From Pelodictyon luteolum DSM 273 (GTDB lineage Bacteria > Bacteroidota > Chlorobiia > Chlorobiales > Chlorobiaceae): a DNA stretch of 64,000 nt. Of the stretch, positions 1-64,000 are shown piece after piece. A program made the translations under genes and the position numbers. Under the pieces are notes generated by a model that was given only the letters and a program-made list of their open reading frames with translations, was not told the DNA's origin and made no database searches. The stretch covers positions 249,001-313,000 of the forward strand of contig NC_007512.1 in assembly GCF_000012485.1 (NCBI RefSeq). The letters run 5' to 3'. The number at the start of each line of letters is the position of its first letter. Positions within the stretch are counted from its first letter, which is position 1.

Positions 1-510
1 TTGTAGGGTGCGTAGGTGAAGATGACCGGTCCCTTTGTGAGCTTGGATAGGTTGGCGAACGCCTGGATGAACCCTTCGCTCGGGTAGTGGATGAGGACGT
101 CGAAGCAGACGACGGCGTCGTAGCTGCCGCTGACCGACTCGATGCTCTCCACCTGGAACTCCATATTGCCGGCTACGCCTGCCGCCGTGGCATCGGCTTT
201 GGTCTTTTCAACCATCTGGGAGGCGATGTCGGCCGATGTGACCCGGTAGCCCGCCTGTGCCAGCCGTATGCTGAAGAGTCCTGTTCCGCACCCGGCATCG
301 AGAATGTGCGCCCCTTTCGGGAGACCCAGCTGCTCTATCCACCCGAACGCCCTGTCCATCATCACTGCGTGCCCCTGGCGGACGGTGTTGCGGACGGTTG
401 AGAGTTTGTCGCTGCCGTAGATTGATGCCCAGCGCTGGTAGCCCTGGCCGTTGAAGTAGGAGCGAAGCATGTTCTTGTGTTCTTCAGCATTGAAAGAGGT
501 GCTGCTCATG
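1..510 (-). CDS. bchM: Mg-protoporphyrin IX methyltransferase BchM (C-terminus beyond window)
   Basis: The frame is open from an ATG at 510 down to base 1, giving the first 170 codons; the C-terminus lies outside the window. BchM transfers a methyl group from SAM to the 13-propionate of Mg-protoporphyrin IX, the step after Mg chelation. Visible is a class I SAM-binding motif (ILDAGCGTG) near residues 66-75, followed by an acidic residue in SADIA. An N-terminal region reading [14 protein letters not shown] resembles BchM/ChlM proteins. It lies 46 bp downstream of bchH on the same strand, so the two are probably cotranscribed, which fits the known interaction of BchH with BchM. No clear Shine-Dalgarno sequence is visible before the ATG. 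Confidence 0.9.
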
Positions 511-556
511 ATATGGGTGTTACGGGTTGAATGGTTGCAATGTTTCTGTTCGTTCG

Positions 557-3500
557 TTACGCCTTCTCTTCCTCGACGCCTTCAATGCGCGATTCCAGAT
601 CGGCATACAGGTTTCTGAGGGTTTCCAGTGTTCCTTCATCGGCCTGCCAGAACCCCCGTGAATTGGCTTCCAGGAGCCGGCCTGCCATTGCCATGGTTGC
701 ATGCGGGTTGAGATCTTTCAGCCGTGCAGCCATTTCGGGATCCTGCAGGTAGGTCTCGCTGACCCTGCTGTAGGTCCAGTTCTCCACTGCCGAGGCCGTC
801 GCGCTCCAGCCGTAGGTGTTGGAAAGGTGGGCTTCTATTTCCCGGACCCCTTCATACCCCTGGCTGAGCATGGCCTCATACCACTTCGGGTTGAGCAGCT
901 TGGTACGCGCTTCCAGCGACACCATTTTCTCCAGGGAGGTTATCCGCTGCCGGCCACCCGTTCCGCTGCTGTCGCCGACCATGATGGCGGGTCTGGCACT
1001 TGTGAGGCGCTCGACCGTTTTCGACACACCGCCAAGATACTCATAATAATGGTCAATATCCGAAATGCCGATTTCGGCGCTGTCGATATTCTGGTAGGCA
1101 AGGTTCACATGCTTCAGGGCTGAACGCAGCGCGTCCGGGCTTTCAGTCCACTCGCCCCGGGGAGTCAGCGCGAACCCTTTTCTCGATGTGAACGCCTCGG
1201 CCAGTTCATCGTCCCCTTCCCATGAACTGCTTTCAACAAGGTGGTTTACATTGGCGCCGTAGCTGCCCGGTGCGTTCGAGTAGAGGCGGTTCGAGGCCTC
1301 TTCGAAACTGCATCCCCGCTCCTCGATCTCCTGCAGCACGTGTTTGCGGATGAAGTTCATCTCCAAAGGTTCGTCCGCCGCGGCGGCGAGGCGTGCCGCG
1401 CGGTCGAGCAGGCGGACCTGCACCGAGAGGAGGTCCCTGAAGATGCCGCTGACGGTCATTACCGTGTCGATGCGCGGCCTGCCCAGTTCCTCGAGCCCGA
1501 TGAGCTCCACGTCGCTGATTTTGCCGAGTTCATCGGTTTTTGTTCGTGCCCCTAAGAGCGTGAGCGCCTGTGCAACGCCCTCGCCTCCGCTCTTGAGGTT
1601 GTCGGTGCCCCAGAGCACGAGCGCTATGGACTGCGGGTATGCCCCGTGTTCCAGGCGGTACTGCCGAAGCAGTTCTTCGGCCGACTGGCGGCCTGCCCTG
1701 GCGGCCTGCATGGATGGCATGGCGTAGGGGTCGAGGCTGTGGATGTTGCGGCCGGTGGGCACCACCCCCGGGTCGCGGACGAGGTCGTTTCCCGGAGAGG
1801 GAAGGACGTAGCGCCCGTCGAGAGCCCGGAGCAGGGACTCCAGCTCGGTGTTGATTGCAAGGTTCAGGATGATATCCTGCAGGAAACTCCAGAGGCCCTG
1901 CAGCTCGCCGGATTTGAGGCCGGCTTTTTCAAGCAGGTAGGCATCGGCTTCAGCAGCACGTACCGCCATGCTGCCCTCCAGAAGGTCCCGGACCGGGATG
2001 TTGCGTTCCCGGCCGGTCTCTCGGGTAATCCGGCCGGTGAAGCGCCGCACGGCCTCGCGGCTGATGGCGTGGAGTTCCTGCCACTCCTGCTGTGCCTTGC
2101 TTTCGGTATTTTTTTGTTCCTCGAGTGCTTGGTAGTCCAGATGGAGCTTTCCTGCGATGATTTCGGGAAGCGACTTGCCCTCCAGCGACGCCTGCGGGTG
2201 CGAGGCGATGAGGGCCAGCTGGTCGGCAAGGCTGTCGGGAGATGGAGCCTCGCCCATGACATGCAGGCCGAGCGGGATCATGCGCTCTTCAATCAGATAG
2301 AGTTCGCTTGCAAGGCGTGTAATGTATGCTTCGTCCTCCACCCCCTCGTCTCCTGCTTCAATGTCGGCCAGTCGGGCGAGTTCGCGGATTTCCATTGCAA
2401 GCTCGCCTGATGGGGCGGCGCGCCATGCGGCAACGAGGTCCCCGAGCTTGCGGAGCTCCCGATAGAGACCGGCCTGTTCGAGTGGCGGAGCCAGATAGCT
2501 CACAAGGGTGGCCATGCCGCGGCGTCGGGCGATGGCGCCTTCGCTCGGGTTGTTGACCGAATAGCAGTAGAAGTTCGGCAGAGCGCCGATCAGCCGTTTC
2601 GGCCAGCAGGACGCACTGAGCCCTACCTGTTTGCCTGGCATGAACTCCAGTGCTCCGTGTGTACCGAAGTGGACCACCGCGTCGGCCTGGAACTGGTGTT
2701 CGAGCCAGGTGTAGAAGGCAGCGAATGCATGGTTCGGTGCGGCGTCTTTTGCCATGAGGAGGCGCATCGGGTCTCGTTCATAGCCGAAGCTCGGCTGCTG
2801 GCCGATGAAGATGTTTCCGAGCTGGCAGCCGAGGATATGGAACTGCCTGCGGTCGTTGAGGATCTCGCCCGGCGCATCGCCCCAGAACGCTTCGATCTCT
2901 TCATATGCAGGAAACAGGCGCCGGTAGTCCTCTACCGGGAGGTGGGCACCGACATTGCCGTCTGTGCCGTAGATGAGACGGTTGCCTTCCAGCAGGCGGT
3001 CCCTGAGTGCCTCAACGGATGGTGGGACGTCAACGCTGTACCCTTCTGCCTGCATTTTCAGCAGCAGGCGATGAAGGCTCTCAAAGACATTGAGAAAGGC
3101 TGCCGTGCCTGCGTTGCCGAGGTTCGGCGGGAAGTTGAAGAGAACGATTGCAACCTTTTTTTCTGCGTTCGTTGCCGCCTTGAGCCGGAGGAAGCGCTCT
3201 ATACGCCCGGTGATGAGCCGGATTTCGGGCTTGAGGGGCAGGCTGCGGTCGCTCGAGGCCCCGGTGCCGGCATAGACCTGCGGCTCGATGGTCCCGTCAA
3301 GTTCGGTAACGGAAACGCTGAGTGCTGTCTGGAGGGGTGTGAGCCCGAGACTGCCTTCCTTCCACTGCTCCACGGGCTGGAAGGAGAGCGGTATGAGGTT
3401 CAGGCAGGGCACGTCAAGCTGGCGGAGCATGTCGACGGCATCCTGGGCGCGGTTCTCGGCCGGACCCCCGACAAGTGAAAACCCTGTTGCGTTTATAAGG

Positions 3501-4402
3501 AGTGCCGGACGGATGGCGCCCGGAATCTCGGGATGGAAGAACCGGCTGAGGGCGGGGCGGAAGTCGAGCCCGCCGGTGTATGCGAGGCATGTTTTGATGC
3601 CCTTTTCTTCAAAGGAGCGGAGCAGGTACTCGATATGGTCCATGTTCCGGCTGAGCACGGTCGAGCGCATCGTGAGGATGGCCACCGGCCCTTTCACGAG
3701 TTCCGGGCGGTGCTTCTTCTGCCACTCGAGGAACTCGTGCGCACTCTGGAACTCTTCTTTCGAGTCGGGATGGAAGAGCGCCGTATCGGGGTAGAAGAGC
3801 GGATCTGCCTGCGGCAGCTTCCCTTTCCATCCTTCGGCGTAGCGGTCTATGAGGAGCGAAAGGAACCCTTCCATGTTCTCTCTCGATCCGTTCAGCCAGA
3901 ACTGGTGCGCGGAAATGAAGGTGTGGATGTCGCGCGCTTTTCCGGGCAGATGCTTCAGGAGCCGGCTGGCGTTGCGCACAAGCGCAAGCTGGCGCTGGCT
4001 TTCGCCGCCGCTGTGTTTCGGCTTGAGCTTGTCTGTCCACTGCTTGAAAAATCCCGGAGGTCCCTGCTGTTCCTTTTTCGGTTTCCGGAGGGAAAAGCGG
4101 CCGAGACGCGTTTGGTTCACGAGCGCGGGGTTGCTCGTAATCATGCAGACCGGGCAGGAGAGCGGTTCGAGCAGCATTTCAAGCGGACGCACAATCTCTT
4201 CGCTGAAGAGCATGGAGCCGAACACGAAGTCAGCCCGGGGGAGTGCACCGCGGAGCTCTTCCCAGAGCTGGGGGCTGTTGTGGAGGCCGAGGCTGAACAC
4301 CGATACCTCAAGGTCGGTCTTGAAGCGGCGGTTCAACTCGCCGGCCGCTGCCCTCAGCGTACCGGTGTTGGTGGCTTCCATAGTCAGAAATACGAAATGC
4401 AT
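557..4402 (-). CDS. bchH: Magnesium chelatase large subunit BchH
   Basis: This 1281-residue protein belongs to the BchH/CobN family, the porphyrin-binding subunit that inserts Mg2+ into protoporphyrin IX together with BchI and BchD. The core motif [15 protein letters not shown] followed by NNPSEG and a LDPYAMPS segment is typical of true BchH proteins. The frame extends upstream to 4447, but the internal ATG at 4402 (MHFVFL) begins the conserved region and is preferred; no good ribosome site decides this. Directly downstream is bchM. Of the two paralogs in this window, this one has the core motif closest to BchH of purple bacteria and cyanobacteria. My recollection of the C. tepidum order (bchM-bchH-small gene-bchS) supports the name, but the paralog assignment is an inference. 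Confidence 0.9.
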
Positions 4403-4527
4403 AGATACTGCCGGTAAATAAACATGATGGCCGCATGCGGGCCGCATTCATTTATGGTCTCGGAATGGTGTGCCTGTCTCCATTGCAGCGGGTGATGATG
4501 CCCTGTGGAGTGAGGCGCGGGAGGGTA

Positions 4528-4953
4528 TCAGATCAAAAGGACAGGGTTTTCCTGCAGGAGGTTCGCCGGGAGAGCTATTGCTCTTCGAAACGCGGGGATA
4601 CGGGTAAGGGCTGGTTGGGCCTGAGGGATAATGGTGGTCCCGGTCGTTACAGCTGAGGTTCGGGTGCCGGGTTCTGTTTGTTCAGCATGTGTCGGGATCT
4701 CGCTGGAAGACAGCGCTTCCTGAAGAGAGAGCTCCAGGCATTCCGGCTGCAGTATTGCCGCACGGGAGAGCAGGGTTGCTTCAAACGCAGCGGCGGTGGC
4801 GGCATGCTGCTGGCGGACCTTTTCTTTCGAGCGGGATCCGAAGGTGCTGGTTTTGAAGAGAAGGCCGAATCCGAGCACAGAGATCCCGAAGAAGAGGAGG
4901 ATCTCGAAAAAGCGCCATGCGCTCCTGAAAATGTTCGGTCTGCGTGTCGGCAT
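4528..4953 (-). CDS. Small membrane protein between two BchH paralogs (hypothetical)
   Basis: A 141-residue frame lies between the two chelatase large-subunit genes on the same strand. It has one strong hydrophobic segment at about residues 14-33, preceded by basic residues, then a hydrophilic tail rich in Ala, Ser, Thr and Glu. I do not recognise a family. It starts about 50 bp after the terminator that follows the upstream paralog and ends 125 bp before bchH. A one-pass topology with the basic end inside is likely. Function is unknown; the position suggests a role in, or regulation of, tetrapyrrole synthesis, but that is association only. Its codon reality is less certain than its neighbours'. 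Confidence 0.5.
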   Translation of the reverse strand: MPTRRPNIFRSAWRFFEILLFFGISVLGFGLLFKTSTFGSRSKEKVRQQHAATAAAFEATLLSRAAILQPECLELSLQEALSSSEIPTHAEQTEPGTRTSAVTTGTTIIPQAQPALTRIPAFRRAIALPANLLQENPVLLI

Positions 4954-5004
4954 CGATGGATGGTATTAAGAGCCAATATACCATGCCTGCCGCTAAAAAC
5001 GAAA

Positions 5005-5027
5005 CCGGGCCCCTTTCTGGGGCCCGG
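5005..5027 (-). terminator. Intrinsic terminator after the second BchH paralog
   Basis: A perfect 9-bp GC-rich stem (ccgggcccc / ggggcccgg) with a 5-base loop lies 8 bp past the stop of the 5036-8839 gene. Read leftwards it is followed by a T-rich run (TTTCGTTTTT). It should stop or attenuate transcription before the small membrane protein and bchH. Confidence 0.8.
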
Positions 5028-5035
5028 CAGTTCGC

Positions 5036-8000
5036 TTATACCTCGATGCCTTCCAGGCGGTCTTCAAGGTCGGAGTATATCTCCTGGAGCTTGTCGATCA
5101 TGTCCGGATCAGCGTTCCACATGCCGCGTCCGCTTGCTTCGAGCATGCGGCCGACGATGTTCTTGAAGGCCTTGGGGTTCGCCTTCATGAGCCGGTCGCG
5201 CATGTTCGGGTCGAAGGCGTAGGTCTCTGCGGCTTCTTTGTAGACCCAGTCGTCGACACCCTTGGTGACGGCGTCCCAGCCGAGCATGTAGGTGAAGCGG
5301 TTGCTGATTTCGGCGGCTCCGCTGTGGCCCTGCTCGAGCATCGTCTCGAACCATTTCGGGTTGAGGAGCTTCGTGCGGAACTCCACCTTCAGCGCCTTGT
5401 CTGCGTCGTCGATCTTAACGTCCGCCGTAAAGGTCTCCACATAGTTGAGCTTCACGTTGTCGCCCTTCGGGTTGCGGCGGCGTGCGGAGAGCTGCAGCGC
5501 TCCGGAGGAGGAGAAGTAGCGGTCTATGTCGGAAATGCCGAACTCCGCGGAGTCGACCTGCTGCACCACCCGGTCGACGGTGCCGAGCAGTCCTTTCAGG
5601 ATGTCGGTCTGCTGGTCGCCATAGCGGTTTCCGCCGTATGCGAATCCGGTGCGTTTGACGAACATGTCGTCGAGGTCCTGCTCCGTTTCCCATGCCGAGT
5701 CTTCCACCAGCTCTTCGACCTGTGAACCATATGAGCCGGGAGCCTGGGTGAAGAGGCGTGAAGTTGCGGCTTCGAAGTCGGCGCCGTTCTGCATGGCGAT
5801 GTCGACATGTTTCTTGATGTGGTTCATCTCATGGGTCTCATCAGCCTTGGCGGCATCCTTCACCAGCTTGTCGAGATGGTCGACGAGCACGCCGAAGGTG
5901 TCGCGGAAGATGGAGCTGATCTGGATGAGCACGTCGATGCGCGGCCTCTTGAGCTTTTCGAGCGGAATGAGCGCGTAGTGGCTGATCTTGCCCTGTGCAT
6001 CGTATGCCGGTTCGGCTCCCATCAGGTGGATGATCACCGCGACGGCTTCACCCTTGCTCTTGATGGTGTCGAGGCCCCAGAGAACCTGGGCGATGCTTTC
6101 GGGGTACTCGCCGTTGTTCTCTTCCACATGGCGCTGCAGGATGCTGTCGGCAATCTGCTTGCCACGTTTGAAAGCCAGTTCGGAAGGAATGCGCCACGGG
6201 TCGATGGCGTGGATGTTGCGTCCGGTAGGCAGAATGCCTGCGCCGTCGCGTACAAGGTCGCCGCCGGGGCCCGAGGGGAGGTACCCGCCGGAGAGCGCAT
6301 GCACGAAGCTACGCATCTCTCCGCTGTTGTCCTCAAGGGCGGTTTTCATCGCAAGACCCTCTTTCAGCGATTCGTTGATGGCTTCAGCCATCTCTTTTGA
6401 AACCTGCGCTCCTCCGGTCAGGGTGCTGAACACCGATGCCGGATTGCCGCGTTCGAAAATGGTTCCGGAAATGAAGTCGCGGGTATGTCCGTCCACCCGT
6501 TCGCGTACCTGCATGGCGGCTGACTCGCCTTTCCTTGCCCGGGTGGCGAGGGTTGCGTAGTCGCCGTAGGTTCCGTTTTCGCCGATGGCCTGCAGGATGA
6601 TGGAGGGCAGTGACTTCTCGTTGCCGCGCACCTTCAGGTACTCGGTGATGGTGGTCACCTGGGTCTCAAGCTGGGGGGTTGCGCCGAACACGTGCAGCGA
6701 ATTGGAGATCAGTCGACCCTCAAGCTCCATCATGTAGGTGTAGAGGCGGCTGATGTACTCCTGGAACGCTTCCCCCTCAACCCTCGGGCAGTCGTCGGTC
6801 AGGTTGAGCTGGCGGGCCTTGTCGATGATGGCCTCTTCGGTCTCCACGTCGACGATTTTCTCGAGGCCGCGCTCCCTGTAGTCGTTCAGCATCTCCTTGA
6901 ACGCGGGCAGCTCCTTGTAGAGGCCGGCGCGGGCAAGCGGGGGGATGTTGTGCGAAATCATGGTCGCATACCCGCGGCGCTTGGCGATGTTGGCTTCGCT
7001 GGGGTTGTTTATCGGGTAGATGTAGAAATGCGGAACCTCGCCGAGCAGCGCATCGGGCCAGCAGTCACCGGTGACGCCGAGCTGCAGGCCGGGCATCCAT
7101 TCAACGGTGCCGTGCATGCCGACATGAATCATTGCGTTGGCCCCGAACTCACGGCTGATCCAGCGGTAGAATGCGATGTACTGGTGGTGCGGGGTGTTCT
7201 CCTTGTCGAAGAGCAGGCGCATCGGGTCGCCCTGTATGCCGAGGCGCGGCTGCACACCGATGAACACGTTGCCGAACTGGATGCCGCCGATGAACAGCCG
7301 GTCCGGTCCGACGGGGACGATGTCACCCGGGAACCCGTTCCAGCGGCCTTCGATACGCTCGCGCTCGCGGTCGGTGGTGATGCGGTTGAAGATTTCGCGG
7401 TCGATCGAGAAGCAGTCCTGCTCGTGGGCCTGGATTTCGTAGTCGGTGGCGCGATCAAGCATGGCGAGCATGGCTTCCGGTGATTCCGGGAGTTCGCCGA
7501 CATTGTATCCCTCGTCTTTCAGTTTCAGGAGCATGGCGTAGACGCTCTTCGGTACGTCGAGCAGTGCCGCGCTTGCTTTCTTGCCCATGCCGGGCGGGTA
7601 GTCGTAGACCACGAACGCGACTTTCTTCTCGCTGTTCGGCATGTGACGGAGGTCAGAGAACTTCTTTGCAATGAGGGAGAGGCGGTCGAGGCGGTCCTGC
7701 ACCGTGTGCAGGCGGCCGTCCTTGATGGCGCCGAGCACGACGGGACAGACCGCGCCGTCCATTTCGGGAAGCGAGTAGGTCATGGCCGACTGCAGCGGTA
7801 CCACGCCCTCTTTCTTCCATGAATTCACATCCTGGATGAAGAGCGGCTGGGCCACAACGTAGGGTGCGTCGATTTTCTGGAGGATCTCGTCACGCGCAGC
7901 GGCTGAGGCTCCCGGGGTGGTCGCACCGGCAGGGCCGCCGACGAACCCGAATCCCATCATATTGACGAGCATGTCGACATTGCCATGCGTAAACCACTCT

Positions 8001-8839
8001 CTTGCAGCCACATGTCCTTCCACACCCATCACGAACACCGGCAGGGGATTGAGGCCCCGTGACTCGATGGCGCGGATGGTGTTGTCGATATATTCCTTCT
8101 CCTGCAACAGGTGCTTGCGGAAGAAGAGCATGGCGATGTTGCGCCTTTTGGCTGATGCCTTGTCGTGTTTGTGCAGCCACTTCTCATAGTGGTGCAGATC
8201 TTTCATGTATTCCGGGGCGTCGGGATGGTAGAAGCCCATGGTGGGGACCTCCTGCACCTTCTCGGCCTTCACGCCCACTTCGAAGTATTCTGCCATGATG
8301 TAGTTGAACATCCCGGCGAGGTTCTCCGCAGTCGGATGCATCCAGTAGGTATAGACCTGCATCCAGTTCTTGAAATCCTTTGCTTTCTTCGGAATCAAGG
8401 GCAGCATGGTCCGCATGATCTTCAGCAGCTTCATGTAGCCATAGAGCGCGTCTTCGTCGCGGCCCTTAACCAGCATCTTGGCAACCTTCTTCACGATGTC
8501 CGGCATGCCTCCGCCGTCTCCTGATACCACGTACGTACCCACCTTCGTCATCTGCATCACTTCAGGCATCGACTCATAGGCAAACACGGTCTTGACCTTC
8601 GAGGCTTTCAGCTGCTCTTCGAGCCAGTCGGCCTGTCCCTTGAACTGGATGAGGGTGGTGAAAACGCAGTCCGCATTGCGGATTGCTTCGGCGGCTTCGG
8701 GGTTCTGGTGTTCGAGATCCTGATCGGTCCATTGGGTCAGTTCAGCATGGGCGGAAATCATATCACTGACCTCGCGCCAGACCCTCTGGTTGCATTGCTC
8801 CATCCCGACGACTGCTGCGATTCTGATTTTATCGTGCAT
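5036..8839 (-). CDS. bchS: BchH-family magnesium chelatase large-subunit paralog (probably BchS)
   Basis: This 1267-residue protein is a second BchH/CobN-type large subunit. It keeps the family core but with changes: VGMHGTVEWMPG replaces the usual [12 protein letters not shown], and LDPYAMPS becomes IDPWRIPS. Green sulfur bacteria have three such paralogs (BchH, BchS, BchT), and published work links the extra copies to regulation or flux toward chlorosome BChl c. The ATG at 8839 (MHDKIRIAAV) begins the conserved region; the frame extends to 8896 but those residues look non-conserved. The gene ends at a strong terminator. I infer BchS from its position in the bchM-bchH-x-bchS order; BchT remains possible. 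The BchH-family call itself is firm. Confidence 0.85.
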   Translation of the reverse strand: MHDKIRIAAVVGMEQCNQRVWREVSDMISAHAELTQWTDQDLEHQNPEAAEAIRNADCVFTTLIQFKGQADWLEEQLKASKVKTVFAYESMPEVMQMTKVGTYVVSGDGGGMPDIVKKVAKMLVKGRDEDALYGYMKLLKIMRTMLPLIPKKAKDFKNWMQVYTYWMHPTAENLAGMFNYIMAEYFEVGVKAEKVQEVPTMGFYHPDAPEYMKDLHHYEKWLHKHDKASAKRRNIAMLFFRKHLLQEKEYIDNTIRAIESRGLNPLPVFVMGVEGHVAAREWFTHGNVDMLVNMMGFGFVGGPAGATTPGASAAARDEILQKIDAPYVVAQPLFIQDVNSWKKEGVVPLQSAMTYSLPEMDGAVCPVVLGAIKDGRLHTVQDRLDRLSLIAKKFSDLRHMPNSEKKVAFVVYDYPPGMGKKASAALLDVPKSVYAMLLKLKDEGYNVGELPESPEAMLAMLDRATDYEIQAHEQDCFSIDREIFNRITTDRERERIEGRWNGFPGDIVPVGPDRLFIGGIQFGNVFIGVQPRLGIQGDPMRLLFDKENTPHHQYIAFYRWISREFGANAMIHVGMHGTVEWMPGLQLGVTGDCWPDALLGEVPHFYIYPINNPSEANIAKRRGYATMISHNIPPLARAGLYKELPAFKEMLNDYRERGLEKIVDVETEEAIIDKARQLNLTDDCPRVEGEAFQEYISRLYTYMMELEGRLISNSLHVFGATPQLETQVTTITEYLKVRGNEKSLPSIILQAIGENGTYGDYATLATRARKGESAAMQVRERVDGHTRDFISGTIFERGNPASVFSTLTGGAQVSKEMAEAINESLKEGLAMKTALEDNSGEMRSFVHALSGGYLPSGPGGDLVRDGAGILPTGRNIHAIDPWRIPSELAFKRGKQIADSILQRHVEENNGEYPESIAQVLWGLDTIKSKGEAVAVIIHLMGAEPAYDAQGKISHYALIPLEKLKRPRIDVLIQISSIFRDTFGVLVDHLDKLVKDAAKADETHEMNHIKKHVDIAMQNGADFEAATSRLFTQAPGSYGSQVEELVEDSAWETEQDLDDMFVKRTGFAYGGNRYGDQQTDILKGLLGTVDRVVQQVDSAEFGISDIDRYFSSSGALQLSARRRNPKGDNVKLNYVETFTADVKIDDADKALKVEFRTKLLNPKWFETMLEQGHSGAAEISNRFTYMLGWDAVTKGVDDWVYKEAAETYAFDPNMRDRLMKANPKAFKNIVGRMLEASGRGMWNADPDMIDKLQEIYSDLEDRLEGIEV

Positions 8840-8924
8840 AAAAGTAACTGAAGATGTGCTGTGAATGTGGTTGTACAGGACTCGGAAATGTAACAAAATC
8901 CTGCGACGATTGCTAACAGTTAAA

Positions 8925-8957
8925 AAGCCAGCCCCTCCGTAGCGGAAGGGCTGGCTT
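8925..8957 (-). terminator. Intrinsic terminator of the TonB receptor gene
   Basis: An inverted repeat with arms aagccagccc and gggctggctt around a short loop lies 50 bp beyond the receptor stop codon. On the minus strand the stem is followed by TTTAA, so it fits an intrinsic terminator for the receptor and insulates the chelatase operon from upstream transcription. Confidence 0.8.
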
Positions 8958-9007
8958 GATGAAGATAGAAGAACACGGGAATCCCGGAGGATCGTTCCCG
9001 ATAGAGA

Positions 9008-11431
9008 TCAGTAGCTGAAGTCTACTCCCAGCACATAGCTGCGGCCGGGTGCGCGGAAATACATTACCTCCTCATACTGTGTGTTGTTGATGTTGTTGCA
9101 CACGAGCGAGGTAGAGAAGTTGTCGTTCACCTTGTACTTCGCACCGACGCCGAGCACCACGAAGTCGCCGGGGTAGTTTGTGCCGGCAACGTTGTTGTAC
9201 ATGTTGATGTTTTTGTACTTGCTGACGTAGCGTCCATTGACGTTCAGAGCCAGATCCTTCGTGGCTTTCCATGTCGTGCTGGCTGACGCCGTGTGCTCTG
9301 GTCTGTAAGCGAGCCAATCAGGGTCAGGGTTGTTCGTGACGCTGCTGGATGCGGTTGCCGGATCGTACGACTCGTTCTTTGCATTCATGTATGTGTATGC
9401 AAGGTTGACATTCACTTCATCTACCGGCTTGATGTTCAGGTTCGTTTCGATACCCCAGATGCGCGCTTTGCTGATGTTCTGGTATTGATATGTAGACGGA
9501 GCTGTAATAACCGTGGATTCGATCAGGTCGTTGTAGTTGTTGATGAATCCGGCGATGTCAAGCGCAACCCGTTCGCCGAACTGTTTGAAAACGCCAGCTT
9601 CCCATGCTGTCATGGTCTCCTTGTCGAGGGCGGGGTTCGGCGTCAATGTCGCAAATCCACCGTCACGAACGAACCGCTCATAGAGCGAGGGTGCCCTGAA
9701 GCTCCTGCCCCATGAGGCGCGGAAGCTCATGTCGTCCATCGCCTTGTAGTTCAATGCCACGCGAGGGCTTACAGCGTCAACCGATTTGTTCTGGATGGGG
9801 GTGGTTCCAGCCATGTCATCGCTGATGCCGTTCCAGTCGTAGCGGACTGATGCGAGGGACGTCAGGCGGTCGGTGATTTTCCACTCATCCTGTAGGAAAC
9901 TTGCGAAATTGCTTTCCTGGATGTCGTTCAGAACACCTGCGACCGGAGTGGTGGCCGTGACCTGCGTCGACATCACATTGGTGAAGTTGCCGTCCACACC
10001 GAAGAGGAGGCGGTGGGCGTCACTGACTTTCCAGTCGAGTTTCGTGCCTGCACCGACCCGGTCGGAGTAGGTCTCATTGAAAGATCCGGGCTGCTGGTAG
10101 GTTGCGGGAATTGGACCAGCCGCCGCTGTTACAAGTTCGGCAGTGGCCGTCGGATTATACTCATAACGGGTTCCATTGTGCGTGTAATACAGGCGTGTGT
10201 CCAGAGAGACGTCGTCACTGAACATCTTGACATAGTTCAAACCGACAAGAGCGTTTTTTCTCAATGTAGTGTCGTCGCCATAAGCCGTTGGATTGTTAAT
10301 GTCATAAGCTAGTTCGGGGGATGTGCTTGTTACTGTTCCGCCAGCACCGGCAACATAGGGCCACGTTCTTCCATATCCGCCCACCGTTGCATTGTAGAAC
10401 GCACTGAGCTGTAGGTACTGCGTGGCGTCGATATCGTACCTTGCCTTGATCTTCAGGTCGTTCAGGTAGCTGTCGGTGTTTTCCCTGTAGCCGTTGTCGT
10501 CGCTATGGCTGTAGAGCACGCTGTAGCGCCATTTGTCGTCCTTGTTGCCGTAACCGACATAGCTGTTCCAGAAGACCGGGGTATAGCTCTCACGATAGGC
10601 ACTCTGGTCATCGGACGGAGGTGCATCATAGAATCCGATGCTTGAGCCGGCCAGGATTTCCTCTTTTTCAGGGAGATGACCGTATACATTGACCACGCCG
10701 CCCATTGCGCCCGAGCCGTAGAGCGTTGCCGCTGCTCCTTTGAGTAGCTCGACCTTGTCGGCAGCATTCATATTGACTGACTGCCATACAATTTCGCCGG
10801 ATTCAGGTGCGTTGATCGGGAACCCATCATACAAGGCCTGCACCCTTGTGCCGATGCCACCACCTTGGTAAACGTTGGATCCACGGATCTGAAGCGATGA
10901 TGAAGTTGTGCCACCTGCGCGGGATACCACGACACCAGGTACTCCCTCTACTACCGCGTCAAGCGTCGGGTTCGGCTCTTCCTTGATCTGCTCGCTGGTG
11001 ACAACGTTGGCCGTCACCGGAACACTGAGCCGATCCTGCCCGTACATGGCTGCGCCGACCACGACCTCAGAGGCCATGATGGTTGTATGGCCGAGAGAAA
11101 TGTTGGCTGTTGCTGTTGCATCTGCGGCGACCGTCACGACCTGCGATGCAGGAGCGTAGCCTACGATGGAGACGGAGAGTTTCTGGGTTGCTACGGGGAC
11201 GTTCCGGAGGGTGAAGTTCCCATCCATGTCGGTCGCGGTGCTGATGGTGGTGCCGCCGATGGTGACGGTTGCGCCGTAGACGCCCTCTCCGTCAGCCCTG
11301 TCGGTGACTTGGCCCTTCACTGTTCCGGTATCCGCGCCGTAGGAGGTCAGCGGAACCATAAACGCCAGCATGCACCATGCTGTCGCTACGATACGGGCTA
11401 AGGAACGCACCCGTGTCTTGGTTGATTTCAT
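9008..11431 (-). CDS. TonB-dependent outer-membrane receptor with carboxypeptidase-like N-domain
   Basis: This 807-residue protein has a signal peptide (about 1-33). A carboxypeptidase-regulatory-like beta domain follows (about 38-120; GTVKGQVTDRADGEGV, then DMDGNFTLRNVP). A plug domain covers about 135-245 with LQIRGSNV and KGAAATLYGSGAMGGVVN, and a 22-strand-type barrel ends in an aromatic residue (GVDFSY). It should import a scarce large substrate across the outer membrane using TonB energy; the substrate cannot be read from sequence. Its place beside the chelatase genes makes a metal complex, corrinoid or siderophore reasonable. It is a single-gene unit with its own terminator. No B12-riboswitch core is visible in the leader. 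Just before the ATG is a short CA-rich tract. Confidence 0.9.
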   Translation of the reverse strand: MKSTKTRVRSLARIVATAWCMLAFMVPLTSYGADTGTVKGQVTDRADGEGVYGATVTIGGTTISTATDMDGNFTLRNVPVATQKLSVSIVGYAPASQVVTVAADATATANISLGHTTIMASEVVVGAAMYGQDRLSVPVTANVVTSEQIKEEPNPTLDAVVEGVPGVVVSRAGGTTSSSLQIRGSNVYQGGGIGTRVQALYDGFPINAPESGEIVWQSVNMNAADKVELLKGAAATLYGSGAMGGVVNVYGHLPEKEEILAGSSIGFYDAPPSDDQSAYRESYTPVFWNSYVGYGNKDDKWRYSVLYSHSDDNGYRENTDSYLNDLKIKARYDIDATQYLQLSAFYNATVGGYGRTWPYVAGAGGTVTSTSPELAYDINNPTAYGDDTTLRKNALVGLNYVKMFSDDVSLDTRLYYTHNGTRYEYNPTATAELVTAAAGPIPATYQQPGSFNETYSDRVGAGTKLDWKVSDAHRLLFGVDGNFTNVMSTQVTATTPVAGVLNDIQESNFASFLQDEWKITDRLTSLASVRYDWNGISDDMAGTTPIQNKSVDAVSPRVALNYKAMDDMSFRASWGRSFRAPSLYERFVRDGGFATLTPNPALDKETMTAWEAGVFKQFGERVALDIAGFINNYNDLIESTVITAPSTYQYQNISKARIWGIETNLNIKPVDEVNVNLAYTYMNAKNESYDPATASSSVTNNPDPDWLAYRPEHTASASTTWKATKDLALNVNGRYVSKYKNINMYNNVAGTNYPGDFVVLGVGAKYKVNDNFSTSLVCNNINNTQYEEVMYFRAPGRSYVLGVDFSY

Positions 11432-11605
11432 GGCTGTGTGTGTTGTGTGTGTTAGGAAAACCCCTGAACATCATCACAAAAGCCTATCAATCGTCAGTCG
11501 TACCTGTTCGGCATCGCATCATATGGGTAATTGTGAAAGTTACGGAAACTTTATCATTAAATGCAAGTTACGGCGTAACGGCGGGTGGTTCGGGGGGTAA
11601 AAAAA

Positions 11606-11630
11606 GAACCCCCGATATTATCAGGGGCTC
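11606..11630 (-). terminator. Intrinsic terminator of the alpha-oxoamine synthase gene
   Basis: Read leftwards, the segment folds as gagcccc, an inner gata-a-tatc pairing, then ggggttc, followed by a run of seven T. It lies 37 bp past the stop codon of the 11667-12869 gene. Confidence 0.85.
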
Positions 11631-11666
11631 AAGCGGTATCATGTGGACTTCCGGCTGTTTAAAACT

Positions 11667-12869
11667 TTAAATCACGCCGAGCTCTTTGCCGATGGTGCAG
11701 AACTCGGTGATGACCTTGTCGAGGTGCTCCTTCTCATGGGTGGCCATGAAGCTTGTGCGGAGCGCTTCGTGACCGGGCATGACGCCGGGGCGGATGAATG
11801 CGTTCACATACACGCCTGCTTCAAAGAGCCTCTTCCAGAAGTAGAGGGTCTTCATCTGGTCGCTGATGAGTACGGTGACGATGGCGGTGCGCGAGGGCAT
11901 GAGCTTGAAGCCCGCCTTCAGGAGTCCCTGACGGACATAGTCGGTGTTCGAGACGAGGCGCTCCATCAGTTCCGGCTGCTCGCGGATGATCTTGAGGGTG
12001 GTGAGTACTGCCGCAACGCTTGCCGGGGTCGGCGAGGCGCTGAAGATGAGGGAAGATGCGTTGTGCTTGATGTAGTCGATCACCTTGTCGTCGCCGACAA
12101 CGTATCCGCCGAGCGAACCGAAGGTTTTCGAGAAGGTGCCCATGATGAGGTCGACGTCATCCACGAGATCGAACTCGGACGGGGTGCCCCTGCCGCCTTG
12201 GCCGATCACGCCGACAGCGTGGGCGTCGTCGATGACGATACGCGCGTTGTATTTCTTTGCGAGCTCAACGAGGCGCGGAAGGTCAACGATTTCACCAGAA
12301 ACGGAGAACACACCGTCGGAGACGATCATGCGTCCTGCGTTGTCCGGGATCTTCTGGAGGACCCGTTCGAGGTCGTCCATGTTGTTATGGTTGTAACGGA
12401 CGAGGTTGGCCCCTCCGCCCTGTGCCATGATGGAGGCCGCCACGAGGCTTGCATGGTTGTCGCGGTCGGAGACTATGTATTCACCTCGCTGCACGAGGGT
12501 TGGAATGATGCCCTGGCCGGTCTGGTAGCCGGTGCTGAAGAGCAGGCAGCGTTCCTTTTCGAAAAAGTCCGCCAGCTGTTCCTCAAGTTCGATGTGGAGG
12601 GTGACGGTGCCGGTCATGTAGCGCGATCCGCTGCAGCTGGTTCCGTATTTCTCGATGGCGGCAATGGAGGAAGCCTTGACTCTGGGGTCGGAGGTCAGGC
12701 CGAGGTAGTTGTTGGAGCCGGCCATCACCAGCTTGCGGCCGCCGAATGATACGACCGGGCCTTCGTTTTCGTCTATGGGGTGGAAGAACGGATAAACGCC
12801 CTGGGCCTTCACTTCATCGGCAAGGGTGAAGTCAAAGCATTTCTTGAAAAGATCTTTGGGTTTCTCCAC
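11667..12869 (-). CDS. Alpha-oxoamine synthase, serine palmitoyltransferase-like
   Basis: This 400-residue PLP enzyme belongs to the family that condenses an amino acid with an acyl-CoA or acyl-ACP (SPT, KBL, BioF, HemA). It has [13 protein letters not shown] (76-88), His139 that stacks on PLP, DDAH (214-217) and the PLP lysine in [12 protein letters not shown] (Lys248). The YLGL segment near 55 and the YGTSCSGSR pattern are closest to bacterial serine palmitoyltransferases. BioF is less likely because there are no bio genes nearby. HemA is unlikely because green sulfur bacteria make ALA by the C5 pathway. An extended SDR is divergently transcribed next door, a pairing seen in bacterial ceramide loci. 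The product is probably a 3-keto long-chain base, or a sulfonolipid base if the amino acid is cysteate. Cytoplasmic, probably membrane-associated. Confidence 0.75.
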
Positions 12870-13069
12870 AGTGATGTAAATTTGCTTCAGCTGTTACGGG
12901 CAAAGCTGGAATTTCTCGTTTTTGCGGCCGTCGCTTTTTGTGTTTCTTTCGGTGACCGGGTTTCAGTATGGGGGTAAGATGCCCAGAAACCGAAATGTAT
13001 TAAAATTTTTATTTTTTCTGATACCGTGGAGCCCTGTTTTTTTACGGACCACGAACCCTCCACAAGCTT

Positions 13070-14062
13070 ATGGCTGAAACAATACTGGTAACGGGCTCTA
13101 CAGGATTCATCGGGCGAAGGATGCTCGTTCATCCCTCCCTTTGCGGCGAAAGGGTGCGGGTGCTGCTCCGTGCTGAAAGTCCCGTGCGCGATATGCCGGA
13201 TGGTGTCGAAGCCATCCGGGCAGACTTTCTGGACCCTCAGGCGCTTCATCGCGCCCTCAGCGGTGTGGACCGGATCATTCATCTCGCCGGGGTGACCAAG
13301 GCTCCGGATGAGCCAGCTTTTGACGAGGGCAACGTGCTTCCCGTCAGGAACCTCCTGCTTGCTGTACGACAGCACAACCCCGGGCTTCGGCGTTTCGTTC
13401 TGGTTTCGTCGCTTGCCGCCGCCGGGCCTGCAAGAGAAGGTATTGATGGTGTCCGGGAAGAGGACGCTCCGCACCCCGTCAGCGCATACGGACGCAGCAA
13501 ACTCCGTGGCGAAGAGGCGGCGCTGGAGTTCGCGGGCGACGTCCCTCTGACCATCCTCCGGCCTCCGGCCGTCTACGGCCCCGGTGACCGTGACGTGCTG
13601 CAGGTGTTCCAGATGCTCCGGAACGGGGTGCTGGTTACCGCCGGCAATGCACGCCGGCAGCGCTTCAGCATGATCCATGTGGATGACCTGGTCCGCGGCA
13701 TCATGATGGCAGCCCGCGCTGAGTCCCCGAGCGGCCGTATTTACAATATAACCTCTTCCGTGCCCTGGTCCTGGGACGGGGTCGTGGCCGCCGCCCGCCC
13801 CGCGCTGGGACTCCGGAATGTGCTGCGCATTTCGCTGCCGGCACCGGCCGTCATGCTGCTTGGCACCCTTGCCGGCAAAGCGGCCTCGGTTATCGGCAGG
13901 ACTTCCATCCTCAATCGCGACAAGGCGGTCGAACTCCTGCAGGACTACTGGGTATCCTCACCCCGCCGGGCGGCGGAGGAGCTTGGCTTTACGTCTGAAA
14001 TCACTCCCGAGGAAGGGGTTGCCGGTACCATCGCATGGGCCCGGCGGGATGGCCTCTTGTGA
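13070..14062 (+). CDS. Extended SDR, NAD(P)-dependent epimerase/dehydratase family
   Basis: This 330-residue protein starts with a Rossmann motif (GSTGFIG, residues 9-15). It has the extended-SDR catalytic pair Tyr140 and Lys144 in AYGRSK and an active-site serine near 113. Family members act on nucleotide sugars, sterols, flavonols or 3-ketoceramides. It is divergent from the SPT-like gene with about 200 bp between. In Caulobacter the ceramide reductase CerR is an extended SDR next to spt, so the same role here is a reasonable inference. A hopanoid- or sugar-modifying SDR is the alternative. No strong ribosome-binding site is visible before the ATG. Confidence 0.8.
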   Translation: MAETILVTGSTGFIGRRMLVHPSLCGERVRVLLRAESPVRDMPDGVEAIRADFLDPQALHRALSGVDRIIHLAGVTKAPDEPAFDEGNVLPVRNLLLAVRQHNPGLRRFVLVSSLAAAGPAREGIDGVREEDAPHPVSAYGRSKLRGEEAALEFAGDVPLTILRPPAVYGPGDRDVLQVFQMLRNGVLVTAGNARRQRFSMIHVDDLVRGIMMAARAESPSGRIYNITSSVPWSWDGVVAAARPALGLRNVLRISLPAPAVMLLGTLAGKAASVIGRTSILNRDKAVELLQDYWVSSPRRAAEELGFTSEITPEEGVAGTIAWARRDGLL

Positions 14063-14508
14063 CGTCTTTCGGGTACTTATACTTCGTTTTTGGCGTATAT
14101 CCATTTTTTCCCTATATTTTCACATTATAGGAAGCCGCACCACTATGTACCTTCAAACGCGTATTGTGCTTCAGACTGACCCTGCCGACTGACGAAGTTT
14201 CCGGGGGTTGTCAATCTGTTGTAGCATGCGTATAGGAGTTCCGGCGCTCTCCAGTACCCACCTTCCACTACCACGGGCTGCAATGTCCGGTTAAGATCGC
14301 CTGACCATACATCCTTGCCACGCAGCCTTTTCAGGCCCGCGTGCCCTCCCTGCACCTCCCATGCATCGGGGAACCCTTGCCCGTTTCACCCATCAGGCGT
14401 TGCTACGCAATGAACTACTTCATCTACTTTCCGGTGCCTACCGGCTTAGGGGGGCGTTTGTCCAATTGAACCCCTTATGGGCATCGCCATTCTGTAACGG
14501 GAGTGTGT
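14063..14508 (+). other. 446-bp non-coding or remnant block of unknown nature
   Basis: No convincing gene is seen. The first 70 bases look like an ordinary AT-rich intergenic stretch, and the rest (about 14130-14480) is GC-rich. Small inverted repeats are present, for example ccggt-gcct-accgg near 14430 and ggag-ttccggcg-ctcc near 14237. Short frames exist on both strands (14143-14355 minus, 70 codons; 14361-14561 plus, 66 codons) but match nothing I know. The density of short hairpins suggests a structured RNA or the remnant of a mobile element such as a group II intron; neither can be confirmed by eye. Confidence 0.4.
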
Positions 14509-17331
14509 ATGAAAAGGCGTATCCTGAGGCTGATTCTTTTCCTTGCCATGAGCATTTTTGATGATGTGTATGCCAAGGAGTTCGTTGTGAGCGAATCTTC
14601 CGACAACGTGCCGGGATCGCTCCGTGCTGCAATCGATGGCATCAATGCTTCCTCCGACGTGGACAATGTGATTACATTTGCCACCCCCACGGTGACGGTA
14701 AGCAGCGCGTTGCCGACGCTGGTGAACCCGGTGATGTTTGTTGTCCCTGCCAGCGGGGTCAGTGTTGTCGGTTCTGGGCTTATAAACGGAACGGCACTTT
14801 TCGCCGCCTCAGAAAGCTCCTTGGGCGGGTTGGTGAACGGTATGGTTGTGAGTGCTTCGGGAGGGTCAAAGATTGCGGCAATAAAGAACGCAACGGGTGC
14901 CGTGCATATTTCTGGAGATATGGCGGCAGCCCTCACGACAACCACCACCAGTTCATGGTACTCATACGGGATTCATGCCGGTGACGGGTCGATTACCGTT
15001 GACGGAAATCTTTCCGGATCTATTACTGCAACTGCCAAAACCAATTATGCGTATGGGCTCCGCGCCGTCGGTGCTGCAACTATCGGGGGCGACTTGAGCG
15101 GAACCATTGCTGTTACTGCAGGCACCGGATACAGAGCGTACGGGATCTCCTCCGATAATGCGACAACAATCGGCGGCAGTCTGTCGGGCGCCATTACTGC
15201 TGTGGCCGGCAGCTACAGCGCATACGGGATTAAGGCGTCCGCGCTGTATGTCGGTACCGATATAAGCGGTGCAGTCACTTCAACTGCTGGGACCTATGAT
15301 GCCTGCGGTTTAACCCTTGGTGGAAGCCTGACTGTCGGCGGCGATATTTCCGGCACCATTTCGGCGAGTGCTCTGGATGGAGATAAGGCTTACGCCATAA
15401 AGACTAAATCAGCCATTTCCATTGGCGGAGAAGTGTCGGGCACGCTTACGGCGACCGCTTCAGGAAGTGATGCCGCCGGGCTTTACTGTTTTGACAGTTC
15501 CATCCATGGCGCCACCTCCTCCGACCCCGCACGCATCTCAGGCTCAATCAACGCTGTATCGTCGGGAGCTTCTGCCGCCGTCATGGCCTGGACGGAGATG
15601 AACCTCTACGTGACAGGTACGCTCTATGCCGAGGGGGCGTCGGCATACGCCATCCGTTCGGGCATGTTCAACGGTACGGGTGGTTTTACCGACAACACCA
15701 CAGAACGGGTCGACACGGTTGTGCTCGCAAGCGGTGCGGTGCTGACCGGCGGCGTCTATCTTGGTGACGGCGACGACACGCTGATGCTCAGCGGCACTGC
15801 CGATATCCAAAGTGTGCCGTCGCTTGACGGTGGGACGGGGGATGACCGGCTGGTGTTCAGCGGATGGAGCGGGTCGTTCTCAGACGCCATGCAGGGATGG
15901 GAGCACCTTGATGTAGGATCGGGCTCATCGCTCGGCATGGATGCGTTAGGGTCGTTTTCCGGTGAAGTTTCGGTGCTTGAGGGCGCTGTCCTTCGCCCGG
16001 GCGCTGCAGGGGGCCGTGACCGTATTGCGGGGAGCCTTCTGAACCTTGGGCTTATTGAGCTCCGCGACGGTAATGCCCATGGAGTCCTCACGGTGGATGG
16101 CAGCTATACAGGAGGGGGTGTGGTCGGCATGGACGTGGGTGCCGGCAGTGCGGACCTGCTCTCGGTGTCTGGTGCCGTTTCCGGTACCACCACGCTGCTG
16201 CTTTCCATCGCCCCTTCGGTGACGGAGCTTGCCGCTGCCGAGCCCTCACTGCTCATTCATACCGACACTGCCGCTGCTGCCGATGCATTTGTGGTGCAGG
16301 ATGCTACCGATTACGGCCCCTATGTTGCCGGGGTGATGGTGGTGGCGGAAGCTACGGGATCGGCCGACTGGTACTACGGGGTGAGCGGGCTTCATGATGA
16401 TGCGCTGACGGCGCAGGCGCTCATGCCGGTTATTGCGGGTCCGCTTGAGGATTTTGTGCCGCGCTTTTCGGACCGGAAGGCCTACGGAGGCTCATCGGGC
16501 GTTATGCCGGGGTTCGGCGGGGGGTGGACCCGGGCAGGTGAGTCGTGGAGCCGGACAGTGCTTTCCGGCGATGCCGGAACGCTCACTGACGGCACCAGCC
16601 GGTTCGTGCAGCTCGGCTGGGACCTCTGGTACGCCCTCGGCGCGAAGTCTTACCGGGGAGCGGGGGTGTTCGGGGGCACCGGCACGCAGTCTGCCAGCGT
16701 GGTTTCGACCGGGGGCCGCCCTGCCGGCGGTGTTGAGGGGACCAATTACTCCGGCGGGATCTATGCGTTTCTGGTACGGCCGCGCTCGTACCGCCTGGAA
16801 GTGGCTGCGGTGTTCGGGTACCATGAACTTTCACTGAACTATGAGATGAGCTCTCCCGAACATCTCGCCACCGGGAGCCGTATGGTGTCGGCGGAGGGGG
16901 AGCTGCAGCTGGGGCTCGGGGAAGGTCTCGCGCTCTCACCCCGGCTGCAGGCGGTCTGGCGCCATGTGGACGGGTTCGGTCTTGCGCCGCTCTCGACAGG
17001 GCCGCTTATGGTCGAGGATGAGGATGGGCTTATCGGTCTGGCGGGTCTTGGACTCACCCTCAATACGGACTGCCCGGGCTGGTACCTTGTAGCTGAAGCA
17101 ACGGTGCGGGTCGATGGCTCCCCGACGAATGCCGTCCGGTACCCGTTACCCGCAGTCACGCTCTCGACTGAAGCGGAAGCGGTGCTCTGGGGCGGCAGTC
17201 TCACCGTCGGGAACCGTGCCGGCGGCATGCTGGACCCGGTATACTGGCTGAAGGCGGGTGCGCTCGGTTCGGCGGGCTCCATGGAGAGCTACCGGCTCTC
17301 TCTTGAAGCGGGGGTGAAGGTGCCGTTCTGA
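14509..17331 (+). CDS. Autotransporter with repetitive passenger domain
   Basis: This 940-residue protein starts at ATG 14509, with a gggag ribosome site 6 bases upstream, better than the in-frame GTG at 14503. A signal peptide covers about 1-22. The passenger (about 25-620) contains degenerate repeats in which V-G-G-D-[IL]-S-G-x-I-x-A alternates with Y-G-I, a pattern expected to form a parallel beta-helix. The last roughly 280 residues resemble the autotransporter beta-barrel domain and end in phenylalanine, as outer-membrane barrels usually do. It is probably exported by type V secretion and surface-displayed. The passenger's function (adhesion, aggregation) is not evident. It sits alone between the unexplained upstream block and holA. 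Confidence 0.85.
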   Translation: MKRRILRLILFLAMSIFDDVYAKEFVVSESSDNVPGSLRAAIDGINASSDVDNVITFATPTVTVSSALPTLVNPVMFVVPASGVSVVGSGLINGTALFAASESSLGGLVNGMVVSASGGSKIAAIKNATGAVHISGDMAAALTTTTTSSWYSYGIHAGDGSITVDGNLSGSITATAKTNYAYGLRAVGAATIGGDLSGTIAVTAGTGYRAYGISSDNATTIGGSLSGAITAVAGSYSAYGIKASALYVGTDISGAVTSTAGTYDACGLTLGGSLTVGGDISGTISASALDGDKAYAIKTKSAISIGGEVSGTLTATASGSDAAGLYCFDSSIHGATSSDPARISGSINAVSSGASAAVMAWTEMNLYVTGTLYAEGASAYAIRSGMFNGTGGFTDNTTERVDTVVLASGAVLTGGVYLGDGDDTLMLSGTADIQSVPSLDGGTGDDRLVFSGWSGSFSDAMQGWEHLDVGSGSSLGMDALGSFSGEVSVLEGAVLRPGAAGGRDRIAGSLLNLGLIELRDGNAHGVLTVDGSYTGGGVVGMDVGAGSADLLSVSGAVSGTTTLLLSIAPSVTELAAAEPSLLIHTDTAAAADAFVVQDATDYGPYVAGVMVVAEATGSADWYYGVSGLHDDALTAQALMPVIAGPLEDFVPRFSDRKAYGGSSGVMPGFGGGWTRAGESWSRTVLSGDAGTLTDGTSRFVQLGWDLWYALGAKSYRGAGVFGGTGTQSASVVSTGGRPAGGVEGTNYSGGIYAFLVRPRSYRLEVAAVFGYHELSLNYEMSSPEHLATGSRMVSAEGELQLGLGEGLALSPRLQAVWRHVDGFGLAPLSTGPLMVEDEDGLIGLAGLGLTLNTDCPGWYLVAEATVRVDGSPTNAVRYPLPAVTLSTEAEAVLWGGSLTVGNRAGGMLDPVYWLKAGALGSAGSMESYRLSLEAGVKVPF

Positions 17332-17358
17332 ACCCCCGGGGTATCTGTCAGGGAGTTT

Positions 17359-18399
17359 TCAGCCGAGGAGCTGCTGCATCAGGCGGAGCAGGAGGTACTT
17401 TTCGTCAGGGTAAGGGGAAAGACCCTTGAGGGCGGCATCGGTGTCTTTCAGGGCCGTGATCGCCCGTTCTGCCTGGATGGAGGAAAAGGCTCCGGCGTAT
17501 GAGAGGTAGCTTCTGACGAAATACTCCTGCCTGCCGTACATGCCCAGCACTTTTGCAATCTCGCCCTGCGGCATGGCTCGCACTTCAGGCTGGGCTATTT
17601 TCCACAGCCGCATGAAGAAGGTGGTAAGGTAGCGGACGATGTTGCCGAGCCCTTCCTTCTGTCCTTCGCGCTCCATGATCATCAGCGATATGCCGCTCGA
17701 GAGGCGGAGGTTCCTTCCTGCTACCGCTTTTTCCAGTTCAAAGACATTATAGGTTTTCGAGATGCCGACGCACTCGTAGACGTCTGCGGCCGTGATGCGT
17801 CGCTCGCCCTGGCGTGAGGATGCGTAGGTGGTCAGCTTTTCGATTTCCTGGCAGATCTCCCTCGAAGATGGCTGTATGTAAGCAGTGAATGCCTTCAGCG
17901 CTTCCGGGTCGAACTCCCATCCCGCCTCATGGGCGCGTGCGGCCGCGAACAGGTCGGGGGTTTTCAGGAGGGGGAAGTCGTGCCGGAACGATTTCAGGAG
18001 GCTGTAGGGCGGTTTGTCCACATCCTTTTTGTCCAGCTGTTCGGCGTCGAAGACGAGGATGGTGAACTCCGCCGGGTTTTTCATGTAGCCGGCAAACTTC
18101 ATCTCATGCTGTTTCTGCTGGTCCTTGCCTACCGGCTTCTTGATCTTGTCGAACTGGCGGACGACGATGAGCTGGCGCGGGGTGAACATCGGGTACTCGG
18201 AGGCACGGGCGACGAGTTCGCCGGGAGTTATGTCGGGTCCGTAGAGGATGTGTGTGTTGGCCGCCGCCTCCGCTTCGTCAGGAAACGCCGTGCTCCGGAT
18301 GAGCGCCGTGAACTCCTCCTTCAGGAAGCTTTCGGGTCCGTGAAAAAAATAGACCGGCGAAAGGCTGCCGGCAAGGATGTTCTTCTTCAGTGTTTCCAT
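17359..18399 (-). CDS. holA: DNA polymerase III delta subunit HolA
   Basis: This 346-residue protein matches the length and layout of the clamp-loader delta subunit, which opens the beta clamp. Family features seen are [13 protein letters not shown] at the start, a [11 protein letters not shown] segment, an [11 protein letters not shown] helix and [14 protein letters not shown] in the third quarter. The first domain lacks a working Walker A, as is normal for delta. It is transcribed leftwards downstream of ssb with about 70 bp between, so both replication genes may share a transcript. It faces the autotransporter gene tail to tail, 27 bp apart. Confidence 0.88.
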
Positions 18400-18469
18400 C
18401 TGCTGCGTGATGCCTCCGCCGGAGGCCGCTGTCGGCTGCCGGCGGGGCGGTCGGGGGTTGGTTTCGGGT

Positions 18470-18961
18470 TCAGAACGGCAGGTCGTCCTTGTCGTTTTCG
18501 ATCATCGGAGCCGATGGTGCCGTCTGGGGAGGAGGAGCGTCCTGCGGGCCCTGCTGCCGTGCAGGCTGCTGGGGCGGGCTGTAGCTCTGCTGTCCGCCAT
18601 CGCCGTATCCGCTGCCGCCCTCACGCATGCCGCCGAGCATCTGCATGTCGGTGACGACGATGTCGGTCGCGTATTTTTTCTCGCCGGTTTTCTGGTCGTC
18701 CCAGCTTCTCGTCTGGATGCGTCCCTCAACATAGACCTGACGGCCTTTCTTGAGGTACTGGCCGCAGATTTCGGCAAGCCGCCCCCATGCCACGATGCGG
18801 TGCCATTCGGTCCGTTCCTGCATGGCGCCGCTGCTGTCCTTGAAGCTTTCAGAGGTTGCCAGGGTGAAGTTGGCCACGGTCTGGCCCGAGGGAATGGTGC
18901 GGAGCTCGGGGTCGTTGCCGAGGTTGCCGATGAGCATTACTTTATTCAGTCCTCTTGCCAT
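18470..18961 (-). CDS. ssb: Single-stranded DNA-binding protein
   Basis: This 163-residue protein has the SSB OB-fold at about residues 1-105 ([20 protein letters not shown], then [21 protein letters not shown]). A Gly/Gln/Pro-rich disordered linker follows. The acidic C-terminal tip DDLPF recruits repair and replication partners. It forms tetramers on ssDNA in replication and recombination. holA lies directly downstream. Confidence 0.96.
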
Positions 18962-19012
18962 AATGATTGTTCCCCGTGTTTTGGGTTGGATTGAATGGTT
19001 TGGTGTTCCCGG

Positions 19013-19044
19013 AGCCCCCGGGTGCTGTCTGGAGTCGGGGGGCT
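19013..19044 (+). terminator. Intrinsic-type hairpin facing right with no upstream plus-strand gene
   Basis: A 7-bp stem (agccccc / gggggct) with a loop of about 18 bases is followed on the plus strand by TTTTTATT. Both neighbours (ssb and pyrK) are on the minus strand, and reading left there is no T-run. It may end an unannotated plus-strand RNA, or be fortuitous. Confidence 0.45.
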
Positions 19045-19133
19045 TTTTATTATATAGTGCAGTATACGAGTCTCATTCCGGATAACATAGCCATACGGCG
19101 CATTTACTGCAGAATGCAAAGTGCGGTTGCCCC

Positions 19134-19925
19134 TCAGACCATGCGCCCGCCGTCGATGACCGGACCCTCCCGGCAGAGAAGGATGGTTTTTGTCCCGCCG
19201 TCGGGTGCGCTGACCTCCACGCTGCAACCGTAGCAGATCCCGAACCCGCATCCCATGACCGACTCGAGCGAGACTTCAGAAGCAATGCCTGCTTCCCTGG
19301 AGAATCGGGCCACCGCCCGCAGCATCGGGGTGGGTCCGCATGCGAATATCCTCGGGGTGCCTTCCGCCGTGAGTGAGGGAACGAGGGACTCCAGAAGCGC
19401 AAGCACCGTGCCGTGGAACCCTTCCGATCCATCGTCGGTGGCGAACCGGCATCCGGTGAGGCCTTCCGGGAGGAGATCGTCTTTAGTGCGCCCTCCGATG
19501 AGGTTCACGACTTTTTTCCCCATGGCGGCAAGGCGTTTTTCCAGAAAGCGCATCGGGGCGGTGCCGATCCCGCCCGACACGAGGACGGCGGTATCGTAGC
19601 CTTCTGCTCCGGTGCTGAAGCTGTTGCCGAGCGGGCCGAGCACCGACAACTCTGTGCCGGCAGCACATCGGCAGAATATTTCAGTACCCTTGCCGATCTC
19701 CTTGACCATCAGCTTGACTTGGCCGTCTCCGGCGTCGTGGATCGAGAACGGGCGGCGGAGGAGCGGCTGGGTGGTATCGTTCACCCGGACGTTGACGAAG
19801 TTCCCGGGCTCCGCGGTGAGGGAGATTTGGGGGCAGTCGAGGGTGATGAGGGTGACGTCGCGGCTGATACGCCGCGATGCGGCAACGGTCGCCCTGATGT
19901 CGGTGATTGAGCTCTCTCGGGGCAT
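19134..19925 (-). CDS. pyrK: Dihydroorotate dehydrogenase electron-transfer subunit PyrK
   Basis: This protein of about 263 residues has an FAD-binding ferredoxin-reductase fold (RPFSIHDAG, then VSGGIGTAPM) and a NAD-binding lobe (FACGPTPML). A C-terminal [2Fe-2S] cysteine cluster reads CGFGICYGCS with a later Cys in LLCREGPV. PyrK passes electrons from PyrD (class 1B) to NAD+ in pyrimidine synthesis. The frame opens at 19982, but the ATG at 19925 (MPRESS) gives the usual family length and avoids a low-complexity extension; neither start has a clear ribosome site. pyrD is not in the window. Confidence 0.88.
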   Translation of the reverse strand: MPRESSITDIRATVAASRRISRDVTLITLDCPQISLTAEPGNFVNVRVNDTTQPLLRRPFSIHDAGDGQVKLMVKEIGKGTEIFCRCAAGTELSVLGPLGNSFSTGAEGYDTAVLVSGGIGTAPMRFLEKRLAAMGKKVVNLIGGRTKDDLLPEGLTGCRFATDDGSEGFHGTVLALLESLVPSLTAEGTPRIFACGPTPMLRAVARFSREAGIASEVSLESVMGCGFGICYGCSVEVSAPDGGTKTILLCREGPVIDGGRMV

Positions 19926-20126
19926 GGCGGGGTTCGGTTTCAGTTGGCGGACGGCCTGTCGTCCGCAGTCGGTGCTTGTCATCTTAGAAGGGTAATTAAT
20001 GCAGGGGCGTCAACATTTGCAAGCCCCGCCAGCGGGGAAGTATCTTCTCCATATCTTTTGCAGAGTCCTTTGAGAGTTATATCTTTCAATCTTTGATTTT
20101 CATCCATCAATACCAATGTCCGGTTC

Positions 20127-21347
20127 ATGCGAATTCTAACATTTACGGGTAAGGGCGGTGTCGGAAAGACCAGCGTATCGGCGGCAACAGCAGTCAGGCT
20201 GGCAGAACTGGGATACCGTACCCTCGTGCTCTCAACGGATCCGGCACACAGTCTTTCAGATTCATTCAATCTGCCGCTCGGCGCAGAGCCGACCAAAATA
20301 AAAGAGAATCTGCATGCGATTGAGGTGAATCCGTATGTCGATCTTAAGCAGAACTGGCAGTCCGTCCAGAAGTACTATACAAGAATATTCATGGCCCAGG
20401 GCGTTTCGGGCGTCATGGCCGACGAGATGACCATCCTTCCCGGCATGGAAGAGATCTTCTCGCTCCTGCGCATCAAACGTTACAAGTCCTCCGGTCTATA
20501 CGATGTCCTCGTGCTCGATACCGCCCCGACCGGCGAGACCCTCCGCCTGCTCTCCCTGCCCGATACCCTCTCCTGGGGCATGAAGGCCGTCAAGAACGTC
20601 AACAAGTACATTGTCCGCCCCCTGAGCAAGCCGCTCTCGAAGATGTCGGACCGCATTGCATACTACATACCGCCGGAAGATGCCATCGAGTCGGTCGACC
20701 AGGTGTTCGACGAACTTGAGGATATCCGCGAAATCCTGACCGACAATGTGAAGTCGACAGTACGCCTTGTCATGAATGCCGAGAAGATGTCGATCAAGGA
20801 GACCATGCGCGCCCTGACCTACCTGAACCTCTACGGGTTCAAGGTTGATATGGTGCTGGTCAACCGCCTGCTCGATACCAATGAGGACAGCGGATACCTT
20901 GAGAACTGGAAAGCCATCCAGCAGAAATACCTCGGCGAGATCGAAGAAGGATTCTCCCCCCTGCCGGTGACCAAGCTCCGTATGTACGAACAGGAGATCG
21001 TCGGCCTGAAAGCCCTCGAGCAGTTCGCACATGACATGTACGGCGACACCGATCCCAGCGACCTCATGTACGACGAACCGCCGATCAAGTTCGTGCGCAA
21101 CGGCGACATTTACGAAGTGCAGCTGAAGCTCATGTTCGCCAATCCCGGCGACATCGACGTCTGGGTCACCGGCGACGAGCTCTACGTGCAGATCGGCAGC
21201 CAGCGCAAAATCATCACCCTGCCCATCAGCCTCACCGGCCTTGAGCCCGGTGACGCGGTGTTCCGGGACAAGTGGCTGCACATCCCGTTCGACCTCAACC
21301 ATCAGGGCCGACACCAGACGGACAAGCAGTACAGCAACAAGGCCTGA
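20127..21347 (+). CDS. ArsA/Get3-type ATPase with C-terminal HSP20-like domain (copy 1)
   Basis: This 406-residue single-unit ATPase of the ArsA/GET3 family has the deviant P-loop GKGGVGKT at residues 8-15 with the signature lysine Lys9, a switch reading DPAHSLSDSF, and DTAPTGETLRLL near 131. From about 310 the protein continues into an HSP20/alpha-crystallin-like beta domain, a known appendage of bacterial ArsA homologs. There is no cysteine anywhere, so arsenite binding through thiols is ruled out. A Get3-like role in handling hydrophobic proteins is more plausible. It stands 100 bp upstream of csmC, and a second copy lies after csmA. Confidence 0.85.
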   Translation: MRILTFTGKGGVGKTSVSAATAVRLAELGYRTLVLSTDPAHSLSDSFNLPLGAEPTKIKENLHAIEVNPYVDLKQNWQSVQKYYTRIFMAQGVSGVMADEMTILPGMEEIFSLLRIKRYKSSGLYDVLVLDTAPTGETLRLLSLPDTLSWGMKAVKNVNKYIVRPLSKPLSKMSDRIAYYIPPEDAIESVDQVFDELEDIREILTDNVKSTVRLVMNAEKMSIKETMRALTYLNLYGFKVDMVLVNRLLDTNEDSGYLENWKAIQQKYLGEIEEGFSPLPVTKLRMYEQEIVGLKALEQFAHDMYGDTDPSDLMYDEPPIKFVRNGDIYEVQLKLMFANPGDIDVWVTGDELYVQIGSQRKIITLPISLTGLEPGDAVFRDKWLHIPFDLNHQGRHQTDKQYSNKA

Positions 21348-21447
21348 TGGCCTGAGCGGTTTGCTTTGAGGGAGTTTTTTCCTTAGTTTTTAAGAGTACA
21401 GACCATAAACCACAATCGCGGGAAGACCCGCTTAACAGGAGGAAGAT

Positions 21448-21867
21448 ATGTCAGAGTCCTACCAGAAACTCCGCAAGGATTTCAAGGAACTTGAGTTCAC
21501 CGACCGCCTCACCTTTCTTGCCGAAAGTGCACTGCTTACCGGTCAGAGCGCCGTCGTCGGCGGCCTGGAGCTCGCAGGCACCGTGGTCGAGACGGTTTCG
21601 GGCACCGTTGGTTCCCTGCTTGATGCAACCGGAGTCGGCAGCCTCCTCGGCCGTACCGGCGGAGTAGTCGGCGAGACCATCGACCGCGTCGCCATCACCG
21701 TGAAGGACGTATCCCGTTCGGCCGGTGACCTTTACAGCGATGCTGTGAAGAACGTCGAGAACGTGACCGACAACGCAGCCAAGGCCATCGGCGATGCAGG
21801 TGTCAGCGCTTCCGAAGCTGTCAAGAACATCACCGGCTCGTTCCAGAAGCAGACAGGCAAGAAATAA
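21448..21867 (+). CDS. csmC: Chlorosome envelope protein CsmC
   Basis: This 139-residue protein matches the size of CsmC (about 14 kDa) and lies directly upstream of csmA as in other green sulfur bacteria. It has an N-terminal helix ([15 protein letters not shown]) and a glycine/valine-rich amphipathic middle (about 45-85: [18 protein letters not shown]). Its C-terminal part is alanine-rich. It is one of the proteins in the lipid monolayer around the chlorosome. A strong ribosome site (aggagg) lies 6 bases before the ATG, and a small hairpin (gcggg/cccgc at 21418-21431) precedes it. Confidence 0.92.
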
Positions 21868-21990
21868 GAGCTCAGCGCGCTGCTGAAAATCTTTTTGTAT
21901 TTTTTAGCCGATTGCTTTAAATTGAATTAAAGTTTTCATATTCTAGTAAGTAGGTGTATTTCCAATAATAAAATTCCATAAGGAGGAATT

Positions 21991-22233
21991 ATGAGTGGTG
22001 GAGGAGTATTTACTGATATCCTTGCCGCAGCCGGCCGCATTTTTGAGGTCATGGTTGAGGGGCATTGGGAAACTGTCGGCATGCTGTTCGATTCGCTTGG
22101 TAAAGGTACCATGAGGATCAACCGCAACGCTTATGGCAGCATGGGCGGCGGTACAAGCCTCCGCGGTTCTTCACCTGAGGTTTCGGGTTATGCCGTGCCT
22201 TCCAAGGCTGTCGAGTCGAAGTTCGCAAAGTAA
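21991..22233 (+). CDS. csmA: Chlorosome baseplate protein CsmA (precursor)
   Basis: The 80-residue precursor is nearly identical to known CsmA. The mature protein (about 59 residues after removal of a C-terminal tail) forms the paracrystalline baseplate that passes excitation energy from the chlorosome to the FMO protein. His25 in VEGHW, which ligates BChl a, is present. The tail after about residue 60 ([20 protein letters not shown]) is the part cleaved in relatives. A very strong ribosome site (aaggagg) lies 5 bases before ATG, fitting very high expression. One extra Thr sits in the GGGTSLRG segment compared with the C. tepidum sequence as I remember it. Confidence 0.98.
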
Positions 22234-22258
22234 GCACACACGATGTGTTTCTTTCGAG

Positions 22259-22288
22259 GGCAGTGTCGGCCATAGGCTGTACACTGCC
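22259..22288 (+). terminator. Strong intrinsic terminator of csmCA
   Basis: An 8-bp stem (ggcagtgt / acactgcc) with an inner gcc-ata-ggc pairing is followed by eight T. It lies 25 bp after the csmA stop and should end the csmA and csmCA transcripts efficiently. Confidence 0.93.
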
Positions 22289-22487
22289 TTTTTTTTGTCC
22301 GCTCCAACCCTTTTCCGCAGCCCGTCAAGTCACCCCGCTTACCCTTCCGGTTTCATTCATTTATGCACCCGTTTTTCCATTGCATCTCGGGTGAAGGTGC
22401 TGTTGCGTAAATTCCATTAGTTTTTCTATTTTAAAGGTTTCAATGCAGACTTGTCGATAACCGTGTAACGTGATCGGACCCGGGTAA

Positions 22488-24071
22488 ATGGCCAACATCT
22501 CATTATATGTGTCCGGACAGACGGAACTTGCCGATGTCACGGAATTCTTTCAGAAGCAGCTTCTCGGCGAGGGGGAACAGCCCATCGCCTTCTTTGACGG
22601 GGTTTTCTATGAATCCCATCAGGAACGGGTCGGCAACATAGCCTTCCAGGACTACCTTATATACTCCGACCGTGCGGTATATCTCTGGGCGCGTGGCGCA
22701 TCGAAGGACTATCTTGACCGCTTCGAGCTCAGCGCAGTCACAGTGAACAGCCGCAACAAGGACAGCGCTTTCGCCACCCTCAACCTCAAGATCCGCAGGG
22801 AGGAGAAGGAACCGGTCTATGTGATATTCGACATGGTCGAAATCCAGGAGGCTGAGCTTATCATCCGTATGCATACGGTCATGGAGTCGGTCATCGAGGA
22901 ACATCTCGGCACCGGGTTCCGCAAGCCCGTTCCCGACGCCATCGCCCACCGCCTGCTTGACGCAGGCCGAAGCATCTGCATTCCCCGCCAGTTCACCATC
23001 GCCCTTGATGCGCCCTCTCCCTCCCAGCAGGACAGTTCAATCGGCTACGGCCAGGATCTTCTTGAGCAGTACAAGGCCTCGATCGGCTATCCTCCGGGCG
23101 AGGCACTTCCGGGACAGCAGCCGGGACAGGGCTCGCCACGCGGACAGCAGGGCAGAGGTGCCAATCAGCCGTCGGGTCCCTTTGGCGGACTCGAGAACAT
23201 GCTGCCGACTGATCCTGCTTCGCTGAAACGGATTGCCGGGTCCATCAAGGACCTTGTCGGCGAGGCTCCCTTCAAGCTCCGTGACCAGGTGATGAAAGAT
23301 CTGCAGCACGTGCCGGGTGATGTAGCCACCGTGCTGACGGCGGTCAATGAACTGGTGGCAAACATTGCGGGCAACCCCCAGGCAGAGCGTTTCGTCATGA
23401 CGGCCATCAAGACAGCGGTACGCAACGACGGCGTGCTTGGTTCCATCGGCAAGATGATCAAGGTATCGGGGATCGGGGGTGGATCGAGAAAACAGCAGCC
23501 GCAGCGTCAAGAGGGCGGAGCTCCCGGCGGCGGGCGATTCGAGGACGATGAGGACAACACGATCCGCCGCAAAAAAATCTCCATCAGGGATGAGGAGCCC
23601 CGGACGGGCAGAAGTGATTTCGATTTCAAGGACGATGCGTTCGAGGTGCCCCCCATGAACGACGCTCCTCCTCTCGGCAGGAAGAAAATCAAGATTCAGG
23701 CTGACGAGGGCGATGTGCCGGCGCTTGTCAAGGACATGATGGATATGGACCGGCCTGCCGACGAATGTCCCGAAGAGAGCGGTGTCGGAGAGGTCCGGAG
23801 GAAAAAGATAAAGATCATGGAGGCTGAGGGAGAAAACGCTCCAGAGACTGCATCGGAAGATGCGGCGCAGGAGGCAGTTTTCCCTCCTGTAAGAAAAAAG
23901 ATATCGGTGAGGGTTGCGGGGAGTGAGGAGGAGCCGATCCTCCCTGAAGACGTTCTTCTCGACGCGCTTGGCGAACCTGCTCCGGAGAAAAAAGATGCCG
24001 GATGCTACGGCACCATAGAATCCGACCCCCTCATAACGGCGCCGGAGGCGCAGCCGAAAGAGGAGTCCTAG
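22488..24071 (+). CDS. PH-like domain protein with four repeated basic K-K-I motifs (hypothetical)
   Basis: This 527-residue protein has unknown function. Residues 1-145 look like a bacterial PH-type beta domain (AFFDGVFYE, QDYLIYSDRAVYLWARG) ending in a long helix. Residues 175-235 are Gln/Gly/Pro-rich and disordered. Residues 240-330 look helical and globular (LKRIAGSIKDLVGEAPFK). From 350 the tail is strongly acidic but carries four near-identical basic blocks: RRKKISI near 360, GRKKIKI near 397, RRKKIKI near 437 and VRKKISV near 468. The blocks are spaced 30-40 residues apart, suggesting a multivalent binding region. It lies between csmA and the second ArsA-type gene, so a role in chlorosome biogenesis is plausible but inferred. 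No transmembrane segment is seen. Confidence 0.75.
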   Translation: MANISLYVSGQTELADVTEFFQKQLLGEGEQPIAFFDGVFYESHQERVGNIAFQDYLIYSDRAVYLWARGASKDYLDRFELSAVTVNSRNKDSAFATLNLKIRREEKEPVYVIFDMVEIQEAELIIRMHTVMESVIEEHLGTGFRKPVPDAIAHRLLDAGRSICIPRQFTIALDAPSPSQQDSSIGYGQDLLEQYKASIGYPPGEALPGQQPGQGSPRGQQGRGANQPSGPFGGLENMLPTDPASLKRIAGSIKDLVGEAPFKLRDQVMKDLQHVPGDVATVLTAVNELVANIAGNPQAERFVMTAIKTAVRNDGVLGSIGKMIKVSGIGGGSRKQQPQRQEGGAPGGGRFEDDEDNTIRRKKISIRDEEPRTGRSDFDFKDDAFEVPPMNDAPPLGRKKIKIQADEGDVPALVKDMMDMDRPADECPEESGVGEVRRKKIKIMEAEGENAPETASEDAAQEAVFPPVRKKISVRVAGSEEEPILPEDVLLDALGEPAPEKKDAGCYGTIESDPLITAPEAQPKEES

Positions 24072-24194
24072 GGCGGCAGGCCGGGTCCGGCATCGCTTCT
24101 ATGGTGAGGCGTTCCGGCACACGGCGGGCGAGGCCGTTGGTACAGTGTAGTTTCAATAAAGGTCAACTCTCCTCAATAGTTTTTGTTAAGCACC

Positions 24195-25349
24195 ATGAGA
24201 ATTATTCTTTATCTGGGTAAGGGCGGGGTCGGAAAGACCACGGTCTCGGCATCAACGGCCACGGCGATTGCCCGCCGCGGAGGCAGGGTACTGATCATGA
24301 GCACCGATGTGGCCCACAGCCTTGCCGATGCGTTCGGCGTCGAGCTGAGCCAGACCCCCATTGAGGTCGAAAAGAACCTCTTTGCCATGGAGGTCAACGT
24401 GCTGGCCGAGATCCGCGAAAACTGGAACGAACTGTACTCCTACTTCTCCTCCATCCTCATGCACGACGGTGCCGACGAAGTCGTTGCCGAGGAGCTTGCC
24501 ATCGTCCCCGGCATGGAAGAGATGATCAGCCTCCGCTATATCTGGAAGGCCGCCAAATCCGGAAACTATGATGCGGTCGTTGTCGATGCCGCTCCGACGG
24601 GCGAAACCATGCGTCTGCTCGGCATGCCCGAGTCCTACGGCTGGTACTCGGATAAAATCGGCGGCTGGCACTCCAAGGCGATCGGATTCGCTGCACCGCT
24701 CCTCTCGAAATTCATGCCGAAGAAGAACATCTTCAAGCTCATGCCGGAGGTGAACGAGCACATGAAAGAGCTGCACGGCATGCTTCAGGACAAGAGCATC
24801 ACCACATTCCGTGTTGTCCTCAACCCGGAGAACATGGTCATCAAGGAGGCGCTGCGCGTGCAGACCTATCTGAACCTGTTCGGTTACAAGCTTGATGCCG
24901 CCATCGTCAACAAGATCCTTCCCGCGAAATCAGGCGACAAGTACCTCCAGAGCCTCATCGACATCCAGCAGAAGTACCTCCGCGTGATCGAGAACTGCTT
25001 CTTCCCGCTTCCGATCTTCCGTGCCGGGCAGGCAACGGCAGAGGTCATCAACCCGGACCGCCTGTACGAGCTCAGCCAGGAGATGTTCGGTGACAAGAAC
25101 CCTGCCGACGTGCTCTACACCAACGACAGGACCCAGACCCTCGAGAAGGTCGACGGCAAGTACGTCCTGAGTCTATACCTTCCGAACGTCGAAGTGCAGA
25201 AGCTCAACGTGAACATCAAGGGTGACGAGCTCCTGGTGGACATCAACAACTTCCGCAAGAGCATCATGCTCCCGAACGTGCTCATCGGCCGCAAGACGGA
25301 AGGTGCTGATTTCGAGGCGGGAAACCTCAACATCACCTTCGCGAACTGA
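24195..25349 (+). CDS. ArsA/Get3-type ATPase with C-terminal HSP20-like domain (copy 2)
   Basis: This 384-residue paralog of the 20127-21347 protein has the P-loop GKGGVGKT (8-15), [10 protein letters not shown] and [13 protein letters not shown]. The C-terminal HSP20-like domain starts near 310 ([17 protein letters not shown]). Only one cysteine is visible (near ENCFFPLP), which again argues against arsenite binding. The ATG at 24195 aligns with the start of copy 1; the frame extends upstream to a TTG at 24183. It is about 120 bp downstream of the repeat protein and is followed by a strong terminator. The two copies may act as separate homodimers or as a heterodimer. Confidence 0.85.
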
Positions 25350-25403
25350 AGCGCCTGATGCCCTGCCGGAGCAGGCCTTAGTGAACCGGTGTTATAGATG
25401 CAG

Positions 25404-25431
25404 ATGGGCCGCCTTGCTTAAGGCGGCCCAT
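25404..25431 (+). terminator. Intrinsic terminator after ArsA-type copy 2
   Basis: A 12-bp near-perfect stem (atgggccgcctt / aaggcggcccat) with a gctt loop is followed by TTTTCTTTCT. It separates this gene from the convergent folK. Confidence 0.92.
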
Positions 25432-25476
25432 TTTCTTTCTACGCGGTTGAGGGGGTAGGGTCACATCCCAGTGGAA

Positions 25477-25986
25477 TCAGTGCAGACGGAGTCGTTCCCT
25501 AAGGCGCACGGGTACCGACCGGTCGCCGCACGTCCGGAGCATCTGAAGGATGGTTTTTCTGAGGACGGGGTGCAGAGGGTTTGCGATGTCGAGCAGCGGG
25601 ATGAGCACGAATTTTCTGCGGTGCAGTTCCGGGTGGGGAATCCGGAGCGTATCAGTCTCGATTATGCAGTCTGCATAGAGGAGGATATCGAGGTCTATGA
25701 CCCTCGGGCTCCATCTCCGGTATCGTTCGGGCCGGCCGAGTTCCTGCTCTATAGCCTTTGTTGCGCTCCGAAGGTTTTCAGGCGTGAGGCCGGTTTCTAT
25801 CTGTACCACGCCGTTGTAGAATCGTTCCTGTTCCTCTTCCCCGACCGGCTCTGTCATGTAGACGGGCGAGGCTCGGAGCACCTTCGTTTCCGGGAGCGCG
25901 CCGAGCCGACATACGGCTTCCTGCAGGTGACTGAGGCGGTCCCCGATGTTCGATCCCGTTCCGATGTATGCTGTGTGGAGCTTCAT
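25477..25986 (-). CDS. folK: HPPK, 2-amino-4-hydroxy-6-hydroxymethyldihydropteridine pyrophosphokinase
   Basis: This 169-residue FolK transfers pyrophosphate from ATP to hydroxymethyl-dihydropterin in folate synthesis. It has the N-terminal YIGTGSNIGDR, the central RRWSPRVIDLDILLY (normally RWGPRxLDLDI, carrying the two Mg-binding aspartates) and IPHPELHRRKFVLIPLLDI. folB ends 5 bp upstream on the same strand, so the two consecutive folate enzymes are cotranscribed. Confidence 0.95.
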   Translation of the reverse strand: MKLHTAYIGTGSNIGDRLSHLQEAVCRLGALPETKVLRASPVYMTEPVGEEEQERFYNGVVQIETGLTPENLRSATKAIEQELGRPERYRRWSPRVIDLDILLYADCIIETDTLRIPHPELHRRKFVLIPLLDIANPLHPVLRKTILQMLRTCGDRSVPVRLRERLRLH

Positions 25987-25991
25987 CTTCT

Positions 25992-26369
25992 TCAGTCGCG
26001 CTGCATGGTGCAGTCGGCTTCTGCATAGTCGCAGATTCCGTCGACCGGAGGATTGCGCTTGCGGACCTTTATGCCTACTTCGCTGACCGCGGGGAAATCA
26101 CCAAGCAGGTCCCGGGCAATCTCCCAGGCGACAGCCTCGATGAGGAAGTATTTCTTTCCGGTAAGAGCCATGCGGATCCGGCTGTACACCGCCCCGTAGT
26201 CCACTGTTTTCGTGATGTCGTCGTTCATGGCCGCCCCGGTGAAGTCGAAGGTAAGCTCGGCATCGACCTCGTATTTGGCTCCGATCCGGTGCTCTTCACG
26301 GAGCACGCCGTGGTGGGCGTAGAAGACCATGTTCGAAAGCCTGACCGAGGAGCGGGAGATGTGTGTCAT
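25992..26369 (-). CDS. folB: Dihydroneopterin aldolase FolB
   Basis: This 125-residue protein cleaves dihydroneopterin to hydroxymethyl-dihydropterin, the substrate of the next gene's product. It has the family's FYAHHGVLREEH near the start, with the conserved glutamate, YGAVYSRIR in the middle, and KVRKRNPPVDG with the catalytic lysine near the end. It is first in the folB-folK pair and divergent from nadC. Confidence 0.94.
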   Translation of the reverse strand: MTHISRSSVRLSNMVFYAHHGVLREEHRIGAKYEVDAELTFDFTGAAMNDDITKTVDYGAVYSRIRMALTGKKYFLIEAVAWEIARDLLGDFPAVSEVGIKVRKRNPPVDGICDYAEADCTMQRD

Positions 26370-26548
26370 CTTGCGGCGGAAAAAGTTGGCGGCGTGTGTG
26401 TTTCAAACTAACAATGTTGCTCAGAATCGGCTGAATTCAAAATCGAAAAAGATAAAACCGGGGGCGGACCTTTTTTAGGATGGAGCATGGAAAGGAAAAA
26501 GTGTAACTTTACGGGTTCAGTAGATTTTATTAATGGTTGCAAGTAGCG

Positions 26549-27433
26549 ATGAAGATGAAGAATCAGGATTGTCACGATTTTTATGAGGGGTGCCGCTCAC
26601 GGGCGGTGATGCTTGCGCTTGAGGAGGACCGCTATACGGGGGACGTCACCACCATGGCGACCATCGACCCCCAGCAGCAGGGAAGCGCTGTTGTGAGGGC
26701 AAAGGAAGACGGCGTCATCGCTGGTGTCGATGTCGCCGCACAGGTGTTTGCGGCATGCAACCCGTCGCTTAAGCTTGAGGTGCATCGTAACGATGGTGAG
26801 CGGGTTGTACAGGGTGAAAGGGTGTTTGACGTACATGGCCTTCTGGCACCGATACTGCTCGGTGAGCGGACGGCACTGAATTTCATGCAGCGCATGTCGG
26901 GGATTGCAACCAAGACGAGAGCGTTCGTGGACCTGGTGTCCCATACGGAGGCCAGGATCCTCGACACCCGGAAAACCGCTCCGGGGCTTCGTTATTTCGA
27001 CAAAGAGGCGGTGCGCATCGGCGGCGGGCGGAACCACCGCTTCGGGCTGTTCGATCTTATCCTCATCAAGGACAACCATATCGATGCCGCCGGCGGTGTC
27101 GGCCCGGCACTCAACCGGGCAAGGATGTACCGGGAAAAGCATGGTCTCGACGTGAAGATCGAAGCCGAAGTCCGCTCACTCGACGAACTGAGCGCGGCCC
27201 TTGCCTGCCGGCCGGACATCATCCTGCTCGACAACTTCACCATAGACCTCATGCACGAGGCGGTGGAGTATGTGCGCTCGATGCCCTCGGGCGTGCTTCT
27301 GGAGGCATCCGGCAACATGAGTCTCTACAATGTGAAGGCGGTTGCTGAAACCGGAGTCGATTTCATTTCTGTCGGCGAGCTGACCCACAGTGTGCGTGCG
27401 CTCGACCTTTCCATGACCATCACTCTCGGCTGA
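26549..27433 (+). CDS. nadC: Quinolinate phosphoribosyltransferase (NadC)
   Basis: This 294-residue enzyme makes nicotinate mononucleotide from quinolinate and PRPP in NAD synthesis. Type II PRTase motifs are complete: ERTALNFMQRMSGIAT, LDTRKTAPGLR, a GGGRNHRFGL phosphate loop and DLILIKDNHI. DIILLDNF and ISVGELTHS follow near the end. The frame begins at a TTG (26537), but the ATG at 26549 is preferred. acpS starts 7 bp after its stop. Confidence 0.96.
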   Translation: MKMKNQDCHDFYEGCRSRAVMLALEEDRYTGDVTTMATIDPQQQGSAVVRAKEDGVIAGVDVAAQVFAACNPSLKLEVHRNDGERVVQGERVFDVHGLLAPILLGERTALNFMQRMSGIATKTRAFVDLVSHTEARILDTRKTAPGLRYFDKEAVRIGGGRNHRFGLFDLILIKDNHIDAAGGVGPALNRARMYREKHGLDVKIEAEVRSLDELSAALACRPDIILLDNFTIDLMHEAVEYVRSMPSGVLLEASGNMSLYNVKAVAETGVDFISVGELTHSVRALDLSMTITLG

Positions 27434-27440
27434 AGATACC

Positions 27441-27812
27441 GTGGAGATAGGTGTGGACATCGTGGATCTTGTCCGGATCGAAAAAGCCTACGACCGGTAC
27501 GGACGGAAGTTCCTTGAGCGGATCATGACGGGGGAGGAGATCGAACTCTGCCTGAAAAAGCCCTCTCCCCTCGCCAGCATCGCCGGCCGGTTTGCGGCGA
27601 AGGAGGCTGTCGTCAAGGCACTCGGAACCGGCATTACGGCTGCGGTGCACTGGAAGAGCTTCGAGGTCCTGAATGATCCGGCCGGCAAGCCGTTCGTTCG
27701 CTCCTCCCAGCCCGGCCTGCTGCCGGAGGGATGTTCCATCAAGATCTCCATCGCCCACGACAGGCATTCCGCAGTGGCGACAGCGCTTCTTTGCCGGGGC
27801 CCTGAGTCCTGA
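27441..27812 (+). CDS. acpS: Holo-[acyl-carrier-protein] synthase AcpS
   Basis: This 123-residue enzyme loads the phosphopantetheine arm from CoA onto apo-ACP. It has GVDIVDLVRIEKA, with the Mg-binding aspartate, and GRFAAKEAVVKALGTGI, with the catalytic Glu/Lys. The start codon is GTG at 27441, 7 bp after nadC. It runs into a bidirectional terminator. Confidence 0.95.
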   Translation: MEIGVDIVDLVRIEKAYDRYGRKFLERIMTGEEIELCLKKPSPLASIAGRFAAKEAVVKALGTGITAAVHWKSFEVLNDPAGKPFVRSSQPGLLPEGCSIKISIAHDRHSAVATALLCRGPES

Positions 27813-27885
27813 GGGGGTTCCCCGGCGAGGGGGGATCGGCAGGGTGCGGGCGGGCGGTAATGCGCTGCAGGGAAGCAAAAAAAAA

Positions 27886-27915
27886 GGCAGGATGCCCGGG
27901 GGTCCGGGTCCTGCC
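27886..27915. terminator. Bidirectional terminator between acpS and tig
   Basis: A GC-rich inverted repeat (ggcaggatgccc / gggtcctgcc) is flanked by a run of A on the left and TTTTT on the right. It can therefore stop both the rightward acpS and the leftward tig transcripts. Confidence 0.92.
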
Positions 27916-27945
27916 TTTTTCACGTTCCTCCGTTCGGCCAGCGCG

Positions 27946-29226
27946 TCAGCCCCTGTGGTCGGGAACCGGAGTCGCCTCGTCGGTGATGCTCACTTTAGCT
28001 TTGATGATTTCGTAGATCTTTTCTTTCGTGATGGTGTCGGTGACATAGTCGCGGAAGTCTGCTGACATGTAGGTCTTCATGAGCTCTTCGGCGTTCATTG
28101 CGGTATTCTTTGCTGCCTCTTTCTCGGCGTACTCCCTGATGGCAGCTTCGTCGATTTCGAGGTTGTTCATCTCAGCGATCTTCTGGCTGATGACGAGCCA
28201 GCGGGCGTGGCGCTCGGCGTTTGGCTGCATGGCAGTCTGGAACTGGTCGGTGTCGAAGGCTTTCGGGAAGCTGCCGCCCATCTGGCGCTTGGCGTTTTCC
28301 ACGAGCATGTTCGAGAACGACGCAACCATTGTTTTCGGGGTTGCAACCGGGTTCTCGTCAATCAGTTTTGCCGAGATGGACTCGAGCAGGTCCTCTTCTG
28401 ATTTCATGGAGAAATGCTCATCGAGCTGGATCTTGACATCAGCTTTGAAGTCCGCAACGTTCTCGAAGCGCTGGCCGGTGATCTCTTTGACGAGTTCATC
28501 GGTAAGCTCAGGCAGCTCCATGCGCTTGACTTCGCTGATGGTGACCCGGAAGTTGACGGGAGCATCTCCCTCGTTCTGCCCTGGGGTTTCAACTACCACG
28601 GTTTCTCCGGCTTTTTTTCCTGCGATGGCTTTGCCGAAGGGGTTGTCTTCCGGCAGGTATTCCAGATTGAAGTGGTGGTTTTCGGTCTTGCCTTCGCCCT
28701 CTTCACCCTCTTCAGTGAGTTTCACCACATCGCCGATGACGGTGTCAGTAGCAGTGGCAGCTTCGTCGACGCTGACCATGGTGCCGTGGCCCTTGAGGAT
28801 GAGGTTGATTTCCTTTTCGACGGCGGCATCGTCAATGGTGTAGACGGAGCGGGTGAATGAGTAGCTGCTGAAATCTTTCAGGTCGAACTCGGGGTGCACT
28901 TCATAGCCGAGGCGCACCGTGAGCTGCTCGGGCGTGAAGGTGAAGTCTATCATGCCTGCGCGGCTGGCGGTCTTGATCTTGTCTGATTCGACGATGTCCC
29001 CGAAATGCTTCGAGGCAAGTTTTTCTGCGATGGAGGCTTCGATGGCAGGGCCGGCGAGTTTCCTTATCAGGCCTGCAGGAGCGTGGCCTTTGCGGAACCC
29101 CTTGAGCTGTACGGTCTTTTTGGCCTCTTCAAGTTCCTGTTCGTAATCGTTGGCGAATTCGTCCGAGGTGAAGATGATCTCCAGTTCCTGTTCGGTTTCG
29201 CTGATGTTCTTGATATTCTTTTGCAA
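27946..29226 (-). CDS. tig: Trigger factor
   Basis: This protein of about 426 residues is the ribosome-bound chaperone trigger factor. It has the N-terminal ribosome-docking signature (VQLKGFRKGHAPAGLIRKLAG, normally GFRxGxxP). A divergent FKBP-type domain lies in the middle, and a helical C-terminal cradle reads LLESISAKLIDENPVATPKTMV. No ATG fits. Either TTG 29256 or TTG 29226 must start it; the latter, reading M-QKNIKN, has a weak agagag site and matches the start I remember for relatives. An M16 protease gene is immediately upstream on the same strand. Confidence 0.93.
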   Translation of the reverse strand: MQKNIKNISETEQELEIIFTSDEFANDYEQELEEAKKTVQLKGFRKGHAPAGLIRKLAGPAIEASIAEKLASKHFGDIVESDKIKTASRAGMIDFTFTPEQLTVRLGYEVHPEFDLKDFSSYSFTRSVYTIDDAAVEKEINLILKGHGTMVSVDEAATATDTVIGDVVKLTEEGEEGEGKTENHHFNLEYLPEDNPFGKAIAGKKAGETVVVETPGQNEGDAPVNFRVTISEVKRMELPELTDELVKEITGQRFENVADFKADVKIQLDEHFSMKSEEDLLESISAKLIDENPVATPKTMVASFSNMLVENAKRQMGGSFPKAFDTDQFQTAMQPNAERHARWLVISQKIAEMNNLEIDEAAIREYAEKEAAKNTAMNAEELMKTYMSADFRDYVTDTITKEKIYEIIKAKVSITDEATPVPDHRG

Positions 29227-29310
29227 GGCTCTCTGTGGTTTGGTGATAATGGTCAAAAATCAAAGTCCAAAAGATACAAATTATAACCGGTATTTAAAAC
29301 AGCGAAGCCC

Positions 29311-30576
29311 TCAGCGGGAGGGCCGGTAGACGAGTGTGGAGAGCGGAGGCTCGAGGATGAGGTCCCGGGCGGCTTCTCTGATGTCCAGTGGGGTGAGCGC
29401 TTCGATTTTGGCAGTTTTTTCTTCCGGGGGGACATACCGCCCGAAGTAGGAGATGTCGGTGGCGACCTGCGACATCCTGCGGGTCATCTTTTCCATTCCC
29501 ATGATGTGAGATCCGAGTAGCTTTGCTTTTGCCGTTTCGACTTCACCGGGATCGGGATGCAGGAGGGCAGGGCCGTGGAGCAACTCTTCGATGAGCTTGA
29601 GGGCGGTGTCGATTTTCAGTGCGTCGGTGCCGGTATAGATGTTCAGGGTGGTGAGGTCGTCATAAAACGAGACGGCTGAATAGGCGCTGTAGGCCAGCCC
29701 GCGTTTTTCACGCAGCTCAAGGTTGAGCAGCGAACTCATCCCGCTGCCGAGCATGGAGTTGAGCGCCATTGTGGCATAGAACAGGCGGTCGTTGCGCCCT
29801 GCGGCCGTTCCCTGCACGATCTGCGACTGCGAGATCCGTTTTTTCAGTGTTTTGTTGAACGGCCGGTAATCCTCCGGACGGAACATCATGCGCGTTGCGC
29901 ACCCGGAAGACATATCCGCTCTATTGAGAAACCGTTCCGCGAGCCCGGTGATCTCGGCGTGGCGGACATTGCCTGTGGCGCTGAGGATCATCTTCGAGGG
30001 GCGGTAGTGTTCCCGGATGAACGCCGTGAGGTGGCTGGCCGATATTCCCTCTACGCTCTCCATGGTTCCGAGTATCGGCCGTCCCAGCGGGTGGCGGGGG
30101 AAGGATCGGAGGTCAAACTCCTCGAACACCATCTCTTCCGGCGCGTCCTCCACGCTGCTGATCTCCTCCAGTACCACCTCTTTTTCCTTCTCGATCTCTT
30201 CGGGAGGGAACACCGGGTCCGATACGAGATCGGCGAGCAGTTCGAACGAAGCCTCCAGGTGCCGGCTGAGGCAGCGGAGGTAGATGCAGGTATGTTCCTT
30301 GGTGGTCCAGGCGTCAAGGTAGCCGCCGTGCTTTTCGATGTCCCGTGCGATGTCCAGATAGGAGCGGCGTCCGGTGCCCTTGAAGATGGCATGTTCGATG
30401 AAATGCGCGAGCCCCGCGGCGTCTTCGGGGTCGTCGCGCGAGCCGGCTTCAATGAGGATGCCGAGCGTCACACTCTCAACCGACGCCACGCGGTCCGTCA
30501 CGACCCTCAGGCCGTTGGGGAGCCGTTCCTCAATAACCGCTTCATTGGTATGTGTCGCTCTCTGCTGCCGCATCAT
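29311..30576 (-). CDS. M16 family zinc metalloprotease (insulinase/processing-peptidase type)
   Basis: This 421-residue protease has the inverted zinc motif HFIEH (His58, Glu61, His62), with the third ligand expected near 138 in the EEISSVED region. The C-terminal half repeats the fold without the motif (RGLAYSAYSAVSFYDD), as in one-chain M16B enzymes. No signal peptide is evident, so it is probably cytoplasmic. It precedes tig by 84 bp and may be cotranscribed with it. Its substrates are unknown. Confidence 0.9.
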   Translation of the reverse strand: MMRQQRATHTNEAVIEERLPNGLRVVTDRVASVESVTLGILIEAGSRDDPEDAAGLAHFIEHAIFKGTGRRSYLDIARDIEKHGGYLDAWTTKEHTCIYLRCLSRHLEASFELLADLVSDPVFPPEEIEKEKEVVLEEISSVEDAPEEMVFEEFDLRSFPRHPLGRPILGTMESVEGISASHLTAFIREHYRPSKMILSATGNVRHAEITGLAERFLNRADMSSGCATRMMFRPEDYRPFNKTLKKRISQSQIVQGTAAGRNDRLFYATMALNSMLGSGMSSLLNLELREKRGLAYSAYSAVSFYDDLTTLNIYTGTDALKIDTALKLIEELLHGPALLHPDPGEVETAKAKLLGSHIMGMEKMTRRMSQVATDISYFGRYVPPEEKTAKIEALTPLDIREAARDLILEPPLSTLVYRPSR

Positions 30577-30707
30577 CCGAAAAATTTCTGGTCCTCTTCA
30601 TTGGAATTGAGAGCAATGTAGTTTTTATTCTTATGTTTAAAAACAGAGGCGCTCACTGGCGGAGCGTGCGCCCTTCCGGAGGGGCCGAACTACCTTATAG
30701 CCGATTC

Positions 30708-31697
30708 ATGTCCACTGCATCCATTGCCATTACCGGCGCGACCGGTTACATAGGTTCGCAGCTGCTGCTTTCGCTCATGAGGGGTGCCGGCGGCGGTGAG
30801 GGGGTGCGGATCGTTGCCCGTGAGGGCTCGGACTGCTCCTTTTCGGGCACCCTTCCCGTGGAGGTCGTGCGGGCGGACATCCTGAACCAGCCTGCGCTTG
30901 ATCTGGCATTCCGGGGCATCGACACCGTGTTCCACTCTGCGGGGCTGATTTCCTATACGAAGCGCCACACTGGCGAGCTCTACGACGTCAATGTCCTCGG
31001 CACCCGAAACGTGGTGAACGCATGCCTCAACGCCGGGGTCCGGCGTCTGGTCGTCACCAGCTCGATGGCCGCGGCCGGCGCCACCGAGGATGGTTCGCCG
31101 GTCGGTGAATCGGCTTCTTTCCAGGACTGGCAGCGCCGGAACGGGTACATGGAGTCGAAGCATCTTGCCGAACTCGAGGTCTTGCGCGGAGCCGCCGAGG
31201 GGCTTGAGGCCGTCATGGTGAGCCCGGGGGTTGTCATCGGCCGGGACCCCTCGAATCCTGCGTCGAAGAGCTCATCGAACGATGTCCTGCGCCTCATCTA
31301 TCAGGGACGCATCCCGGTGCATCCGACGGGCGGTACCGGTTTTGTCGATGTTTCTGACGTCGTCGACGCCCTCATTGCCGGATGGCGCCTCGGCCGCAGC
31401 GGTGAACGTTATCTGGTGGTGGGCCACAATATGACTTTCAAGGAGCTTTACCTGCGCATCGCTGAGCTTCCCGGCAGCCGCACGCGCCCCACCATCGCCC
31501 TACCGGGTCCCATCGGCTCCTTGGCAGGCATCGGCGGCGAACTCTATTCCTGGATCTCAGGCCGCCCGTCGTTCATCAGCATTGAGAGCATCCGCCTTGC
31601 CGGGCGGAGGGCTTCATACAGCAACATGAAATCAACGGAGGAACTTCAGGTCAGCTACCGGCCGCTTGAAGAGACTCTCTTAAGCGCAGTAACCTGA
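30708..31697 (+). CDS. Extended SDR, NAD-dependent epimerase/dehydratase or HpnA-like
   Basis: This 329-residue protein has the Rossmann motif GATGYIG (10-16), catalytic Tyr147 and Lys151 in YMESK, and a serine pair near 118. The frame opens at 30552, but the ATG at 30708 gives the exact family N-terminus ([10 protein letters not shown]). It resembles the dihydroflavonol-reductase/HpnA group more than sugar-nucleotide epimerases. Substrate is unknown. It is divergent from the M16 gene and lies 40 bp upstream of recA, possibly in the same transcript. Confidence 0.8.
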
Positions 31698-31737
31698 AGG
31701 GCCGGTTTTTTTCGTTCACCATACCCCTAAATGCACC

Positions 31738-32784
31738 ATGGCTACACCCAGACCCGCAGAGACCGCCCCAGGCGTTGATCCGGCAAAACTCAAACAGCTG
31801 AACCTCGCTGTCGAAGCCCTTGAAAAGCAGTTCGGCAAAGGTGCCATCATGCGCCTCGGGGACGATTCGGCAGTGATGCAGGTCCAGTCGATTTCAACCG
31901 GATCGATGACCCTCGATTTCGCTCTTGGCGTCGGAGGCCTTCCGCGCGGCAGGGTGACGGAGATATACGGCCCCGAATCGTCCGGCAAAACCACCCTTGC
32001 GCTTCATGTCATCGCCGAAGCCCAGAAGGCCGGCGGCATCGCCGCTCTTGTTGATGCTGAGCACGCTTTCGACCCCAGCTATGCCCGCAAGCTCGGGGTT
32101 GACATCAATGCCATGCTGATCAGCCAGCCGGAGTCCGGCGAGCAGGCGCTCTCCATTGTTGAAACACTCGTGCGCAGCGGCGCGGTCGACGTGGTCGTTG
32201 TCGATTCCGTTGCAGCCCTTGTGCCTCAGGCGGAGCTTGAGGGAGAGATGGGAGACAGCGTGGTCGGTCTGCAGGCCCGGCTCATGAGCCAGGCGCTGCG
32301 CAAACTTACCGGCGCCATCTCCAAGTCGAGCAGCGTCTGCATCTTCATCAACCAGCTGCGCGACAAGATTGGCGTCATGTACGGAAGCCCGGAAACAACC
32401 ACCGGCGGCAAGGCGCTCAAGTTTTATTCCTCTATCCGGCTCGATATCCGCAAGATTGCCCAGCTGAAAGACGGCGACGAAATCATCGGCAACCGCACGA
32501 AGGTTAAAGTGGTCAAGAACAAGGTTGCGCCTCCTTTCAGGATTGCCGAGTTCGATATCCTTTACGGGGAGGGCATCTCCCTCATGGGCGAGTTGATCGA
32601 TCTTGCCGTGGAGTTCGGTGTGGTCAAGAAGGCTGGTTCATGGTTCAGCTACGGCCCGGACAAACTCGGTCAGGGACGCGAAGCCGTGAAGAAGGCGCTG
32701 CGCGAAGACCCCGAGCTTTTCAAGAAGGTGCACAGCCAGGTGAAGGATGTCATGACCGGCAACCCGGAGGCCCTGCAGCCCTGA
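31738..32784 (+). CDS. recA: Recombinase RecA
   Basis: This 348-residue RecA drives strand exchange and SOS induction. It has the P-loop GPESSGKTT, the [17 protein letters not shown] segment, Walker [12 protein letters not shown], the L1/L2 regions and the family signature [15 protein letters not shown]. The C-terminus is short and lacks a long acidic tail. No LexA-type operator is evident upstream. The dihydrouridine synthase gene begins 4 bp after its stop. Confidence 0.98.
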
Positions 32785-32788
32785 CGGC

Positions 32789-33853
32789 ATGAAAATCGGA
32801 AAGCTCGACATCGACCGCCCCGTCATCCTCGCCCCCATGGAGGATGTGACCGACCGCGCGTTCCGGCAGCTCTGCAAGCGCCACGGGGCGGACATCGTCT
32901 ATACGGAGTTTGTCAGTGCCGAGGCGCTCAGGCGGGGCATTGAAAAGACCGTCCGGAAACTGAAGGCGGATCCGGTTGAGCGGCCCCTGGCTGTGCAGAT
33001 TTTCGGCAGCACGGTGGAGTCGATGGTGGAGGCTGCGGTGATTGCCGAAGAGTTCCAGCCGGATTACCTTGACATCAATTTCGGATGCCCGACGAAGAAG
33101 GTTGCCGGGAAGGGCGCCGGGGCTGCGCTGCTGAAAGAGCCGGAAAAGATGGCTGCCATTGCCGAGGCCGTGGTGAAAGCCGTCCGGCTGCCGGTGACGG
33201 CCAAGACCCGGATCGGCTGGGACCACGAATCGATCAACATTCTCGATGTGCTCCGGCGCCTCGAGGACGCCGGCATTCAGGCCCTCGCCCTGCACGGACG
33301 GACCCGGAGCGACATGTACAAAGGCAAAGCTGACTGGGGGTGGATTGCGGAGGCCAAACGGCATGCCCGCATTCCCCTTATCGCCAACGGTGACGTCTGG
33401 AGTCCCGAAGACGCACTGAGGATGTTCCTGGAAACCGGCGCCGACGGGGTGATGATCGGGCGGGGCTCGATCGGCAACCCGTTCATCTTTTCCGGGACGA
33501 AGCATCTCCTGAAAACCGGCACCCCGCCGCCTCCACCCGACTTCAGACTGCGCATCAAGGCAGCCATCGAGCACCTGCAGCTCTCGGTGGAGTTCAAGGG
33601 TGAGAAATACGGGACGCTTGAAATGCGACGTCATTATGCCACCTACCTGAAAGGCCTGCCGAAAGTATCGGTGGTGCGCAACAAACTGGTGCGCGAGGAG
33701 GATTGGCGGGCAGTGGAGAGTATCCTGCTCGAGTACCGCGAAGAGTGTGAGGGCTATGCCCGGGAGGGGCGGATCCGCGAGCATGCGGAGTACCTCAACG
33801 ACCATTCAGATAAACTTGTATTGAACTATAAAGCATCGAACACAACCATATGA
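32789..33853 (+). CDS. tRNA-dihydrouridine synthase (DusB-type)
   Basis: This 354-residue flavoenzyme reduces uridine in tRNA. It has the N-terminal APMEDVTDRAFRQLCKRHGAD and INFGCPTKKVAGKGAGAALL, carrying the catalytic cysteine. LALHGRTRSDMYKGKADW and the FMN-phosphate site GVMIGRGSIGNP follow. The start follows recA by 4 bp and its stop overlaps the asd ATG by 4 bases (ATGA), so recA, dus and asd form a tight unit. Confidence 0.95.
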   Translation: MKIGKLDIDRPVILAPMEDVTDRAFRQLCKRHGADIVYTEFVSAEALRRGIEKTVRKLKADPVERPLAVQIFGSTVESMVEAAVIAEEFQPDYLDINFGCPTKKVAGKGAGAALLKEPEKMAAIAEAVVKAVRLPVTAKTRIGWDHESINILDVLRRLEDAGIQALALHGRTRSDMYKGKADWGWIAEAKRHARIPLIANGDVWSPEDALRMFLETGADGVMIGRGSIGNPFIFSGTKHLLKTGTPPPPPDFRLRIKAAIEHLQLSVEFKGEKYGTLEMRRHYATYLKGLPKVSVVRNKLVREEDWRAVESILLEYREECEGYAREGRIREHAEYLNDHSDKLVLNYKASNTTI

Positions 33854-34872
33854 GCAGTTCCGAGAAAAAGTGCCGGGTAGCCATACTCGGCGCGACCGGC
33901 CTTGTTGGCCGCACCATGCTGCAGGTCCTTGAAGAGCGGAATTTTCCCGCAACCGACATCATTCCGCTCGCTTCGGCAAGGAGCGCCGGTCAGAAGGTGA
34001 CGTTCCGTGGAAAGGAGTACGTGATTTGCGTGCCTTCCGCCGAAGCGTTCAGCGGGATCGACATCGCGCTCTTTTCAGCAGGCGCTTCCGCCAGCCGCCA
34101 GTGGGCTCCTGTGGCGGCAGCCGAAGGCGCGGTCGTCATCGACAACTCTTCCGCATTCAGGATGGACGAGGGCATCCCGCTCGTCGTTCCCGAGGTGAAC
34201 CCCGGAGACATTTTCGCTGCAGACGGCAGTGCGGCCAAGATCATTGCCAACCCCAACTGCTCGACCATCCAGATGGTCGTTGTGCTCAAACCGCTCATGG
34301 ACCGTTACGGGCTCAGCCGGGTGATTGTCTCGACCTACCAGTCGGTGACCGGAAAGGGCAAGGCGGGGCGCGATGCCCTGGAGAGCGAGCTTGCCGGAGA
34401 GCGCCAGGAGCAGTTCACCCATTTCCACCAGATCGCCTTCAACGCCGTGCCGCAGATCGACGTTTTCACCGACAACGGCTACACGAAGGAGGAGATGAAG
34501 ATGGTCAACGAGACCCGGAAAATCATGGGTGATTCCTCTCTCAGCGTCTCCCCGACCACGGTCCGTATTCCGGTGTACGGCGGACACGGCGAATCGCTCA
34601 ACATCGAGCTGAAAAGCGACTTCGACATTGAAGAGGTGAAGGAACTGCTCGGCCGGTCCCCCGGTATCGTCCTGCAGGACGATCCGTCGGCACGCGTCTA
34701 CCCCATGCCGCTGACGTCGTATGAAAAGGATGAGGTGTTTGTGGGAAGGATCCGGCCCGACTACTGGCATCCGAAGACCCTCAACCTCTGGATCGTCGCC
34801 GACAACCTTCGCAAGGGCGCGGCTACCAACGCCGTACAGATCGCCGAGGTGGTAGCGGCCGGAAGGCCGTAG
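33850..34872 (+). CDS. asd: Aspartate-semialdehyde dehydrogenase
   Basis: This 340-residue enzyme reduces aspartyl phosphate to aspartate semialdehyde for lysine/DAP, threonine and methionine synthesis. It has GATGLVGRTMLQVL, the active-site cysteine in NPNCSTIQMV, STYQSVTGKG and RIPVYGGHGESLN. Translation is probably coupled to dus through the 4-base overlap. Its stop directly abuts the stop of the convergent gene. Confidence 0.96.
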   Translation: MSSSEKKCRVAILGATGLVGRTMLQVLEERNFPATDIIPLASARSAGQKVTFRGKEYVICVPSAEAFSGIDIALFSAGASASRQWAPVAAAEGAVVIDNSSAFRMDEGIPLVVPEVNPGDIFAADGSAAKIIANPNCSTIQMVVVLKPLMDRYGLSRVIVSTYQSVTGKGKAGRDALESELAGERQEQFTHFHQIAFNAVPQIDVFTDNGYTKEEMKMVNETRKIMGDSSLSVSPTTVRIPVYGGHGESLNIELKSDFDIEEVKELLGRSPGIVLQDDPSARVYPMPLTSYEKDEVFVGRIRPDYWHPKTLNLWIVADNLRKGAATNAVQIAEVVAAGRP

Positions 34873-35730
34873 TCATGCAAGCACAAGGATCGCTGACATG
34901 ATGGCGTTCAGTGCTGAGGGTGATTGAAGGGTTTTCTGCGCCATTCCGCTGATTGAGACCGTCCGTGGCAGCGCCTGGGGCTGCAGCGGGCATGCGCTTT
35001 CCCGGCTGATGAGCTCCACCATTGCCCGGTCCGCCAGAGCGCCCCGGGTCTGCACCGGGGTGCCGGGCGGAAGAGCGGCTTCTGCGATCTCCTTCAGTGC
35101 GAAATATGCGGTTTCATCCCGGTTGAGCACACGGCGGTGGCTGAAATGGCTAATTGCACCGCAGGATGCCACCACAAGGAGCACGTGTGAGCCGGACAGT
35201 TCAAGAAGGACCGTCTGCCCTTCCGACATCTTCGATATCCCCACTGCCGTTTTCAGCGGCGTGCTGTCGCCGGAAATGGCGTGCCGGCTGCTGAACGCCC
35301 CGGCAATGCCTTTTGCCGGGGCCTCCGGCCAGAACATGAGCAGCTTTTTACCCTGCAGCCCGCCTGCACTCTCTTCCAGAAAGGGCAGGACGTCGCAGCC
35401 GTAGTGACCGGGTTCGTCGAGAAAGTAAGATGCTTCAAGGCGGCTGTACCCCCTGCACTCTTCATCGGTTGCGTCCAGGGGGAAATAAGCCGGAAGTGGA
35501 TGGTAGGTATCGTGAGCGATGCAGAGAGAAAGCGGCTCGCCGGACCATTTGGCGGCATGTTCCGAGAGCTTTTTCAGCGCCCGCTGTCCTTTCGGGGTGG
35601 CGAGGAGGGCGTAGCCGGCAGGAACGGTCCTGCATTCTGTGAGGATGAACCCATCCCCTCCGCTCGTTTTGAGCCTGACGATGCTGCTTTCGGCTGCATC
35701 GACTGCGCAGGCTACGATGCTTCTCGTCAT
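34873..35730 (-). CDS. Conserved hypothetical protein, possibly ASKHA/PilM-like
   Basis: This 285-residue protein has no confident family. Its layout recalls actin-like (ASKHA/PilM or DUF3822-type) proteins: two alternating regions, with VLLELSGSHVLLVVASCGAISHF (about 172-195) in the place of the second phosphate loop. No Walker or transmembrane motif is seen. Its start overlaps the stop of the upstream ComEA-like gene by 4 bases, so both are translationally coupled. A role in DNA uptake or pilus assembly is a guess from that partner. The stop codon abuts asd with no spacer. Confidence 0.6.
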   Translation of the reverse strand: MTRSIVACAVDAAESSIVRLKTSGGDGFILTECRTVPAGYALLATPKGQRALKKLSEHAAKWSGEPLSLCIAHDTYHPLPAYFPLDATDEECRGYSRLEASYFLDEPGHYGCDVLPFLEESAGGLQGKKLLMFWPEAPAKGIAGAFSSRHAISGDSTPLKTAVGISKMSEGQTVLLELSGSHVLLVVASCGAISHFSHRRVLNRDETAYFALKEIAEAALPPGTPVQTRGALADRAMVELISRESACPLQPQALPRTVSISGMAQKTLQSPSALNAIMSAILVLA

Positions 35731-36266
35731 TGGTCGATGCTCAGGTGCTTTTTGAGGACTTCAAGTTTTTTCTTTCCTACTCCCTTTACCTCGAGGAGCG
35801 CATCGTAGGACTCGATGTGCCCATGGTGCGCCGTCCTGAAGTCGATGAGCCGCCCCGCCATGACCGGTCCGACACCCGGGATCTGCTGCAGTTCAGTGCT
35901 GGTGGCGCTTGTGAATGAAACGGTTCCGGTGAAGGGCTCCTTCTTCGCCCGGCGGGGCGTTGATTCAAAGCCTCCGGTGCTTTTTTCCAGGGCGATGCTT
36001 TTTCTGACGGCCTCATCCACACGGCCTTCATCAAGCCTGGCTGCCTTGATCAGGCTGTCGGCCTCCCTGTCGCTGAAGACAGCTGCCTCGGCTTGCCGGA
36101 CGGCATCCGATTCCAGCTCCACTGCATGCATGGTACGGAGTATGGCGCCGAACACCAGAAAAGCCAGAAGGGTCGAGACTGCGACAACTTCCGCTCTCGT
36201 CAGGCTCAGCTTTTCTGAAAGTCGTTCGAACGGGTTCATACCAGAGGGGGTCTCTTTTATGTTCAA
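35727..36266 (-). CDS. ComEA-like protein: one membrane segment plus helix-hairpin-helix DNA-binding domain
   Basis: This protein of 179 residues (170 if started at the second Met) has a short cytoplasmic N-terminus, a transmembrane segment at about 27-45 (VVAVSTLLAFLVFGAIL) and a charged linker. Its C-terminal helix-hairpin-helix pair reads LQQIPGVGPVMAGRLIDFR, then LLEVKGVGKKKLEVLKKHL. This matches ComEA, which binds incoming DNA outside the inner membrane during transformation. A DNA-repair scaffold is an alternative. It is coupled to the following gene by a 4-base overlap. Confidence 0.8.
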   Translation of the reverse strand: MNIKETPSGMNPFERLSEKLSLTRAEVVAVSTLLAFLVFGAILRTMHAVELESDAVRQAEAAVFSDREADSLIKAARLDEGRVDEAVRKSIALEKSTGGFESTPRRAKKEPFTGTVSFTSATSTELQQIPGVGPVMAGRLIDFRTAHHGHIESYDALLEVKGVGKKKLEVLKKHLSIDQ

Positions 36267-36438
36267 GATAAGAAATAGATGGTACTATCCTGTTGTATCG
36301 GCATCGTTCACCTGCTGAAGCAGGCGTTTCCGTATACAGCGCATGATGAAGCGGCCCCGTTGTATGCTGTCGCGGGCCCGTGGTGCCGTCCTGCAGTACG
36401 GAACGGCTGTGCATGGAATGAGGGGCTGCCGGGCGTCT

Positions 36439-37557
36439 TTATACAACGGTCCGCAGGACGCGCGCTGAAACGGAGGTGAGGAGTTCATAGCTGATGGTGC
36501 CGGCCCGCGAGGCAAGTTCCTCTGCCCTCATCCCGTCCCAGCCGAAGAGGACGGCACGGTCGCCGACCCTGACATCGCTTTCGGTACCGAGGTCGACCAT
36601 GATCTGGTCCATGGTGATGGTGCCGACCTGCGGGTAGGTGATGGCGTTGATGCTGACGGTGGCTTTCCCTGAAAGCGACCGGTGGTAGCCGTCGGCGTAT
36701 CCAGCCGCTATGGTGGCGATTATCCGTGGTCCCGCTGCCTTCCATGTACGGTTGTAGCTGATGGTGGTGCCGGCCGTGACGGTTTTCAGGAAGACGACCC
36801 GGGCTTCTACCTGCATGACCGGCTTTACATCCAGCCGCAGATGGGCATCGTTTGAGGGGTGGCAGCCGTAGAGGAGGATGCCGGGGCGGACCATGTCGAA
36901 GGTGGCGTCCGGTTCAGAGAGGATGGCGCCGCTGTTGGCTGCGTGTTTCAGGACCCTGCGGCCGGAGGCATGTTCGTACTCTCCGGTGAAAGCCCTGAAC
37001 GCTTCGAGCTGTTTTCGGGTGAATGCCCTGTCAAACGAACTGTCGGCGAAGTGGGTGTAGATTCCCCTGAGCTCGATATGCGGGCAGCGGGGGAGTTCCT
37101 GCAGGACCTGTTTGGCTTCAGCGGGAGAAAGCCCGAGCCGTCCCATGCCGGTGTCGACCTTCAGATGGACGCCGATGGTGGCGCCGGCTCCCGATGCCAC
37201 AGCCTCTGCCGCCCTGAGGGTTGCGGGGTCGCAGACGGTCATCTCTATGCCGTGCTCCAGGTAGGAGGGTATCTGGGACGGCAGGGGGGAGGAGAATGAG
37301 AGGATGGCGGCAGGCCTCTTTAGAGAGCCGCAGGTCCTGAGTTCAATGGCTTCATGGATGTTGGCCACCCCGAAATGTCCTATGCCTTCAGCCAGAAGAG
37401 CGCGGGCCGTCTCACGGGCGCCGTGCCCGTATGCGTTCGCCTTCACGACGGCCATCAGCGGCACGCCGGCCTTCTTTCTGATGAGCCGGGCATTCTCTTG
37501 CAGGTGCTGAAGCCTGATGAGGGCTTCAGCCATGGGTTCGGGTGCATTGGGGCACAT
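36439..37557 (-). CDS. alr: Alanine racemase
   Basis: This 372-residue PLP enzyme makes D-alanine for peptidoglycan. It has the PLP lysine Lys39 in AVVKANAYGHG, the catalytic tyrosine in TISYNRTW (near 266), IATIAAGYADGYHR, and VGTITMDQIMVDLG. The ATG at 37557 gives normal length; an ATG nine codons in is also possible. It is divergent from the cystathionine-synthase-like gene, with a hairpin in the shared leader. Confidence 0.95.
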   Translation of the reverse strand: MCPNAPEPMAEALIRLQHLQENARLIRKKAGVPLMAVVKANAYGHGARETARALLAEGIGHFGVANIHEAIELRTCGSLKRPAAILSFSSPLPSQIPSYLEHGIEMTVCDPATLRAAEAVASGAGATIGVHLKVDTGMGRLGLSPAEAKQVLQELPRCPHIELRGIYTHFADSSFDRAFTRKQLEAFRAFTGEYEHASGRRVLKHAANSGAILSEPDATFDMVRPGILLYGCHPSNDAHLRLDVKPVMQVEARVVFLKTVTAGTTISYNRTWKAAGPRIIATIAAGYADGYHRSLSGKATVSINAITYPQVGTITMDQIMVDLGTESDVRVGDRAVLFGWDGMRAEELASRAGTISYELLTSVSARVLRTVV

Positions 37558-37620
37558 AGGCGGTGCGTGGCACTTCGGTTTACTGGATTTCTTGCAAAGT
37601 ATTAAAAATTATGCGGATTT

Positions 37621-37657
37621 TCAGCAGCGCCGGAGCGGGGTAGATGGCGCCTGCTGA
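37621..37657. promoter_or_regulatory. Stable hairpin in the alr / CBS-like divergent leader
   Basis: The arms tcagcagcgcc and ggcgcctgctga pair over 11 bp with one bulged base and a loop of about 14 bases. There is no T-run on either side, so it is not a standard terminator. It lies 64 bp upstream of alr and about 150 bp upstream of the CBS-like start. It could be an operator or a leader RNA structure. Confidence 0.4.
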
Positions 37658-37804
37658 CTGAAAAAGGAATAATTTGAGTACCTTTGAGCATGCAAAGAGT
37701 TGCTTTGCCCTGAATCGAGACGGTTCGTTCAGTGGTTTTGTATATTTTCATCTGACTATCGGGAAGGGGCCTCTTTCCCTCCTGCAACCACTATTCTCGA
37801 CAGC

Positions 37805-39184
37805 ATGCCGATGCCGAACAACGATATCCTCGGACTCAAGACAGAGACCCCGATGGTGCTCCTGCGCCAGATGCCGCGCCAGATGCAGGCGAAGGTCATG
37901 GCGAAGCTCGAGTACATGAACCCCGCATGTTCCCACTACTACCGGGTTGCGGCGGCAGTGGTGCGCGATGCCGAGGAAAAGAATCTCATCCACCCCGGCA
38001 TGACGCTCGTCGACTGGACCTATGGCAACAGCGGCATTGCACTTGCCATGGCTGGTGCGAGCCGCGGCTACAAGCTGCTGCTGGTCGCTCCCGACAAGAT
38101 CTCTCGCGAAAAACAGGATGTACTGCGGGCCATCGGCGCCGAGCTGGTCATCACCCCTTCGGATGCCCTGCCGGGTGAGGCGCGAAGCTGCATGAACGTG
38201 GCCGAAAGCCTTGTCGGGAACCTCTCTAACGCCTTTTTCGCCGGCATGTACGACCACCCCCTCAACTTCGAGGTGCACCGGGACTCCACCGGCCCTGAGA
38301 TCTTCAGCCAGACGGACGGGGCCATCACCCACGTATTTGTTCCGCTCAGCTCCGCAGCCATGGCATCGGGGGTCGGTGCGTTCCTCAAGTCAAAGAACCC
38401 CGCGATCCGCCTGATCGGTGTCGAGCCCGTGGGATCGGTATTTGCCGGACTTCTCAAGAGCGGCGTGCCGGGCCCGGCCGCTTTTTCTGAACTTGAGGAA
38501 ATCGGTGCAGCAACGCCGCCCAGGTTCTGGGATCCTTCACTTATCGACGAGGTCGTGCAGGTATCGGACGAAGACGCCATGAACTGCGGGCGGGCACTGC
38601 TCCGGACCGAGGCCGTGTTTGCCGGCAGCGCCTCCGGCGCCGTCATGATGGCAGCTCTCAATGCGGCCTCCGGCCTTGGACCCGACGCCACGGTTGTGGC
38701 AGTGCTCAGCGATTTCGGCGGTTACAGCCTCAGCAAGATGTACCGCGACGAGTGGATGCGCCAGCACGGTTTCTATCGTCGGGAAAAATCCTCCCTCGAG
38801 CAGATTACGGCCGAAGACATCCTCCGCCTCAAGGCACAGCGTGACCTGATTGTTGCCTATCCCGAGAACACTCTTGCCGAGGTGTTCGAGATGATGAAGC
38901 AGAACGATGTGTCGCAGCTGCCGATCGTATCCTACAACGCTCCCATCGGCAGCATCAGCGAGAACCGCATCCTCTCCATCCTCATTGAGAACGACGATGC
39001 GATGAATTCGAAGGTCGTGGGGTTCATGGAACCGCCCTTCCCGGTGTGCCAGCCGGACGCCGCAATTTCGGAGCTGTCGGAAAAACTCCAGCAGAATGCC
39101 TCCGGCGTGCTTATCAGCATGCTTGATGGGAAATTGCAACTCCTTACTAAATCAGACCTTATCGATGCCTTGACCCACAAATAA
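37805..39184 (+). CDS. Cystathionine-beta-synthase-like protein with CBS-domain pair, PLP lysine missing
   Basis: This 459-residue protein has a fold-type II (cysteine synthase/CBS) domain at about 1-320 and two CBS motifs at about 345-455. The family signature NPxGSVKDR is replaced: the aligned stretch reads KLEYMNPACSHYYRVA, placing Tyr45 where the Schiff-base lysine should be. TSGNTG, which binds the substrate carboxylate, is TYGNSG. The rest is well conserved (LVAPDKISREKQDVLRAIGAE, then FAGSASGAVM), so the frame is under selection, not decaying. It is probably not a working PLP lyase. It may be a regulatory, adenylate-sensing or scaffold protein. The start at 37805 (or 37811) is chosen because upstream in-frame residues look non-conserved. 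Confidence 0.8.
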   Translation: MPMPNNDILGLKTETPMVLLRQMPRQMQAKVMAKLEYMNPACSHYYRVAAAVVRDAEEKNLIHPGMTLVDWTYGNSGIALAMAGASRGYKLLLVAPDKISREKQDVLRAIGAELVITPSDALPGEARSCMNVAESLVGNLSNAFFAGMYDHPLNFEVHRDSTGPEIFSQTDGAITHVFVPLSSAAMASGVGAFLKSKNPAIRLIGVEPVGSVFAGLLKSGVPGPAAFSELEEIGAATPPRFWDPSLIDEVVQVSDEDAMNCGRALLRTEAVFAGSASGAVMMAALNAASGLGPDATVVAVLSDFGGYSLSKMYRDEWMRQHGFYRREKSSLEQITAEDILRLKAQRDLIVAYPENTLAEVFEMMKQNDVSQLPIVSYNAPIGSISENRILSILIENDDAMNSKVVGFMEPPFPVCQPDAAISELSEKLQQNASGVLISMLDGKLQLLTKSDLIDALTHK

Positions 39185-39367
39185 GGCTGCTGGAAATTAT
39201 CGGGTTGTTTTTTTGGCAGTATTTACTTAACTAGGCAGTCCTGCAAAGTCCGGTTTCAGCCCGGCCCTGTCCGGCTCCGGATGCCATGCCGGTGACAGTT
39301 CCAACGATGGCCGATACTCCCTGCGGTTCACCAGGAGAGCGCAATAACCGAGCAATATGTTTATGCA

Positions 39368-39931
39368 ATGAAGGTTGAGTCCAGAAAAAGACAGTTCATA
39401 TTGGACGGGAAGATCAAGCCCTGTTATTGTGACGGGTGCGGTCAGGTGACCGAGAAAGCCTTTGTCGGGGAGTGGATGCCGAGCGACAAGCCGAGGGAGG
39501 ATGATCCCCTGCTTCCGCCGCCGGTAAAGAAGGAGCGGGGCGGGAAGAAGAAGATTGCCGAAACGCCGGTTCCTTCTGCTGAGAATCAGTACTGGATCCG
39601 CTGCATGCAGTGCAACCAGGTGCATCTTCTGCAGGAGTGGCAGATACAGATCGATCGTGAACTGAGCCCTGACGAGCTCAGAGCGGATGAGTGCCAGATT
39701 TATTCGCCGCACGGCATATATGCCACGGGCGACGCGCTTTACCACCAGTCGCTTGACGAGGTGGGTGTGGTGCGGGAAAAACAGGCTACCGGAAGCGGTG
39801 CCTATGTGATTATTGTTGAATTCTGTAAGAGCGGAAGGAAGCAGCTCCTTGAAAACGTGCAGCTGACCCCTGCCAAGGAAAAGAGCTCCGACAGCATTAC
39901 GGATTTAATCAAAACGAAATTACGACGGTAA
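39368..39931 (+). CDS. Zinc-ribbon protein with C-terminal beta-barrel-like domain (hypothetical)
   Basis: This 187-residue protein has two cysteine pairs, Cys21/Cys24 (CDGCG) and Cys79/Cys82 (CMQC), likely to form one zinc ribbon interrupted by a Pro/Lys-rich insert of about 55 residues. The C-terminal part has a CarD/KOW-like pattern of short strands (GDALYHQSLDEVGVVREK, then YVIIVEF and KQLLENVQL). Such folds contact nucleic acids or RNA polymerase, but the link here is weak. It is 30 bp upstream of rpsU and may be cotranscribed. Confidence 0.7.
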   Translation: MKVESRKRQFILDGKIKPCYCDGCGQVTEKAFVGEWMPSDKPREDDPLLPPPVKKERGGKKKIAETPVPSAENQYWIRCMQCNQVHLLQEWQIQIDRELSPDELRADECQIYSPHGIYATGDALYHQSLDEVGVVREKQATGSGAYVIIVEFCKSGRKQLLENVQLTPAKEKSSDSITDLIKTKLRR

Positions 39932-39960
39932 ATCCGTCTCGTCCAAGGGGGTGAATTTCA

Positions 39961-40158
39961 TTGGTCAGTGTGCAGATGAACGATAATGAATCTATCGACA
40001 AGATGCTGAAGCGCTTCAAGAAGAAGTACGAACGCGCAGGTGTTTTGAAGGAGTTTCGCCAGAACGCATACTTTGTCAAACCTTCGGTTGACGGTCGTTT
40101 GAAACGGTCTCGCAGCAAGCGCAGAGCGCAGCGTGCGAACGAAGAACGCAACTCTTAA
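39961..40158 (+). CDS. rpsU: 30S ribosomal protein S21
   Basis: This 65-residue, strongly basic protein with S21 features ([20 protein letters not shown], then [10 protein letters not shown]) sits at the 30S platform near the anti-Shine-Dalgarno sequence. It starts at TTG 39961; an aagggggtg ribosome site lies about 8 bases upstream, supporting this unusual start codon. It is followed by an intrinsic terminator. Confidence 0.94.
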
Positions 40159-40188
40159 TCGAGGCTTGTTGAAGTCAGCAATGCTCGC

Positions 40189-40212
40189 AGCAGCTCCTTT
40201 CGGGGGGCTGCT
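40189..40212 (+). terminator. Intrinsic terminator after rpsU
   Basis: The stem agcagc / gctgct, extended by further G-C pairs, is followed by eight T. It lies 30 bp past the rpsU stop and 33 bp before aroA. Confidence 0.88.
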
Positions 40213-40244
40213 TTTTTTTCGCCACCTACTTACCCTTTTGACTC

Positions 40245-41546
40245 ATGAGTGTTTTCAAGGGCGAGGTCACCTCGCTTCCTCCCGACAAGTCGATTTCACA
40301 CCGAGCGGCCCTGATCGCTTCTCTTTCAGACGGTGAGACTGAAATCATGAACTTTTCGGCCGGATTCGACAACCAGTCGACCCTCGGCGTGCTGCAGGCA
40401 TGCGGCATACCGGTACGGCAGGAAGAGGTACCGGGGCCCTGGGGCACGGCCATCCTCCGGGTGGTGATTAAGTCGAAAGGGCTGTGGAGTCTGACGCCCC
40501 CGTCGGCACCGCTCCAGTGCAACAACTCGGGAAGCACCATGCGGATGTTCTCGGGCATTCTGGCCGGGCAGCCGTTCCAAAGTGAGCTGGTCGGTGACGC
40601 TTCCCTCCTGAAGCGCCCCATGCGCCGGATTGCAGACCCCCTCATCCAGATGGGTGCCGGTGTGTCGCTCTCGCCTATCGGCACGGCGCCGGTTGTCATT
40701 ACGGGGAGCAAAGATCTCCATGCGATAGACTACCGCCTTCCGGTCGCTTCCGCCCAGGTGAAGTCGCTCGTGGCGTTCGCCGGCCTGCATGCAGAGGGGG
40801 AGACCCGCATATACGAACCGCTCTCTTCGCGCAACCATACCGAACTGATGCTCGGCCTGGAACCAAGGGTGGAAAACGAAGAGCGGGTCATCGTGGTGCC
40901 CGGCCGCCGGCAGAGAGAGGCCCGGCCGTTCCAGATTCCGGCCGATCCTTCGGCCGCATGCTTCATCGTCTCCCTCGGCCTGCTAGCAAGAGGGTCTGAA
41001 ATCATGATCCGCGACGTCTGCCTGAACCCGACACGGGCGGCATTTCTCGACATCCTCATCCGTGCGGGTGCGGCCGTCACTATCGAAAACCGCAGGACGG
41101 TCGGCGGTGAATCGATTGGAGACATTCTGGTCGAAGGGACCCGGGATATGGAGCCGCTTGTCATCAGCGACCCACAGGAAGTAGCCATTGCGATAGATGA
41201 ACTGCCGATGCTCGGTGTGCTGTCTGCTTTTGCAACGGAGCGCTTCGAACTGATGAACGCAGGCGAGCTTCGGACGAAAGAGAGCGACCGTATCGAGGCG
41301 CTCGCCCTGAACCTGGAACGGCTCGGGTTCGTATGCCATCAGGAGCCCGGGGGGCTCAGCGTGACAGGGCGGAAGGGTCGGCCGTCAGGGCCTGTCGTCG
41401 TAGAGTGCTTTGACGACCACCGCATAGCCATGAGCTTTGCCGTGGCCTCAAAAGCCTGCGGTGAGGATATCGAGCTGTCTGACCGGGAAGTGGCCGGGGT
41501 CTCGTTCCCGAACTTTTTCTCCCTGCTCGACGCTCTGGAGGTTTAG
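40245..41546 (+). CDS. aroA: EPSP synthase (3-phosphoshikimate 1-carboxyvinyltransferase)
   Basis: This 433-residue enzyme condenses shikimate-3-phosphate with PEP in aromatic synthesis. It has [14 protein letters not shown] at the start, [17 protein letters not shown] in the first domain and [19 protein letters not shown] in the second. [13 protein letters not shown] precedes the C-terminus. Length is normal. It follows the rpsU terminator closely, so it probably has its own promoter overlapping that region. Confidence 0.96.
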
Positions 41547-41565
41547 GGCGTCACTGCCACGGGCC

Positions 41566-42345
41566 TCAGCGGGTGAGGCCGGTGAGGTGGCCGAAGAGGG
41601 CTTTGTTGAATGCTTCCGGCTGCTCGAGGTTCGAGATGTGTCCCGCTTCGGCTATGATCTCAAGCGTCGCGCCGGGTATGGCCAGGGCCATGGCCCGGGC
41701 GGTTTCGGGCGGTGTGAGGGTGTCGTGTTCTCCGCAGATGACCATCGTCGGGCAGCTGATGCTGCTCTGCATCGCCGTGCTGTCGCTGCGCTGCATGATG
41801 GCCCGCATGGCGGAGATGATGGCGCCCGGTGGCTGTGCCTTGATCATGGCGGCTGCCTCCTGCTGCAGCCGCTTCGGCGCCTCTTTCGTGAAATAGTTCG
41901 GCACCATCCGTTTCACCGCTTCCTCCGCTCCCCGCTCTGCGACCCCGGCAATGAAGTCTGCGCGTGCCGCGGCCGCTCCCGGGGCATCTGCCTCGGGACG
42001 GGTGTCGGCGAGGACAAGGGATCGGACCCGCTCAGGGTGCCGCTTCTCTAGTGCGAAGGCCTGGTATCCTCCCATTGAGAGACCAAGAACGGTGGCATCG
42101 CTTATTTTGAGACTGTCCATAAGCCGGACAAGTTCGTCTGCGTAATCATCAAAGGTCCATCCGGTCCGTTCCGGGGAGCCCTCTATGCCCCATGCATTCG
42201 GAGCCACTGCGCGGTATCCTTTCTCATCAAGGGCGCGAAGCTGCGGGTGCCACATCGCGCCGGAAAGCGGAAAAGCGTGCAGAAGGAGCACGCTTTTCCG
42301 GTCAGTGCCGTCATGTTCCGTATTGACGCCGGTCCAGCTGAGCAT
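41566..42345 (-). CDS. Alpha/beta hydrolase fold protein
   Basis: This 259-residue protein has the canonical triad: serine in GLSMGG, aspartate in CGEHDTLTPP and histidine in AGHISNLE, with an oxyanion HAFPLSGAMW loop after the first strand. It resembles 3-oxoadipate enol-lactonase-type esterases, but substrate cannot be read. It starts 3 bp after the YtxH gene stop on the same strand. It is convergent with aroA. Confidence 0.85.
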   Translation of the reverse strand: MLSWTGVNTEHDGTDRKSVLLLHAFPLSGAMWHPQLRALDEKGYRAVAPNAWGIEGSPERTGWTFDDYADELVRLMDSLKISDATVLGLSMGGYQAFALEKRHPERVRSLVLADTRPEADAPGAAAARADFIAGVAERGAEEAVKRMVPNYFTKEAPKRLQQEAAAMIKAQPPGAIISAMRAIMQRSDSTAMQSSISCPTMVICGEHDTLTPPETARAMALAIPGATLEIIAEAGHISNLEQPEAFNKALFGHLTGLTR

Positions 42346-42348
42346 ATC

Positions 42349-42675
42349 TCAGTTCTCCCCGACTTTCGGCTGTCCCTTGATCTCACGGATGATGCTGTTG
42401 GCCTCATCGAGGATCTTTCGGGCTTCCTGGCGTGCGGTGTCGATGATCTCCTGTGAGCGTTTCTTGGCTTCATTGCCGTACAGTTCGCCGTCATCGTCCC
42501 CTTCATAAAGTTCGGATGCCTTTTCAAGCGCGTGCTTCAGCTTCCCGGAGAGGATCTGCTGGGTTTCACTGCCCTTGTTGGGTGCGAAGAGAAGTCCCAT
42601 GATGGTTCCGCCTGCTGCGCCGAGGACCGCTCCGAAAAACATCCCTTTGTAGAATTTATCCTGCTGCTGTACCAT
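42349..42675 (-). CDS. YtxH-domain membrane protein
   Basis: This 108-residue protein has a glycine-rich hydrophobic segment at about 10-32 (GMFFGAVLGAAGGTIMGLLFAPNKG) ending in the YtxH signature FAPxxG. A charged helical tail follows (KHALEKASELYEGDDDG). It is a likely single-pass inner-membrane protein of the general-stress YtxH/GvpP-type group; function is poorly known. It forms a pair with the alpha/beta hydrolase gene. Confidence 0.8.
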   Translation of the reverse strand: MVQQQDKFYKGMFFGAVLGAAGGTIMGLLFAPNKGSETQQILSGKLKHALEKASELYEGDDDGELYGNEAKKRSQEIIDTARQEARKILDEANSIIREIKGQPKVGEN

Positions 42676-42757
42676 GGCCTGATGGGTTATGAGGTGAACG
42701 TGGCTCTGTGTGCTGGTATGTATCTTACAACAATATAACGATTTTTGCCGTTCCTCT

Positions 42758-44197
42758 TCAGCGCGGCATCATCGCCATGATCTCCTCGCGTGCGGCAACG
42801 ATGTACCCGGTGAGGTCGGGGCGGCAGAGGAGGCGGAACTTTTTCGTATAGCGCTCGAACGCCAGGATGAAGCCGGAGCTGAAGACTGATTCGTTGAGGT
42901 CGTCGAAGCGGATGTACTTTCCCTCGAGCTCGAGCGAATAGTGGACATGTTCGGACCGGGTGGGGTAGACCCTGAGTTCGCGAAGGTCGGCATAGTCGAA
43001 GATATCCTTTTTCGAGGGGGGATCGATGAGCACCTCGTGGCCGGCAAGCGAGAGGTTGTGGCGTGCGTTCAGGAACCGGCAGATCTCCTGCTCCATCTGG
43101 CGGCGCACGGTGCTGTCGTTGTTGTAGGCGAACCAGCGATCATCGGCCTCTCCGGACTCCTCAAGGTAAGGCTGCACGGTGATGGCCCGCTTGTATACCC
43201 TGCGCATGATGATGTCCTGGAGCAGCTCCTGCAGCGGATGGGTCCGGTCGCCGAGCAGTTCGCGCAGCTCAAAGAGCACCCGGTCATCGGCGTTCCCGTA
43301 GAACAGCTCCCGGAGAGCCTGCGGCGCAACCAGCCCCTCGGTGGCGATGTCCTGCAGGAGGCGGCGCAGCATGGCCGAGAGCGACCGGCTGGTGTGGTGC
43401 CAGTAGACGTTGCGCATCATCATGTACTTTGCGAACATGAGGCTCTCGAGCGGGGCGATGCCTTTTTCGGTGATGGCGAACCGTTCGCGCTCCGGGTCGG
43501 GTACGAACGATTCTATCAGCCGCTCGATGTCTATGCTGCCGTAGGGGATGTTGCAGTGGTGCGCGTCGCGCATCAGGTAGTCCATCTTGTCGGGATCGAG
43601 CGTGCCGCTGATGAGCTTGCCGAACCGGCTTCCCGACCCGTCTTTGATCAGGGTAATGACGGCTTCGGGCGAGACCTTCCAGTCCAGACGGAGAATATCG
43701 GCGATCGTCGGCATGCCGGGGTGCTCCTCGTGTATGAAGCGCTCGCAAAGGTCCTCATGGTGCGAAAAGACCCTTTCGCCGTCGACAACGGGAATCTGGT
43801 CCTCAATGATATGGGCGTGGGGGTAATGGCCGATGTCGTGCAGGAGGCTTGCTGCGAGCAGCAGTCGGCAGTTGTGGTCGTCGAAATGGAACTCCCCCCC
43901 CTGCAGGCTGAGGGCCAGGGGGTTGGTCAGCATGCGCTGCAGGATCAGCTTCATCAGGTGGTAGACCCCGATGGAATGCTCGAAGCGGGTATGGGTGGCT
44001 CCCGGATAGACCTGCTGGGAGAACGAGAGCTGGCGTATCCCCTTCAGGCGGAGGAACGAGGGGTGCGAAATGATCTTTTTCAGTGGACCCGAAAGGGGGA
44101 TGTGCCCCCAGATGGGAATGCGGATGAATCCGCCGTCGGACCGGAATAGGAGATGTTCGGCAATCATGGGGTGCAGGGATGCTTCAGTACCGCTCAA
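42758..44197 (-). CDS. HD-domain phosphohydrolase (SAMHD1/dGTPase-like)
   Basis: This 479-residue protein has an HD fold: [14 protein letters not shown] (first His), [12 protein letters not shown] (the HD dyad) and a later Asp in [16 protein letters not shown]. The layout matches COG1078-type dNTP triphosphohydrolase-like proteins, with a long C-terminal region of unknown role. It should hydrolyse a nucleotide or nucleotide-like phosphate. The first ATG (44197) overlaps the lptB stop by 14 bases; a Met ten codons in is an alternative. Confidence 0.85.
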
Positions 44198-44918
44198 GAC
44201 TGAATTTTTCGCCGAGGTACATTCTTCTCACTTCCGGATGGCTGGCGATCTCTTCCGGGGTGCCGTGCATGAAGAGGCTCCCGTCGAAGAGCAGGTAGGC
44301 GTGATTTGTGATGGAGAGCGTTTCGTGCACGTTGTGGTCGGTGATGAGGACGCCGATGTTGCGTTTCACCAGGCCTTCGACGATCTGCTGGATGTCCTCG
44401 ACAGCAATCGGATCGACGCCGGCGAAGGGTTCGTCGAAGAGTATGAACTTCGGGTCGAGCGCTAAGGCACGGGCGATTTCCGTCCTGCGCCGCTCTCCGC
44501 CGGAGAGCGCGTAGCCCATGCTCTTGCGGATGGCCGAGATGCCGAGGTCCTCAAGCATCATGTCGGTTTTTTCCTGCTGCCGGGCTTTCGGCATGTCGGT
44601 GAACTCCAGCACGGCGAGGATGTTCTCCTCGACCGTCATATTCCGGAAAACGGATGCCTCCTGCGGCAGATAGCCGATGCCGAGCCGTGCGCGTTTGTAC
44701 ATCGGCTCCTTGGTGATGTTCCGGCTGTCCAGGAATACGTCACCCCGATCGGGACGGACGAGACCGACGATCATGTAGAAGGTGGTGGTCTTGCCGGCGC
44801 CGTTCGGCCCGAGCAGCCCCACGATCTCGCCCTGGCTGACTGCGATGTTCGAGTCCCTGACGACCAGGTGCTTGTTGTAGGATTTCTGCAGTCCGGTGCA
44901 GCTGAGGGTTGCGCTCAT
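44184..44918 (-). CDS. lptB: LPS export ABC transporter ATPase LptB
   Basis: This 244-residue ABC ATPase has Walker [10 protein letters not shown], signature LSGGERRR and Walker [14 protein letters not shown]. Its sequence ([28 protein letters not shown]) is characteristic of LptB, which powers extraction of lipopolysaccharide by LptFG. The frame is open further upstream, but the ATG at 44918 (MSATLSC) fits the family. lptA, lptC and lptFG are not in the window. It overlaps the HD-domain gene. Confidence 0.93.
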
Positions 44919-45016
44919 GGAATGGGATAAGTTGCTGTTGCCGGATTCTTCCGGGGGAAGCCGTGTCATGTTCAATGTACAAATAAATCCCGCCTTTGTT
45001 CCGGCCGCAGGATGCG

Positions 45017-45373
45017 TCAGGATCCGCCATACGATCCGCCATACTTCATGTTGAACGTCTCTTCGCTCATGATGAGCAGGAGAACGCCCTCGATGAATCC
45101 GACGATGGTGGGTATGCCGGTCCAGCAGAAGAGGATGTACATGATGCCCCAGCCGATGCTGCCGAGATAGAACTTGTGGATGCCGAGGCTGCCGAGAAAG
45201 AGGGCGAAGAGGGCGGCGGCAAGCCTGCTCCTCCCGTTCGGTGCGATCGCTCCAAGGCTCGAGGTGAATGGGGCCGGGGTCTGGCGAATGCCGCATTTCG
45301 GGCAGATCTCAGCTTTCCGGTTGATCAGCGCTCCGCATTCGGTGCAGTACTTTTCGTCGGGTTGTATTGCCAT
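45017..45373 (-). CDS. Zinc-ribbon TM2-domain membrane protein
   Basis: This 118-residue protein begins with a zinc ribbon ([19 protein letters not shown], residues 10-28). A TM2 domain follows at about 50-103: two hydrophobic helices around [13 protein letters not shown] and a [12 protein letters not shown] turn. It is a small inner-membrane protein with no assigned process. It lies upstream of lptB with about 100 bp between. Confidence 0.88.
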
Positions 45374-45558
45374 CGTTCAGATAGTGGTTCAAGGGTTCAG
45401 TGAGCTGTTGCCCAGGAGAGTATGCTTCGAATGAAAATACGGACTCGTGCGGCAAGGGGCAAGACTTTTCCAATGAAGATTGTGTACTTTGGCTATAGGG
45501 CGCGATTGGACGGACGGGCGCCGGTATTTTTCCAACCAGCAAGTTCCAAGAGGTTATT

Positions 45559-46101
45559 ATGGGCAAGGTGATGCCGTACAAAGGGGTATGGCCGGAGGTG
45601 CATGAAACGGTGTTCATGACCGACGGCTCGTATGTGATCGGGGATGTGAAGATCGGGGCGGATTCGAGTCTCTGGTTCAATGCCGTGGTGCGCGGGGATG
45701 TCTGCCCGATCCGTATCGGGGAGCGTACGAGCGTGCAGGACAACGTAACGCTGCATGTGACCCACGATACCGGACCGCTTGAGATCGGCAGCAACGTCAC
45801 CATCGGTCACGGTGCGACCCTGCACGCCTGTACGGTCCGGGACTATGTGCTGATCGGCATGGGCGCCACCCTGCTCGACGACTGCGTTGTGGAGCCCTGG
45901 TCGATCGTGGCTGCCGGTGCGCTCGTGCGACAGGGGTTCCGGGTGCCTTCCGGGATGCTGGTAGCAGGCGTGCCGGCCAAGGTCATGCGTCCGATCACCG
46001 AGGAGGAGAGGCGGAACATCGAGGAGTCGCCCGAGAACTATGTGCGCTATGCGGCCCACTACCGCGAGGGCAGGGTGCTCTCTCAGGCGGTGGATCGATA
46101 G
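45559..46101 (+). CDS. Gamma-carbonic-anhydrase-family hexapeptide-repeat protein
   Basis: This 180-residue left-handed beta-helix protein has repeats such as VIGDVKIGADSSLWFNAVVRGD and IGERTSVQDNVTLHV. Metal-ligand histidines appear in LHVTHD and GHGATLHAC, as in gamma carbonic anhydrases and YrdA/PaaY. It may hydrate CO2 or be a thioesterase-like homolog. An agaggt ribosome site precedes ATG. In an autotroph using the reductive TCA cycle a carbonic anhydrase role is plausible but unproved. Confidence 0.88.
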   Translation: MGKVMPYKGVWPEVHETVFMTDGSYVIGDVKIGADSSLWFNAVVRGDVCPIRIGERTSVQDNVTLHVTHDTGPLEIGSNVTIGHGATLHACTVRDYVLIGMGATLLDDCVVEPWSIVAAGALVRQGFRVPSGMLVAGVPAKVMRPITEEERRNIEESPENYVRYAAHYREGRVLSQAVDR

Positions 46102-46260
46102 CGCGTTCAGGTGTCAGGACCGCCGGAATTAGGGTGGTGTTTTCTTGGCTGATTTCGCTAAATTGAGCGGGGCGGCCGAACCACCCCCGGCGGCAAAGGC
46201 CGTTCCTTTTCCGCCATGACTGTTTTCTCAATTCTTTTTCTGAAACTCCCTGGACAACCC

Positions 46261-47454
46261 ATGATGGAACATGATGTAGTGATCGTCGGAGGTGGTATCA
46301 GCGGCTTGAGCATGGCGTTTTACTGTGCCGAGGCCGGTATGCGGCCTCTTCTGCTTGAACAGAATGCTGAAGCGGGCGGCTCATTCGCCTCCCCCCGCTA
46401 CGAGATCGGCAGAAAGACGTTCTGGCTCGAGATGGGCGCACACACCTGCTACAGCTCCTACCAGAACCTGCTCGGTATCGTCGAAGCCTGCGGTATGATG
46501 GGGGATATCATTCCCCGGGCCAAGGTGCCATTCTCGCTCTTCATCGACGGCAAGGTGAAGTCCCTCGTTTCTTCGCTCCACATCGGCGAACTGCTGCTCT
46601 CGGCCCCGAACATCTTCAAGCTTAAAAAAGAGGACCAGAGCGTCCGCTCCTATTACGAGAAAATCGTCGGCAAAAGGAACTACGACGAGGTGATCCGCCA
46701 CTTCTTCAACGCTGTTCCCTCGCAGCCCACCGACGACTTTCCCGCCGACATGATGTTCAAGAGCCGTCCGAAACGCAAAGACGTATTGAAAAACTATACT
46801 TTCCGCGATGGCCTCCAGAGTGTCGCCCGCTCGATTGCCGGCCGGAAGGGCATCACGGTTGCCACGGACAGCGAAGTCACCCTTGTGCGCCATGAGGGAG
46901 GAAACTACCGGGTCACCACCGCGGGAGGAGAGGAATATGCCGCGGCGAGACTTGTGCTGGCCACCCCGTCGGCAGTCTCCTCGAAGCTGCTTGAAGGCAT
47001 GGAGCCGGAGCTGTCGCGCCACCTTTCGGTGCTCAAAGCTGCTGAAGTCGACTCCATCGGCGTCATCGTCCGTAAGGACGTGGTTGCCTTGAAGCCGGTT
47101 GCCGCGCTGATTTCCCCTAATGACGTGTTCTATTCGGTCGTGTCGCGCGACACGGTGCCGGATGATCATTTCAGGGGCTTCTCGTTCCATTTCAGGCCGG
47201 GCCTTCCGGAGAAGCAGAAGAAGACCCGCATCATGGAGGTGCTCGGCATCCCGATGGCCAAAATGGAGCATATCAATGTGAAGACGAACACGGTGCCTTC
47301 GCTCCGCCTCGGCCACCGCCAGTGGCTCGAAAAAACTGACGCCCTGCTCAAAGCCAAGAAAGGTCTCGGCCTGTCGGGCAACTATTTCGGTGGCATGGCC
47401 ATCGAAGACTGCGTCAGCCGCTCAAAGAGTGAATTCGAACGGATGAGGGGATAG
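46261..47454 (+). CDS. FAD-dependent oxidoreductase, protoporphyrinogen oxidase (HemY)-like
   Basis: This 397-residue flavoprotein starts with a dinucleotide fold (VVIVGGGISGLSMAFYCAEAG) and an FAD-ribose glutamate (LLEQNAEAGG). It ends with GLSGNYFGGMAIEDCV, the closing motif of HemY-type protoporphyrinogen oxidases and related amine oxidases. It is shorter than typical HemY (about 460-470), so a related desaturase or porphyrinogen oxidase is possible. An oxidase of this type in a strict anaerobe must use another acceptor. The two adjacent ATGs at 46261/46264 precede the fold. The MscS gene follows after 6 bp. Confidence 0.7.
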   Translation: MMEHDVVIVGGGISGLSMAFYCAEAGMRPLLLEQNAEAGGSFASPRYEIGRKTFWLEMGAHTCYSSYQNLLGIVEACGMMGDIIPRAKVPFSLFIDGKVKSLVSSLHIGELLLSAPNIFKLKKEDQSVRSYYEKIVGKRNYDEVIRHFFNAVPSQPTDDFPADMMFKSRPKRKDVLKNYTFRDGLQSVARSIAGRKGITVATDSEVTLVRHEGGNYRVTTAGGEEYAAARLVLATPSAVSSKLLEGMEPELSRHLSVLKAAEVDSIGVIVRKDVVALKPVAALISPNDVFYSVVSRDTVPDDHFRGFSFHFRPGLPEKQKKTRIMEVLGIPMAKMEHINVKTNTVPSLRLGHRQWLEKTDALLKAKKGLGLSGNYFGGMAIEDCVSRSKSEFERMRG

Positions 47455-47460
47455 CGGCCT

Positions 47461-48543
47461 GTGGAAGTGTTTCTGAAAAGCTGGCAGAGCGTTGAGGGTG
47501 GTTACCTCTTGCCGGCCCTGCTGGTTCTTTCCGCCATCCTGCTCTATTTCGGTGCGAACACGGTGTTCGGGCGGGTTGTCCGCAACATCCGCCGGTCGGT
47601 CAGGGGTACCGGCCTGCCGGTGGAGGTGGCCGCCGCCCCGTTCCGGCTGCTTGTGGAGCTTGCCGGCATAACGCTCCTGCTCCATTACCTGCCGCTGCCC
47701 GAAGGGCTGTTGCCGGTGCTCAAGCACCTCCTTATCATTCTCGCCATCATCTCCTCGGCCTGGTTCATGATGCGCCTGCTGATAGTGCTTGAGCGCTTTG
47801 TCCTGCTCCATTACGAGTCGAAAACCCTTGAAAACAGCGCTGCACGACGCAAGGTCGCGACCCATGCGAGCCTTGCCCGGAAGATCCTCAATGTGATTCT
47901 GGTGGTTCTTGCCCTCTCCTCCGTCCTCATGACCTTCGATACGGTCCGCCAGGTCGGAGTGAGCATCCTCGCATCTGCCGGCATTGCCGGTGTCATCATG
48001 GGCTTTGCAGCCCAGAAAAGCCTTGCCACCCTCATTGCCGGCGTGCAGATTGCCATCACCCAGCCCATCAGCATCGATGACGTGGTCGTCGTGGAGAAAG
48101 AGTGGGGAAAGATCGAGGAAATCACCCTCACCTACGTGGTGGTGAATATCTGGGATCAGCGCCGCCTGATCGTTCCGATCAGCCGCTTTATCGACCAGCC
48201 GTTCGAGAACTGGTCGAGGGTCTCTGCTGAACTGCTCGGAACGGTGTTCTTCTACGTTGATTATGCCATACCCGTCGAGGAACTGCGCAGCGAGCTGGAG
48301 CGCATCGTTTCCTCTACACCGCTCTGGGATAAGCGGGTGGTGAAACTGCATGTGACGAATACGTCGGACCGCTCGCTGGAGGTTCGTGCCCTCATGAGCG
48401 CCAGAAACTCTTCGGACGCATGGGAGCTTCGCTGCCTGGTCCGTGAAGAGATGATCGGTTTCATCAGGGAAAACTACCCGGGAGGCCTGCCGAGAGTCAG
48501 AATGGAGATGGATCAGGGAGGCGCGGCCGCCCTCGGGATATAA
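47461..48543 (+). CDS. MscS-family mechanosensitive channel
   Basis: This 360-residue protein has about four transmembrane helices in the first 180 residues and the MscS pore/beta signature: GIAGVIMGFAAQKSLATLIAG, then ITQPISIDDVVVVEKEWGKIEEI. A soluble vestibule domain follows (RLIVPISRFIDQPFENW). It opens under membrane tension to release solutes. It starts at GTG 47461, 6 bp after the flavoprotein gene, so the two are in one operon. Confidence 0.93.
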   Translation: MEVFLKSWQSVEGGYLLPALLVLSAILLYFGANTVFGRVVRNIRRSVRGTGLPVEVAAAPFRLLVELAGITLLLHYLPLPEGLLPVLKHLLIILAIISSAWFMMRLLIVLERFVLLHYESKTLENSAARRKVATHASLARKILNVILVVLALSSVLMTFDTVRQVGVSILASAGIAGVIMGFAAQKSLATLIAGVQIAITQPISIDDVVVVEKEWGKIEEITLTYVVVNIWDQRRLIVPISRFIDQPFENWSRVSAELLGTVFFYVDYAIPVEELRSELERIVSSTPLWDKRVVKLHVTNTSDRSLEVRALMSARNSSDAWELRCLVREEMIGFIRENYPGGLPRVRMEMDQGGAAALGI

Positions 48544-48686
48544 AAAAATGTGATTTTTGCGCTTTTTTGGCTAGCTTCGCTTTTTGTCAGGAGCAGTGCC
48601 GGTGATTCCAGAGGCTGAAGACCGCGTATGGGTTCTGATCATATTTTCAACACGACCGCAAGAGGTACAAACAGGAGGACGCGACT

Positions 48687-49115
48687 ATGGCACAGGCCAA
48701 AACAGGAGATAAAGTAAAAATACATTATACCGGCACACTCAGCGACGGATCGGTGTTTGATACCTCTGCCGATCGTGATCCGCTGGAGTTCACCCTCGGC
48801 GGCGGGCAGGTTATTCCCGGTTTTGATACCGCGGTCATCGATATGGCGCCGGGCGAGGTGAAGGTACAGGTCATTCCGGTCGAGGAGGCTTACGGCCCGC
48901 ATAGCGTAGAGCTGGTCACAGACGTGCAGCGTGATCGCTTCCCACCGGACATGGAGCTTGAAATCGGCCAGCAGCTGCAGGTCGGTCTTGCCGACGGCCA
49001 GCAGGCCATCGTGATGATCGTGGACCTGAAAGAGGATGCCGTGACGCTTGATGCCAACCACCCGCTTGCAGGCCAGGAGCTTACCTTCGAGATCGAACTG
49101 GTCGAGATCCTCTAA
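48687..49115 (+). CDS. FKBP-type peptidyl-prolyl isomerase (SlyD-like)
   Basis: This 142-residue protein has the SlyD/FkpB layout: [35 protein letters not shown], then an inserted flap domain and [15 protein letters not shown]. The histidine/cysteine-rich metal tail of E. coli SlyD is absent. It catalyses proline isomerisation and acts as a folding helper in the cytoplasm. An aggagg ribosome site precedes ATG. Confidence 0.94.
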
Positions 49116-49136
49116 GCTTCCCCTCCCTCTGGAGTC

Positions 49137-50405
49137 TCAACGCCGTTCTTCCAGCAGGTAGACGGCGTCGTTTTTTCGGACTTTTGGGCATCGCAGGGTG
49201 ATGGTGTCGCCTTTCGTCGCAGTGGGTGAGCCTTCCACGTCATTGGTGCGGAAGCTTTCAGGAGTGAAGGTTTCCACGCCGGTGACGGGGCCCTGTATCG
49301 AGAGTTTTCCCCCCGCCGTAAGCTTGCCTGCCTGGATCAGGATTTCAGCTACTCCCGCCTTTGGATAGTATTTCACCACCTTGCCGAGATAGGTTTTGCG
49401 TTCAAGTGCCTGCGACCCGTAGGACTTTGACCAGGCTTCGAGCGGCCGGCCGAAGTAGAACCCGTCGGAAAATCCCCGGTTGTACACCGTTCTGAGTTCC
49501 TCCTTCAGTTCAGCCGTGAGCGCGCTGTAGCGTGCCCTGAAACCCGGGTCGCTACGTTCGCTGATGCAGCAGTCCAGCGCCCTGCGGTATGCGGACGTTA
49601 CCGTCTGCACGTATTCGGGGCTGCGGCTTCTTCCCTCTATCTTGAACGCGCCGATGCCGGCATCCATCAGCCGGTCAAGAAATTCGACGGCCGAGAGGTC
49701 CTTCGGGCTCATGACGTAGTCGCTGCCGAGTTCGAGGCTGACACCCTCTTCCGGGTCGGTGACGATGTAGCTTCTTCTGCAGGGCTGTACGCATTCCCCC
49801 CGGTTCGCCGACTTGCCGAACAGCTCCTGCGACAGGAAGCAGCGGCCTGAGACGGCAACGCACATCGCCCCGTGCACGAAGCACTCAATCTTGAGCGGTA
49901 GCCGTTCCTCCTCCACCATTGTGGTAAGACGCTGGACCTGCTGCAGGGTGAGCTCCCGGGCAGGGACTATCATGGTGGCGCCCTGTGCGGCAAAGTACCG
50001 GATGGCGGCGGTGTTGCTTACCGAGGCCTGTGTCGAGAGATGGAACGGCATGCTCTCCCGCCGGCAGGCGTCGATGACGGCCATGTCCCAGCAGATGACG
50101 GCGTCGAGGCCTGCCGATTTCGCGGCGGCAACGTAGCTTTTGATCATCGGCAGCTCGCTGTCGTAGACGGTGGTATTCAGCGTAAGGTAGGCTCTGGCGC
50201 CGTGGCTGTCGGCCAGCTTGCGGATGGCGGGAAAGTCTGTGGGCGTGAAGCTTTCGCTCCCGGCACGCATGTTGCAGCCCTCGGTGCCGAAATACACTGC
50301 GTCCGCGCCCGCCCTCAATGCGGCCTGCATGGCGGCGTGGCTGCCGGCCGGGGCGATCAGTTCAGGGCGCTTTTTTGTTGTGGTGTGCTCTCGGGCCATA
50401 CTCAT
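49137..50405 (-). CDS. U32 family protein, TrhP/YegQ-like tRNA hydroxylation factor
   Basis: This 422-residue protein has the U32 core (ELIAPAGSHAAMQAALRAGADAVYFG) and the signature ECFVHGAMCVAVSGRCFLS, with further cysteines in NRGECVQPCRR that probably bind an Fe-S cluster. The family was first called peptidases; TrhP and RlhA members hydroxylate RNA using prephenate. YegQ/TrhP is the closest in length. It is convergent with the FKBP gene, 21 bp apart. Confidence 0.88.
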   Translation of the reverse strand: MSMAREHTTTKKRPELIAPAGSHAAMQAALRAGADAVYFGTEGCNMRAGSESFTPTDFPAIRKLADSHGARAYLTLNTTVYDSELPMIKSYVAAAKSAGLDAVICWDMAVIDACRRESMPFHLSTQASVSNTAAIRYFAAQGATMIVPARELTLQQVQRLTTMVEEERLPLKIECFVHGAMCVAVSGRCFLSQELFGKSANRGECVQPCRRSYIVTDPEEGVSLELGSDYVMSPKDLSAVEFLDRLMDAGIGAFKIEGRSRSPEYVQTVTSAYRRALDCCISERSDPGFRARYSALTAELKEELRTVYNRGFSDGFYFGRPLEAWSKSYGSQALERKTYLGKVVKYYPKAGVAEILIQAGKLTAGGKLSIQGPVTGVETFTPESFRTNDVEGSPTATKGDTITLRCPKVRKNDAVYLLEERR

Positions 50406-50547
50406 CAGTGTGCTTCAGGGGTTCCGATACGTCGCCCGCATGGCGGCGCGGTATGGGATAATAGCGAATAAGGCGTACATTTTCATTGCGCGTATTTCAG
50501 TGTCCGGATTCCTCCCTGGACTCTCCGCCATTTTTTTTGATACCCTT

Positions 50548-51090
50548 ATGAACGACCGTCTTTTTTCTTCGCTGCTTTTTGCCGTCTCCCTCGGCCTTGC
50601 ACTTATTGAGCTGGCGCTTCTCGCCTCCCTGTCCCCGCCCGATGTCTCGCTCGTTGTGCTTGCCGTTGCCCTTTCGCTTGCCGGGATGCTGTTCTCGGTT
50701 CGCATGCTGCTTGGCGCCCGTCATGCGGTGGAGTCCGTTTCATCGCGCCGGCAGAGGGCGATGCAGGATCCGGTGATGCGCGAGCGGCTTGAGGGCTACG
50801 CTACGGACGAGGCGTTCCGGGGCGGCGCCTGCGGTGGAGGAGAGACTGCTGCCGCACCCTCATCGGCGCCCTCACGTCTCAATCTTGAAACCTTCTCGCT
50901 CGACAGGGAGGGGTTTCAGGAGTACATCGGCCGTTCCATGGGGGGGGGCGGTGAAGAAGAGGATGGCGGCTTTTGCGTCGATCTTGACTGCGACGCACTC
51001 TCCCGCGGAGGCGGCGTTATGCCCTCCGACTTTTCCCATGACCCCGCATCGGTGATGGCCGGTCTCAAAAGGGCAGGGGGGAAGCCGTGA
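50548..51090 (+). CDS. Small membrane protein of unknown function
   Basis: This 180-residue protein has two hydrophobic helices (about 6-28 and 33-56), then a basic stretch and a Gly/Ala/Ser-rich cytoplasmic tail with a DREGFQEYIGRSMGGGGEEED segment. No family is recognised. The ATG at 50548 is the first Met of the hydrophobic domain; the frame is open further upstream but that part overlaps the U32 gene's leader. Its stop overlaps the GTG of the methyltransferase by 4 bases (GTGA), so translation is coupled. Confidence 0.65.
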   Translation: MNDRLFSSLLFAVSLGLALIELALLASLSPPDVSLVVLAVALSLAGMLFSVRMLLGARHAVESVSSRRQRAMQDPVMRERLEGYATDEAFRGGACGGGETAAAPSSAPSRLNLETFSLDREGFQEYIGRSMGGGGEEEDGGFCVDLDCDALSRGGGVMPSDFSHDPASVMAGLKRAGGKP

Positions 51091-51884
51091 AGAACCGCGC
51101 CTTGCCGGAAGTGAGCCGTGCTCTTCTTAAACGCATCGCCCGGCTCCAGCAACGAAAATACCGCGACCGGGAAGGGCTTTTCATCGCTGAAGGGCTTCGC
51201 ACGGTGCGTGAGCTGCTCGGGCAGATGGCCGGAGCCGATATGCTCGACTGCCTCATCTGCACCGCCGAAGGGCTCGCATTCTTCCCTGAGTCCTCCATCT
51301 ACAGCGGATCACTCTTTCTGGCCTCTGAGGACGATTTTAACCGGGTGGCCGGCACCAGTTCACCCCAGGGCGTGCTCGGTGTGTTCCGCCAGCCGGTCTT
51401 CCCCCTTCCGTATGAACGGCCGTATTCCGGCCGGGCACTTCTTGTGGCGCTTGATGAAGTACAGGATCCCGGCAACGCCGGCACGATCCTCCGTACAGCT
51501 GCGTGGCTCGGGGCGGACGGACTGCTTGCAGGGCCGGGAACGGTCGATCTCTACAACGCCAAAACCGTCCGGTCATCGGCCGGCAGCCTGCTCGGCATGC
51601 CGCATACCCGTGCCGGGGATCTCCCGGCGGCGCTTCGTCAGCTGCAGAAAGCGGGGTTCAAGGTCATCTGTTCTTCTCTTGAAGGAGAGGATTTCAGGAG
51701 CGGGGGGGCGTGGCCGGAACGGACGGTGCTCGTGGTCGGCAACGAGGCCAACGGCGTGGGGCCGGAAGTGCGCGTTCTGGCGGACCGCCTGGTGAAAATT
51801 CCGCACGGCAGGGGACCGGCACGGGTCGAGTCGCTCAATGCGGCCGTATCGGCGGCGATCCTCATGGAACGGATCCTGCTTTAG
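51087..51884 (+). CDS. SpoU/TrmH-family RNA 2'-O-methyltransferase
   Basis: This 265-residue SPOUT methyltransferase has an N-terminal substrate-binding domain (KYRDREGLFIAEGLRTVREL). The three SpoU motifs read DEVQDPGNAGTILRTA (motif 1), VVGNEANGVGPEV (motif 2) and RVESLNAAVSAAILM (motif 3). It methylates ribose in rRNA or tRNA, like RlmB or TsnR. GTG start within an overlap with the membrane-protein gene. Confidence 0.94.
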   Translation: MKNRALPEVSRALLKRIARLQQRKYRDREGLFIAEGLRTVRELLGQMAGADMLDCLICTAEGLAFFPESSIYSGSLFLASEDDFNRVAGTSSPQGVLGVFRQPVFPLPYERPYSGRALLVALDEVQDPGNAGTILRTAAWLGADGLLAGPGTVDLYNAKTVRSSAGSLLGMPHTRAGDLPAALRQLQKAGFKVICSSLEGEDFRSGGAWPERTVLVVGNEANGVGPEVRVLADRLVKIPHGRGPARVESLNAAVSAAILMERILL

Positions 51885-51905
51885 CTTCGGGGGCGCTCCT
51901 CAACC

Positions 51906-52727
51906 CTATACCAGTAGGACAGGATAGTCCAGCTCGCTTATGAGCTCCCGTATATCCTCCTTTGCCATCCGCATCTCCTCACAGAGGACAACGAGTCCAG
52001 AGTCGACCATGCGGATGAAGCGGACAAGCGTTTTCGCATCCGCTCCCCTCAGGTTGTGGAACTCCATTGTCTCCGCTCTCTCGGACTCCTGCTCCCGAAT
52101 CGACGCCTCCATTCGCGCTGCCTCTTCAGGGTCTGCCTCAAGGATGAGTACATGCAGCAGCGCCCCTTCCGGCGTCAGGAAAAGAGCCGCCTGCAGCGCC
52201 TTTTCAGCTCCTTCAGACCCGTCGTAGAGGGTGATGAACGGTCCCTTGGTTGCTGACACTCCATGGCGCATGAAGAGCATCGGCTTTTTGCCCTCAACGA
52301 GCGCTTTTTGTGCTGTTGAGCCCAGCCCCCTGCGGCAGGTTGGCGACTTGCCGCTTCTGCCGAGTACCAACAGGTCGCATTCCAGGGCGGCCTCTACAAC
52401 CTCTTCGGGCACCAGCCCCCTGCGTATACTGAACGAGTGGCGGAGGGTGGAGTTCCCGATGGCCGACAGAAGCGCCGCTTCGGCTTTTTCTGCCTGCAGC
52501 CGCACAGCCCGTTCAAGTTCTGCGGGCTCGATTGCCCGGGGCTCGTGGCTGTATGGGCGGATTTCACTGCTGAACGGGAGCTCGGCAAGACTGAACAGGT
52601 TGGAGTCTTCGACGAAGATGCCCTGAATATCGGCCTGCATGCGTTCGGCCAGTTCCCTTGCGGCCTTGATTGAAGCTATGCTGTGCGGCGAACAGTCTAT
52701 GGCGACCGCGATCTGACGGATGATCAT
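51906..52727 (-). CDS. Universal stress protein (UspA family)
   Basis: This 273-residue protein contains a full UspA domain in the first 145 residues: QIAVAIDCSPHSIASIKAARELAER, then LLVLGRSGKSPTCRRGLGSTAQKAL, carrying the ATP-binding G-x2-G-x9-G-S/T pattern. A second, diverged Usp-like half follows (PFITLYDGSEGAEKALQAALFL), so this is a tandem Usp. It starts 2 bp after the stop of the Lon-like gene and is likely cotranscribed with it. Confidence 0.88.
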   Translation of the reverse strand: MIIRQIAVAIDCSPHSIASIKAARELAERMQADIQGIFVEDSNLFSLAELPFSSEIRPYSHEPRAIEPAELERAVRLQAEKAEAALLSAIGNSTLRHSFSIRRGLVPEEVVEAALECDLLVLGRSGKSPTCRRGLGSTAQKALVEGKKPMLFMRHGVSATKGPFITLYDGSEGAEKALQAALFLTPEGALLHVLILEADPEEAARMEASIREQESERAETMEFHNLRGADAKTLVRFIRMVDSGLVVLCEEMRMAKEDIRELISELDYPVLLV

Positions 52728-52729
52728 AT

Positions 52730-55129
52730 TCACTCTTCGGGGGTTTCGGTGTTTGAGGAATACTGCCTGATTTTTTCGGCCATCCCGGCCAGTCGTGCGG
52801 CGATTTTCCCGTTGATGCTCCCGGCAGGCCACTCATCGTTTTCGTTCTGCACTCCGGCCTCGACGCCGGTGAGCAGCTCGATGCCCTCATCGACATGGGT
52901 GGCGGCATAGATCGAGAAGCGTTCCTCTCTGACCGCCTCGACCACGTCACGTCGGAGCATGAGGTTCAGGACATTGGACGCCGGGATCAGTACGCCCTGC
53001 CTGCCGGTAAGCCCCCGGGCGTTGCAGAGGTCGAAAAATCCTTCGATTTTTTCATTGACGCCGCCGATTGCCTGCAGTTCGCCGTACTGGTTGACGGAGC
53101 CGGTAACGGCGATCCACTGACGGATGGGAACGTCAGAGAGGGCGGAGAGGAGGGCGTAGAGTTCGGCCGATGAGGCGCTGTCGCCCTCCACGCCCCCGTA
53201 GGACTGTTCGAACACCAGCGATGCAGAAAGAGAGAGCGGCTGGGACATACCGAAGCGTGCACCCAGAAAACCCGAGAGGATCATGACCCCTTTGGAGTGG
53301 ATCGGCCCGCCGAGCTCGGCTTCCCGTTCAATGTCGATCACTTCGCCTTTGCCGAGCCGGATCCGGGCGGTGATTCTGCCCGGGTGCGCGAACAGCTCGC
53401 GACCTGCAGGGTAGATGGCAAGTCCGTTGATCTGTCCGGTTTTTTCTGTATCGGTGTCGATGAGGATGGCGTTTTTCAGGGTAGCCTCCCTGATCTTTTC
53501 GCTGATGCGCGACGCCCGTACCACCCGCGCTTCAACCGCCCGGTCCACATCATCGGCGCCGACAGTGTTGCGCCCTGCCGAGCCGGCATGGAAATCGGCT
53601 TCATGGACCAGATCGCTGATCTCCTGCAGTCGGCTGGTCAGCTTCCTGCTGTCACCGGCCAGCCGTCCCCCGTATTCCACTGCCCGGGCAACGGCTTCGC
53701 GGCTGAAGTGCCGGAGACTGTTCTGTTTGGCCACCCTTGCGATAATGCGGGCGTAGGAGTGTTTGCCTTCAGGGTCCGCTTCCAGCTCGTCTTCAAAATC
53801 AGCCGCCACTTTGAAGAGTTCGCTGAAGTCTGGATCGTAGGCGTTGAGCAGGTAGTAGAGCCTGCGCTCCCCGAACAGAATTACCTTCAGGTCGAGCGGG
53901 ATCGGCTCGGGTTCAAGGGAGACGGTGCTGATGAGGCTGTAGAGCTGGCCGAGTGATTCGATGCGGATCTGGCGGGTCCGGAGCGCGTTTTTCAGTGCGT
54001 CCCAGGCGAATGGCTCCATGAGCAGGCGTCGGGCGTCGAGGAGCAGGTACCCGCCGTTGGCTCTGTGCAGGGCGCCCGGCTTGATGAGGGTGAAGTCGGT
54101 GACGAGCGTACCCATTTCCGAGAGATGTTCGATGTCGCCAACCAGATTCCTGCAGGCCGGTTTGTCTTCGTATACGATCGGTGCACCCTTGGCGGCGCCG
54201 TTGTCGACCGCTACATTGACGCGGTAGCGGTTGAATGTACGGCTCTTTTTCATGGGGTTGCCCGCTTCCTGCCCCTTTTCAAGGAACTGGTAGAAGTTTT
54301 CGACGATATCGTTTTCCACGGCATCGAGGTAGGTCCCGACTTCGGGGAGTGCTTCGTAGCGGCTTTTGAGTTCGTCGACAAGCGGCCGGACGGCAAAGTC
54401 CGCGATGGTGCGGTTCAGGCCGTTGATTTTTTCCTGCGTCTCGCGCTGCCACTTCGGCATCTGCGACATGACCGTCTGCAGTTCGGTTTTCAGTTTCCCT
54501 ATTTTTTCCTCGATCTCCTCCCGCTTTTGTTCATCAAGCCGCATGAACTCATCCGGCTTGAGCACTTCGCCTTTCCTGACCGGTGCAAACGCAAACCCGG
54601 CTGGAGTACGTATGAGGGCGATGCCGGCATCTGCCGCTTTTTTCTCGAGTTCTCCAATCGCTTCGGCCTGCTGCTCCTGGAACTTTTCGTGGATGGCTTT
54701 TTCCTCTCCCTGATACTCTTCACTGCTGAAGGCCGCAGGGATGACGGTGAGGAGGGCTTCGACAAGGCGGTCCATACCGCCCGACAGTTCCGCGGCTTTT
54801 CCCGGCGGCAGGCGGAGGGCTTTCGGATGACGCGGTTTTTCGAAGTTGTAGACATGGCACCAGTCGTCGGGAACCGGCGCTTTCGGGGCGACGGTTTCGA
54901 GGTGGTGCATGAGTGAGGTCTGTTTGCCGGTGCCGCTCCGCCCGAGGGCGAAGAGGTTGAAGCCGTCATGACGGATAGCTATCGAAAAGGCTATTGCGTC
55001 GAGGGCCCGTTTTTGGCCTGCGGCTTCCGTTCGGCCGTCAAGTTCCGCGGTGGTCTCAAAGTTGAAGTCCAGCGGGTCGCATTCCCTGCGAAGCTGTTCC
55101 GGGGGGAGTTTTCCATGCAGCTGCGTCAT
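52730..55129 (-). CDS. Lon-like ATP-dependent protease (AAA_32/LonB type)
   Basis: This 799-residue protein has Walker A GRSGTGKQ (63-70), a long coiled-coil insert (about 150-260; [13 protein letters not shown]) and sensor and lid regions. A C-terminal S16 protease domain carries the Ser651-Lys694 dyad, in GDSASSAE and GGVNEKIEG; the 43-residue spacing matches true Lon. The Lon N-terminal substrate domain is missing, placing it in the LonB-like class. The ATG at 55129 has an aggag ribosome site 7 bases upstream; the frame extends to 55420 but overlaps the TerC gene. It degrades damaged or regulatory proteins. Confidence 0.9.
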
Positions 55130-55280
55130 TTCCACTCCTGTTCCTGCCATCGTCGTCGGATGGCTTTCCCCTTTCCGGGTCAAGTGCCGGAACCGGCAGC
55201 TGGGGATCTGGTCATTCCGGATGGGTTCTGTCCTACCCTTGCAATGTACGAAACTCTTTCTGTTATGAGAACCCTGGTTT

Positions 55281-56036
55281 TCAGACCTCCTTTCCGTCAG
55301 TGGGGAGTGTGGGGCGCAGGTGCACGGGTTCGGCCGCTTTCGGCCGCAGCCGGAGGTTGAGCATTTCGACTCCGACTGAGAAGGCCATGGCGAAATAGAC
55401 GTATCCCTTGGGGATTTCATAGCCTGCGCCTTCGGCCAGGAGCGTGACGCCGACCAGAATGAGGAAGCTCAGTGCAAGCATTTTGATGGTCGGGTGGCGT
55501 TCGACGAAATCACTGATGCTGTTGGCCGCAAGCATCATTACTCCGACGGCGATCATGATGGCGATGACCATCACTGGAAGGTCACGCGCCAGTCCCACCG
55601 CAGTGATGACGGAGTCGAGCGAGAAGACGATATCGAGAACTGCGATCTGCAGGAGGGTGAAGAGAAAGCTGCCGGGTGCTGCGCGGGTGCCGCCTTCTTC
55701 GCCGCCTTCAAGGCTCTGGTGGATTTCATGGGTGCTTTTTGCGAGAAGGAAAAGCCCTCCGGCGACAAGGATCAGGTCGCGGCCCGAGACGCTGTGATCG
55801 GCTACACTGAAGAGTTCGCCGGTCAGGCGCATGACCATGCTGATGGAGAGCAGCAGCAGGATGCGGGTCACCATGGCAAGTCCCAGTCCCATAACACGTC
55901 CACGCTGCCGCTGGTGCTCGGGGAGACGGCCCGCCAGAATGGAGATGAAGATGATGTTGTCAATGCCGAGAACGATCTCAAGTATGGTAAGGGTCGCCAG
56001 AGCGACCCATGCTTCAGGTTGCAGTATCCAGTCCAT
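55281..56036 (-). CDS. TerC/YjbE-family integral membrane protein
   Basis: This 251-residue protein has seven or so transmembrane helices. The TerC signatures are [21 protein letters not shown] (about 20-40), with the metal-binding aspartate, and [18 protein letters not shown] in the second half. Family members export Mn2+ or act in metal homeostasis. A ykoY-yybP riboswitch is not evident upstream. It lies upstream of the Lon-like gene on the same strand with about 150 bp between. Confidence 0.92.
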
Positions 56037-56175
56037 CGGTGGTCGGGGCGGGTGAAGGGTTGATGCCGGCTGTTTTGCAATGTAGCCAACATTTGTCTTC
56101 CTGCAATGGGGCGTTTTTTCGTTACTTTTATGTCATGGCTCTCTTGTGGCGTCATTTCATCAGCCGTTTTATATT

Positions 56176-57552
56176 ATGGGGGAAGCATTTCAACAGCCGG
56201 TTGTTCCGGCCCTGCGGGCAGCCTTCGATTCGGGGCTGACCCGTCCCCGCGTATGGCGTGTCCGGCAGCTGGAAGCGCTCGGGCGGTTTCTTCTGGAGCG
56301 GGAAGAGGAGCTTGCCGCTGCGGTGCAGGCAGATGTCGGCAAACCTCCTGCCGAGGTCTTCTTCACGGAGACAGCCTTTCTCCAGAGTGAAATCCGTTAC
56401 GCCCTTCAGCATCTCGGAGGGTGGATGCGCCCGAAACGTGCCGCCCTGCCCCTGCTCTACCAGCCGGCGACAGCTTCCTATGCATACGAACCCCTCGGCG
56501 TGGTGCTCATCATCGGAGCATGGAACTACCCGCTCCAGCTCGTACTGGCTCCGCTCGTCAGTGCCATTGCCGCCGGCAACTGTGCCGTGCTCAAGCCTTC
56601 AGAGCAGGCGCCCCGCACCTCCGCCTGTATAGCCGAAGGAATCCGGCACTACCTCGACGGCCAGGCATTTCTGGTCGTTGAGGGCGGGCCCCTGGAGGCC
56701 CGGCAGCTGCTTCGGGAGCGCTTCGAGCATGTGTTTTTCACGGGAAGCAGGGCGGCAGGCCGGGAGGTGATGAGGGCGGCTGCCATGCATCCCGCTTCGG
56801 TGACGCTTGAACTCGGCGGCCGGTGCCCCTGCATCGTCGATTCCGGCATGCAGCTCAAAACAGTTGCACGCCGCATCGCATGGGCGAAGTTCCTCAACGC
56901 GGGACAGACCTGCATCGCGCCGGATTATGTTCTGGTGCGCCGCGGCCTTGAGCGCATGCTTGCCGATGCGTTAAGGGAGGCCTTGGTGTCATTTTATGGG
57001 CCATCACCCGGCCGGAGTCCCGGATATGCCCGCGTGGTCGGCGACGACAGGCTCCTCCGGCTTGAGGAGCGCTTCCCCGGCATTGCAGATGAGAGCCCTG
57101 GAGGGGGGCGCTCTCTTCCCCCCACGATACTGGAGGGAGCGGGGCCGGAGTACGCCGGTGCGGGGGATGAGATTTTCGGCCCTGTCCTGCCGCTTGTTTC
57201 TTACGGTGAGATCGGAGAGGCGATCGGAATGATTCGGGACGGGGAGGAGCCCTTGGCCATCTACCTGTTCAGTACTGACCGCGGAGTGCAGCAGAGGGTG
57301 CTCCGGGAAACCCGTTCCGGGGGGGTTTGCATCAACGATCTGCTGTTCCAGGCCGCCGTGCCATCCCTTCCCTTCGGCGGGGTTGGGCGAAGCGGGTTCG
57401 GCGCCTATCATGGGCGGGCAGGGTTTGAGGAGTTTTCCACCCGTCGGAGCGTCATGAAGCGCCCGATTGTGGCTGATATGTCGCTGCGCTACCCGCCCTA
57501 CGGAAACCGGAAGTTCCGGTTCCTGCGGTGGTTGCTTGGCTGTTTCCAGTGA
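56176..57552 (+). CDS. Class 3 aldehyde dehydrogenase
   Basis: This 458-residue NAD(P)-dependent aldehyde dehydrogenase has the class 3 segment GAWNYPLQLVLAPLVSAIAAGN, the catalytic glutamate in TLELGG (normally followed by KSP, here RCP) and the catalytic cysteine in GQTCIAPDY. A late EIFGPVLPL is also present. The C-terminal LRYPPYGNRKFRFLRWLLG is the membrane-proximal tail seen in fatty-aldehyde enzymes. It likely oxidises long-chain or isoprenoid aldehydes. The ATG at 56176 is preferred over 56146 because the latter's extra residues look non-conserved. A patatin gene follows 47 bp downstream. Confidence 0.92.
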   Translation: MGEAFQQPVVPALRAAFDSGLTRPRVWRVRQLEALGRFLLEREEELAAAVQADVGKPPAEVFFTETAFLQSEIRYALQHLGGWMRPKRAALPLLYQPATASYAYEPLGVVLIIGAWNYPLQLVLAPLVSAIAAGNCAVLKPSEQAPRTSACIAEGIRHYLDGQAFLVVEGGPLEARQLLRERFEHVFFTGSRAAGREVMRAAAMHPASVTLELGGRCPCIVDSGMQLKTVARRIAWAKFLNAGQTCIAPDYVLVRRGLERMLADALREALVSFYGPSPGRSPGYARVVGDDRLLRLEERFPGIADESPGGGRSLPPTILEGAGPEYAGAGDEIFGPVLPLVSYGEIGEAIGMIRDGEEPLAIYLFSTDRGVQQRVLRETRSGGVCINDLLFQAAVPSLPFGGVGRSGFGAYHGRAGFEEFSTRRSVMKRPIVADMSLRYPPYGNRKFRFLRWLLGCFQ

Positions 57553-57599
57553 GGGTACCCCTTTGGTGCCTTCCACTAAACATATGTAAGGGTTGACTG

Positions 57600-58379
57600 A
57601 TGATGAATGATGGGAAGATAGGGCTTGCTTTGGGTGGCGGTGCGGTGCTTGGCGCTGCGCATGTGGGTGTGCTCAGGGCGCTCGATGAACTTGACATCAA
57701 GGTCTCGATGCTCAGCGGTACGAGCATCGGTTCGTTCATCGCCGCACTCCACGCATTCGGCAAAACCTGGCAGGAGATCCGCGACGTCACCCTTGAGCTT
57801 GACTGGTTCGACCTGTCGGGTCCCGTGCTCTCGCAGTACGGGCTGCTGTCGAACAGGAAGTTCGGTCGGGTCGTCCACGAGCTTCTCGGCCGGAAAAACA
57901 TCGAAGATGCCCCGATTCCGCTTGCGATGGTAGCCGCCAACGTATCCACGGGACGGAAGGTGGTGATCCGGAGCGGGGACGTGGCTGCCGGCGTAATGGC
58001 GAGCACCTGCATCCCGGGCCTCTTCCGGCCAGTGGAACAGAACGGCTCCATGCTTGTGGACGGCATGCTTCTCGAAAATGTGCCGGTCTCGCCTCTTTTC
58101 GAGCTCGGCATCCATCCGCTTATCTGTGTCGACCTGCTCGCCCGCCATACCTTCACCAAGCCCGACAGCATCATCGGGCTGCTTTTGAACTCCTTTTATG
58201 CCGCAATCACCAATGTGGCTTCCGTGCAGACCGGTATGGCCGATCTCTGCATCGCCCCCGATCTCGGGGCATTCAACCTCATCGATACCGACCAGATTCC
58301 CGAAATCATCGAGGCGGGCTACCGTGATGCCCTCAAAGCACTTTCTGCGTTCAGGGAGAACGCCTCCTTTTTGGCTTGA
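57600..58379 (+). CDS. Patatin-like phospholipase (RssA type)
   Basis: This 259-residue lipid acyl hydrolase has an oxyanion loop [13 protein letters not shown] (11-23), nucleophile Ser42 in GTSIGS and dyad Asp154 in [11 protein letters not shown]. Small bacterial patatins of this size hydrolyse membrane phospholipids or neutral lipids. There is no signal peptide. It may be cotranscribed with the aldehyde dehydrogenase, suggesting joint turnover of lipids. Confidence 0.92.
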
Positions 58380-58496
58380 CTCCTTTTCCAAATTGCTTTA
58401 ACTTTCAAAGTAAGTGATGTCGCCGCCGGGGGGGAAGGGCTCTCCTGCGGCATGGATGCATTCCGGGTTGAAACGATGAAAAAAGGAGCGTGTATC

Positions 58497-59063
58497 ATGA
58501 AGAAATTTGCTGCGGGAACCCTTTTTGCCGTTCTGGCGCTTGCCGGCTCCGGTCGGCTGGCTTCGGCCGCTACGCCTTATGCCACCGGTTCGGTGGGTCT
58601 TGCCATGCTGCAGGACTCGGACGTGGAGTTCGCCGCCGACCGGTCCTACAATACCGGCTACACTCTTACTGGCGCCGTAGGCCTCCGGAGCGGGGAGTAC
58701 AGACTTGAGGGCGAGCTTGGCTATCAGGAAAACGGCATCGAGAGTTCAGGAGATGATGTATCAATCCTCAGCTTCCTCGGTAACGGTTACATTGATTTTG
58801 AGATGGCATCGTCGTCTTTCACCCCCTACCTGACGGCTGGGTTCGGGTTGGCATCGGTGGACGACAGCAGCGGGCCGGGTTCCGTCGACGATACGGTGTT
58901 CGCCTGGCAGCTTGGGGCTGGCGTAGGGTACCGGTTTGCTGACAACATGCTGGTGGACGTCAGGTACCGCTACCTCGGCACCGGCGATCCCGAACTGGCC
59001 GGCGGTCGTGAGTACAGCATCGATACCCACAACTTCATGGTCGGCCTGCGGGTTGAGTTCTGA
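58497..59063 (+). CDS. Outer-membrane beta-barrel protein (OmpA/OmpX-like, 8 strands)
   Basis: This 188-residue protein has a signal peptide of about 23 residues (KKFAAGTLFAVLALAGSGRLASA). Alternating strands follow: YATGSVGLAML, YTLTGAVGLRSGEYRLEGELGYQ, FTPYLTAGFGLASV and MLVDVRYRYLG. The end is NFMVGLRVEF, with the terminal Phe needed for barrel assembly. The ATG at 58497 has an aaggag site 8 bases upstream. Function is unknown; an adhesion or structural role is usual for this group. Confidence 0.9.
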   Translation: MKKFAAGTLFAVLALAGSGRLASAATPYATGSVGLAMLQDSDVEFAADRSYNTGYTLTGAVGLRSGEYRLEGELGYQENGIESSGDDVSILSFLGNGYIDFEMASSSFTPYLTAGFGLASVDDSSGPGSVDDTVFAWQLGAGVGYRFADNMLVDVRYRYLGTGDPELAGGREYSIDTHNFMVGLRVEF

Positions 59064-59122
59064 GGCGGAGCGGAGTGCCGTCCCCCTTTTATCTTGAACA
59101 CCCTCACAGGGAGCACAATACC

Positions 59123-59608
59123 ATGCCGATCAGAAAACTCAGGGAGTTTCTCGACAGTCACGGGGTACGGTATTTCGCGGTAAGCCATTCTCCGGCCTAT
59201 ACGGCGCAGGAGGTGGCAGCTTCAGCCCACGTGCCAGGAAAGGAAATGGCCAAGACGGTCATCGTGCGGCTTGACGGAACGATGGCCATGGCCGTGCTTC
59301 CGGCTTCCCGCCAGCTTGATTTCGACCGGCTTCGAGAGGCTTCCGGTGCCGCGGATGTGTGCCTTGCCGGCGAGGCGGAGTTCGCCGGCCGCTTTCCCGG
59401 GTGCGAGCCCGGCGCCATGCCGCCGTTCGGCAATCTCTACGGCATGGAGGTTTTTATGGACGAGGAACTTGAGGATGATGACGACATTGCATTCAACGCC
59501 GGCACTCACCGGGAGCTCCTGCGCCTCTCCTACAGTGATTTCAGCCGTCTCGTGCGCCCGAAGGTGGCCCCTATCAGCGCCGCGGGAGGGGGATTGCCAT
59601 CGCAATGA
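59123..59608 (+). CDS. YbaK/ProX-type aminoacyl-tRNA editing domain protein
   Basis: This 161-residue protein has the YbaK fold: YFAVSHSPAYTAQEVAASAHVPGKEMAKTVIV with the conserved lysine, then CLAGEAEFAGRFPGCEPGAMPPFG and NAGTHRELLRLSYSDFSRLV. Members deacylate mischarged tRNA (Cys- or Ala-tRNAPro). The ATG at 59123 gives standard length. An acidic run (about 113-119) precedes the last motif. Confidence 0.92.
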   Translation: MPIRKLREFLDSHGVRYFAVSHSPAYTAQEVAASAHVPGKEMAKTVIVRLDGTMAMAVLPASRQLDFDRLREASGAADVCLAGEAEFAGRFPGCEPGAMPPFGNLYGMEVFMDEELEDDDDIAFNAGTHRELLRLSYSDFSRLVRPKVAPISAAGGGLPSQ

Positions 59609-59725
59609 TGGTTTTTCTTGGGGGAAATGTTACCTTTGGGGCATGTCTGCAGGTACTTCGGGGGCCATCTGCCCCCTCTATCGGCATACATGCGGCCGGG
59701 TGTACTCAAGAACTGCTTTCCTGTC

Positions 59726-60844
59726 ATGAAGATTGCCTTATATGCCGGTACCTTTGTCAAGGACAAGGACGGAGCCGTAAAATCCATTTACCAGCTGGTT
59801 GCTTCATTCAGGAAAAACGGCCATGAAGTTGTAGTCTGGTCTCCGGATGTATCACCTTCCGATGATCACGGTGGTGTTGCGGTCCATGCCATGCCTTCCG
59901 TGCCGATTCCCCTTTATCCCGATTACCGGCTCGGGTTCTTTTCTGCTGATACCCGCCGCCAGCTTGACCTGTTTGAGCCGGACATTGTCCATATTTCAAC
60001 CCCCGACATCATCGGGCGGAAGTTTCTGCTCTACGCCCTGAAGCACCGCCTGCCGGTCGCCTCGGCCTACCATACCGATTTCCCTTCCTACCTCAACTAC
60101 TACCGCCTTGGTTTCGCCGAAGGTGCGCTCTGGCGATATCTTGCCTGGTTTTACAACAGCTGCGAAACTGTTCTGGCGCCCAATGAGATTGTCCGCCGGA
60201 ACCTGCTTTCGCACGGAATCCGGAACGTCGGCATCTGGTCGCGGGGTATTGACCGCGAGCTGTTTCATCCCGGAAGGCGTTCGGAAACGCTGCGCCGCAG
60301 TTGGAACGCAGACGGCCGGAAGGTTCTGGTGTTTGCTGGCCGGTTTGTCTGGTACAAGGATATCCGGATTGTGATGGACCTGTACCGTCGCTTTCAGGAA
60401 GAGGGCAAGGCGGACCGGGTCCGGTTCGTCATGATCGGTTCGGGACCCGAAGAGGACGCGCTCCGGCGGGCGATGCCCGAGGCGGTCTTTACCGGCTATC
60501 TGACCGGTACATCCCTGCCGGAAGCCTATGCCAGCGGTGACATTTTTCTTTTTCCGTCGACGACCGAAGCGTTCTGCAACGTATCGCTTGAGGCTATTTC
60601 ATGCGGTCTTCCGGCCATCGTATCGGACGAAGGAGGATGCCGCGACATCGTCGAACTGTCGGGAGGCGGGCTGGTGGCCCGTGCCCGTGACATCGACAGC
60701 TTTTATCGGCAGTGCCTCGGTCTTCTTGACGATGCCCGGCGTTTCGCAATACAGCGCGAAGCCGGTCTTGCCTATGCGGCATCCCAGTCCTGGGACGTTG
60801 TCAACGGCGCATTGATTGAGCGATACCAGCAAATGACCTCCTGA
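59726..60844 (+). CDS. GT4-family glycosyltransferase
   Basis: This 372-residue GT-B glycosyltransferase has an N-terminal acceptor domain starting KIALYAGTFVKDKDGAVKSIYQL and a C-terminal nucleotide-sugar domain. The latter has FAGRFVWYKDI, MIGSGPEEDALR and the E-x7-E motif in STTEAFCNVSLEAISCGLP. It resembles alpha-mannosyl or diacylglycerol-glycosyl transferases. It could act on the glycolipids of the chlorosome monolayer or on LPS; this cannot be decided. The frame is open to 59618 but the family starts at 59726. Confidence 0.9.
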   Translation: MKIALYAGTFVKDKDGAVKSIYQLVASFRKNGHEVVVWSPDVSPSDDHGGVAVHAMPSVPIPLYPDYRLGFFSADTRRQLDLFEPDIVHISTPDIIGRKFLLYALKHRLPVASAYHTDFPSYLNYYRLGFAEGALWRYLAWFYNSCETVLAPNEIVRRNLLSHGIRNVGIWSRGIDRELFHPGRRSETLRRSWNADGRKVLVFAGRFVWYKDIRIVMDLYRRFQEEGKADRVRFVMIGSGPEEDALRRAMPEAVFTGYLTGTSLPEAYASGDIFLFPSTTEAFCNVSLEAISCGLPAIVSDEGGCRDIVELSGGGLVARARDIDSFYRQCLGLLDDARRFAIQREAGLAYAASQSWDVVNGALIERYQQMTS

Positions 60845-60914
60845 GTACCTGAGCCGGCCAAGGTTCCGTACCCCGGAGGATTTTTTCTCCCCGCACAATC
60901 GCATATATTTCATA

Positions 60915-60920
60915 TATAAT
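60915..60920 (+). promoter_or_regulatory. Possible -10 element before the hybrid kinase
   Basis: A perfect tataat sits in an AT-rich stretch 48 bp upstream of the kinase ATG. No good -35 is found at 17 bp, so this is a weak call based on the -10 alone. Confidence 0.35.
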
Positions 60921-60967
60921 ATTGCGTACCTAGTTCAATAAAGGCAATTTCCAATTCCCTCCCCCTC

Positions 60968-63871
60968 ATGGCTACAGGCAGGCCGTCATACAGCGACCTT
61001 GAGCGTCGGATAGAAGAGCTTGAGCGCCATGCCGTGGAAAGCCGCATTTTCGAGCAGGTTTCGCTTGACCGTCAGGCGCTCCTCCGCGACCAGAACATCA
61101 AGCTGGTCAGAAAATCGATTGAGCTTTCCGATGTCAAACGGCAGCTGGAGCAGAAGAACCGCGAACTCGAGTTCTCCCGCAGCCAGGTCGAGGAGGCCAT
61201 GGATTCGCTCCGCCGGAATGAAAACATCCTGAACTCCATCCTCGCCAACAGCCCCGGCACCATCGTTTCTGTCGACAGCGCTCACAGCATCATCTACATG
61301 AACCGGCCTGTGCCGGGCTTCGATGCCGCTTTTCATGTGGGCGATTCGCTGTACAACCACCTGCAGGGTCCGGGACAGGATGTTTTCCGCATGACGGTTG
61401 ACCGGGTGTTCGCATCCGAACGGCCCCCCTCGATCGAATCCGAGTTTACCCTGCCGGACGGCGGAACGGCTGAGGTAGAGTGCCGGTTCGGACCCTGCCT
61501 CCAGGGCGGCGAGGTTGCGTCCGTGGTCGTCATCATGTCGGATATTTCGCCGCGCAAGCGTATGGAGCGCGACCTGCAGCGCTCGATTGGTGATCTTGAG
61601 CGCTTCAACAGGATCATGGTCGGCCGCGAAATGCATGCCATAGAGCTGCAGAAGGAACTTGACATGCTGAGCGGCAGGGCTGTCGCCCACTCATGCGACG
61701 GTGTGTCAGATGATGCCGGGTCCCCGCTCTCTGCGGTGGGCGCGGATGAGGACACGGGACCGGACCGGAACCTCCAGCGCACCGTGCTGTTGAACCTCAT
61801 CGACGAAGCCAACCAGACCCGGAATGAACTGCTTGAAGCCAACCGGCGGCTTGAGGAGTCGGTGCTCCGCACCCAGCTCATGGCCGAGGAGGCACGTGAG
61901 GCGAATGCCGCCAAGGGGCAGTTCCTCGCCAACATGAGCCATGAGATCCGGACCCCTATGAATGGAGTCATCGGCATGGCTGACCTCCTGCTTGAAACCG
62001 ATCTCGATCAGGAGCAGCAGAAGTATGTGCAGACCATCATTTCAAGCGGCCGGAACCTTCTGAAGATCATCAATGACATTCTGGACTTTTCCAAGATTGA
62101 GGCTGGTCGCCTGGAATTGGAGCATGAGGAGTTTGAACTCGCTGAACTGCTTGAAGAGCTCGGCTGTATGCTGGGCCCCGAAGCGCAGGCCGCCGGGCTT
62201 GAGCTGACCCTCAGCATAGCTCCCGATGGTCCCACCAGGTTGAAGGGCGATCCGCAGCGTCTCCGTCAGGTGCTCGTGAATCTGCTCGGCAACGCCGTGA
62301 AGTTCACCCACGAGGGCGGGGAGGTGATCCTGGAATCGACGGTGCAGAAGGAGACTGAGCTGTACGCCGTGGTCCGCTTCTCGGTCCGGGACAGCGGTAT
62401 CGGCATCCCGCAGGATAGGATCGATTCGATTTTCGAGCCCTTTTCACAGGTGGACGGTTCCTCGGTCCGTCGCTACGGAGGCACCGGACTCGGCCTTTCC
62501 ATATCAAATCATCTGGTGGGCCGGATGGGCGGCCGGATCAATGTGCAGAGCACGCTGGACGAAGGCTCGACCTTCTGGTTCGACATCATCCTTGAAAAGC
62601 AGCCGGAGCAGCTCTCCTCCTCTCCGCCTGTTTTCACGGGGGCGTCGCCTATCATTCTCGTCGCATGGTCGATGGTCCTTGGCAATGCACTTTCAGCCTT
62701 CATAGAGTCCCGCGGACACCGGTGCCTCCGGCCGGCCGGTCCGGAGGATGTGCCCGGGGTGCTTGTCGGCTTCGCATCCGGACCGATGCCGATGCTTCTG
62801 CTGGACATGCGTTGTTTCGGCCCCGATGCGGAAGGGTTCAGGGATTTCGTGCCGGTACTTGCGGCTTATGAAGGCCTGCATGTAGTGCTTCTCGTTCCGA
62901 TGGGGTGCAAAGAAGAGATGAAAACACTTGCCGGAGGGCTTTCCGCCATTTTTCTGGAGAAGCCGGTCCGCCGGGCTGATCTTGCCGGGATCCTCAAGGA
63001 CCATGTCCGGGAGGAGGGCGACGGCGGCATTGGGAAGGCGGATCAGAAGGCAGCCCGTTCAGGCGCCTCACAGCCCCCTTCTGCCGCATCGCCTCTCAAC
63101 GTTCTTGTCGTTGAGGACAGTATGGTCAACCGCAATGTCGCGGTGTCCATGCTCAAGAAACTAGGGTATTCGCCGGACGTGGCTGTCTGCGGAACGGCCG
63201 CCCTTGAAGCCATGCGGCGCAAGGCATACGATCTTGTGTTCATGGACTGCCAGATGCCGGAGATGGACGGCTATGAGGCGACGCGCCATATCCGGGAAGA
63301 TGAGGACCTGAAAGGCTCAAGGAGTGTGCCTGTGGTGGCGATGACTGCCAATGCAATGAAGGGGGACCGGGAAAAATGCATCAATGCGGGCATGGACGAT
63401 TACATTGCCAAGCCGCTTCGCAAGTCCGATTTCAAGACGATCATGGATCGCTACTTTCCCGGCATGGACCGCTCTCTTTCCGAAGATGGCCGGGAGCAGC
63501 CTCTGCCGGCCAGGCAGCCGACTGCCGACAGCGTGTTCATGGTCGAGGACGTGCTGCAGCGGCTGCAGCAGGACCGGGAGATCATCCGCATCATCCTCAG
63601 TCAGTTCATCTCCACTGCCGAAGCGGAACTGGCAGCGATCGCCGATGCGGCAGCGCGCAACGACATGTCCCGTTTCCGCCTCCTCCTGCATACCATGAAA
63701 GGCGCAGCGGCGACGGTTGGCGCTGTTGAGCTGAGCCGGAATGCTGCCGAACTCGAGGCGGCCGAGCGATCGAAGGACCTCAAGACATTCGGGCGGCTGC
63801 TCGGGAATTTAAACGGGTGCTTCCAGCGTTTCAAGGAAAGGGCTTCGGCCACTGGTTGGTATGATGAGTGA
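60968..63871 (+). CDS. Hybrid histidine kinase with PAS, HisKA, HATPase, two receivers and HPt
   Basis: This 967-residue, apparently soluble sensor kinase opens with a coiled coil (1-90). A PAS domain lies at about 85-200, a second coiled coil at 270-320 and HisKA with His325 ([13 protein letters not shown]). HATPase covers 430-545 ([31 protein letters not shown]). A degenerate receiver (560-680) keeps Asp612 and Lys664 but lacks the acidic pair. A full receiver has Asp759 ([14 protein letters not shown]), and an HPt domain has His907 ([14 protein letters not shown]). This is a complete phosphorelay in one chain. No cognate response regulator is adjacent. Stimulus is unknown; PAS suggests redox or a small ligand. 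Confidence 0.95.
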
Positions 63872-63891
63872 ACACTTTACATGACATCTGC

Positions 63892-64000
63892 ATGAAAATC
63901 GGTTTCATTGGTCTTGGTAAAATGGGATTCAATATGGCTTCGCAGCTCCTTGAGCGCGGCCATCAGCTGGTCGTTTTCGACCTGCTTCCCTCCGCCATGG
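63892..64000 (+). CDS. 6-phosphogluconate dehydrogenase-like NAD(P)-binding protein (5' part only)
   Basis: Only 36 codons are present, beginning [20 protein letters not shown], followed by a GHQLVVFD strand. This N-terminus fits the beta-hydroxyacid dehydrogenase family, and the LGKMGxN wording favours the decarboxylating 6-phosphogluconate dehydrogenase of the short (GndA/YqeC) type. It starts 20 bp after the kinase stop. The rest is outside the window. Confidence 0.75.

Follow-up and report, generated by a model that had tools for sequence, protein, structure and literature searches.

Why should two ATPases of the ArsA/Get3 type enclose the genes for two chlorosome proteins? The first-pass annotation of the window (the whole 64,000 nucleotide stretch analysed here, from a genome of the class Chlorobiia that forms a single contig of 2,364,842 bases) proposed that they are chaperones delivering envelope proteins to the growing chlorosome. 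No assembly factor is known for this organelle, whose biogenesis is described by two rival models.

Two Get3d-type ATPases enclose csmC and csmA

The open reading frames and the sequence bear out the gene order first reported, ArsA1-csmC-csmA-PHL-ArsA2, on one strand (20127-25349, forward). The upstream member, ArsA1 (20127..21347, 406 aa), is a Get3d-type ATPase with a C-terminal ArsA_HSP20 alpha-crystallin domain, as judged by Pfam, TIGR00345, synteny and phylogeny. It is followed by csmC (21448..21867), encoding chlorosome envelope protein C (Chlorosome_CsmC, PF11098, E 2.6e-71), and csmA (21991..22233), encoding the chlorosome baseplate protein (Bac_chlorC, PF02043, E 1.6e-34). Between csmA and ArsA2 lies a gene for a PH-like protein of 527 aa not described before, here named PHL (22488..24071). 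The downstream member, ArsA2 (24195..25349, 384 aa from the ATG), is again a Get3d-type ATPase with an alpha-crystallin domain, assigned from Pfam, an AlphaFold model and a fold match to 8egk. A terminator scan placed a strong intrinsic terminator with a 14-pair stem at the end of the block (25402..25433, forward). A probable terminator also follows csmA (22258..22299, forward; stem GGCAGTGT...ACACTGCC, then T8). Its loop exceeds the limit of the scan and it was therefore found by direct reading of the sequence. PHL and ArsA2 may thus form their own transcript, and with terminator-like stems 3′ of both csmC and csmA a single operon is doubtful. Beside the cluster is an ORF of 942 aa (14503-17331) that contains beta-rich repeats and whose C-terminus resembles that of autotransporters.

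Both ATPases match Pfam ArsA_ATPase (E 1.9e-118 for ArsA1, 1.7e-81 for ArsA2) and carry the deviant Walker A motif GKGGVGKT. This P-loop, and the cysteine counts of 0 in ArsA1 and 1 in ArsA2, agree with the first-pass annotation, as do the HSP20-like C-terminal domains (PF17886, E 1.1e-19 and 5.5e-19, respectively). Among orthologues, cysteines number 0-2 in ArsA1 and 1-2 in ArsA2, and a motif scan found no zinc-binding CXXC in the orthologues of either or among the upstream and downstream orthologues. Scores for TIGR00345 (289.9 and 230.7 bits) exceed its cut-off of 135, and ParA/MinD-type models match only weakly, far below the GET3/ArsA models. Against NF050088, the NosAFP equivalog, the scores of 146.3 and 139.8 bits lie below the curated cut-off of 325; by this sequence measure the two proteins are relatives, not equivalogs, of NosAFP. 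The AlphaFold model of ArsA2 (mc242579b6ed1) contains an alpha-crystallin domain with seven strands and matches NosGet3d (8egk) over its full length (TMq 0.73, 399 columns). Residues of the P-loop and of both switch regions (I and II) are conserved in the two proteins, and ATPase competence is plausible. ArsA2 differs from ArsA1 in having STDVAHS for STDPAHS and DAAPTGET for DTAPTGET. Both ATPases belong to the Get3d family (Barlow 2023) and are not arsenite pumps.

In total the genome encodes six full Get3/ArsA ATPases, of which only ArsA1 and ArsA2 flank csm genes; the paralogues P3-P6 have no csm linkage. P3 lies between two sulfide:quinone reductase-like genes (L072, 2822-7108; G000:C1, about 72821-77107). 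Elsewhere in this genome, a gas-vesicle-like cluster with AAA ATPases and GvpL/F-like genes has a small heat-shock-like gene and, directly after it, one for an ArsA-type ATPase that lacks an alpha-crystallin domain (L075, 4955-6453; G000:C1, about 810954-812453). Here both Get3d domains occur as separate adjoining genes, beside the cluster of another organelle.

The block is retained across the Chlorobiia

Sixty Chlorobiia loci, picked by csmC, were compared. All 60 have ArsA1-csmC-csmA-PHL-ArsA2 on one strand, 55 of them complete and five cut by a contig end. An orthologue of ArsA1 stands directly upstream of csmC at every locus (60/60, clade support 100). Given this recurrence, the arrangement is not due to chance, and the synteny of both ATPases with csmCA, which the first-pass annotation had named as a check, holds throughout. 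Loci of family f1 share the flanking genes holA, ssb, a pyrK-like gene, folK, folB, nadC and acpS. Families f3 and f4 have none of these flanks and f2 has few, mostly displaced; the block is kept in all three. Within f1, identity to the window copies is about 86-99% for ArsA1 and ArsA2 and mostly 45-75% for PHL and the flanking genes, the values for PHL and the flanks being higher in the closest genomes (e.g. L044, L046). In a sister genus (g2, genome G016), a CsmE-like gene of the CsmA family is separated by about 4 kb from a Get3d of very divergent sequence, which is encoded on the other strand (L112, 2960-8024); coordinates are close in G002 and G020.

The module recurs beside csmA in the Chloroflexota

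Chloroflexales loci were found by a scan with the sequence of Chloroflexus CsmA, which matched the Chloroflexus loci at 100%. In all 29 loci recovered, a Get3d gene lies directly upstream of csmA. PHL lies directly downstream in 27/29, and the remaining two loci end at that point. The order is Get3d-csmA-PHL-PHL-Get3d, with the PHL genes in tandem. Most of these clusters contain a third, degenerate Get3d-like gene without the P-loop lysine motif. In L079 (14129-15244) and its equivalents in L082, L087, L093, L099 and L104 the P-loop is lost (e.g. FTAHHQLQQSA) and the length is similar; this gene probably encodes a pseudo-ATPase subunit. The most divergent CsmA-bearing Chloroflexota genome, G676, which we take for a member of the Chloroheliales from its distant CsmA, has Get3d-csmA-PHL-PHL and no adjoining downstream Get3d.

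According to one description, no chlorosome protein other than CsmA can be recognised in more than one phylum (PMC9316378). Of the 301 Chloroflexota genomes examined, 19 encode CsmA, and the PHL profile (A1) matches these same 19 (19/19) and none of the others (0/282). The association is strong by Fisher's test (2e-30, not corrected for kinship), although the value is a description and not a probability, since the genomes are related. The same profile matches 89/98 Chlorobiia, with some of the nine negatives ending at contig ends (e.g. G017), and 0/296 other Bacteroidota. Both phmmer (down to 2e-13, PHL genes being the only matches) and hhalign (98.2% probability, E 3e-14; 97.5% in a second comparison) support homology of PHL between the phyla. 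A search of plasmids with PHL found nothing. PHL is the component that tracks CsmA exactly in the Chloroflexota sample; the first-pass annotation lists the protein but overlooks this, as well as its I-x-I/V tails. These comparisons cover the chlorosome bearers of the Chlorobiia and Chloroflexota. For Chloracidobacterium (Acidobacteriota, the third chlorosome phylum), a paper mentions csmA and not its neighbours.

Distribution and phylogeny of the ATPases

The Get3d family is more widely spread. Homologues (E<=1e-40) were found in 172/272 csmA-less Chloroflexota, mostly as one copy, so Get3d is not confined to phototrophs. Counted among six scored candidates per genome, a limit that caps the numbers, each of the 19 csmA-bearing Chloroflexota has 4-5 copies, and csmA-less genomes mostly 0-1. 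That Get3d with an alpha-crystallin domain is widespread in csmA-less Chloroflexota weakens its published link to photosynthesis.

Quick trees placed the ArsA1 orthologues in one group (support 96) with the upstream genes of Chloroflexales and G676 and with further paralogues from Chlorobiia, P3 and P4 among them. This group holds no sequence from a csmA-less genome in the sample, for which almost only the best match to an ArsA2-led profile was taken, so that rarer ArsA1-like copies in csmA-less genomes could be missed. The downstream Get3d of Chloroflexales clusters with Chlorobiia P5 (support 100), again with chlorosome bearers only in the sample. ArsA2, in turn, groups with Get3d from both csmA-bearing and csmA-less Chloroflexota (support 100). 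The downstream position is thus taken by ArsA2 in Chlorobiia and by a P5-type gene in Chloroflexales. The idea that both flanking ATPases are simple orthologues between the phyla was rejected, as the upstream genes form one clade and the downstream genes are different paralogues. A restriction of Get3d to chlorosome bearers was likewise rejected. The absence from relatives without chlorosomes that the first-pass annotation had anticipated fails for the Get3d family and for ArsA2; it stands for the ArsA1 type within the sample and fully for PHL.

Taken together, the ATPases flank csmC-csmA throughout the Chlorobiia and Get3d flanks csmA in the Chloroflexales, which upholds the dedicated chlorosome link first proposed. 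The block is very probably a module dedicated to chlorosomes.

PHL has a PH-like head and a tail with a recurring motif

PHL belongs to no Pfam or NCBIfam family and has at best a weak match to bPH_3 in Pfam. Its AlphaFold model (m6b33b8aac08a) comprises a PH-like domain (residues ~1-170), a helical middle (~243-326) and a remainder that is disordered, the low-complexity tail. The head is predicted as seven strands and a helix, with pLDDT mostly above 90. PH and PTB folds top the list of its PDB matches with modest scores (best E 4e-4). These matches, together with conservation in two phyla, support its earlier description as PH-like. It had also been called a repeat protein, and the tail does carry four R/K-K-I-x-I/V repeats, located by motif scan on the forward strand: RKKISI (residues about 361-366, 23568..23585), RKKIKI (about 398-403, 23679..23696), RKKIKI (about 438-443, 23799..23816) and RKKISV (about 469-474, 23892..23909). 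A tail peptide of this kind is IRRKKISIRDEE.

With the pattern [KR][KR]x?[IV]x[IV], PHL tails of family f1 contain 2-6 copies each (mean 3.28 vs 0.19 after shuffling). In f2-f4 there is one copy, placed 2-7 residues before the stop in 10/10 proteins (e.g. RKKIKINIG, KRIKINID, KKKIKIRVE). Such a C-terminal motif, within seven residues of the end, is found in 1/872 other proteins of the same loci. Moreover, the motif has a direction, with 151 forward and 8 reversed occurrences in PHL tails. Of the tandem Chloroflexales genes, copy b has 1-6 motifs; copy a has no K/R-K-I-x-I/V motif and two IPLRR repeats in its place. In L079, the repeat in the tail of copy a (10301-11422) reads (E/A)IPLRR(R/K). 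The divergent PHLs of G676 fit the motif poorly.

A possible assembly route and its alternatives

In small heat shock proteins, the alpha-crystallin domain has pockets at its sides in which an I-X-I motif at the C-terminus docks (PMC3158665). As the neighbouring ATPases carry alpha-crystallin domains, docking is the simplest reading of the PHL tail motif. Resting on motif and domain, the proposal that the I-x-I/V tails dock on Get3d is tentative, with chances that we put a little short of even. Solved structures of Get3d show the alpha-crystallin domain lying against the dimer at the Get4 site; no partner or function of the domain is known, and client binding does not need it (PMC10248533). 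With the domain packed in this way its groove may be unavailable, which argues against docking. The same authors anticipate partners yet to be found, shared among photosynthetic bacteria through conservation (PMC10248533).

A mechanism can nevertheless be outlined. The PH-like head and helices of PHL would sit on the nascent baseplate or envelope, or on the membrane, and the K/R-K-I-x-I/V peptides, one to several per protein, would be displayed on its long tail. To judge from motif and domain, these could bind in the groove at the side of the Get3d alpha-crystallin domains. The tethered dimers, by means of their hydrophobic chamber and ATP cycle, would keep hold of envelope proteins that are hydrophobic or amphipathic and then let them go into the lipid monolayer as it grows, with CsmA as the first candidate client and CsmC as a probable one. 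In vitro, binding of a tail-anchored protein has been shown for AtGet3d and NosGet3d, which also hydrolyse ATP (PMC10248533). CsmA and CsmC are not tail-anchored, so the analogy with Get3 gives a mechanism and not a client. We give a probability of about 0.5 to the main reading, in which PHL is a chlorosome-specific scaffold and Get3d uses ATP to hold CsmA, perhaps CsmC too, and to release it. That the Get3d ATPases chaperone Csm proteins at all, with clients that we infer, we consider slightly more probable than not. A single conserved machine in at least two phyla, with Get3d recruited to the PHL scaffold by a handshake between alpha-crystallin domain and I-x-I/V motif, is a possibility towards which we lean less. 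Against the best explanation are the motif-less copy a, the poor fit of G676, the downstream Get3d that differs between the phyla and does not adjoin the block in G676, and the probable terminator after csmA.

As an alternative, the cargo ferried to the monolayer in the Get3d chamber might be glycolipid, quinone, wax or bacteriochlorophyll, with the PHL head reading the target surface. A density consistent with phospholipid in the AtGet3d chamber (PMC10248533), the PH-like fold of PHL and the build of the chlorosome, a lipid monolayer around pigment, all favour such carriage. However, the invariant neighbour across the phyla is csmA, a protein gene and not a lipid or pigment gene, and the client bound by Get3d in vitro was a tail-anchored protein (PMC10248533); we hold this reading to be rather unlikely. 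General stress chaperones or holdases, merely co-regulated with the csm genes, would account for the 172/272 csmA-less Chloroflexota with Get3d, for the grouping of ArsA2 with these and for the alpha-crystallin domains, which are typical of holdases. That too is unlikely, for two phyla share the linkage to csmA, the ArsA1/upstream and P5/downstream clades contain chlorosome bearers only in the sample and PHL follows CsmA exactly.

A role in positioning or segregation would liken Get3d to its ParA/MinD relatives, such as McdA of carboxysomes, with PHL as the adaptor by which chlorosomes are spaced or anchored. The proteins share the deviant Walker A superfamily, as the weak ParA/MinD-type matches reflect, chlorosomes are organelles fixed beneath the membrane, and PHL resembles a multivalent adaptor. 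Yet TIGR00345 scores over its cut-off and far above those models, ArsA2 has the fold of Get3d, and positioning leaves no place for an alpha-crystallin domain, which makes it improbable. As for arsenite, six ArsA homologues in a green sulfur bacterium were described as serving its export (Eisen 2002, as cited in PMC11269200), and the likeness to the ArsA pump lies in the Pfam ArsA_ATPase domain. That pump has two tandem ATPase domains, whereas each protein here has one and lacks a cysteine metal site. Scores for the arsenical-pump equivalog model are 119.8 (ArsA1) and 85.5 (ArsA2) against a cut-off of 650, and no arsB was recognised in window positions 14000-32000 or among the neighbours at the fetched loci. 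Arsenite export is thereby effectively refuted. The first-pass annotation had already thought a thiol-based form of it very unlikely, a judgement reinforced by the few cysteines, never as CXXC, and the lack of signs of export.

Relation to known systems and significance

Get3d members in green sulfur and green nonsulfur bacteria, several per genome, have been noted before (PMC10248533). The likeness to Get3d proper (AtGet3d, At1g26090; NosGet3d, All4481, PDB 8elf and 8egk) is that of a Get3/ArsA-fold ATPase with a C-terminal alpha-crystallin domain. That paper mentions neither chlorosomes, Csm proteins nor synteny and names no partner; here Get3d flanks csmA, with a candidate partner between. 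Get3d and its multiple Chlorobium copies are thus already known (PMC10248533), and what is new is the module. With the GET/TRC40 pathway (Get3, Get4/5, Get1/2) it shares the ATPase core and, presumably, reliance on a hydrophobic chamber. Unlike that pathway, the block has no Get1/2 or Get4/5, its candidate clients are not tail-anchored, and in Get3d the alpha-crystallin domain occupies the Get4 site (PMC10248533). PHL tails resemble the C-terminal extension of small heat shock proteins in their K/R-rich I-x-I/V pattern, which in the deep families stands at the very C-terminus. PHL itself, however, has no alpha-crystallin domain; the putative receptor domain is in another protein, the Get3d ATPase. 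We found no description of a linkage between csmA and arsA/Get3 in the literature searched, which took in few subscription papers, and an earlier notice is possible.

The module common to Chlorobiia and Chloroflexales points to an unrecognised chlorosome-assembly system and supplies candidate assembly factors, the Get3d pair and PHL. It also corrects the annotation of these genes as arsenite exporters. PHL is a concrete partner candidate for Get3d, a family that persists in chloroplasts and whose function and partners are not known, and the route by which CsmA reaches a monolayer becomes a question addressable by gene deletions in a transformable organism. If the proposal is true, it would provide a first role and a first partner for the Get3d alpha-crystallin domain, as well as a route by which targeting leads into a lipid monolayer.
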